From a virus: 31,125 nt of DNA. Made by a program: the position numbers and the translations under genes. The DNA lies in IMG/VR virus record IMGVR_UViG_3300045010_000886, positions 1 through 31,125 of that record. One strand, given 5' to 3'. Of the stretch, positions 1 to 31,125 are shown in pieces; positions within the stretch are counted from its first letter, which is position 1, and each line of letters begins with the position of its first letter. The notes under the pieces are model-generated. The model saw only the letters and a list, made by a program, of their open reading frames with translations. It did not search any database and was not told where the DNA came from.

Positions 1-789
1 CAAAACAGAATCGACAAACTGCAGGCTTATCTTAAATATGGAAATTTTGCCGGCATGACTGCGGTAGCGGCACAGTCGAAACTCGAAGACGTTTTGGGTC
101 TTCCGCAAGGCTCCCTCAATTTCCGTATACAAGAGGGAACAGATAAACAATTGACTTTGTCGACAGAAGATCGAAAATTGATGGAGGAAATAATCGGTGC
201 GGCCGCAACCGGATTCAACACTAAGCCTTCATGGTGGGATAATGATACGCCGGACTGGTGGGCCAGGGGTTTGCAAATTAAAGGTGACAAAATCGTTCCA
301 GTGCACCCATCGGCAGAAGGCAACCCTGACACGAGAACCCCCCGTAGGGGCGTGTTTGGAGATACAGTAGCATCGAAACGATTAAAATCGACACTTGGCG
401 CTCATGCATCAATAAATGGCAGGCTTACCGGGAAGAGAACAATAACCAGCTCCCTAAGGTCGACCTACCTCGGGTCGCCGAGTTCGGATCATGCGGCTGG
501 GGCAGCATATGACCTGACTGGGCAAAATCTTGGCCAGTACGCGAAAATGGTAAGAAACGGCGGAGGTTTTGCGGAATTCCACGGCGTGAACGCAAATCGT
601 CACCTGCATGTTGTTCCGCGAGTCGGCGACACCTCGACAACCAAAGATAAAAATGGTTACAGCACGGCACATGCCCCAAGTGTCACGATCAACGTTTACC
701 CCTCACATGGAATGGACATCGACGCGCTCGTGGCAAAAATGATGAGGATGCAACAAAAAGCCATGCGCGACATTAACGAAAGGATGTAG
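1..789 (+). CDS. Tape measure protein, C-terminal part with M15-like peptidase domain (5' partial)
   Basis: The reading frame is open to the left edge of the window, so the ATG at 55 is internal and the gene starts outside. The order (tape measure, then baseplate) and the ending fit a tape measure C-terminus: a short beta segment (VTINVY) followed by a helix rich in Met, Lys and Arg. Counting from the ATG at 55, an SSDH-x2-G-x3-D motif (H146, D153) and an RHLHV motif (H183, H185) resemble the zinc ligands of LAS/M15-type peptidoglycan peptidases, which often occur in actinophage tape measure proteins. Such a domain would open peptidoglycan locally during DNA entry. The peptidase call rests on motifs only. 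Confidence 0.8.
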   Translation, partial: QNRIDKLQAYLKYGNFAGMTAVAAQSKLEDVLGLPQGSLNFRIQEGTDKQLTLSTEDRKLMEEIIGAAATGFNTKPSWWDNDTPDWWARGLQIKGDKIVPVHPSAEGNPDTRTPRRGVFGDTVASKRLKSTLGAHASINGRLTGKRTITSSLRSTYLGSPSSDHAAGAAYDLTGQNLGQYAKMVRNGGGFAEFHGVNANRHLHVVPRVGDTSTTKDKNGYSTAHAPSVTINVYPSHGMDIDALVAKMMRMQQKAMRDINERM

Positions 790-791
790 GT

Positions 792-1481
792 GTGGCAACT
801 AGTCAAACCGGACGGGCAATAGTAAACGTTGGCATCAAGGTGGCGATCACCAATTGGCTTCTGCCTAATCAAACAAAAATTCCAACTGCCGGAGACCCTC
901 CAAAGATAATACAAATTATTGACAACGGAAAAGAGTTTCAGTTTCCCTATCGTCCGCTTCCGATTCAACACGAGGGTTACGGGCCAGAGTTTTCGGAAAT
1001 AGAACGACCATACGACAAACCGTTGCTCGAAATAAAATCAGGCAAACTGCGACGTTTTACTTTTGAAGTTCCGCTCGCGATATTTGACGACTCCATGGTC
1101 AACAACGTTGACGAAAACATGGAGCGGTTGAAAGAAATCGCCGATGACGGAATACCGGTTAGATTTCAAAAAATGCCGGTGTCGATCACGTCTTCGAATT
1201 GGTATATTTCAGAGTTGTCGTTCAGTCAAGACAGAACTTTGCGCAATGGGCCAACCACAAGATTTACTGCATCTATGGGATTTGTTGAATATACACCCTA
1301 TAGACCCAAATTTGTTTTTTTGCGGCCCATTTCGTATGGCGTTCCGAAAAAGGTAAGCAAAAAAGCGTCTTCTGTGAGCCAACAGGCTTTTGATAAACTC
1401 TCTGTTTGGTCAGTTGCGGTCGCACAGGGAAAGACCCCTCCGACGCCAACACCGACAAACCCCGACTACCCTCCGGATTGA
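792..1481 (+). CDS. Tail/baseplate protein between tape measure and hub
   Basis: A 229-aa protein starting with GTG, 2 nt after the tape measure stop, with AAAGG upstream. I see no signature motif. The middle holds a beta-rich region (around FTFEVPLAIFDD) and a charged helix, and the C-terminus is a short proline/threonine linker (TPPTPTPTNP). In contractile-tail phages this position is commonly taken by the protein that joins tube and hub, for example LysM/XkdP or gp53-type proteins. That role is inferred from position. The adjacent hub and spike genes are consistent with it. Confidence 0.75.
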   Translation: MATSQTGRAIVNVGIKVAITNWLLPNQTKIPTAGDPPKIIQIIDNGKEFQFPYRPLPIQHEGYGPEFSEIERPYDKPLLEIKSGKLRRFTFEVPLAIFDDSMVNNVDENMERLKEIADDGIPVRFQKMPVSITSSNWYISELSFSQDRTLRNGPTTRFTASMGFVEYTPYRPKFVFLRPISYGVPKKVSKKASSVSQQAFDKLSVWSVAVAQGKTPPTPTPTNPDYPPD

Positions 1482-1485
1482 TTTT

Positions 1486-3051
1486 GTGGCGGCGAATTCT
1501 CCTCTCCCCTACTATCCGACCGCTGCTGATGCTGGCTTGAGAGAAGATGATGTTTTCCTGTACGGAAATATAAATCTTCTTACCCGGGTTGTCAATCCAA
1601 ACAAACCGAACTCTTTAGATACGCTGAAGTCGATCTTGATAACACAAAAAATGTTTATTGGGGCTGTAATAAAACGGGCAACCATAGGTATACCGACGCT
1701 TAGTTCGGATGGCATTGAACTTACTGACGAACAATCGAGATTAGTTTTCAAGCAGACCGGATCTCATGTCGGAATTTTTTCTTCACCGAAAGTTGCCAAC
1801 AAATATCTCAAGAAACTTTCGGAAGCAAGCGGATATGTTCAGCGTGTTGTACTGGCCGCCCAGCGTGGTATGACCGATCAACTCGGTTTATCGACGCGTA
1901 ATTATTTGACTTCCCCGTTTGATATTTACAGAACGCCACAAAATGTAAATTCTCCACCCGTCAAAGAAGCAACTTTGCAACCCAATAGACTTGGCGATCT
2001 AATTTCTATTCCCGATGTTCCACCGGATTCAGAAATCGCTCTTTCTATTGCAAGAAACTTGACGGCAATCAATGTGAGCTATGACATAACGGCAACTACG
2101 GAAGTTTCCATGAAACTGGTCGACCAGAACTATTACATGATGGAAAACAACTATTTTGTTCTTAGAAGAGTGATCAAGTATCGAGGAAGAGAATATGAGG
2201 TGGCCGTCGTCGATGTGGATGTGGAAGAATCCGTTCCGGTGCTGAACGTGAAATTGAGATCCAGATCTGTCCAGAGGATGAAAAGAGATAAAACTGCTGG
2301 AAATATGGGCGCATCGAGCGGATACGATTTGGCTCAAAAATTAGCGCGAAAATACGGTTTGACATTTTTCGGAGACGCAAATCCGTCAAAAGCACAAAAA
2401 TCACAGAGCGTGGTCACTGCGAATACGTCAAAAAATGATGATTCGGTCTGGGATGTGTTGACAAGAACGGCCGGCGATAACGAGTCTGCTTGTTTTGAAA
2501 TGGATGGGGCGCTGATTTATGGCTCGGAAAGATTTTTGATCGGCAAATTCGGTCTTTATGAATATTACGACACCCCGATTATCGGCTACGAACAAGGATT
2601 GAGTACAGCTTTTGGTAGGGACCAAAGCGATACAAGTCTTTACATCCCGCTTGCATATCTTCCTAAAAACGTATTAGAAAAGTATGGAAAACAAGGAACA
2701 GATCTCGAAGACGTTATGAAACTTTTCGGGTTGGTGTCATGGCCGTCTTTTAGGTCCTCCGAAAATGATCCGCTCGAAGCAGATGGTTCTTGTTCTGTTA
2801 TAAAGCCAAATGGTTGTCTGATCAGACCCGGGCATACGGTCTATGTCGGACCACTTCCAACTTTTTTCCGAGGTAATTACTTGGTAAACAGTGTCACTTT
2901 CAGTGAAGCAACCAATGACCCCGTTGAAGTTTCTTTCAAAACACCCACCAAGCCAGAGTCTCAAAAAAATCATCCCACGGTCGGCGTACGGCCCGGAACA
3001 ATGAGCTTTGCTAGATATAAAACTCCCAAGACAGCTCCGAACGACGAATAA
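1486..3051 (+). CDS. Baseplate hub protein (gpD/XkdQ/gp27-like)
   Basis: The likely start is GTG 1486, 4 nt after the previous stop. An ATG at 1390 is in frame but would overlap the upstream gene by 92 nt and add a basic, low-complexity peptide. The product is 521 aa. A segment around NDDSVWDVLTRTAG followed by ALIYGS matches the pattern of late-control-D/XkdQ hub proteins, in which a short domain binds the tube end. The C-terminal part (CLIRPGHTVYVGPLP) fits the final beta domain of this family. It would form the central hub that carries the spike encoded next. Order hub-spike-gp25-gpJ is the classic myovirus baseplate order. Confidence 0.8.
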   Translation: MAANSPLPYYPTAADAGLREDDVFLYGNINLLTRVVNPNKPNSLDTLKSILITQKMFIGAVIKRATIGIPTLSSDGIELTDEQSRLVFKQTGSHVGIFSSPKVANKYLKKLSEASGYVQRVVLAAQRGMTDQLGLSTRNYLTSPFDIYRTPQNVNSPPVKEATLQPNRLGDLISIPDVPPDSEIALSIARNLTAINVSYDITATTEVSMKLVDQNYYMMENNYFVLRRVIKYRGREYEVAVVDVDVEESVPVLNVKLRSRSVQRMKRDKTAGNMGASSGYDLAQKLARKYGLTFFGDANPSKAQKSQSVVTANTSKNDDSVWDVLTRTAGDNESACFEMDGALIYGSERFLIGKFGLYEYYDTPIIGYEQGLSTAFGRDQSDTSLYIPLAYLPKNVLEKYGKQGTDLEDVMKLFGLVSWPSFRSSENDPLEADGSCSVIKPNGCLIRPGHTVYVGPLPTFFRGNYLVNSVTFSEATNDPVEVSFKTPTKPESQKNHPTVGVRPGTMSFARYKTPKTAPNDE

Positions 3052-3053
3052 AC

Positions 3054-3497
3054 ATGACAAACATAAAAAATAGTCGTGGAACGACAACCAATCCCCAAAA
3101 GGGTTCTTCGGCGCCCGGTCGACCAAGTGGAATATTTCTTGGAATTTGCACGAAAACGACTGGCGGTGTGTATGTGAGAATACCCAATCTCACACGCGGG
3201 AGTAACGCAAACTTTGGACCGTGCAAAGTCGTTGGCCTGTATCCGCCGGTAGGTTCCTACGTCCTTTGTGCTTTTATGGAGGATAGAAATGAAGAAATAG
3301 TTGTTTTGGGCAAGATTGTTTCAACAAATGTTCTGCAAAACACTGGGACCCCCACGATAGATACAGATGCGGCCACAAAAAAATATGTGGATGATCTGAT
3401 TCATCTTCTCCAAACACAGATAAACGGGTTACAAACTCAGGTAACCAACCTTCGAAACACATACAACACGCATATCGCCCATCCGCCCCAATCCTGA
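3054..3497 (+). CDS. Baseplate spike, OB-fold (gpV/gp5-like)
   Basis: A 147-aa protein. Residues of about 25-90 form an OB-fold-like region (GIFLGICTKTTGGVYVRIPNL, then a PPVGSYVLCAF strand and a VVLGKI strand), as seen at the start of T4 gp5 and P2 gpV. It is followed by a DAATKKYVDD motif, common in phage fibre and spike proteins, and a predicted coiled coil (HLLQTQINGLQTQVTNLRN). No lysozyme domain and no clear beta-helix needle follow, so it is short for a spike. It may trimerise through the coiled coil. The start ATG 3054 is 2 nt after the hub stop. Confidence 0.75.
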   Translation: MTNIKNSRGTTTNPQKGSSAPGRPSGIFLGICTKTTGGVYVRIPNLTRGSNANFGPCKVVGLYPPVGSYVLCAFMEDRNEEIVVLGKIVSTNVLQNTGTPTIDTDAATKKYVDDLIHLLQTQINGLQTQVTNLRNTYNTHIAHPPQS

Positions 3498-3537
3498 TCA
3501 TTCTTGGCTACACAACTGGAAATGGCAGAATAGACCT

Positions 3538-3831
3538 ATGGCAAATTTACGGATTCCTTTTGATATTGTCAATGGTTCTGTTGTCGTAGTTGAGGACGGT
3601 TCTATTGAATCAAAAGCACAAGTGGTCGCGTTTGCTGTGCAAACACATCGCGGCGAATTGCCGCTTGAGCCGACATTTGGTATTTCTGATCCGACATATG
3701 AACCTGGTAATATTTTTGAAACAACGGCAGTCATTTCTCAATTTTGGCCCGAAATAATAGTTGAAGAAATCAAGCTCGTCCCCATCGGCGCAGACGGCCG
3801 CGTTGAAGTTGCGATAAAAGTAGGTCGGTAG
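3538..3831 (+). CDS. Baseplate wedge protein, gp25/gpW-like
   Basis: A 97-aa protein, the usual size for the gp25-like family. The typical signature is visible: a helix ending in THRGE followed by LPLEPTFGISD, corresponding to the family's ERGE...P.FG core, then a helix (VISQFWPEII) and two beta strands (EIKLVPIG, RVEVAIKV). Members sit in the baseplate wedge and are linked to the start of sheath contraction. A 40-nt gap precedes the gene. It is followed 4 nt later by the gpJ-like wedge gene, its structural partner in other phages. Confidence 0.9.
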   Translation: MANLRIPFDIVNGSVVVVEDGSIESKAQVVAFAVQTHRGELPLEPTFGISDPTYEPGNIFETTAVISQFWPEIIVEEIKLVPIGADGRVEVAIKVGR

Positions 3832-3835
3832 TTTT

Positions 3836-5311
3836 ATGGGTTCTATTGATTTCAGCCAATACATCGACCTTACGATCGATGACAAAAGCCCTTCGGAAAT
3901 ATACGAGGAGGCGGTCGAATACGGAAGAAATGCTCTTCCGGAGCTAAACCCGCGGGCCGGCACCCTCGAAGATGCGCTCATGCAGTCATTTGCGTATATC
4001 GGATCAGCAACGATCGGCGCTATCAACCGACTTCCGGACGGACTGATGGAGGGTGTTCTCAAGCTTCATGGATTGGAGCGTCTTGAGGCGACGTTTGCGA
4101 CACTCAACGTTGAATTCACCCTTTCGGAACTTGGTGGATCGGTTCCTGCGGGAACGGCCGTAATTTACAATTACAACAATGGGCAAGATGTCGAGCAGTG
4201 TGCATTTGAGCTGGCTGAAACATTGATAGCCGCATCAAACTCATACACGGTTGTTGGGATCGTTACATCGGTCAAATCCGGCGTTATTCCAAATATTCCG
4301 GCTGGAGCGGTGCTAGCGATTTCGGAACCAAGCTCGATAATTCTTTTGTGTGAATCTGTTGAAGCTTTGACGCAGGGAAACACAGCAGAGACATCGGAAG
4401 AATATTTTGCGCGTGGCACCTCGTATCTGCAATCCCTTTCTCGAGTTCTCACCACTGGCAGACAAGTTGAAAATTTTATCCTTACGACGTTCGCCGACGT
4501 AAAAAGATGCAAGGTTTATGACTTGGCAAAAGCTGTCGTTTTCAATGCCGCCCAAAACGCCACCAATTTGACCAAAAATGGCGCAACAGCAACAGTCGAA
4601 ACCAACTCTGCTTTTGCGACAGCGTCGGCCGGTGATCCCGTGTATCGAGTGTTGTCTCCAGAATTTTATGGAAATACTCAATATTCATTTTTCAAGTCAG
4701 GAACGTTCATCGGAACGTTTTCCGGCAATAATCTTGAGATTTCCAATCCGGTTGGAGGAACTGGATCTTCGGGCCCTGTAAACGTAGTAAATCTTACTGA
4801 ACTCGATCTTTTGACAATTGAGTCGAATCCTGACCCTGGATTTTTCGCCATTTTTGTTTGTGGCCAAAACGGAACTCCGATTTCTCAATCGCTGAAAACA
4901 AAAATTAGAGAATCAATTGAAGAACGAATTGTGGCTGGTTTGTCTTTTGAAATTTTGGACATCTGGACGTACGATCTCAAGTTCAGTATTTCCATTGCCG
5001 TAGATCCGAGTTACATTGCCGACGACGTGGTTGACGAAGTAAAAGCAGCGATCGAAACTGGTATTTCTCCTGACGAATGGAAGAATTGGGATTCGGTAGT
5101 GAGAATTTTCGATATCGTTGTTGAAGCTTCACGAATCGCGGGTGTTTCTTATGTTTTCGCTGTTTCTGCAACTGAGCTGACATACCCAGCAACGGCCCCA
5201 GGAAATAATTTGCTCTATGCGGAATCGACTAACGGGTCTCAACTAATCGGTTACGCGCCGAGTTACGCAGGACTTCTCCCCAGGGCAACCGTTCAAGTGT
5301 CCGTTGCGTGA
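3836..5311 (+). CDS. Baseplate wedge protein, gpJ/gp6-like
   Basis: A 491-aa protein of the baseplate J family. Support: the N-terminal pattern of a long helix with IYEEAVEY and a segment ending in GLERLEATFATLNVEFTL; the G-x-VPAGTAV strand; and IPAGAV followed by a region with EALTQGNTAETSEEYFARG and a helical stretch before VKRCKVYD, which are hallmarks of this family. The C-terminal third (ISIAVDPSYIADDVVDEVKAAI) also fits. It forms the inner baseplate wedge ring together with the gp25-like protein encoded just upstream. Confidence 0.9.
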   Translation: MGSIDFSQYIDLTIDDKSPSEIYEEAVEYGRNALPELNPRAGTLEDALMQSFAYIGSATIGAINRLPDGLMEGVLKLHGLERLEATFATLNVEFTLSELGGSVPAGTAVIYNYNNGQDVEQCAFELAETLIAASNSYTVVGIVTSVKSGVIPNIPAGAVLAISEPSSIILLCESVEALTQGNTAETSEEYFARGTSYLQSLSRVLTTGRQVENFILTTFADVKRCKVYDLAKAVVFNAAQNATNLTKNGATATVETNSAFATASAGDPVYRVLSPEFYGNTQYSFFKSGTFIGTFSGNNLEISNPVGGTGSSGPVNVVNLTELDLLTIESNPDPGFFAIFVCGQNGTPISQSLKTKIRESIEERIVAGLSFEILDIWTYDLKFSISIAVDPSYIADDVVDEVKAAIETGISPDEWKNWDSVVRIFDIVVEASRIAGVSYVFAVSATELTYPATAPGNNLLYAESTNGSQLIGYAPSYAGLLPRATVQVSVA

Positions 5312-5314
5312 CTC

Positions 5315-6565
5315 ATGCGTTCTGTCAACCGATTTTCCGACGTTGACGCACAACTTAGTGCGTTCGGCCAAACTCAAAGCTGGCAAGTTTCTAACGCGAT
5401 TTTCAATGCGCAGGGTTTGTCCACCTTCAGGCCGGGAAAATATCGACAAGCTGCGATGTTGCGCATAAATCCAGATCTTCCAACTTCTGTGTATATTGCC
5501 GGCGTCGACGGAGACATGGACGATCTAAACGAGCAAATGACTTTTGTTTTTGCTGTTCGCATGCAACTTGGTGGTTCGATCGAAGTTACTGTTTCCGAAA
5601 CCGTCTATAACAACATCTACAGCGAAACCATAACGATTGAATCGTCAACGACTACTTCTGCGACGTCAATTAATTTGGGTTCAGCAACAGAAACATTCAA
5701 TTGGACGGTAGTGAGACTTAAACCATTTTTGATATCCGGAAATGGAACAGTTGCCCCCTCGTATAACTTTCTTATCAATTTTGATCCGGCCGGAACTAAC
5801 GAAACTTTTTATTTCACCTCGCCAACAATGATGCGCTACTACGAATTGTTGGATAAAAATTCTGTAATGGTGAGTCTTGGGACAAAACTGCCAGATTGGA
5901 TTTTAAAAAAAGAGCTGAGCGTAGAATCCAATCCGAACGTAAAAATGCTTCGTTTTATGGACATTGCTTCGGACTATATAGACAAAGCAAATGAATATCT
6001 CTCAAAATTTTTATACGCTGATATTTCTGATGGCTACAACGAGAACGTCGATGACACCAAGAGCACTCTTGTAGATCCGACCGTGGCCGACTATCAGACT
6101 TTGTTGTGGTTGCTTGTTTTTACGTTTACTTATCCAATAGCGCGATATCGGCTTTCACCAGACTATGAGCCGACGCCATTCATTCTTGACGAGAGCGAAC
6201 TCGACGGGACAGACAGAATTATTTTGACCGCATCAGAAGAACTGCTTCCCCCGGCAATTTCGCGGGAAACTCAAATTGCGCTGCTTAGGTGGCAAGCACG
6301 GACCAGTTATTACGGCGGTTTTGCTGGAACCCTGCCGGCCGTTCGCGAGTCAGCAAAACAGATGCTGACCGGGAACAAAACAATTACAATTTCTTACAAT
6401 TACGAGACGACTCCATGGGTTATAAACATTTTTACTCCGTGGAACGAAACGCTTGGTGGAGACGTAAGCCTTATCGGTTCATCGTCGACGATTGTCATGG
6501 AAGCTATTTCTTACGCAAAACCACTTGGAGTCTTGGTGAACCATCAGATGACCGCAGCGGTTTAG
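5315..6565 (+). CDS. Baseplate/tail protein, gpI-like
   Basis: A 416-aa protein starting 3 nt after the gpJ-like stop. Family signs are LPDWILKKEL, then a helix with MLRFMDIASDYIDKANEYL, and a C-terminal segment with QIALLRWQARTSYYGGFAGTL and KPLGVLVNHQM; P2 gpI-type proteins end in a similar way. The N-terminal ~150 residues form a beta-rich domain (Thr/Ser-rich strands) that is extra relative to short gpI proteins and may be a fibre-docking or carbohydrate-binding module. No clear Shine-Dalgarno sequence precedes the start, so it is probably coupled to gpJ translation. Confidence 0.75.
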   Translation: MRSVNRFSDVDAQLSAFGQTQSWQVSNAIFNAQGLSTFRPGKYRQAAMLRINPDLPTSVYIAGVDGDMDDLNEQMTFVFAVRMQLGGSIEVTVSETVYNNIYSETITIESSTTTSATSINLGSATETFNWTVVRLKPFLISGNGTVAPSYNFLINFDPAGTNETFYFTSPTMMRYYELLDKNSVMVSLGTKLPDWILKKELSVESNPNVKMLRFMDIASDYIDKANEYLSKFLYADISDGYNENVDDTKSTLVDPTVADYQTLLWLLVFTFTYPIARYRLSPDYEPTPFILDESELDGTDRIILTASEELLPPAISRETQIALLRWQARTSYYGGFAGTLPAVRESAKQMLTGNKTITISYNYETTPWVINIFTPWNETLGGDVSLIGSSSTIVMEAISYAKPLGVLVNHQMTAAV

Positions 6566-6573
6566 CTTTGGGG

Positions 6574-6579
6574 TATAAT
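6574..6579 (+). promoter_or_regulatory. Possible -10 element (TATAAT)
   Basis: A perfect TATAAT lies in the 33-nt gap between the baseplate and the next small gene. No good -35 hexamer is present at 16-18 nt spacing. If used, the transcript would start about 13 nt before the ATG at 6599 and keep its GGAGG site (6589-6593). Confidence 0.3.
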
Positions 6580-6598
6580 TTGATTACCGGAGGCTTTC

Positions 6599-6832
6599 AT
6601 GGCCGACAATGATGAAGGTTCACTAGATAAGTTGTTTGAACAACTTGTGCGGGAAATACTCCCATCCACAATAATTACAAACTTCATACTCGTGGCCGAA
6701 ATTGTCAACGATGACGGAACCGACCTGAACGTAACGGTGTCTTCCACTTTGACACCGTGGCTTGCTTTGGGAATGATTCGGTCAGCAGAAGAAATGATTA
6801 CTTCCGGAGAATGCAATTTCCCTTCAATATAG
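6599..6832 (+). CDS. Small conserved-looking phage protein, unknown
   Basis: A 77-aa protein with a strong GGAGG site 5 nt upstream of the ATG. I do not recognise a named family. The sequence has an acidic N-terminus, a helix (LDKLFEQLVREIL), two beta strands (NFILVAEIV, DLNVTVSST) and a second helix (PWLALGMIRSAEEMI). The layout (alpha-beta-beta-alpha, ending in a helix with a GMI-x-SAEE motif) resembles small proteins often found near lysis or fibre genes in actinophages. It sits immediately before the holin and may share its transcript. No membrane segment. Confidence 0.7.
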   Translation: MADNDEGSLDKLFEQLVREILPSTIITNFILVAEIVNDDGTDLNVTVSSTLTPWLALGMIRSAEEMITSGECNFPSI

Positions 6833-6841
6833 GAGAAAAAC

Positions 6842-7057
6842 ATGAACATGAAATTCATCAAAGACACAGCAGAACGAACAGTGACAGCTTTTCTGACTGC
6901 CTACCTGGGTGCCTGGGTTGCCGCAGGTAGCTCTTTCGACGCCCTGTTGGACAGCAACAACCTGAAGATCGGCGTAACTGCGGCCGTGTTGTCGGTTGCG
7001 GCAGCACTCGGCTTGAAGAGGGTCGGTCCCAACAAGGATTCAGCGTCGATTCTCTGA
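6842..7057 (+). CDS. Holin, r1t-like
   Basis: A 71-aa protein with an ATG at 6842 (a second ATG at 6848 is possible) and AGGAG upstream. It starts with a charged segment (KFIKDTAERTVTAF), followed by a hydrophobic helix (LTAYLGAWVAAG), a short polar loop (LDSNNLKIG) and a second hydrophobic helix (VTAAVLSVAAALGL), ending with a polar tail. This two-helix plan with the KDTAERTV-like start is typical of the r1t holin family of Gram-positive phages. It would form the membrane lesion that releases the endolysin. Unusually, it lies 18 kb from the endolysin gene at 25337. Confidence 0.8.
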   Translation: MNMKFIKDTAERTVTAFLTAYLGAWVAAGSSFDALLDSNNLKIGVTAAVLSVAAALGLKRVGPNKDSASIL

Positions 7058-7126
7058 GATTCTTTGCCTCGTTGGCAGGCGCTCTAATCTACAATGGATT
7101 GAAGTAGTAGGTGAAGGTGCCTGTCA

Positions 7127-7528
7127 ATGATTGCTGGGGTTTACAATATTATTTGCGAACAGGGCTCGGAGCTGAACCTGCTTGTCCAGGTTGAGCAACC
7201 CGATCTTGCGACTGACCCGACTGGCCAAACGTATGAACCGTTTGACCTTAGGGGGTATACGGCAAGAATGCAGGTTCGCAGAACAATTGAAAGCCCGAAC
7301 GTTATAGTGAATCTCACGACCGAAAATGGTGGGTTGAACATAAATCCAGATTCGGTAGAACCTTTTCCCGGTTTTGAATACAACAACCTTCAAATTTTTA
7401 TGTCGCATTCGCAGACTGCAGCTCTCACAAGTGGTGGTGTTTACGATATTGAACTGGTCAGCGAAGACGGCAACGTTCACAGGCTGCTCCGGGGAGAGTT
7501 CAAATTCGCTTACGAGGTGACCAGATGA
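7127..7528 (+). CDS. Beta-rich fibre-region protein, unknown
   Basis: A 133-aa protein with GAAGGTG about 8 nt upstream of the ATG. It is mostly predicted beta strands: GSELNLLVQV, DLRGYTARMQVRR, NVIVNLTTENGGL, GGVYDIELV and VHRLLRGEFKFAYEV. This resembles the N-terminal beta-sandwich of some receptor-binding-protein adaptor proteins (BppU-like), but that is structural pattern matching only. Its stop overlaps the next start (ATGA at 7525), so the two are translationally coupled and probably made in similar amounts. Confidence 0.7.
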   Translation: MIAGVYNIICEQGSELNLLVQVEQPDLATDPTGQTYEPFDLRGYTARMQVRRTIESPNVIVNLTTENGGLNINPDSVEPFPGFEYNNLQIFMSHSQTAALTSGGVYDIELVSEDGNVHRLLRGEFKFAYEVTR

Positions 7529-7938
7529 CGGCAAGTGAAGTTAGAGAAGTACAAAACAGGGTTATCGTTCAGCTCCATAGCCCTTATGGCCCGCGGGGTC
7601 GTGGTTGGTTTTCTGGCATCGGAAATCCAAACAACGACATCGGCAAGCCCGGCGACTTCTATATTGACCTTCAAACCTCAAGGTATTTCGGACCAAAGAC
7701 AGATACCGGTTGGCCGCCACCGTTTTTTACAGCGGGAGCCTATGTCACCCGCTATCAGCACGTTCAGTCGACTCCGTCTGCAGAATGGATTATTCACCAC
7801 GGATTGGGCGGAAAGCCGTCGATTGTTGTCGTTGATACTGCCGGCACGGTAGTCATTGGCGAAATAACTTACGTTTCCGACCTTGAAATTCGTGTAGAAT
7901 TTACATCGGCGTTTGCCGGTTACGCCTATCTAACATAA
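7525..7938 (+). CDS. Small tail fibre/tip protein
   Basis: A 137-aa protein. The N-terminal part has GNPNNDIGKPGDFYIDLQT and YFGPKTDTGW, a short motif seen at the end of collagen-like or fibre shafts (GDFYID, YGPK). The C-terminal ~60 residues (WIIHHGLGGKPSIVVVD, then GEITYVSDLEIRVEF and AGYAYL) match the small beta domain common at the tip of phage fibres, with a WxIxHxLG start. It is a minimal fibre that probably attaches to the baseplate together with its coupled neighbour. Confidence 0.75.
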   Translation: MTASEVREVQNRVIVQLHSPYGPRGRGWFSGIGNPNNDIGKPGDFYIDLQTSRYFGPKTDTGWPPPFFTAGAYVTRYQHVQSTPSAEWIIHHGLGGKPSIVVVDTAGTVVIGEITYVSDLEIRVEFTSAFAGYAYLT

Positions 7939-7947
7939 GGAAGTTGC

Positions 7948-9453
7948 ATGGCTACCAAATTTGTAACTAACCTAGACCTCAACCAAAATCAAATCCTCAA
8001 TGGTCGGTTCCAGGTTCTTGATGCAGACCCGACCACTGGCAACTTTAGTGGCCGCGTTTATTACAACTCTTCGGAGGGAACACTCAAGTACTACCACGTT
8101 CCCACTGGTAGCACATCTGGATCCTGGCGCAAACTTATTCGCGGAATTTCCTCTGGTACAACAGCGCTTACCGCAACCGAATCTTCAGGAAACTTTTCGC
8201 TTTCGATTGCCGATGCGACAATTTCTGTATCTGGTCTCATGTCCAACACGGACAAGGCCATCCTCGATGACGCAACAGCCGCAAACGTCGCCGGCAAAAT
8301 TGTAGAAAGAAACGCAACTGGCGACTTTTCTGCCGGAACAATCACCGCCAACCTTACGGGAAACGTAACTGGCAACGTGACTGGCAATGTAACGGGAACT
8401 GTTTCATCGCTCTCAAACCACGACACGGATGATCTTGCCGAGGGCGCAACCAACCTGTACTACACGGACCTTCGTGTTCGTCAAAATCGCCTTGATCAGA
8501 TGTCGTCGCCCACGTTGAATGTCAGTTTTAACGGGCAAAGAATTGTTGGTCTCGCCGAACCACAGGACCCACAAGACGCTGCGACAAAGAACTATGTCGA
8601 CGCTGCAAGATCTGGTCTTGACGTCAAAGAATCAGTCCGGCTTTTACTTTATAACAATCTTTCACCGCTTGCTGGCCTACCAGTAATTGACGGTGTGCAG
8701 ACTGTTCAAGACGACAGAATTCTTGTCCGCGGCCAAAATGATGCGTCGCAAAACGGCATTTACCTTGCCAAACAAACGGGCGGGTGGGTTAGATCAACCG
8801 ACGCTGACAGCGACGCCGAGGTCGGCCCAGGCATGTTTGTGTTCGTCGAACAGGGTGATGATTGGAGCGACTCTGGCTGGGTTTTGACGACAAATCGCCC
8901 CATCGTTCTCGGCACAACTTCGCTTGAGTTCACACAGTTCTCTTCGGCCGGTCAGAGCATTGCCGGAAACGGTCTCACAAAGGTGGGCAACACCATCGAT
9001 GTCGTCGGAACGGCCGACAGAATAAGCGTCACAACTGGTTCTGTTGACATTGCGCAAACTTATGTTGGCCAAACATCAATCACGACACTGGGAACAATTT
9101 CTACTGGTGTTTGGGCTGGAACAGATGTTGCGATTGAGCATGGTGGTACGGGCTCAAGCACGGCTGCTGGGGCCAGAGCGAATCTTGGTTTTACGGCTGG
9201 AACACTATCTGTTACTGCTCCAGTCGTCGCAAGAGTTTCTGCTCAGACGGTGACGAGTTACACGACAGCAAACCTAAATGAACACACGATCACCCACAAC
9301 TATGGGACACGCGATGTAACGGTTCAGCTGTTTGATAATGAAACATATGAAACGGTTTGGGCCGATGTTGCTCGTCTGAACACAAACGAAGTGACAGTTT
9401 CGTACAATGCTCTTGTTACTGGCAAAGAATACAGAGTAGTGGTAACTGGGTAA
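7948..9453 (+). CDS. Tail fibre protein (501 aa)
   Basis: AAGGAAG lies 5 nt before the ATG. Domains in order: an N-terminal attachment region; a three-fold TGNV repeat (residues ~137-150, encoded by near-identical 12-nt units at 8356-8397); a DAATKNYVDAA motif; a widespread fibre domain beginning SGLDVKESVRLL with DRILVRGQNDASQNGIY and a GWVLTT ending; then GTISTGVWAGT and a HGGTGSSTAAGARANLGF segment. The last is a hallmark of phage fibre shafts. The C-terminus ends in a beta domain (EHTITHNYGTRDVTVQLFD) resembling the tip domain of the preceding gene. It is likely trimeric and surface-binding. Confidence 0.85.
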   Translation: MATKFVTNLDLNQNQILNGRFQVLDADPTTGNFSGRVYYNSSEGTLKYYHVPTGSTSGSWRKLIRGISSGTTALTATESSGNFSLSIADATISVSGLMSNTDKAILDDATAANVAGKIVERNATGDFSAGTITANLTGNVTGNVTGNVTGTVSSLSNHDTDDLAEGATNLYYTDLRVRQNRLDQMSSPTLNVSFNGQRIVGLAEPQDPQDAATKNYVDAARSGLDVKESVRLLLYNNLSPLAGLPVIDGVQTVQDDRILVRGQNDASQNGIYLAKQTGGWVRSTDADSDAEVGPGMFVFVEQGDDWSDSGWVLTTNRPIVLGTTSLEFTQFSSAGQSIAGNGLTKVGNTIDVVGTADRISVTTGSVDIAQTYVGQTSITTLGTISTGVWAGTDVAIEHGGTGSSTAAGARANLGFTAGTLSVTAPVVARVSAQTVTSYTTANLNEHTITHNYGTRDVTVQLFDNETYETVWADVARLNTNEVTVSYNALVTGKEYRVVVTG

Positions 9454-9458
9454 TCTAA

Positions 9459-9680
9459 ATGCCGACACCAAAGCAAAAAATTCTTACCGATATAGAAGTA
9501 CTTGGTGATGCTGTCATATCCGGAACGATATCCGTAGAGGATGTTGAAATTTCAACAGAAGGAGCTCAGCAGAACTACGTGCTTCAATTTCGAGACGGCA
9601 AGTTCATTGCCAGGGCGCTAACCCTAGAGGGCGTTGACGTTTCAACATCTGTGGCGTTGACATGGTGGATGGGTAACTGA
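9459..9680 (+). CDS. Small fibre-associated protein, unknown
   Basis: A 73-aa protein 5 nt after the fibre stop; the upstream sequence has only a weak ribosome site. The N-terminus reads like a short beta-repeat stalk (LTDIEVLGDAVISGTISVEDVEIS), a pattern also seen in fibre shafts, and a second part has VLQFRDGKFIARAL. It may be an accessory fibre subunit. I do not recognise a family. Confidence 0.6.
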   Translation: MPTPKQKILTDIEVLGDAVISGTISVEDVEISTEGAQQNYVLQFRDGKFIARALTLEGVDVSTSVALTWWMGN

Positions 9681-9681
9681 A

Positions 9682-10014
9682 ATGGCCGTTCTTCAATATC
9701 TTGGAAACGGCACACCGGCCGCCGACACGCCACTGGTTCTTCTTCAGCCGGATCTTGACTACGACTATTTCGTTTCAGTCATGTGCACAAACAAGGGTCT
9801 CGGCGAGGCCCGCGTCACCGTTTACTCTAAGTCATTGGATGACACAGAGGCGCAGACACTTTACGCCGCATACGAAACGGTCATTTCGGGCAAAGAAACA
9901 TGGGAAACCAAGAAGTGGGCGCTCAACGGAGACCACGCCCTGTACGTCCTATCCAATAATGGGAATGTCTCATTTGCGGCCACAGGAATTCTGTCTGAGA
10001 AGGTGATTCTCTAA
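9682..10014 (+). CDS. Small fibre-region protein, unknown
   Basis: A 110-aa protein. It is predicted to be a beta sandwich (DYFVSVMCTNKG, EARVTVYSKSL, ALYVLSNNGNVSFAATGI). The start lies 1 nt after the previous stop and its own stop overlaps the next start (TAATG at 10012-10016), so it is part of a tightly coupled set (9459-13471). A coat- or fibre-decorating role is possible, but nothing in the sequence fixes it. Confidence 0.65.
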   Translation: MAVLQYLGNGTPAADTPLVLLQPDLDYDYFVSVMCTNKGLGEARVTVYSKSLDDTEAQTLYAAYETVISGKETWETKKWALNGDHALYVLSNNGNVSFAATGILSEKVIL

Positions 10015-10268
10015 TGTCTGAACAACCGATCATCGTCAACCCCGACAGCATCGAGGAGTTGGTCGACCGCGTTTTTTATGGTTTCCACTACGACTTCATC
10101 AATGACGTCTTGACAGTCGAGGCAATTGAGGAAGACGAAGAAATCAGGCTTCCCGAAACGGGTTTCACCGATCTGGATGATTTCATCGCATGGCTTTCCT
10201 CAAAAAAGTATCTTGGTTTCTCGTGGAGAACGGCTACATCGTCTAATCTTGTGATGGAGGTTTCCTAA
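10014..10268 (+). CDS. Small acidic protein, unknown
   Basis: An 84-aa, strongly acidic protein (EAIEEDEEIRLPE; DLDDFIAWLSSKKY). It is coupled to both neighbours through TAATG overlaps. Small acidic proteins next to long fibre genes are sometimes assembly factors, so a chaperone role for the 1067-aa fibre is conceivable. I recognise no family. Confidence 0.6.
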   Translation: MSEQPIIVNPDSIEELVDRVFYGFHYDFINDVLTVEAIEEDEEIRLPETGFTDLDDFIAWLSSKKYLGFSWRTATSSNLVMEVS

Positions 10269-13200
10269 TGCCGCAGCTTATTGATCTTGGGAGGCTTCGT
10301 CTTTCGTTCCAGGGCGATTATGCCGACGCGACGAACTACCAAACCAACGATGTCGTTCGTTATGGCGGCAACCTTTACGTCTATATCAATGCCGTCACGA
10401 CCCAAAACATCATCCCGGTCACGGCGAGCCATTGGTCCCTCATGCTCGAGGGCACGAACTTCCGTGGGCCATGGGCTACCAGCACGTCATACCTCATCGG
10501 CGACGTGGTCAATTACGGCGGATTGCTGTACCTCGCTCTTGCCAATTCTTCAAACATCCAGCCAGATGATGACGCGACAAAGTGGCAAAAATATCTTGAT
10601 GGTCTGAAGTTTGAGGGCGAGTGGAACAGCGCGACTGCCTATCAGCAGGCCGACGTCGTTCGTCTCGGTGGTCGCGTTTACATTTCAAAAATTGACAACA
10701 CCGGCACGAAGCCGGGCAGTGCTGGATCTTCGGAAGAATGGGAAGTGCTGTCCGACGGATCTCGTCATTTCGACTCGTGGCACGACACCGAAACGTATTA
10801 CATCAACGACGTAGTGACGATTGGTGGTGTCGAGTATCAGGCAACTGAGAACACCGATGCCGGTGATGATCCGGTTGATGGCGGCCCGTGGTCAATTCTC
10901 CGCAATGGATTTTCTTTCGTCGGCAACTGGACGTCGGCACAACCGTACGAAAAGAATCAGGTCGTTCAGTACGGCGGCGCAACATACCGCGTCGTGGTGC
11001 GTCACACGTCGGTCAACGATTTTGACACCGATCTTTCTGCCAACAAGCTCGCCGTGTTCGGCGGCGGTTTTACCTGGAGAAGTACGTGGGCTGCGAATGG
11101 GACGGCCTACAAGGTCAACGACCTTGTCAAAGACGGACTGACCACATACATCGCCACGGCGAGCCATACATCTGGGGCAACATTTGCCGGCGACTCGGCG
11201 TACTGGGACGTGTTTGCTCTTGGTGCGGACTATCTCCCAGCACAAAACACGAACCAGAACAAAGTCCTCACTACTGACGGAACCGATCCATTGTGGACGA
11301 ACGTCGTCAACCTGAACGGAGTCGGCCACAAGTTTGGTCAAAACGTCGACGATTTGGTTGACGGTGACGGAGTTGAAAACGCCGAGCTGACCAATTGGGC
11401 GATGGCGATTCAGTATGACGACGGCGAATACGACAAAGAATCCTACGCTCAGGTTGCATTCAGGCACAAAGACCCGACGTCCTCGTCCGACATAATCGTC
11501 TATTCGGCTAATGGAAATGACGATGCCGGCTGGCTGTCCCTCGGTGTCACAGGAAAAGATTTCGGTGACCCGGCATTCACCCTGACGGGCGGGAACACTG
11601 CCTACATCTTTTACGAGGCAGAAGCCGATGCCGCAGAAAACGATGGGTCGGGAAACCTTGTGTTCGCCACTGGCGACAAGGGAAGCGAAAACAAGATTGT
11701 TTTTGCGGCTGGCGGTTTTGCCACCGGCACGGAGCAGATGTCGATTACCCCCGACACAAACGTTCACGTTGAAATTGAAACACCAGCAACGAGCCCAACT
11801 ACGGGCGCATTCACCGTCGTTGGTGGCGTTGGCATCACGGGTGACATCTGGGTACAGGGTGACTTGAACGTTAACGGAGACATCAATCTTACCGGCCTTG
11901 AATTCATCGCAGTTGGTAACGGTGCCTCCGCTTTCGCAACGACGCTCACAAACCCGATTGCGGCATTCCAGACCCAAGCCGACGATTATGCCCAAATTGC
12001 TTTCCGCAACGTCGGAAATGCACCAGATTCTTCCACTGACTTCATTGCGTACGCAAACAACGGTTCCGACAATGCCGGTTACATCGACATGGGAATCACT
12101 TCGGCCACGTTTGCCGACCCGCAGTTCACGATTACCGGCGCCAATGACGGCTACATCTTCATGGAAGCTCCGGCTGGAACGACCGGAAGCGGCAACTTGG
12201 TTTTCGCCACCGGCGCAAATGGCGAACAGAACAAGATTATTTTTGCTGCTGGTGGTTTGCAGTCAGACAACGAGCAGATGTCCATCACTCCCGACCAAAA
12301 CGTTCACATTGAAATTGATACGCAGTCAGTCAGCCCGGCAACCGGCGCATTGACCGTCGTCGGCGGTGTCGGCATCCAAGGCAATCTGAACGTTGCCGGC
12401 AACACGGAAATCACTGGCAACGTAAGCATTCAGGGTGTAATCAGCGTCGCTGGTGCTGGAACTACGTTGGCCACACAAAACCTCGCGGTAAGCGACCCGT
12501 TGATCTTCGTTGCTTCACCGAACTCCGGCAATGCTCTGGACTTCGGGTTCATCGGTCAGGCTGCCTACGCGCTCGGTTCGGCCCTCGTCGGAAATGTCGC
12601 CACGATTGCGGTTGAAAATGACATCGTCACGGTGACAACCTCTGCTGCGCACGGATTCATTGTCGGAGACTTTGTAACTATTGCTGGCGCAACACAGAGC
12701 CGTTTCAACGGCCAGCATCTAATCACGGTCACGCCGAGTGGCACGTCATTCCGATTCGCCCTTGATACAGATGACCTAGCCGCTGCGGCATCGACTGGGA
12801 CTGCGACCGTTTCAGCTCGCGCCAAGTATTCAGGTTTCGTAAAAGATGCAACAGATGGCAACTGGAAACTGTTTGAGAACCTTGAACAGAAACCGAGCAC
12901 AACGGTTGACTTCACCGATGCCGAACTCGCAGTCTTGGCCATCAAGGACCTTGATGCCAACGGCATTGCGGCATCATCGTACGTAAGAGTCAACGGTTTT
13001 GATGTCATCACCGAAGAAATAATTGACGTCAAGGGTGACCTGATAGTCGGGTCGGGGTCAAACGAGACAGTCCGCATGGCGGCCGGCGCTAATGGAACGT
13101 TCCTGCAGGCGGATTCAACGACTGCAACAGGACTCAAGTACGCCAACATTTCTGCCGATGGTGTCCTTGGCGCAATCCTTACGAATACCGCTGCCAATAC

Positions 13201-13471
13201 GGCCGCCCAAATCACCGCCCTGACCGGAAAGACCAATGGCACGGCCGCATATAGCACGTCAAGCAAATACTTGTCATTCAAGACCGCAAGCGGCGTGCAT
13301 GAGGTCGGTCCGGTATTCCTTGGTTTCACGGTCAATTACACAACAGGCGAACTCACGGCCGTTACGGGCACTGACGAAACCTATGATTGTGATACATTTG
13401 TTGAGGAAACTTTGCTCCCGTCCAATATGACGGTGTCGGTAACCTCGGCAGGAATCCTGCAATTGGCATAG
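10268..13471 (+). CDS. Large modular tail fibre/adhesin (1067 aa)
   Basis: Residues ~1-325 hold six repeats of about 50-60 residues with the pattern F/W-x-G-x-W...Y-x2-x-DVV-x-YGG-x-x-Y, resembling the CBM5/12-type carbohydrate-binding fold. A linker (NQNKVLTTDGTDPLW) follows. Then a module of ~165 residues occurs twice (DNA about 11440-11890 and 11960-12430); both copies share GSGNLVFATG, KI(V/I)FAAGG and EQMSITPD-x-NVH, and end in GVGI-x-G strands typical of trimeric shafts. Next is a VTVTTSAAHGF domain and a C-terminal Ala/Thr-rich region. The binding repeats suggest recognition of a cell-surface glycan. The start overlaps the previous stop (TAATG). Confidence 0.85.
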   Translation: MPQLIDLGRLRLSFQGDYADATNYQTNDVVRYGGNLYVYINAVTTQNIIPVTASHWSLMLEGTNFRGPWATSTSYLIGDVVNYGGLLYLALANSSNIQPDDDATKWQKYLDGLKFEGEWNSATAYQQADVVRLGGRVYISKIDNTGTKPGSAGSSEEWEVLSDGSRHFDSWHDTETYYINDVVTIGGVEYQATENTDAGDDPVDGGPWSILRNGFSFVGNWTSAQPYEKNQVVQYGGATYRVVVRHTSVNDFDTDLSANKLAVFGGGFTWRSTWAANGTAYKVNDLVKDGLTTYIATASHTSGATFAGDSAYWDVFALGADYLPAQNTNQNKVLTTDGTDPLWTNVVNLNGVGHKFGQNVDDLVDGDGVENAELTNWAMAIQYDDGEYDKESYAQVAFRHKDPTSSSDIIVYSANGNDDAGWLSLGVTGKDFGDPAFTLTGGNTAYIFYEAEADAAENDGSGNLVFATGDKGSENKIVFAAGGFATGTEQMSITPDTNVHVEIETPATSPTTGAFTVVGGVGITGDIWVQGDLNVNGDINLTGLEFIAVGNGASAFATTLTNPIAAFQTQADDYAQIAFRNVGNAPDSSTDFIAYANNGSDNAGYIDMGITSATFADPQFTITGANDGYIFMEAPAGTTGSGNLVFATGANGEQNKIIFAAGGLQSDNEQMSITPDQNVHIEIDTQSVSPATGALTVVGGVGIQGNLNVAGNTEITGNVSIQGVISVAGAGTTLATQNLAVSDPLIFVASPNSGNALDFGFIGQAAYALGSALVGNVATIAVENDIVTVTTSAAHGFIVGDFVTIAGATQSRFNGQHLITVTPSGTSFRFALDTDDLAAAASTGTATVSARAKYSGFVKDATDGNWKLFENLEQKPSTTVDFTDAELAVLAIKDLDANGIAASSYVRVNGFDVITEEIIDVKGDLIVGSGSNETVRMAAGANGTFLQADSTTATGLKYANISADGVLGAILTNTAANTAAQITALTGKTNGTAAYSTSSKYLSFKTASGVHEVGPVFLGFTVNYTTGELTAVTGTDETYDCDTFVEETLLPSNMTVSVTSAGILQLA

Positions 13472-13485
13472 GAGAGAGATAAAAC

Positions 13486-15492
13486 ATGGCAACAGTAAAC
13501 CTCGGCAAGGTCAGATTCAACTGGGTCGGTAATTTCGCGTCAATCGCGTCATTCAAAGCCCTGGATGTCGGCTTCAGTGGCAGCACGGTGTATGTCTGCA
13601 AGGCAGACAAAACGTATGCGAGCGCAGGCCAATTCGATGCCGATGCCGCCTCGTTCGATGTACTCGGTTCATCTGCTTTGGCTGCCGCACCGGTCAACTC
13701 CGTCGTCGTGCGCACATCAAATGGTATTTCTGGCGTTCAGTACGGCGAATCGGGCTTGGTGCTGACAAGCACTGGAAAGAACACTGCTCCGGTTTGGAAA
13801 CCGAGATCCGGCAGACCAAACTCAACTCCTTATGTTGGAACTTCTGCAGTAACCGACGGCACGACGGTGTGGTATCCGGGTGAGCAGTTTGGCCGCTACT
13901 TCTCCCACGTTGCGTTTGACATTAAGCCGGACAACGGTGCCTGCCACGGAGCAAGGCCATTCTTCTTCATCACTCCGGACCGCAAGAATGTGAAAGTCTC
14001 CGGATACAACGCTGGCGGCGTGTTGGGGGTCAACCACTATGACGACCAGATAAGCACCTCCACCTATCCCGGAACTCGCTATTCGGTAACGTTCCAGTAC
14101 TGCCAATTTGACACAGCGCTTGATGCGGATGAATTTTTTGCCTATGTGACCGCAAACTATTATGATTCCTGTGTTGTCACCACAAAGGGCAACCTGTATT
14201 GGGCTGGATTTAATACAAGCAGCCAGTGGGGCGAGGGAAACAGCACCAGAAGCACAGTGTTCCGCAGAATGACGTTCTTTGGCCCTGCCACTGGCAGAAG
14301 AGCAACGAGCGTCTACTTTACGACCGCTCATTCGATGGTTACCACCAACCCCTCCATGACCGTTTTTGTCAGAACGCTCGACGGACGGCTCTTTGGTTGC
14401 GGTGCCAACACAGCCGGAATTCTCGGCCAGAACGACACGACAGCAAGAAGTACATTCGTTCAAATCGGAAACACCCAATGGGGCACCACCGCAAAAGTCG
14501 TCGGCTTCTCGTGGAGAAACATTTACACTGGCAACGACAACACATGGATTGCCTGGTTGGACAACGGCCAAATTTGGGGATGCGGATATCCGCTTTCCAA
14601 CACGTTCGGCCGCAACAACACCACCCAGCTCAACGTTCCCACGCGCTTGACCGAACTTGAAACCGTCATTGAAACAGCAGTGCCAGGTGACAGGGTGCGA
14701 CAAATCTTCAAACCATGGGGACACAACACGGCACAAGTAAACTGTGTGACCTATGTGCTAACGAACGCAGGAAGGCTCTATTCGTGCGGAAGAGGACAAT
14801 CGGGTGACCTCGGTCTTGGCGGCTCTACCGGCGCCCAAAACCAGCCAGTGTTCCTCGAAGTAATATGCCCAGACAACAGGACATGGGCATCCGTTCATTT
14901 TTCGAACGGAGCATGTTGGGTTTCGGCGTTCGGAATCACCACGGACGGCTATCTCTACGCATGGGGTGACAACAGGAACCAGCAACTCGGTTTCTTTAAT
15001 GACGGCTCTAATCGATCGACGCCGATAGAGGTGACTGGTCTACCGTCGGGATTCCAAGGCAACATGCGCTACGTGTGGTCTTTTGCGAATTTCTATCAAG
15101 ATACAGACAATAACGGTAACGGCCAAGCACAAACGTTCTTCAAGGCGTTCGATCCGACGACTGGTCAAGACCGCTACGCATCTGCCGGATATTGGGGTGG
15201 TGGAGTCCTGTGTCAGGCAGGAATTGATAGACGAGTTGATCAGCAATGGGGAGGTAACCTGCCCGCAAGGGAAATTACGAGCTACTTGCCCAACTTCGGA
15301 CAGGGGCTGGTTGACATCCTCTATCGCCACAACACCTCGAGCACCAACTCTTTCATGACGGTGCAATGGGTGTACAGGGATGGAAGATCGTTCATATCTG
15401 GCTACCAAAACAACCAATCAGACTACGGACTCTCGACTGGCTTTTCGCTTCCCCAATACCAGCATTACCCGATGGAAATGCGATACATGTAA
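13486..15492 (+). CDS. RCC1-repeat tail fibre/adhesin (668 aa)
   Basis: GGAGAGA precedes the ATG. The first ~60 residues (GKVRFNWVGNFASIASFKALDV) are a degenerate copy of the module repeated in the 1067-aa protein, probably a shared docking or sugar-binding unit. From about residue 225 there are RCC1-type blades: GNLYWAGFNTSSQWGEG, GRLFGCGANTAGILGQ, GQIWGCG, GRLYSCGRGQSGDLGLG and GYLYAWGDNRNQQLG, each followed by a (V/T)P-x-(R/E) strand. RCC1 propellers are protein- or ligand-binding discs. The C-terminus (EITSYLPNFGQGLVDI) is shared with the next gene, its paralogue. Cysteines are frequent for a fibre (CGCG patches). Confidence 0.85.
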   Translation: MATVNLGKVRFNWVGNFASIASFKALDVGFSGSTVYVCKADKTYASAGQFDADAASFDVLGSSALAAAPVNSVVVRTSNGISGVQYGESGLVLTSTGKNTAPVWKPRSGRPNSTPYVGTSAVTDGTTVWYPGEQFGRYFSHVAFDIKPDNGACHGARPFFFITPDRKNVKVSGYNAGGVLGVNHYDDQISTSTYPGTRYSVTFQYCQFDTALDADEFFAYVTANYYDSCVVTTKGNLYWAGFNTSSQWGEGNSTRSTVFRRMTFFGPATGRRATSVYFTTAHSMVTTNPSMTVFVRTLDGRLFGCGANTAGILGQNDTTARSTFVQIGNTQWGTTAKVVGFSWRNIYTGNDNTWIAWLDNGQIWGCGYPLSNTFGRNNTTQLNVPTRLTELETVIETAVPGDRVRQIFKPWGHNTAQVNCVTYVLTNAGRLYSCGRGQSGDLGLGGSTGAQNQPVFLEVICPDNRTWASVHFSNGACWVSAFGITTDGYLYAWGDNRNQQLGFFNDGSNRSTPIEVTGLPSGFQGNMRYVWSFANFYQDTDNNGNGQAQTFFKAFDPTTGQDRYASAGYWGGGVLCQAGIDRRVDQQWGGNLPAREITSYLPNFGQGLVDILYRHNTSSTNSFMTVQWVYRDGRSFISGYQNNQSDYGLSTGFSLPQYQHYPMEMRYM

Positions 15493-15530
15493 TTTTGCGA
15501 AAACACAACAAGTAACCAGGAGAATTTTAA

Positions 15531-18413
15531 ATGCCGGTCCTCAATATAGAAGCGATAAAGCCTCAATACAAAGGTGAGTGGAGCCAGACCACGACGTACG
15601 TGGCCGGCGACGTGGTCACCTATCGCAAGTCGCTCTATTCTGCCGCATCCAAAACAACGGGTTTCGCCCCACAGAGCGACTCTTCCTTGACACCCACAGG
15701 ATCGCCGTGGGTGCTGATGATGGTTGACGCCGACACTACGATTTTGAGCAACACGTCGGCGCTCGGCCAGACGTCCCAAGGCGTTCTGTATGAGAACAAT
15801 TCGGGAAACCTGCAGCTTTCGGCTGGTCTTACACCAAAAGAACTGTCCGGCTCAAAGGTCGTCGTCAATTATCTGACGACTGGCGCAGGTGTCGCCTCTT
15901 CGTATTCTGGTGCCGCCACCACTGGAAAGATCAGGCAGCACAGACAAATCACCACCGGCAACGTTCGTGTTCAAACCGCAGAAAGAACGGCCGGAAACCA
16001 AAATTCAATTTCCGATGGGTATTACAAACAGAGCGACATCAACAAGGCATGGGAAGTTGGCGGAACAACGACATTTGACGCAACCGACATGGAGGGCGTC
16101 ACCCTGGATCTTGTCACGACGGAGACCTCAAGGCAACGTGCGGGTGTCCTCGGTGCCCTGGATGCAACATCGCCGCTTCGTGGATCGGGCACGCCGACTC
16201 AGGCGCTTGCATTCAGCAACACGGTTGAGTACTCAGTTGCAAACAGCGGATCGAGTGCCTTCGCGATTTCGGGTACGGGTCTCAGTGGTACCGTCTTAAA
16301 TCCGACGCTTCAGGTTCGCGTCAATGACAGAATCATCTTCACGCGGACTACTTCTGGGCATCCGCTCTACATTTCCACGGTTCCTGGTACATCGTGGACC
16401 AATACACCGACAAACACGCCGGCGGCTCCGAACATTGTTGCCGGTAATGGAACGACCGTCGTTGAATTTTCCCCGGCGTATGCCGGAACCTACTACTACC
16501 TATGCAGCAGCCATCCCTCCAGCATGTGGGGAACGATTACGGTTGAACCACGCGCTGAAGTTCGATTTGAGCCAGCATCGGCCAGCCGTTTCCAGACATC
16601 GCCGATGTCAAAGATTACGGATTTCTATTGGCCGGATGGTGTCCAGTGGACAAAGCCAAGATGGCTTGACCACGATTACTGCTTCCAAGAAGTCTGGCCC
16701 TATTCGCAGGGGCCGACGGCCGGATTCAACGGCTCGACTGGAATATTTGCATCCATAACACCGGACAGAAAGCAAATCAAGGTCGGCGGATACAATGCCA
16801 ACTGGCACATTCCGATCAACCATTATTCGGACCAAATAACTACCGGATCCTACTCTATGGATGAGGCGAATAGAAGAGTCCGCAACCTTCAGTATGCGCA
16901 GTTCCAAGACGCATTGCGCGAAGACGAATACTTCATGTATCTTCGCACGTCCTACTACTCGGTTTATGCAATAACGAATCACGGTCGCCTTTTCCAGAAT
17001 GGAACATCCTGGAACTATCACTGGTGGACGGACAACTACATGACGTACATGAAGGCGCACCCGTTCTTTGATTACGAAAACGGAAGAAGCGCATGGGACT
17101 TGCAAATTTGGAGTTTTCGAAACAATTTCAACAATTCCAACCAGATGGTCCAGATGGTTCTCACCAAAGAAGGTCAATTGTGGTCGTGGGGATACAACGG
17201 AATCGGTACACTCGGCGATGGCACAACCAACGACCGTCAGTGGCCAAAGCTCGTCGGCGGTGATGGTCCAGTAACACCATCAAACGACACTTTGCAAAGA
17301 GTTTTGAGCGGAACCGCTGGAACATCATCCGAATTGAGGGCAAAGGTGGTGTGGTTTGCGCTCGGCCCGTCGTTCAGCGACGGCACGGCCTATGCCGGAA
17401 ATGATCTAGGCGAATGGTACGGCTGGGGTTGGAACAACCGCTACACGCTCGGGGTCGGCGACAACAACCAGAGAAACACCCCGGTACGGTTGACAAGCCT
17501 TGAAACGAACATTTCTTCGGTTGCCGCCGCTTCGAAAATTCCGATTGACTGGTCAATGCAACACAACGGCTCAAATGACACAACCTATAGGAACCTGACT
17601 TTTGCGCTCCTTCCAGACAACCACATCTACGCCGCTGGTTACACATCGGATTTTCAGGACGGAAACAACAATTCGAGCCAGTTTGCGACATTGTCCACAT
17701 GGACGCGAGCCAACCGGCCAACCGGCAAGACGTGGGTGAAGATGAAGGCCGCCGGACACCAGCGATCGACCGTTTACGCAATGACAAATGACAGGTTTAT
17801 TTATGCTTGGGGCGCGAACCAGTACGGTGCCATCGGCGATTTGTCGCAGAATTCAAGAGCAGTTCCGACAGTCGTTTCTGGACTACCAACCGGCGTGCAG
17901 GGAAATATTTATGATTTCTACCCCTGGGGTGGCGGTCAGGGCGGCAACACAGGCGAAACCGGGTTTGCTGGGTGCTTGATTCGCCGCCGCGACTGGAACA
18001 ACACGTCACAGATATACACCGGAACCACAGACAGATGGTTCATACAGGGTTTCGTCGGAAACAGCACCAGTTATTTCAATCGCCTAAACCTCGTCCCCGT
18101 CTCTGGAAATGCTCGATCTGGTGAAAACTTTGCCGACAGCCTGGCAACTCCATTTGAGATCACTTCGCTTCTGCCCAACCAGGGTCAGGGGATTGTCGAC
18201 GTGAATATCCGGTCATACTCAAGCTGGCCGACCACCATCTACATCACGTACGACAACGGAAACGTTTTCCAATGGGGATACGAATACACCGGCCGCGGTG
18301 AATATCCTTCGGAGGGCGGCTGGGAGAGCAACGGCCAACTTGGTATGGACACGAGCACGCCGTCTTGGCGTGGGTACCCGAGGCTTGTAAATCAGGTAAA
18401 CAACTTCATCTGA
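15531..18413 (+). CDS. RCC1-repeat tail fibre with cupredoxin-like domain (960 aa)
   Basis: AGGAGAA precedes the ATG. Residues ~10-65 are the same N-terminal module as in the two preceding fibres (YKGEWSQTTTYVAGDVVTYRKSLY). Residues ~232-343 form a plastocyanin-like domain: a VRVNDRIIF strand, then GHPLYI with H277, then AGTYYYLCSSHPSSMWGTI with C325, H328 and M332, ending in a VEP strand. This matches the H...C-x2-H-xn-M type 1 copper ligand set. From about residue 400 the sequence parallels the 668-aa paralogue (ITPDRK-x2-KV-x-GYNA; NHY-x-DQI) and continues with RCC1 blades such as GQLWSWGYNGIGTLGDG and FIYAWGANQYGAIGD. Copper binding itself is not proven. Confidence 0.85.
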   Translation: MPVLNIEAIKPQYKGEWSQTTTYVAGDVVTYRKSLYSAASKTTGFAPQSDSSLTPTGSPWVLMMVDADTTILSNTSALGQTSQGVLYENNSGNLQLSAGLTPKELSGSKVVVNYLTTGAGVASSYSGAATTGKIRQHRQITTGNVRVQTAERTAGNQNSISDGYYKQSDINKAWEVGGTTTFDATDMEGVTLDLVTTETSRQRAGVLGALDATSPLRGSGTPTQALAFSNTVEYSVANSGSSAFAISGTGLSGTVLNPTLQVRVNDRIIFTRTTSGHPLYISTVPGTSWTNTPTNTPAAPNIVAGNGTTVVEFSPAYAGTYYYLCSSHPSSMWGTITVEPRAEVRFEPASASRFQTSPMSKITDFYWPDGVQWTKPRWLDHDYCFQEVWPYSQGPTAGFNGSTGIFASITPDRKQIKVGGYNANWHIPINHYSDQITTGSYSMDEANRRVRNLQYAQFQDALREDEYFMYLRTSYYSVYAITNHGRLFQNGTSWNYHWWTDNYMTYMKAHPFFDYENGRSAWDLQIWSFRNNFNNSNQMVQMVLTKEGQLWSWGYNGIGTLGDGTTNDRQWPKLVGGDGPVTPSNDTLQRVLSGTAGTSSELRAKVVWFALGPSFSDGTAYAGNDLGEWYGWGWNNRYTLGVGDNNQRNTPVRLTSLETNISSVAAASKIPIDWSMQHNGSNDTTYRNLTFALLPDNHIYAAGYTSDFQDGNNNSSQFATLSTWTRANRPTGKTWVKMKAAGHQRSTVYAMTNDRFIYAWGANQYGAIGDLSQNSRAVPTVVSGLPTGVQGNIYDFYPWGGGQGGNTGETGFAGCLIRRRDWNNTSQIYTGTTDRWFIQGFVGNSTSYFNRLNLVPVSGNARSGENFADSLATPFEITSLLPNQGQGIVDVNIRSYSSWPTTIYITYDNGNVFQWGYEYTGRGEYPSEGGWESNGQLGMDTSTPSWRGYPRLVNQVNNFI

Positions 18414-18425
18414 TAGGTTGTAATC

Positions 18426-18830
18426 ATGGCTTACGCAGATGCGGAATCACTCTCGGAACTCCTTGAAGAAGGACTCTCCAACCTGAGGAATGTTGAACAT
18501 GAGATAGCGTCCGGAAACGGGTCTGCTTTTACGGATTTTGTTCAGTCGGGAACAATTCTTGAACCGTTACAAGGCAAGAATTTGGAAGTCGAGCTCTACA
18601 ATCCGAGGACGAACAATTGCGGAATGGTTTATTTCTATTTCAGGGGGGCAATGCGGCCGAATCCCCAGATTGTCGCCTTTCTAAATGAAGAGCATCAGAC
18701 TGTCAATGTGGAAGGTGTGCCGACCTTGTTGGCCATGTTGCTTGAGCTGCTTGGGCCGTGGCAAGAAATCGACACTACAGTGATCAATCCGTTTGTCGTC
18801 AAAGAAGAGGGATCTACACCCGAGGAGTGA
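18426..18830 (+). CDS. Unknown protein after the fibres, possible fibre assembly factor
   Basis: A 134-aa acidic protein. It begins with a helix (AESLSELLEEGLSNLRNVEHEIA), has a beta-rich middle (NLEVELYNPRTNNCGMVYFYF) and ends in a helix (VPTLLAMLLELLGPWQ) and an acidic tail. The start is 12 nt after the last RCC1 fibre, and its 3' end overlaps the convergent glycosyltransferase gene by 17 nt. The position right after long fibre genes is typical of fibre chaperones, but the sequence offers no family match. Confidence 0.65.
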   Translation: MAYADAESLSELLEEGLSNLRNVEHEIASGNGSAFTDFVQSGTILEPLQGKNLEVELYNPRTNNCGMVYFYFRGAMRPNPQIVAFLNEEHQTVNVEGVPTLLAMLLELLGPWQEIDTTVINPFVVKEEGSTPEE

Positions 18831-19845
18831 GTCCGACGGTCTCGGAGAAATCGTACCCGTACGATTCTTTCTGATGAGTTTCTAGTTTTTTGTAGAACTC
18901 CTGAATGTCAAAATTTGCCGCTTGATAATAGCGCTTCAACAGATTCATGCTCGGCGCACCCCATTCACCGAGATATTGGCCGGTGAGGATTCTTTGAGTT
19001 CGTAATTTTCCGCTTAGGCGCCTTCTTCTGTTGTTGTATTCGTCAATGTGTCTCCAGTCCAACTCGTCTAGCCTGCCGTTCATCATTGCTATTTGCCCTG
19101 CAATATCATCGTCACCGTCTGGAATGTCGGGAAATTTGGCTCTGTGCCAAACGATCATCTCTGGTATCGCATACATTCGGTAGCCGCGAGTCCACGATCG
19201 GACAGCAAGACATGGCTCGTCGCCCTCAAACATGATTGCTGGATCCGGCATTATCTCCCAGAAAAATTCCGACCTCGAGAAAATGAAATGGTTTGATAGG
19301 CAGTGGTGTTCCTGCCATTCGCCACGAACCGGTTCCCCATATCCATACATTGGCATCCAAGCGATGAAAGTTTCCGGCCTGTCGTACATCGCCATTGTTG
19401 GAGCAGACCCATTGTCGGGCGAATCAATGACATTGATTTCACCGTCATACAGGCCGTACCTGGGCAGATACTGGGTTATCAGCGGTCTTGTCTTGGGGTC
19501 GGACTCTTCAAGTTTTCTGTGCTTGTCAAGAAGAATCCTGTCCCAGCCATTGTCAAAGAGGTGGTGGGCGTCCAAGCGCAACATATACGGCTCGTGGTCG
19601 TGAAGTGCTCCCGCCATGACCCTGGCGAGATCGGCTCCGCGAGGAGAATCGCAGAACACATTGGTGACTCTGACGTTTTTCAGGTTCCTGAAATCTTCGA
19701 ATTGGCCGGTTGTTGATTGCTGGCAAATCCCAAAAGACAGGTTGTCGGGTTTTTCTGCCGTGGCGATAGCTCCCTCAACGGTCAGCCGCAGGTGGTCTTC
19801 ATTGAATGAGGGAATTAGGATGAATATTTGTTCGTTGCCGGACAT
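18814..19845 (-). CDS. Glycosyltransferase, GlcNAc-transferase-like (GT60/PF11397 type)
   Basis: A 343-aa protein with an AGGGTT site upstream. A GT-A start (IFILIPSFNEDHLRLTVEGAI) is followed by RGADLARVMAGAL and YMLRLDAHHLFDNGWD, in which D92-x-H94 sits where GT-A enzymes keep their metal-binding DxD/DxH. Further on, FEGDE (residues 206-210), RSWTRGY (216-222) and IVWHRAKFP (H234) follow. This order is that of the family including Dictyostelium Skp1 GnT1, which adds GlcNAc to hydroxyproline. No membrane segment, so it is probably cytoplasmic and acts during virion assembly. A general GT2-like enzyme acting on a host or phage glycan is the alternative. Confidence 0.85.
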   Translation of the reverse strand: MSGNEQIFILIPSFNEDHLRLTVEGAIATAEKPDNLSFGICQQSTTGQFEDFRNLKNVRVTNVFCDSPRGADLARVMAGALHDHEPYMLRLDAHHLFDNGWDRILLDKHRKLEESDPKTRPLITQYLPRYGLYDGEINVIDSPDNGSAPTMAMYDRPETFIAWMPMYGYGEPVRGEWQEHHCLSNHFIFSRSEFFWEIMPDPAIMFEGDEPCLAVRSWTRGYRMYAIPEMIVWHRAKFPDIPDGDDDIAGQIAMMNGRLDELDWRHIDEYNNRRRRLSGKLRTQRILTGQYLGEWGAPSMNLLKRYYQAANFDIQEFYKKLETHQKESYGYDFSETVGLTPRV

Positions 19846-19943
19846 GCGTGAACCCTATCACTATTGGGTGGTATTGTTTGCTGGTGGGAAACAAGTCCAA
19901 TTACAACAACAAGCGCAAGAAGCGCAACAAGCGAAGGAAGATC

Positions 19944-20210
19944 ATGCCAGAAGATATGCCGCTCATCACCGAGGAAATGGCCGCCGACGGCCAGCAGACC
20001 GGAGTCCCCAATTTCACGCAAAGCGAAATGGAAGTGTTTATGGTGCTCGCCGAATACTCCCAAGAGATTGAACGCCTTAGAATGATGGTGCTTGCCCTTG
20101 GCGGCGACCCAGATGCTCGTTACACATCAGAGGATTTGGGTGGTAGGGTTGGCGACCAGCAACCCGATCCGGAACTTGCGAAAATGAATGAGGAAATGAC
20201 CTATGAGTGA
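19944..20210 (+). CDS. Small acidic protein, unknown
   Basis: I prefer ATG 19944 because GAAGGAAGA lies 2-10 nt upstream; the product is then 88 aa. Upstream in-frame starts exist (GTG 19884, ATG 19848) and would add an N-terminal stretch with a very basic run (NNKRKKRNKRRK); that longer form cannot be excluded. The 88-aa form has helices (SEMEVFMVLAEYSQEIERLRMMVLAL), probably coiled coil, and an acidic end. Its stop overlaps the start of the next gene (20203). No family recognised. Confidence 0.6.
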   Translation: MPEDMPLITEEMAADGQQTGVPNFTQSEMEVFMVLAEYSQEIERLRMMVLALGGDPDARYTSEDLGGRVGDQQPDPELAKMNEEMTYE

Positions 20211-20358
20211 CATCCCATCAAATGTTTCTGCCGACGCGGTCATCAGTGACCTGGCCGAGCAAATCACGCGCCTGACAAAAGAGAACGCGATTTTGCGGGC
20301 AATGATTCGCAAAATGCAGGAGAATGCACAAGCCCCCCAGGGGGTGACGGGTACCTGA
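20203..20358 (+). CDS. Short coiled-coil peptide (51 aa)
   Basis: An ATG at 20203, overlapping the previous gene by 8 nt, opens a 51-codon frame: MSDIPSNVSADAVISD, then LAEQITRLTKENAILRAMIR, a heptad-like leucine/isoleucine pattern, and a Gln/Pro tail ending at the TGA at 20356. Coupled translation with the upstream gene, which also contains a probable coiled coil, suggests the two may pair. Unknown role. Confidence 0.55.
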   Translation: MSDIPSNVSADAVISDLAEQITRLTKENAILRAMIRKMQENAQAPQGVTGT

Positions 20359-20375
20359 TTGGCAAGGAGGGTCAT

Positions 20376-20582
20376 ATGAAAAAAATATTAGCGTTGTTGC
20401 TTATTGCCTCATCATCGTTAAGTTGTTCAACTGGTGCTGAATTTGATGACCAACCTTACGACGATGTAGAAGTAGATCCAATTTACAAATGTTTTGAAAA
20501 CTATGCGGAGCTGAATAATTACCAACTTTCTGATGATCCATCAGACATGATTGAATATTGTTATGAAATTTACGGAGACTAA
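20376..20582 (+). CDS. Small secreted protein or lipoprotein
   Basis: A 68-aa protein with a very strong ribosome site (AAGGAGGG, 4 nt before the ATG). A signal peptide is clear: MKK, then ILALLLIASSSLSCS. C17 could be a lipid-attachment cysteine, but the residues before it (S-L-S-C) are not the canonical lipobox (L-[AST]-[GA]-C). The mature part is acidic, with C39 and C62 positioned to form one disulfide. Its A+T content looks higher than that of its neighbours. Exported phage lipoproteins often block a second infection, but here that is only a possibility. Confidence 0.65.
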   Translation: MKKILALLLIASSSLSCSTGAEFDDQPYDDVEVDPIYKCFENYAELNNYQLSDDPSDMIEYCYEIYGD

Positions 20583-20599
20583 TTAGATGAAAAAAACTG

Positions 20600-21949
20600 T
20601 CAGCTCTGCTTCATGTTGTAAAAGTAAAACCGATTCATTGAGTATCTGACTCCGGCCTTCACTTTTTCGACTCTGTGTTCAAAAAGGTAATTTGACGGAA
20701 ATATTAGTATCTGGCCGGCAGTGGGTTTTATTCTGTGGTCAAAATTTACGAATACAAACTCTCCCCCATCGTAGTCATCGTTGAAATAGCAAGTTGCCGT
20801 GATTACTCTGTGCAGGTGCGGTTGGGCATCGGTATGTGACGTCATTGATTGGCCGACCCGGGTTCTCAGTAATGTTATGACTTTTTCTGAGTGGACTGGT
20901 TTCGTATTGAATGCCGATGAGTAGTGGCTCACAACCGCATCTATTCCCGAGAATAGAGATTTTGAAAGTCTTGTAATTGGGTCAACATGGTGACACTGTT
21001 CGTGTTTGCCATAAAGCCAGAAATTATCCGGTCTTGTTTCTACGGGAACCAGGTTCTCGTCGCCATATTTGGCCATTTCCCAACCCATAAAACACGCGTT
21101 ATGTATCAACCCATACAGTTGTTGGGCGGATTCTTTTTTTATTGAATATGAGTGAACGCCGGGAAGTATTTCTTCTGGCCCTTCGAACGACATGTCGACT
21201 GTTTCCACTGTCAAATTGTTTTGCTGGCTTGCAACTTCGGCTATTTCTTCGTAGTAACCAAGAACTCTCGCATACGCAGTCAAACCTTTTGTGTTTTCGC
21301 ATTTTGCCGAAGGCGGATCTGGCAACGGAAAATATCTTCTCTCGTTGAAATACCTAACATCTCCGTCGCGGCAGTATTTCGCCATGCCGCCTTTCGGGTC
21401 CGAAATGATCCAATGATCAGGAGTAACAAACTGCATAAACAGCTGGATCACGTAATCCGATTCATTCACAGATGGATAGAAGGGTCTTGCATGTCTGTGG
21501 AACTGGCCTGCGTACAAAACTGCCGAATTTTCTTCGAGGCTAAATATTTCATCATTGATCGTCAAAGCCCAATCGATAGTTTTTTCGATGGTCACGTTTA
21601 TTGAAACTTGCGATGCGTTTTGATCAAGGTGATCCCAAAGGTTTGGGATACAGCCCTCGTGTATTTGGTATTTGCCGAGATAGTTGTAACCCTTCACCAA
21701 GTGATTATTGCCGGTAATTTCTCTTATTTTTTGTGTTGCCTCATTTTGGACTTTTTCTGGCACCGCCGGCCCTGAGCCATATCTCCCGATCAGGTGATCG
21801 TAATTTGTGGTAAGTAAAGATTCTTTGCATGCTGATTTGAGTTCAGCGAAACTCTCTTCAGAAAAAAAATTGCCCACAGAACGCGGTTTGTCTATTATCT
21901 CTTGTAGCGGGAAAAGAATGCGGCCGAATGTTTTTGTTTCAGATTGCAT
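20600..21949 (-). CDS. 2OG-Fe(II) dioxygenase, prolyl 4-hydroxylase-like, with a second N-terminal oxygenase-like domain
   Basis: A 449-aa protein. The C-terminal domain has the full facial triad and 2OG-binding signature: SHTDAQPH with H372 and D374, CYFNDDYDGGEFVF, GQILIFPS, and H425 followed by R435 (HRVEKVKAGVRYSM), the P4H pattern. A second, more diverged domain lies N-terminally: H107-x-D109 (LWDHLDQN) and H151/H153 (FHRHARP), which would also fit an Fe(II) site. These enzymes hydroxylate protein side chains (Pro, Lys), nucleic acids or small molecules using O2 and 2-oxoglutarate. The operon also encodes a proline-repeat protein, which makes prolyl hydroxylation the leading hypothesis. 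It starts 4 nt after the Zn-ribbon gene. Confidence 0.85.
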   Translation of the reverse strand: MQSETKTFGRILFPLQEIIDKPRSVGNFFSEESFAELKSACKESLLTTNYDHLIGRYGSGPAVPEKVQNEATQKIREITGNNHLVKGYNYLGKYQIHEGCIPNLWDHLDQNASQVSINVTIEKTIDWALTINDEIFSLEENSAVLYAGQFHRHARPFYPSVNESDYVIQLFMQFVTPDHWIISDPKGGMAKYCRDGDVRYFNERRYFPLPDPPSAKCENTKGLTAYARVLGYYEEIAEVASQQNNLTVETVDMSFEGPEEILPGVHSYSIKKESAQQLYGLIHNACFMGWEMAKYGDENLVPVETRPDNFWLYGKHEQCHHVDPITRLSKSLFSGIDAVVSHYSSAFNTKPVHSEKVITLLRTRVGQSMTSHTDAQPHLHRVITATCYFNDDYDGGEFVFVNFDHRIKPTAGQILIFPSNYLFEHRVEKVKAGVRYSMNRFYFYNMKQS

Positions 21950-21953
21950 TCGT

Positions 21954-22181
21954 TCACCATTTGCCGAGCGGGCAGACTGCTTCCTTTAAACGGGCTTTTA
22001 TCTTCATAAAGCATCCGCATTCTTTGCATTGAAACGTTGTCTTTATCAAGCGGTCGCATCCGGCACATTCTGCGATTCGATCGGCATACTTGTTGTCATC
22101 GACTTTTGGGATATTTGGATTGAGAACGTCCCACGGTCTGGTAGTGCCGAGCTTCTTCTTGTATTCCTGCCATGCGCTCAT
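21954..22181 (-). CDS. Small Zn-ribbon protein
   Basis: A 75-aa protein with a zinc-ribbon pattern C-x2-C (AECAGCDRL), C-x2-C-x-C (FQCKECGCFM) and a final CPLGKW. The CGCFM-x-IKARL...CP-x-GKW ending recurs in small phage proteins, usually encoded next to oxygenases or structural genes. It could act as a small metal-binding partner of the dioxygenase encoded 4 nt downstream, but that is inference from position. Its start abuts the stop of the upstream gene (22182). Confidence 0.7.
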   Translation of the reverse strand: MSAWQEYKKKLGTTRPWDVLNPNIPKVDDNKYADRIAECAGCDRLIKTTFQCKECGCFMKIKARLKEAVCPLGKW

Positions 22182-22454
22182 TCATTGACCCGCTTTGGTG
22201 AATGTTCCGTCTTCTTGGAGAATATCTCCGCCCTGAACGACGTTCTTTTGGTCGGCCGCCAATTTTACCACTTTGGGGTCGGATGACCACGCTGCGAGAA
22301 GAAGTTCCGCATTGTTCATTACCGGAATGACAACGGTAACCTCGTTTTCGACGACAAAAGCGAAGAATTCGAATTGTTCTGGATTTGATACAGGATTCGG
22401 CGGCTGTGTCTGGAGGCCGTCAGTGCTTTTGTTTGGTTGAAAATTTTCTGACAT
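22182..22454 (-). CDS. Unknown 90-aa protein
   Basis: The start is ATG 22454, with GAGGAAAA immediately upstream. A further in-frame ATG at 22544 lies inside the preceding gene and has no such site. The product has a polar N-terminus (SENFQPNKSTDGLQTQ), a beta-strand pair (FEFFAFVVENEVTVVIPV) and an Asn/Lys/Asp-rich end. The FAFVVENEVTVVIPV-MNNAELLLAAWSSDPKVV pattern suggests a small alpha/beta protein. It is part of the minus-strand run 24941-20600 and may relate to assembly of the fibre encoded upstream. Confidence 0.65.
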   Translation of the reverse strand: MSENFQPNKSTDGLQTQPPNPVSNPEQFEFFAFVVENEVTVVIPVMNNAELLLAAWSSDPKVVKLAADQKNVVQGGDILQEDGTFTKAGQ

Positions 22455-22485
22455 TTTTCCTCGATTCGTCGTTTTCGATACTAGA

Positions 22486-24093
22486 TCAGAACCGGCAGTA
22501 CGGACCGTCACACCACGAGTCGCATATATTTCCACAGGAATCACGGCTTACGTAGTAATAACAATTCGGGTCTCCTCCGCACCCGCCGCCCAAATATTCC
22601 GATCCAGAGCATCCGCTGCAAACAGGTGGCTCTACCGGCGGCTCTACAGGCGGCTCTACCGGCGGCTCTACGGGCGGAGAGACAGGCGGCTCTACGGGCG
22701 GAGAGACAGGCGGCTCTACGGGCGGAGAGACAGGCGGCTCTACCGGTGGAGAAACAGGCGGAGAGACAGGCGGCTCTACCGGTGGAGAAACGGGCGGAGA
22801 GACAGGCGGAGAAACGGGCGGAGAGACAGGCGGCTCTACGGGCGGAGAGACAGGCGGAGAAACAGGGACACAATTTCCGTTACAGCTTTCGAAATTGTTA
22901 AAATTTGAGCATCCGCATTTGCTGTATTCCGTCCATGTTGAACCACACGGATAGCAATAATTATCTACACCTGCAGCCCCCGATCCGTTCGGGCCATAGT
23001 TGTGGGTTGTTACTCGTGTCCACACGCCATCGCCACCACTCGGCGGAGCACCACAATTAAAACTAGACGCGCAGGATCCGGGTGGACACAGATGAGCACA
23101 TCCTGAACCGGTCGACGGATTGTAAATTGTTTGGAGTCCGAAATAACCACAACCGTCCGTACATGCGGCATAACCACCGAAAACACAAGACGTGTTGGCG
23201 CATGGATCAACCACTGGGCAGCCAGTGCAGGATCCTGCTATGAAACAAAAATATGATGGGCACCCAGATTTGTCATACGCAATATAGGAAAGTTGAGCAC
23301 ATTCAGGGCATATTCCCCCCAAAGAGCCTCCTGGCGCAGTACGTACGTTGGCCGAATACCCTGCAGTTGTTGGCGCATCGGAACAACTTGTTGCGCACAC
23401 TATTGGCGGCTCTACGGGCGGAGAGACAGGCGGCTCTACGGGTCCGCCGCCGCCGCCGCCGCCTCCGCCGCCGCCGCCGCCTCCGCCAACTGGGGCAGAG
23501 TAACCACAGCAACCATCTCTTAGTTCCCCAAAGTAGCCACCCTCATATCCACCTGCGCCAAGGCCACAACCTACGCAATAGTACATGTAGGAGTATTGGC
23601 CGTCACATGTAAATCCGATTGGGTCATATTGTGCTCCACCCGGACCATAAGGGCTTCCGGGAGCACAACTTGTGCCTGTCGCCCTGCTGCAATACTGCTG
23701 CGCCGTTGCATTGTTTGCCGGGGAGCCAGGAGGTGGACATGGCGGAGGAGAGACGGGCGGAGAGACGGGCGGAGAGACGGGCGCAAAAGGTACTACTGAA
23801 TTGGTTGTGGCCAAATCGGAAACAACTCCGTATGGAGTAACTACTAGAACTGAAAATACATACGCAATTCCGTTTGACAAACCGGTGAAGTTATACGCAA
23901 GAGTGTTCGTACTTTGAGATAGTGAGCCAACGGTGATGTAATACTGGACTGCGCCGGATTTTCCAGGCCACGAAAGACCACTAGCGTTGATTGTCGCTTG
24001 GGCATTTCCAGCTGAAGCAGAAAGACCGCTTGGAGTGCTCGGTTTTTTGCCTTGGCTAGATGCCGTCCCCGGGGAAATACGGCCGTAGATCAT
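22486..24093 (-). CDS. FN3 / poly-Gly / Cys-rich / (S/E)PPV-repeat surface protein
   Basis: A 535-aa protein coupled to the upstream fibre gene by a TAATG overlap. Order: residues ~19-103 fibronectin type III-like (PSGLSAS...QYYITVGS...YNFTGLSNGIAYVFSV); ~104-125 Pro-rich (VSPPV); a Cys-rich part; 15 consecutive Gly (203-217); PVEPPVSPPVEPP; a second Cys-rich region (~231-410) with many C-x-C and C-x2-C patterns; 20 units of SPPV or EPPV (412-491); a final Cys-rich end (492-535). No signal peptide. It looks like a fibre extension or decoration, stabilised by disulfides and a polyproline stalk. The repeats resemble hydroxyproline-rich glycoprotein motifs. No known family for the whole. Confidence 0.8.
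   Translation of the reverse strand: MIYGRISPGTASSQGKKPSTPSGLSASAGNAQATINASGLSWPGKSGAVQYYITVGSLSQSTNTLAYNFTGLSNGIAYVFSVLVVTPYGVVSDLATTNSVVPFAPVSPPVSPPVSPPPCPPPGSPANNATAQQYCSRATGTSCAPGSPYGPGGAQYDPIGFTCDGQYSYMYYCVGCGLGAGGYEGGYFGELRDGCCGYSAPVGGGGGGGGGGGGGGGPVEPPVSPPVEPPIVCATSCSDAPTTAGYSANVRTAPGGSLGGICPECAQLSYIAYDKSGCPSYFCFIAGSCTGCPVVDPCANTSCVFGGYAACTDGCGYFGLQTIYNPSTGSGCAHLCPPGSCASSFNCGAPPSGGDGVWTRVTTHNYGPNGSGAAGVDNYCYPCGSTWTEYSKCGCSNFNNFESCNGNCVPVSPPVSPPVEPPVSPPVSPPVSPPVSPPVEPPVSPPVSPPVEPPVSPPVEPPVSPPVEPPVSPPVEPPVEPPVEPPVEPPVCSGCSGSEYLGGGCGGDPNCYYYVSRDSCGNICDSWCDGPYCRF
22621..22860 (-). repeat. 12-nt tandem repeat coding for 20 SPPV/EPPV units
   Basis: Twenty uninterrupted 12-nt units encode the tetrapeptides SPPV and EPPV within the gene at 22486-24093. 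The two unit types differ in the first codon (Ser versus Glu) and are mixed; the last four units are all EPPV. Such near-identical units can expand or contract by slippage. Shorter patches of the same units occur near 23405-23440 and 23747-23785 in the same gene. Confidence 0.9.
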
Positions 24094-24941
24094 TACGTAG
24101 CACTCAGGTCACCGAACAAATACCACTCTTCGTTCGCTCTTTTTACGAGGGTTGCAGAAGAATTTTGTGCGCGAAGGTACGAACCCGGTGTCGCCCTGAG
24201 GTTTGTTGTGGCCGGCGTTGCGGCGACGACCTGAGTCTTGCCTGTGCCCATTTGTACGACCGTTATTTGTGTTCCAATGGGAAACCCCACTGAACCGGCA
24301 CCCGTAAACGGCGGAATCGTTACAGTGTTTTGCTCAGAAAGGTTCATCTCGATGATTCTGTTTTTGTCGGTGAGCACCAAAGAATAGTTTGCCGTTTTGG
24401 TGTCAATTGCAACATCGGCCAGTTTTTGTGGCGTTACAGCATTGTCGGCAATTTTCACGGTGGAAATCGCTAGGTCTTGCAGTTTTTCGGTTGTCACGGC
24501 AGAGGTAGCAAGTTTTTGAGTTGAGACAGCGAGGTCGCTAATTTCCGCTTCAGTTATTTGTGCAGAGTTGACCGCCAGAACCCATGCATTATTTGTTCTT
24601 TTCATGATTGTTCCAGTAGACCACTGAGTCAACAATGACAAAAAGTTGCCTTCTGCATTGATGGTGACACCGGATGCCCCAACAAGCGTGACTGTGCTTG
24701 TTCCGCCGTTGAGCATCAAAATTTCCGTTCCATCCACAAAAACCACTTGTGAATCGTTCGGAATGGTGACCGTCACAGGATTGGAGGCGGTGAATATAAC
24801 TAATTTTCCGCGATCGGCCTGGCTAAGAGTGTAAGCGGTGCCGGAAACTGTCGATATTGGTTTTGTATAAACACTGCTTTGTAAAGTGTTCATTTGCGAC
24901 GAAGTCAGAATTGAATTCGCGATAAACGTCTGATAGCTCAT
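24093..24941 (-). CDS. Fibre-like protein with leucine-repeat stalk (282 aa)
   Basis: GGAG lies 6 nt before the ATG. The protein has two similar beta domains, one near the N-terminus (YTLSQADRGKLVIFTASNPV) and one C-terminal (YSLVLTDKNRIIEMNLSEQNT, then GTQITVVQMGTGKTQVVAA and ANEEWYLFGDL). They flank a stalk of about 11-residue repeats, S-x-LA-(V/I)ST-x-KLA (residues ~130-180). Such repeats form trimeric shafts in phage fibres. It is encoded on the minus strand, opposite to the main fibre cluster, and is translationally coupled to the proline-repeat protein, which suggests a joint appendage. Confidence 0.8.
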   Translation of the reverse strand: MSYQTFIANSILTSSQMNTLQSSVYTKPISTVSGTAYTLSQADRGKLVIFTASNPVTVTIPNDSQVVFVDGTEILMLNGGTSTVTLVGASGVTINAEGNFLSLLTQWSTGTIMKRTNNAWVLAVNSAQITEAEISDLAVSTQKLATSAVTTEKLQDLAISTVKIADNAVTPQKLADVAIDTKTANYSLVLTDKNRIIEMNLSEQNTVTIPPFTGAGSVGFPIGTQITVVQMGTGKTQVVAATPATTNLRATPGSYLRAQNSSATLVKRANEEWYLFGDLSAT

Positions 24942-24993
24942 TTGGACTCCAATTGTTCAGCACGCGAGCAAAACGGGGATATTGCCTACACCA

Positions 24994-25002
24994 ATTCTAA
25001 CA
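24994..25002 (-). promoter_or_regulatory. Extended -10 candidate for the leftward operon
   Basis: On the minus strand the sequence reads TGT-TAGAAT, an extended -10 (TGn) with a five-of-six match to TATAAT. The predicted start would be about 46 nt upstream of the ATG at 24941. No good -35 box is present, as is common with extended -10 promoters. The inverted repeat at 25013-25024 falls in the -35 area. Confidence 0.4.
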
Positions 25003-25012
25003 CTGGCCGGAT

Positions 25013-25024
25013 TTCCTACAGGAA
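25013..25024. repeat. Inverted repeat TTCCTACAGGAA, operator-like
   Basis: A perfect 5-2-5 inverted repeat just upstream of the leftward extended -10 candidate. Its position would let a bound protein affect that promoter. Short enough that chance is possible. Confidence 0.35.
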
Positions 25025-25149
25025 GACACTTTTAGCCGTTAGTTAATTTATGGGCTGATATTGTTTGGCTATTCGGGAGGATATTTTGCCGAAGAGGCGC
25101 GTATATTGATATTTGCAGCACCCATTGTGTTGTAAACTTTATGTTGGTT

Positions 25150-25166
25150 GGTCAAAGTTTTTGACC
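25150..25166. repeat. Inverted repeat GGTCAAA-GTT-TTTGACC, operator-like
   Basis: A perfect 7-3-7 inverted repeat about 170 nt before the endolysin start. The spacer is too short for a good hairpin, so a dimeric regulator site fits better. TTGACC within the right arm could also act as a -35, but no convincing -10 follows. Confidence 0.45.
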
Positions 25167-25198
25167 GCTGTACATAACGTAGATGGGCCTGTCAACTT

Positions 25199-25333
25199 AT
25201 GGAAAATCAACCTCGAAAAGTTTCTTCGCTACCCAAACGGGAAAAGAAGAACTGGCGTGATCTAAACCAAGGGCGGCCGGTTTTCCCAGCGGCTATGTAC
25301 ACAGGACTACTCCCCTGCTGCAGAGGAAAATAA
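25199..25333 (+). CDS. Possible 44-aa leader peptide before the endolysin
   Basis: An open frame starting MENQPRKVSSLPKREKKNW, basic in its first half and ending GLLPCCRGK. Its stop is 3 nt before the endolysin ATG, and its last codons (AGAGGAAAA) contain the endolysin's ribosome site, so it could couple translation. No Shine-Dalgarno site precedes its own ATG, which keeps confidence low. Confidence 0.3.
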   Translation: MENQPRKVSSLPKREKKNWRDLNQGRPVFPAAMYTGLLPCCRGK

Positions 25334-25336
25334 GAC

Positions 25337-26161
25337 ATGAGCAAAGTCGCCTGGGACTACATCAAGCCAGTCACACAACCCAAAGACCTCAAAGGAGTTG
25401 CGCCAGGGAAGCTCTCAGACGGCCTCCTCCGACCAGTCAAAGGCGGCGGAAAAATGCACTGGATCGCCGCCTGCGCATGGGACGCAATGGTCGAAAAAGC
25501 CAAGGCTGACGGCATCGAACTCAAGCCAGTCAGCGCCGGAGACACGTACAGGACTTACGAATCGCAACTGGCAGCGTTCAAACAGCGCTACACGAGAGAG
25601 CCGAACGGAAATTCGACAAGAACGTTCGAAGGCAAAAAGTGGTACAAGAAAGATCCAAAACTCGCAAGCCTTGCGGCGCCGGGCACCTCGCAGCACAATA
25701 CCGGGTTGGCCGTTGATGTTCATACAGCAGGAGAACCAAAGCGTCTGAATTGGTTGATTGCAAACGTTAAGGATTTTGGGTTTTCATGGGAAGTGGTTCC
25801 AGAAGAACCATGGCATCTGAGATATTGCGATGGTGATAATCCACCTCCTGCAGTGAGGGCGTACATGGAAAAAAACGGTGTAACTGCTCCGGTGGCAGGG
25901 GCACCATCTGCTTCTGCCCCTGCTGCTGGTTCTTCTGAAGCCAAGGATGACGGCGGAGACCTTGATCCGGGTGACAGCGGTCCGCGTGTAACCAAGTTGC
26001 AGGAAGAACTCGCTGAACGCGGATTTTACAATTGCTCCTTTGACGGTCAGTTCGGACCCAAGACCGAAGCGGCGGTCATCGCTTTCAAGAAGTCAAAGGG
26101 ATACGGCGATGGGCCGAAGGCCGGCAAGCGCGTTCTTCATGATTTGGGGATCGGGTTATGA
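25337..26161 (+). CDS. Endolysin: M15 (VanY-like) peptidase with C-terminal peptidoglycan-binding domain
   Basis: A 274-aa protein with AGAGGAAAA just upstream. The N-terminal peptidase (residues ~20-170) shows the M15 signature: YRTYESQ (R72), TSQHNTGLAVDV with zinc ligands H120 and D127, and EEPWHLRY with catalytic E157 and ligand H160. After an Ala/Pro/Ser linker (183-203) comes a PG_binding_1 domain: DPGDSGPRVTKLQEELAERG, FDGQFGPKTEAAVIAFKKSKG. It cleaves peptide cross-bridges or stems in the host wall. No signal peptide, so it depends on a holin. It heads a coupled cassette with three small membrane proteins. Confidence 0.92.
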   Translation: MSKVAWDYIKPVTQPKDLKGVAPGKLSDGLLRPVKGGGKMHWIAACAWDAMVEKAKADGIELKPVSAGDTYRTYESQLAAFKQRYTREPNGNSTRTFEGKKWYKKDPKLASLAAPGTSQHNTGLAVDVHTAGEPKRLNWLIANVKDFGFSWEVVPEEPWHLRYCDGDNPPPAVRAYMEKNGVTAPVAGAPSASAPAAGSSEAKDDGGDLDPGDSGPRVTKLQEELAERGFYNCSFDGQFGPKTEAAVIAFKKSKGYGDGPKAGKRVLHDLGIGL

Positions 26162-26382
26162 GAGAGCGCACGATGTTCGTTCTGTCAATCGGCGTTATGG
26201 CGGCGATTCTGGTCGCGATAGTCGGGGATTACATCGTCGCCGCGATTGAGACGCAGACCACCGGCGAGGCGGTCGAGGTTTCCTCCGATGTGATGACATT
26301 GGTTCAGACAGCTCTTGGTGGTGTTATCGGAATCTTGGGTGGCTACTTCGGAGCTAAAGCATCAAATAAGGATGAGGAGTGA
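26158..26382 (+). CDS. Holin-like membrane protein, lysis cassette
   Basis: A 74-aa protein coupled to the endolysin by ATGA. Two hydrophobic helices are visible: FVLSIGVMAAILVAIVGDYIVAA and LVQTALGGVIGILGGYFGA, with a charged tail (KASNKDEE). This is a typical class II holin layout. With the r1t-type holin at 6842 it would be a second pore candidate; one of them may act as an antiholin. Confidence 0.75.
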   Translation: MRERTMFVLSIGVMAAILVAIVGDYIVAAIETQTTGEAVEVSSDVMTLVQTALGGVIGILGGYFGAKASNKDEE

Positions 26383-26383
26383 C

Positions 26384-26707
26384 ATGGGCGACGGCCAAAT
26401 TATTGCGATCATCGGTGGTGTATTCAGTATCATCGTGGTGCTTGTTCAAGGCGTCACGATGTGGTTGGTGGACAAGGGAAACAAAGACAACGCCCGCGAT
26501 CACGGAATTGTTCAATCAAAACTTGACGGCCTCAATTCAAAAATACAAGACATAAAAATTGACGTTGTTGACATTAAATCCGACGTGAAACACCTTGACA
26601 CGTGCATTGACAAACTGAGAGAAGATTTCGATGGACATCTCAATGGGCCTCATCATCGAGCAGCTGGCAAGACTAGAAAATCTTCAAAGAGTAAGACCGG
26701 CGTATGA
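26384..26707 (+). CDS. Membrane-anchored coiled-coil protein, XhlA-like
   Basis: I use ATG 26384, 1 nt after the previous stop, with GAGGAG upstream; a more distant in-frame ATG at 26315 lies inside the preceding gene. The 107-aa protein has one N-terminal membrane helix (IIAIIGGVFSIIVVLVQGVTMWLV), then a long helix with a repeating hydrophobic pattern (KLDGLNSKIQDIKIDVVDIK), and a basic end. This resembles XhlA-type lysis helpers with reversed topology (helix first). It probably modulates holin or endolysin timing. Confidence 0.7.
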   Translation: MGDGQIIAIIGGVFSIIVVLVQGVTMWLVDKGNKDNARDHGIVQSKLDGLNSKIQDIKIDVVDIKSDVKHLDTCIDKLREDFDGHLNGPHHRAAGKTRKSSKSKTGV

Positions 26708-27018
26708 TCGTGATGAAAAACGTAATTTTGCGAATCGTCGCCGTATTCACGATGAACGCGCTTGGCGTCATTGGGGCCGGCGCAATAGCGGGGATTCCAC
26801 TGTGGAAGGCTGCGCTCATGGCTGGAATCGGCGGAGTTGCCACAGTTGTTGAAGGTCTTGCAAGGGCTTTCGTTTCCGATGGGAATCTCTCAAGCGACGA
26901 GATCAACACGGTGTTTGCTACCGCGGAGATCGAGGCGAATAAATCCGGATATTCGGGGAGTACGTCTGCTCAGGCTGCGACGGTTACGCAAATTATCACC
27001 GAAAATAAGTCGGTCTGA
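26704..27018 (+). CDS. Holin-like membrane protein with acidic tail
   Basis: A 104-aa protein coupled to the upstream gene by ATGA. It has hydrophobic segments VILRIVAVFTMNALGVIGAGAIAG and WKAALMAGIGGVATVVEGLARAF, then a soluble tail with DGNLSSDEINTVFATAEIEA. The fold plan (two helices, then a polar domain) occurs in actinophage lysis proteins. It is the last gene of the cassette. Confidence 0.7.
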   Translation: MIVMKNVILRIVAVFTMNALGVIGAGAIAGIPLWKAALMAGIGGVATVVEGLARAFVSDGNLSSDEINTVFATAEIEANKSGYSGSTSAQAATVTQIITENKSV

Positions 27019-27032
27019 GGTAAGATATTGAT

Positions 27033-27045
27033 GGCGCGATGCGCC
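27033..27045. terminator. Short GC hairpin after the lysis cassette
   Basis: GGCGC-GAT-GCGCC, a perfect 5-3-5 hairpin 15 nt after the last lysis gene. No T-tract follows, so it is a weak terminator candidate; such T-poor hairpins occur in actinobacteria. Confidence 0.35.
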
Positions 27046-27057
27046 CAGGGTCGTGGT

Positions 27058-27074
27058 CTAAATTCTGAATTTAG
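27058..27074. repeat. 17-bp palindrome CTAAATTC-T-GAATTTAG
   Basis: A perfect 8-1-8 palindrome in the gap before the gene at 27095. The centre is too short for a hairpin loop, so a DNA-binding dimer site is more likely. Its sequence is unlike the palindrome at 27867-27880. Confidence 0.45.
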
Positions 27075-27094
27075 GCATGCGCTAAAGTGAACTT

Positions 27095-27415
27095 ATGACG
27101 ACGATGGTGTGGCATAACGATGGTCACTCCATTTCTTTGACCCTTGATAAAAGCGCCGTGATTATCTCCAGTGTGGAATGTCCGTTCGAGACCAACCCTG
27201 ATGCGGAATGCCAGATTGAAGGAAGTTGTGTCGTTGGCTGGTTTTTGGAACGTTATGGTCTTGAATGCAACGTCGGTGTCGTACCGGCGGCCGCAAAAAT
27301 GAAAATTGCCTGGACTTTGGTTGGCAACGCCAATCTGGGTATGGAGGGGTGCCAGGTTTGGACAATTCCCGTTGATGATGAGTTCTTTTCTGCTTGGCTT
27401 GCGTCTCAGGCTTAG
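27095..27415 (+). CDS. Unknown 106-aa protein of actinophage type
   Basis: No clear Shine-Dalgarno site precedes the ATG. The sequence mixes beta strands (HSISLTLDKSAVIISSVECPF) with a central cysteine pair (C45 and C51 region) and a C-terminal motif (WTLVGNANLGMEGCQVWTIPVDDEFFSAWL), where GCQVW-x-IP-x-DDEF recurs in small actinophage proteins of unknown role. Its stop overlaps the convergent regulator by 4 nt. Confidence 0.65.
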   Translation: MTTMVWHNDGHSISLTLDKSAVIISSVECPFETNPDAECQIEGSCVVGWFLERYGLECNVGVVPAAAKMKIAWTLVGNANLGMEGCQVWTIPVDDEFFSAWLASQA

Positions 27416-27819
27416 AACGGTTTTTCTTCTTTTTCCATTTTCAGGAACGGCGCAATATCGCGATGCTCGGCTATTTCTTTGGTGATCGGTAAGTAAACGT
27501 ATCTCCTGTTTACCTTTTCTCTTTTTACGAGTTTTGCGTCGATTAGCATTTTCAGAGACCGTGCCATGGCCTGTTCTGTTACGCCCAAATAGATAGCTAA
27601 CGCTCTGGCTGTGAAAGATCTGTCTTCGAGAATTGCATTCAATGCCTTGCCGGGTGCTGACAGCAGGTTTATCTGCTGGTCTTCGTCGTAACGGATCACT
27701 CCGCTACGGCCAAGAGTCCTGAGGATTTCCCGAGCGGTATCACCTTCTTCGGTGGTGTTGTTTATGGTGTCTCTGATCTGTTTTTCTATCAAGTCTTTGG
27801 AGGTGATTTTTTTGTTCAT
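27412..27819 (-). CDS. Winged-helix DNA-binding regulator
   Basis: I use ATG 27819, with AAGGA 6 nt upstream; the ATG at 27927 would add a Cys/His-rich stretch lacking its own site. The 135-aa product has a helix-turn-helix (FTARALAIYLGVTEQAMARSLKMLIDAKLV, residues ~69-98) and a wing (REKVNRRYVYLPI), which is an ArsR/MarR-like fold. The gene faces the next + strand gene, and a palindrome lies between them, so autoregulation is likely. It overlaps the convergent gene at 27415 by 4 nt. Confidence 0.8.
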   Translation of the reverse strand: MNKKITSKDLIEKQIRDTINNTTEEGDTAREILRTLGRSGVIRYDEDQQINLLSAPGKALNAILEDRSFTARALAIYLGVTEQAMARSLKMLIDAKLVKREKVNRRYVYLPITKEIAEHRDIAPFLKMEKEEKPF

Positions 27820-27837
27820 ACAGGTCCTTGTCGGAGC

Positions 27838-27866
27838 TTGACAACATATGCCACGATGCATACTGT
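27838..27866 (+). promoter_or_regulatory. Promoter candidate: TTGACA -35 with weak -10
   Basis: A perfect TTGACA (27838-27843) lies in the divergent gap, followed after 17 nt by TACTGT, a weak -10 (three of six). CATACT (15-nt spacing) is an alternative. The downstream palindrome would cover the transcription start. Confidence 0.4.
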
Positions 27867-27880
27867 TTCCCGCGTGGGAA
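27867..27880. promoter_or_regulatory. Operator-like palindrome TTCCC-GCGT-GGGAA
   Basis: A perfect 5-4-5 inverted repeat between the winged-helix gene and the divergent + strand gene, just downstream of the TTGACA/-10 candidate. The flanks TGT and ACA extend it with one base offset. The position fits a repressor site for the adjacent regulator. Confidence 0.5.
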
Positions 27881-27944
27881 TTACACCTATGGTATTCTCT
27901 ACCAGGGTGAACATGGTGGACCACCACTGCCCAGGGAGGACGAA

Positions 27945-28211
27945 ATGCTCAAAGATATTTTTTTGAAGCTGAAACAGGATGCCGGCGACATCAAGGGGGT
28001 TTGCATAGTCGGCAAAGTTTACAAAACAATGGATGAGGAAACAAGGGAAGCTTTCGTGGGCGTGTGCCGCAGTGCCGCTTTTACCACCGAAATCACCAAA
28101 GTCCTTCGAGCAGATGGCCACAATATTTCACGAGAAACCTTCAGTCGCCGCCGGTCGTGTTTCATGAATCAAAACCCAGATTGCTGCCTAAAAGAAGAAT
28201 GTCCCAAATGA
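27945..28211 (+). CDS. Small Cys-rich protein, possible DNA-binding
   Basis: I use ATG 27945, preceded by AGGGAGGACGAA; a TTG at 27828 in the same frame has no site and would cross the operator. The 88-aa product has a basic helical part (FTTEITKVLRADGHNISRETFSRRR) resembling a helix-turn-helix, and a C-terminus with cysteines (SCFMNQNPDCCLKEEC) that could bind zinc. It is first in an operon of four (to 30247) and coupled to the next gene by ATGA. Confidence 0.65.
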   Translation: MLKDIFLKLKQDAGDIKGVCIVGKVYKTMDEETREAFVGVCRSAAFTTEITKVLRADGHNISRETFSRRRSCFMNQNPDCCLKEECPK

Positions 28212-29395
28212 ACAATTTAAAGAACCTTGCAAACAAAATAAAATCCGAAGATAAAACCCGTCAAATCTCTGATGCGGTAGCACAAATTCTGCAGGAAAAA
28301 GGTCTTTCCGTCGACGATATCGGCGAGATCAAACGGATATCCGTATGGGACACCTTGACTTCGGACGGAAGCGGCGGCACAGAAACACAACGGATGACCG
28401 CGATCCGATTCTCTCCCAAGTGGGAATCAGGACCAGAATGGCCATTCGTTGAAAGAGCACCCATTTATCAAGTACCAAAGTCAAAGACAAAAGTCTCGAG
28501 ACCCAAGGGGTGGGAAGAGGCTGTAGTCGTTCCTGATATCCAGATCGGTTATTATCGCAAAAACATTGACAACGACAACGACCTGGAACCCATCCACGAC
28601 GAGTCGGCGATAGCAGTCGCATTGAAGGTAATTGAAGACGTTCAACCAAACCAGATCGTGTTCGTGGGAGACAACCTCGACTTTGCCGAGTTCAGTAAAT
28701 ACTTGACCACAAAGCCGTTCAAGAACCTCAGCCAGGCTGCCATCAATCGTGCTGCCAAGCTCTGCGCCCAGGTCCGGGCGGCCGCACCAAAAGCAAAAAT
28801 CCACTGGATTGCCGGCAACCACGAGTACCGGATGGCTAAGTACATCCAGATGAACGCCGAAGCCGCCGCAGGGCTTACCGTAGGGCAGATTGATGGTGAT
28901 CTCCGCCCCAAGTGGCCCGTACTCTCCGTACCCGTTGTATGCCGAATGGACGAATACGGAATCGATTACGTTCCAGGCTATCCTGAGTCATTTGTAAGCC
29001 TCAACAAGAATTTGATGATCTGTCACGGGCACAAAGTCACCTCAAACGGGTCCACAACCACCAAATATTTGAATGATGCCCACATTTCGGTGATCTACGG
29101 GCACATCCACAGGAACGAGTACGCCTATCGCACCAGATCGTCCCCAGACGGCCCCAGAACCGTTATGGCAGCCTCTCCGGGCTGTTTGTGCCGTATTGAC
29201 GGAGCCGTGCCATCCACGAAGCAGGGCGTAGACGAATTCGGGCGGCCCATTCTACAAGGAACCGAAAACTGGCAGCAAGGGCTCGCCATAGTCCAATACC
29301 AACCCTCTGGGGTTGGAAACGAATGGTTCAACTATGAACCTATGTGGATTTTCAACGGACGGGGATTCTTTCGTGGGAAAGAATATGCTGCCTGA
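28208..29395 (+). CDS. Metallophosphoesterase (calcineurin-like)
   Basis: I use ATG 28208 (ATGA overlap; AAGAAG about 10 nt upstream); ATG 28199 is an alternative. The 395-aa protein carries all MPE motifs: VVVPDIQ (D110; Gln where many members have His), FVGDNLDF (G154, D155, D158), IAGNHEYR (N204, H205, E206), CHGHKV (H273, H275) and YGHIHRNEY (H299, H301). These form a two-metal phosphodiester or phosphomonoester hydrolase. The N-terminal ~100 residues are specific to this phage-type enzyme. The substrate is unknown; phage homologues are thought to act in nucleic acid metabolism. Confidence 0.85.
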   Translation: MNNLKNLANKIKSEDKTRQISDAVAQILQEKGLSVDDIGEIKRISVWDTLTSDGSGGTETQRMTAIRFSPKWESGPEWPFVERAPIYQVPKSKTKVSRPKGWEEAVVVPDIQIGYYRKNIDNDNDLEPIHDESAIAVALKVIEDVQPNQIVFVGDNLDFAEFSKYLTTKPFKNLSQAAINRAAKLCAQVRAAAPKAKIHWIAGNHEYRMAKYIQMNAEAAAGLTVGQIDGDLRPKWPVLSVPVVCRMDEYGIDYVPGYPESFVSLNKNLMICHGHKVTSNGSTTTKYLNDAHISVIYGHIHRNEYAYRTRSSPDGPRTVMAASPGCLCRIDGAVPSTKQGVDEFGRPILQGTENWQQGLAIVQYQPSGVGNEWFNYEPMWIFNGRGFFRGKEYAA

Positions 29396-29618
29396 CATGA
29401 ACGGGGGATTCGACGAACTGGATGTCAACAAACAAATAATCAATACCCTCGAAGATGCTATCGAACTCGATTTGGTTGAGATAACCGGAATCACCCCAGA
29501 CGGTCAATGGCTGTATTCGGCCACTAAAAAATGCCGCAAACTGTTGGAAGAAAACACGTCGTTTTTAGAGATAGCACAAGCAATAGAAGCACTCGGTCGC
29601 AAAACAGACACAAAATGA
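29385..29618 (+). CDS. Small acidic helical protein
   Basis: I use ATG 29385 (11-nt overlap with the phosphoesterase, GGAAAG upstream), giving 77 aa; an in-frame ATG at 29313 lies deep in the upstream gene. It is acidic and mostly helical (NKQIINTLEDAIELDLVEIT, then KKCRKLLEENTSFLEIAQAI), with a wing-like hairpin between (GQWLYSATKKC), which would fit a small winged-helix fold. It is coupled to the peptidase gene by ATGA and may be its partner. No family recognised. Confidence 0.65.
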   Translation: MLPDMNGGFDELDVNKQIINTLEDAIELDLVEITGITPDGQWLYSATKKCRKLLEENTSFLEIAQAIEALGRKTDTK

Positions 29619-30247
29619 CAACAATCCTTGCAATTCAAGGTGACGGATTTGCCGTCATCGGAGTGGATTCACGGGTATCAGAAGTACCCGACGACGGGGT
29701 AACAACACAGATTGTGACCCTAACAGAGACAAATTCCAAAGTCGCTTCTAACGGGCGTTATTTGATCGGAGCAGCCGGAGATGTCCGTGCTATCAACATC
29801 CTGCATCACGCTTTCAAACCACCAGAATGCCCACCGAACCTCAAAGGCAAAAAACTAGACCACTTCTTCACCGTCAAGTTCATCCCGGCCCTCATGGAAT
29901 GTTTTGATACCCACAAATACTCCCAACCACAAAACGAGAACTCTTTACATTTGGCTGAACAGGGGTCCTCGATCATTGTTGCTATCAACGGGATTATCTA
30001 CGTCGTCGACGGAAACTATTCATGGGCTTCCGACATGTCCGCAATATACGCGATCGGCACCGGAGCCCAATATTCCCTAGGAGCAGCTTTCGCACTGACA
30101 GGAAAAATCAAACCCAACCTCGGAAATGCCCGCAAGATAGCAATGAAGAGCCTGGCAGCGGCCGCAAAATTCGACCCCAATACCGGACCACCTTTCCACA
30201 TCCACGTTCAAGGAAAAGAACCAGAACCCAAAACCAAACGTAAATAG
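29615..30247 (+). CDS. Proteasome-beta/HslV-like N-terminal nucleophile peptidase
   Basis: A 210-aa protein. The start MTTILAIQGDGFAVIGVDSR aligns with HslV and proteasome beta subunits, which begin TT(I/T)-x-A with the catalytic Thr1. Here T2 becomes N-terminal after Met removal, with no propeptide. The family's Asp17 is D18, and K42 (SKVASNGRYLIGAAGD) is the Lys33 equivalent after an extra loop. Later YAIGTGAQYSLGAAFAL corresponds to the conserved GSGG-x-YA(L) segment, with Thr replacing Ser. A DPNTGPPFHI end also fits. It may form a ring protease on its own or with host ATPases; no ATPase (HslU, Mpa) gene is in this window. Confidence 0.85.
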   Translation: MTTILAIQGDGFAVIGVDSRVSEVPDDGVTTQIVTLTETNSKVASNGRYLIGAAGDVRAINILHHAFKPPECPPNLKGKKLDHFFTVKFIPALMECFDTHKYSQPQNENSLHLAEQGSSIIVAINGIIYVVDGNYSWASDMSAIYAIGTGAQYSLGAAFALTGKIKPNLGNARKIAMKSLAAAAKFDPNTGPPFHIHVQGKEPEPKTKRK

Positions 30248-30297
30248 AACAAAAAACAATCCCCTTGTAACCCATTGGACGGACAAAGGAAAGCACT

Positions 30298-30378
30298 GTG
30301 AAGTTCCCAGATCTGTTTCTAATCATGCTAGGCGTTGGTTTCATGGCCTTTATTTTGATTGGCGCCGACCAACTCTAA
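30298..30378 (+). CDS. 26-aa single-span membrane peptide
   Basis: A GTG start with AAAGGAAAG 5 nt upstream opens a 26-codon frame: MKFPDLF, then LIMLGVGFMAFILIG, then ADQL and a stop. One membrane span is clear. The good ribosome site supports expression. Role unknown; small phage membrane peptides often act on host membrane enzymes or on superinfection. Confidence 0.5.
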   Translation: MKFPDLFLIMLGVGFMAFILIGADQL

Positions 30379-30462
30379 CCCACATCCCCCAACACACCCC
30401 AAACACACAACAACACTTCCGAGGTACTGGACGAATTAGCCACAAACCACAAAACTAACAAC

Positions 30463-30813
30463 ATGACCAAAAAGAAAAAACCAACAAAAAACACCCAACA
30501 AAAAACACCCAACACAACAAACTTCATAGCTATACAACGATACAACTGGATGAAATACGCAGCCTGCAAAAACCAAACCCACCTCATGTTCCCCAAAGCC
30601 CACAAAGACATCACCTACATCCAAGGCGCAAGAACCCTCTGCAACCAATGCCCAGTAAAACAACAATGCCTCCAATACGCACTCGAATTCCCACCAGCAG
30701 ACATGCACGGCGTATGGGCCGGACTCACCTCAAGACAACTCCAAGCAGAACAAAGAAAAAGAGGCATCACCCCAACAAGACCCACACTCTCCGAAATGTG
30801 GGCAAACCACTAG
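30463..30813 (+). CDS. whiB: WhiB-family iron-sulfur regulator
   Basis: A 116-aa protein with the WhiB signature: C35, then C60-x2-C63-x5-C69 (LCNQCPVKQQC) for a [4Fe-4S] cluster, followed by GVWAGLT (residues 83-89, usually GVWGG) and a basic C-terminus (RQLQAEQRKRG). These proteins bind the primary sigma factor and DNA, and occur only in actinobacteria and their phages, so this gene identifies the host group. The N-terminus is a Lys/Thr/Asn-rich extension encoded by almost G-free DNA; the true start could be later (ATG for M30). No Shine-Dalgarno site is visible. Confidence 0.92.
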   Translation: MTKKKKPTKNTQQKTPNTTNFIAIQRYNWMKYAACKNQTHLMFPKAHKDITYIQGARTLCNQCPVKQQCLQYALEFPPADMHGVWAGLTSRQLQAEQRKRGITPTRPTLSEMWANH

Positions 30814-30886
30814 CGTTCCGGCCAGGACTCGAACCTGGAACCTACTGATTAGAAGTCAGTCGCGCTATCCATTGCGCCACCGGAAC
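30814..30886 (-). tRNA. tRNA-Arg (anticodon TCT)
   Basis: The minus strand folds into a full cloverleaf: acceptor GTTCCGG/CCGGAAC, D stem GCGC/GCGC, anticodon stem ACTGA/TCAGT with loop CTTCTAA (anticodon TCT, reading AGA), a 5-nt variable loop, T stem CCAGG/CCTGG with loop TTCGAGT, discriminator G. CCA is not encoded. The 3' end touches the whiB stop codon. AGA is common in the phage genes here, so it likely aids translation. Confidence 0.95.
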
Positions 30887-30956
30887 CAACCAACCAACAA
30901 AAACACAACCCAAGATAGCAAACACCCCCCAACAAGCCCCCACAAACAAACACCGA

Positions 30957-31125
30957 TCATTGCACACGAATGCCGCAGTTTTTGCAGAATTTGAATTTTT
31001 GTATTTGCTCAATGTCAATTTTGCAGTCGGTTTTTCCGCAGGGCATGAGGATTTTTTCGCCGGCCAGGTAGCTGCGGAGGATTTGTTTTCGATCTGGGAG
31101 TGGTGCGGCGGCTGGTGGTGGTGGG
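30957..31125 (-). CDS. Zn-finger-like protein, 5' partial
   Basis: The frame is open to the right edge of the window and ends at TGA 30957-30959. The visible C-terminal part has a proline-rich start (PPPPAAAPLP), a helix (DRKQILRSYLAGEKIL), then MPCGKTDCKIDIEQIQKFKF and CKNCGIRVQ. A C-x4-C and a C-x2-C pair about 20 residues apart could bind one zinc ion. Convergent or tandem context cannot be judged because the 5' end is outside. Confidence 0.65.
   Translation of the reverse strand, partial: PPPPAAAPLPDRKQILRSYLAGEKILMPCGKTDCKIDIEQIQKFKFCKNCGIRVQ

Follow-up and report, generated by a model that had tools for sequence, protein, structure and literature searches.

The window, a stretch of 31,125 nucleotides of viral DNA (IMG/VR record IMGVR_UViG_3300045010_000886), contains a region that we read, with a probability of about 0.6, as a phage cassette for the post-translational modification of the phage's own proline-repeat structural protein. 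Gene order, protein families, catalytic motifs, predicted folds, recurrence in other contigs, the place of the GT60 glycosyltransferase in its tree and one gene fusion are observed; from them we infer the identity of the substrate, the reaction products, the sugar and the location in the virion.

Genes for 2OG-Fe(II) oxygenases and prolyl 4-hydroxylases (P4H) are abundant accessory genes of aquatic phages, whose use has been called 'cryptic' (PMC9301287), and phage 2OG-Fe(II) oxygenases have been assigned to host metabolism (PMC9602691). An ordered, recurrent cassette directly behind proline-repeat genes provides a concrete candidate substrate for phage oxygenases and makes the question testable. 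If the reading is correct, a bacteriophage would make protein hydroxyproline, possibly with a hydroxyproline-linked sugar, and the cassette would offer, in compact prokaryotic form, enzymes for proline hydroxylation and protein glycosylation.

Gene content of the window cassette

From position 24093 to 20600, all on one strand, the window encodes a proline-repeat protein, a small protein, a zinc ribbon and an oxygenase, which is the cassette order seen elsewhere. The preliminary description had reported a GT60-type transferase, a dioxygenase and a 535-residue repeat protein on one strand, and these three ORFs are indeed present, all on the minus strand; two additional genes that separate the repeat gene from the oxygenase gene had been overlooked. 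Immediately upstream of the repeat gene, and overlapping it at base 24093 in the ORF list, is the gene for a 282-residue tail-fibre-like protein (24093 to 24941, minus strand), whose matches include PHROG 8780 (minor tail protein, 2.3e-31) and a number of PHROG families annotated as tail fibre. The numbers of predicted promoters and terminators did not exceed those in shuffled sequence.

The repeat protein (22486 to 24093, minus strand), the presumed substrate, matched no family in Pfam or PHROG. It has an FN3-like N-terminus (judged by eye), a glycine run, cysteine-rich segments and an (S/E)PPV block, encoded by a tandem array detected by TRF (22622 to 22866, minus strand). The 20 consecutive SPPV/EPPV units first counted are exactly 20 in the translation, in the order S,S,E,S,S,S,S,E,S,S,E,S,E,S,E,S,E,E,E,E (each letter followed by PPV), and shorter runs also occur outside the block.

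The 2OG-Fe(II) oxygenase (20600 to 21949, minus strand; 449 residues) comprises two domains. Its C-terminus matches PF13640 (4.8e-15, Pfam) and carries the full H-x-D...H...R site noted previously (H372-x-D374, H425, R435). All 30 aligned homologues keep H372, D374 and H425, and each has R or K at position 435. The N-domain, which had escaped the first reading, has an H107-x-D109...H153 site of its own. The predicted fold of the C-domain (residues 254 to 449) matches Trichoplax PHD (Z 18.6), PHD2 (18.4) and Pseudomonas putida P4H (17.9), and the solved structures listed for it are protein prolyl hydroxylases nearly throughout, including 5c5t, the PBCV-1 prolyl 4-hydroxylase (vCPH), a likeness that by itself does not show the substrate. 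Among family models, the oxygenase scored above the cut-off only in the broad PF13640, its NCBIfam PKHD/YbiX matches lying under theirs. PF13640 also takes in non-prolyl oxygenases, which counts against the reading preferred here. The best matches are not nucleic acid demethylases, the listed neighbours of the C-domain being prolyl hydroxylases. A DNA or RNA demethylase was dropped as a candidate, as no AlkB-type chain is among the top structures listed, an absence that is not proof. IMG/VR scans with the oxygenase and with the GT60 as single proteins gave no confirmed relatives, and alignments were needed instead.

Between the repeat and oxygenase genes lie those for a 90-residue protein ('FAFVVENEV...'; 22182 to 22454, minus strand) and for a 75-residue zinc ribbon (21954 to 22181, minus strand). 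The latter matches PF19668/DUF6171 (37.3 bits, cut-off 27, 3.6e-9), has the motif C39..C42...C52..CGC...CPLGKW and is 44 to 69% identical to 14 cassette homologues. Small ORFs at the corresponding place in other cassettes resemble the 90-residue protein by eye only ('KFAMVVENDV' in locus L224, 'YKIAVVVDGEV' in L505).

The transferase gene (18814 to 19845, minus strand; 343 residues) is not contiguous with the cassette, being separated from it, as first described, by a short plus-strand island (19848 to 20582) with ORFs of 120, 51 and 68 residues that lies outside the cassette. The last of these, the 68-residue ORF, resembles a small lipoprotein. A profile search placed the transferase in PF11397/GT60 (1e-26, 94.7 bits against a cut-off of 21), and the solved structures closest to its predicted GT-A fold are polypeptide GalNAc-transferases (Z 23.5; the next kind of structure reaches 17.2), not a family acting on lipids or DNA. 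A D-x-H motif and a later histidine are conserved (D92 in 40 of 41 sequences, H94 in 41 of 41, H234 in 40 of 41); by analogy with GalNAc-T2, we take these three residues to be Mn ligands. In the tree, the window GT60 falls in a clade of nine, the other eight members of which are all cassette GT60s (support 100/99), while the GT60s of large phages form a separate clade. Its nearest relative is that of L490 (37% identity); the long branch of the window GT60 makes the exact nearest neighbour uncertain.

Recurrence and linkage in uncultured phages

A cassette consisting of a proline-repeat gene, a small ORF, a zinc ribbon of about 75 residues, one or more oxygenases and sometimes a GT60 recurs in many uncultured phages. 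Oxygenase homologues were found in 23 of 120 loci chosen only for xPPV repeats, compared with none of 120 randomly picked loci with roughly the same summed length, and the zinc ribbon adjoins the oxygenase in 22 of these 23. The linkage is polarised. Of 64 nonredundant oxygenase loci, 24 have a same-strand Pro-rich ORF no more than 2 kb upstream, against 3.3 expected from random placement (maximum 10 in 1000), whereas the nearest same-strand Pro-rich ORF lies within 4 kb downstream in only one of the 64. The DUF6171 zinc ribbon is the most constant gene of the cassette, and in a sample centred on it an oxygenase followed within 300 nt downstream in 45/76 loci, a Pro-rich ORF was upstream in 39/61 and a GT60 was present in 14/79. 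Presence of the repeat tracked that of the enzymes in this sample (30/38 versus 5/15, p = 0.003).

The same order as in the window, with a fused two-domain oxygenase, occurs in L034, L072, L073, L080, L097 and L108. No fewer than nine contigs, representing eight distinct viruses, encode repeat, oxygenase and GT60 together, several of them contiguously, and the zinc ribbon completes the set in L463, L474, L479, L490, L505, L436, L251 and L024/L036. For the cassette GT60s, Pfam bore out the assignment in those representatives that were tested; several weak GT HMM matches beside oxygenases (L226, L253) were left out of the GT60 count, their Pfam support being partial or under the cut-off. In one further contig, GT60 and oxygenase are fused in a single ORF (L217:8369-9865; 2.9e-31 and 6.6e-19, Pfam).

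It had been suggested at the outset that relatives carrying the enzymes without a repeat protein would speak against a shared function. Some such phages exist: large T4-like phages carry GT60 alone, and in the zinc-ribbon set a repeat protein is missing from 6 of the 36 loci with an oxygenase and from 4 of the 10 with a GT60; on the other side stand the polarised linkage and the nine or more contigs with repeat, oxygenase and GT60. The letters of the window's repeat are unusual, since an oxygenase accompanies TPPV repeats in 14/24 loci and VPPV repeats in 8/26, but SPPV in 0/3 and EPPV in 0/2, and this counts against our reading.

A first GT60 sample, drawn mostly from one large-phage clade, had PF13640 in 10/80 records and Pro-rich ORFs in 25/80, counts that were given little weight because its GT60s form the separate clade. 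Bacterial GT60 loci had no cassette, the exception being an oxygenase-like ORF beside the GT60 in the SAR86 contig L418. No complete cassette was present in the cultured zinc-ribbon phages S-IOM18, QB2, S-SRM01, PSS2, Mendera and Sf-FS3. In Stenotrophomonas phages, the zinc ribbon has an unrelated gene context.

Proposed modification of the repeat protein and alternatives

A single minus-strand run would yield the repeat protein, the small protein, the DUF6171 zinc ribbon and the two-domain oxygenase, and the (S/E)PPV block of the fibre-like repeat protein should be an extended, stiff rod of the polyproline type. The P4H-like C-domain would most likely hydroxylate the prolines of the repeat, and the N-domain, an oxygenase of a second type, may oxidise the repeat protein too. 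The GT60, encoded 0.8 kb further on, would most likely put a sugar on the repeat protein, either on hydroxyproline or on Ser/Thr, the end product being a hydroxylated and probably glycosylated fibre or stalk. Action of the oxygenase on the repeat protein is likely and that of the GT60 on the same protein probable, if somewhat less so; the location of the GT60 gene outside the operon, behind genes on the opposite strand, counts against this reading, as does the absence of a GT60 from most cassettes. Attachment of the sugar specifically to hydroxyproline falls short of an even chance. The glycoprotein stalk of the preliminary description is supported in part, by families, folds and linkage; hydroxyproline, the site of the sugar, GlcNAc and the location in the virion are predictions. 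Slightly more tentative still is the broader proposal that extensin-like stalks occur in many uncultured tailed phages, in which a dedicated phage P4H would first hydroxylate the proline-repeat fibre protein and GT60 (elsewhere GT61) would then attach an O-linked sugar to hydroxyproline, with DUF6171 as a required partner of these enzymes; if true, it would give a role to some of the many so far unexplained 2OG-Fe(II) oxygenases of aquatic phages.

Hydroxylation and glycosylation might also be independent, with proline hydroxylation stiffening the rod and the GT60 glycosylating neighbouring Ser/Thr as in mucins, so that no hydroxyproline-O-sugar is formed. This is a sub-case of our main reading and its probability overlaps with that of the latter. 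It agrees with the likeness of the GT60 fold to that of polypeptide GalNAc-transferases, which act on Ser/Thr, with the PTPTP, TPPS, TPPV or ATPPP repeats of most GT60-bearing cassettes and with L454 and L482, where a GT60 lies right behind the zinc ribbon and neither oxygenase nor repeats were detected. However, Ser/Thr content is not significantly higher in GT60-bearing than in oxygenase-only cassettes (p = 0.13), L436 pairs GT60 and oxygenase with Ser/Thr-poor FPPFFPPY repeats, and the L217 fusion suggests sequential action; we consider independence rather unlikely.

Less likely again is that only the oxygenase goes with the repeat protein, the GT60 being nearby by chance and acting on a glycan of the host surface or on another virion protein, for example the RCC1-like fibres. 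The separate position of the window GT60 fits this view, as do the optional nature of GT60, which is absent from most oxygenase cassettes, and the large phages in which GT60 belongs to sugar-gene clusters and the cassette is missing. Nevertheless, the window enzyme groups with cassette GT60s, apart from the large-phage clade, and contiguous cassettes and one fusion exist. That the linkage merely marks a tail-fibre hot spot collecting unrelated accessory genes is very improbable: the cassette does sit in tail regions, where glycosyltransferase, cupin-like and radical-SAM genes also occur, but its gene order and direction are conserved across many dissimilar contigs and the repeat tracks the enzymes in zinc-ribbon loci. 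Least probable of all is a metabolic oxygenase tuning host 2-oxoglutarate or nitrogen metabolism, a role suggested in the literature for cyanophage 2OG oxygenases (PMC9602691), as neither the strong polarised linkage to proline-repeat genes nor the prolyl-hydroxylase fold is expected of a general metabolic gene.

Comparison with known systems

The closest GenBank relatives of the window oxygenase are 2OG-Fe(II) oxygenases of cyanophages such as S-SCSM2R and ACG-2014f (about 23 to 30% identity). S-SCSM2R has a homologous two-domain protein ahead of a glycosyltransferase cluster; in ACG-2014f, a collagen-repeat protein, a glycosyltransferase (GT4 type), an oxygenase and a tail fibre are encoded almost in a row. 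An xPPV repeat partner was not found in the stretches of these genomes that were read. Plant extensins are Ser-Pro-Pro-rich rods whose prolines are hydroxylated and glycosylated; the likeness is one of motif type only, as extensins are secreted cell-wall proteins modified by GT95 and other enzymes.

Gnt1 of Dictyostelium is a member of the GT60 family. Its substrate is hydroxylated Skp1 (PMC3515798). The Skp1 pathway of Dictyostelium and Toxoplasma (PhyA P4H, then Gnt1) shares with the phage system the combination of a prolyl-hydroxylase-type oxygenase and a GT60 transferase, and the parallel drawn earlier holds at this level of enzyme families, not as a demonstrated pathway. The Skp1 pathway is eukaryotic and cytoplasmic and modifies a single proline on a regulatory protein in O2 sensing, whereas the phage system, whose activity is predicted, combines a protein of structural type rich in repeats with a two-domain oxygenase and a zinc-ribbon partner. 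No Skp1-like protein was found among the window proteins searched against Pfam or PHROG, the linked protein being the proline-repeat one.

PBCV-1 vCPH is likewise a viral prolyl hydroxylase, and its structure matches the C-domain; it differs in being a single-domain protein of an algal virus, and we know of no GT60 or zinc ribbon linked to it. It is reported to form 4-hydroxyproline on peptide substrates (Eriksson 1999, as cited in PMC9301287 and PMC7019647). PBCV-1 is the only virus whose P4H has been tested, and its virions showed no hydroxyproline (a personal communication that PMC7019647 cites), which counts against the reading favoured here.

Mimivirus L230 is different in chemistry and ancestry, being a lysyl hydroxylase of a giant amoebal virus that acts on collagen Gly-X-Y repeats, is related to PLOD/GLT25D1 and has a transferase of an unrelated family. 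It nevertheless provides a case in which a virus hydroxylates and glycosylates its own repeat protein, here a viral collagen, and its lysyl hydroxylase and glycosyltransferase activities reside in one polypeptide, comparable to the L217 fusion (PMC9614988).

Genes of the cassette and their setting

The record is a linear fragment of 31,125 bases and constitutes the whole IMG/VR entry. Its virus appears to infect actinobacteria and to have a contractile tail, judging from sequence relatives of the baseplate protein (nearest in Arthrobacter and Gordonia phages) and metallophosphoesterase (nearest in Microbacterium and Clavibacter phages) and from a WhiB-like regulator. A tRNA-Arg (TCT) gene (30813-30886) adjoins the WhiB-like gene, close to the record end. 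Two large RCC1-like propeller-repeat proteins are encoded in the fibre region (13486-15492 and 15531-18413, the second also with weak CBM5/12-like and cupredoxin-like matches), and a 1067-aa tail-fibre-like protein (10268-13471) has five matches to the carbohydrate-binding family CBM_5_12.

The preliminary description named three minus-strand genes, all borne out by the open reading frames: a GT60 transferase (18814-19845; PF11397, 1e-26 in Pfam), a 2OG-Fe(II) oxygenase (20600-21949; C-terminus PF13640, 4.8e-15 in Pfam) and a 535-aa repeat protein (22486-24093). The latter does contain exactly 20 consecutive SPPV/EPPV units and, since these are coded by a tandem DNA array, chance is not an issue. 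Two small genes that separate the repeat gene from the oxygenase had been overlooked: one for a 75-aa zinc-ribbon protein (21954-22181; DUF6171, PF19668, 3.6e-9) and, nearer the repeat gene, a 90-aa ORF (22182-22454). A tail-fibre-like gene lies immediately upstream of the repeat gene, overlapping it at base 24093. The transferase gene sits past a plus-strand island, outside the contiguous cassette; between it and the oxygenase, a 68-aa plus-strand ORF (20376-20582) resembles a small lipoprotein (MKKILALLLIASSSLSC...).

Predicted folds and relationships of the enzymes

AlphaFold2 models of both enzymes were compared with the PDB. In the oxygenase model (pLDDT 79, pTM 0.56, with a low-confidence inter-domain stretch), prolyl hydroxylases top the match list for residues 254-449, led by Trichoplax PHD (Z 18.6), human PHD2 (18.4) and Pseudomonas putida P4H (17.9). 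Foldseek also matched OGFOD1/Tpa1, PBCV-1 vCPH and the P4Hs of Bacillus anthracis and Chlamydomonas. The iron triad H372/D374/H425 is kept in 30/30 homologues, all of which have R or K at position 435. The N-domain (H107-x-D109, H153) represents another type of oxygenase; a homologue of it that occurs on its own gave a weak Asp/Asn hydroxylase match, below cut-off.

The transferase model (pLDDT 78, pTM 0.81) is closest to polypeptide GalNAc-transferases (Z 23.5, against 17.2 for the next group), and D92-x-H94 and H234 are retained. The predicted folds point to protein substrates and against enzymes that modify lipid or DNA, although fold alone proves no substrate. In a maximum-likelihood tree the transferase falls in a nine-member clade whose other eight members are all cassette GT60s (100/99). 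Its nearest relative is that of contig L490 (37% identity); the window transferase's own branch is long, which leaves the exact sister unsure. GT60s of large phages form a separate clade.

Among GenBank phages, GT60 was found in XacN1, CM1 and RAS14 only. Large phages (L124, L132, L183, L189) carry paired, tandem, diverged GT60 genes with no surrounding proline-repeat cassette. In a SAR86 single-cell contig (L418), GT60 adjoins an oxygenase-like ORF of opposite orientation. SPP/GPP-rich proteins lie close to a PF13640 oxygenase in L204 (11861-14379) and L205 (8417-10432); genes for a subtilase and for volactin, an actin-like protein, accompany them (families assigned on L205), and GT60 is 7-10 kb away.

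Recurrence and variation of the cassette

The cassette picture is consistent over three differently selected IMG/VR samples, with the caution that the HMMs used took their seed from the window and were refined by iteration over the fetched loci, and that a few contigs turn up in more than one sample. Among 120 loci chosen solely by a DNA pattern coding five xPPV units, 23 had an oxygenase homologue, as against 0/120 loci of about equal total length chosen by random 14-mer; in 22 of the 23 a zinc ribbon lay beside it. Of 64 nonredundant loci chosen by oxygenase similarity, 24 had a same-strand Pro-rich ORF no more than 2 kb upstream (random placement: mean 3.3, maximum 10 in 1000), and in just one did the closest Pro-rich ORF of that strand lie downstream, at 4 kb or less. 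The repeats near oxygenases vary (VPPV, TPPV, FPPFFPPY, FSPPGFF, PTPTP, PVAPAPV), indicating that the link is to proline density and not to any single repeat family. Loci chosen by zinc-ribbon similarity had an oxygenase within 300 nt downstream (45/76), a Pro-rich ORF upstream (39/61) and GT60 (14/79). Repeats were present in 30/38 such loci with an enzyme and 5/15 without (p = 0.003 with Pro-rich defined as 12 in 40; p = 0.03 with 14 in 40).

The window's gene order, with a fused two-domain oxygenase of 442-456 aa, is repeated in six contigs (L034, L072, L073, L080, L097, L108). No complete cassette turned up among the cultured phage isolates read.

GT60 is absent from most cassettes and in line in several. 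It follows repeat, zinc ribbon and oxygenase(s) in L463, L474 and L479, and stands between zinc ribbon and oxygenase in L490 and L505, where the repeat gene again comes first; one minus-strand gene intervenes in L436. L251 also carries it, as do L024 and L036, which represent a single virus, and Pfam confirmed PF11397 in the representatives tested. A single 498-aa frame (L217:8369-9865) joins an N-terminal GT60 (2.9e-31) to a C-terminal 2OG-Fe(II) oxygenase (6.6e-19), near a zinc ribbon and more oxygenases. Two GT60 loci had neither oxygenase nor repeat detected. In two xPPV cassettes a GT61-type transferase (PF04577) apparently takes GT60's place (L039:2705-3583, 3.6e-18; L108:5999-6898, 8.2e-8), as though one protein glycosyltransferase could be exchanged for another.

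Cupin/JmjC-like and radical-SAM/SPASM genes adjoining cassette oxygenases (L017:5788-6372, L096:5561-6184, L043:2091-2945) are possible further modification enzymes. In cyanophage S-SRM01 (L511, 2390-5336), a flavin-dependent halogenase next to the genes for an adhesin tip and a zinc ribbon is possibly another fibre modification.

Interpretation and known systems

On the best reading, phage enzymes would hydroxylate prolines of the phage's own repeat protein, and a sugar would be added to that same protein. This interpretation, proposed in the preliminary description, is partly supported and firmer than could then be known: gene order, families, motifs, folds and linkage are established, whereas product, sugar, acceptor and location are what we infer. 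The acceptor could be hydroxyproline or Ser/Thr; no significant Ser/Thr enrichment sets the cassettes with GT60 apart (p = 0.13). Repeats with T or V are more typical than the S/E type of the window.

The open-access literature searched yielded no description of a proline-repeat/zinc-ribbon/oxygenase/GT60 cassette, which does not itself prove novelty. The 2OG oxygenases common in cyanophages have been given a role in host metabolism (PMC9602691), and a Baltic Sea survey describes as cryptic what viruses do with prolyl 4-hydroxylase (PMC9301287). The nearest working analogues are the Skp1 pathway, in which PhyA is followed by Gnt1 (PMC3515798), mimivirus L230, a hydroxylase and glycosyltransferase acting on viral collagen (PMC9614988), and the PBCV-1 P4H. 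The last calls for caution, since a personal communication cited in PMC7019647 reports no hydroxyproline in PBCV-1 particles. A parallel set occurs in ACG-2014f, comprising a collagen-repeat protein, a GT4-type transferase, an oxygenase and a tail fibre.
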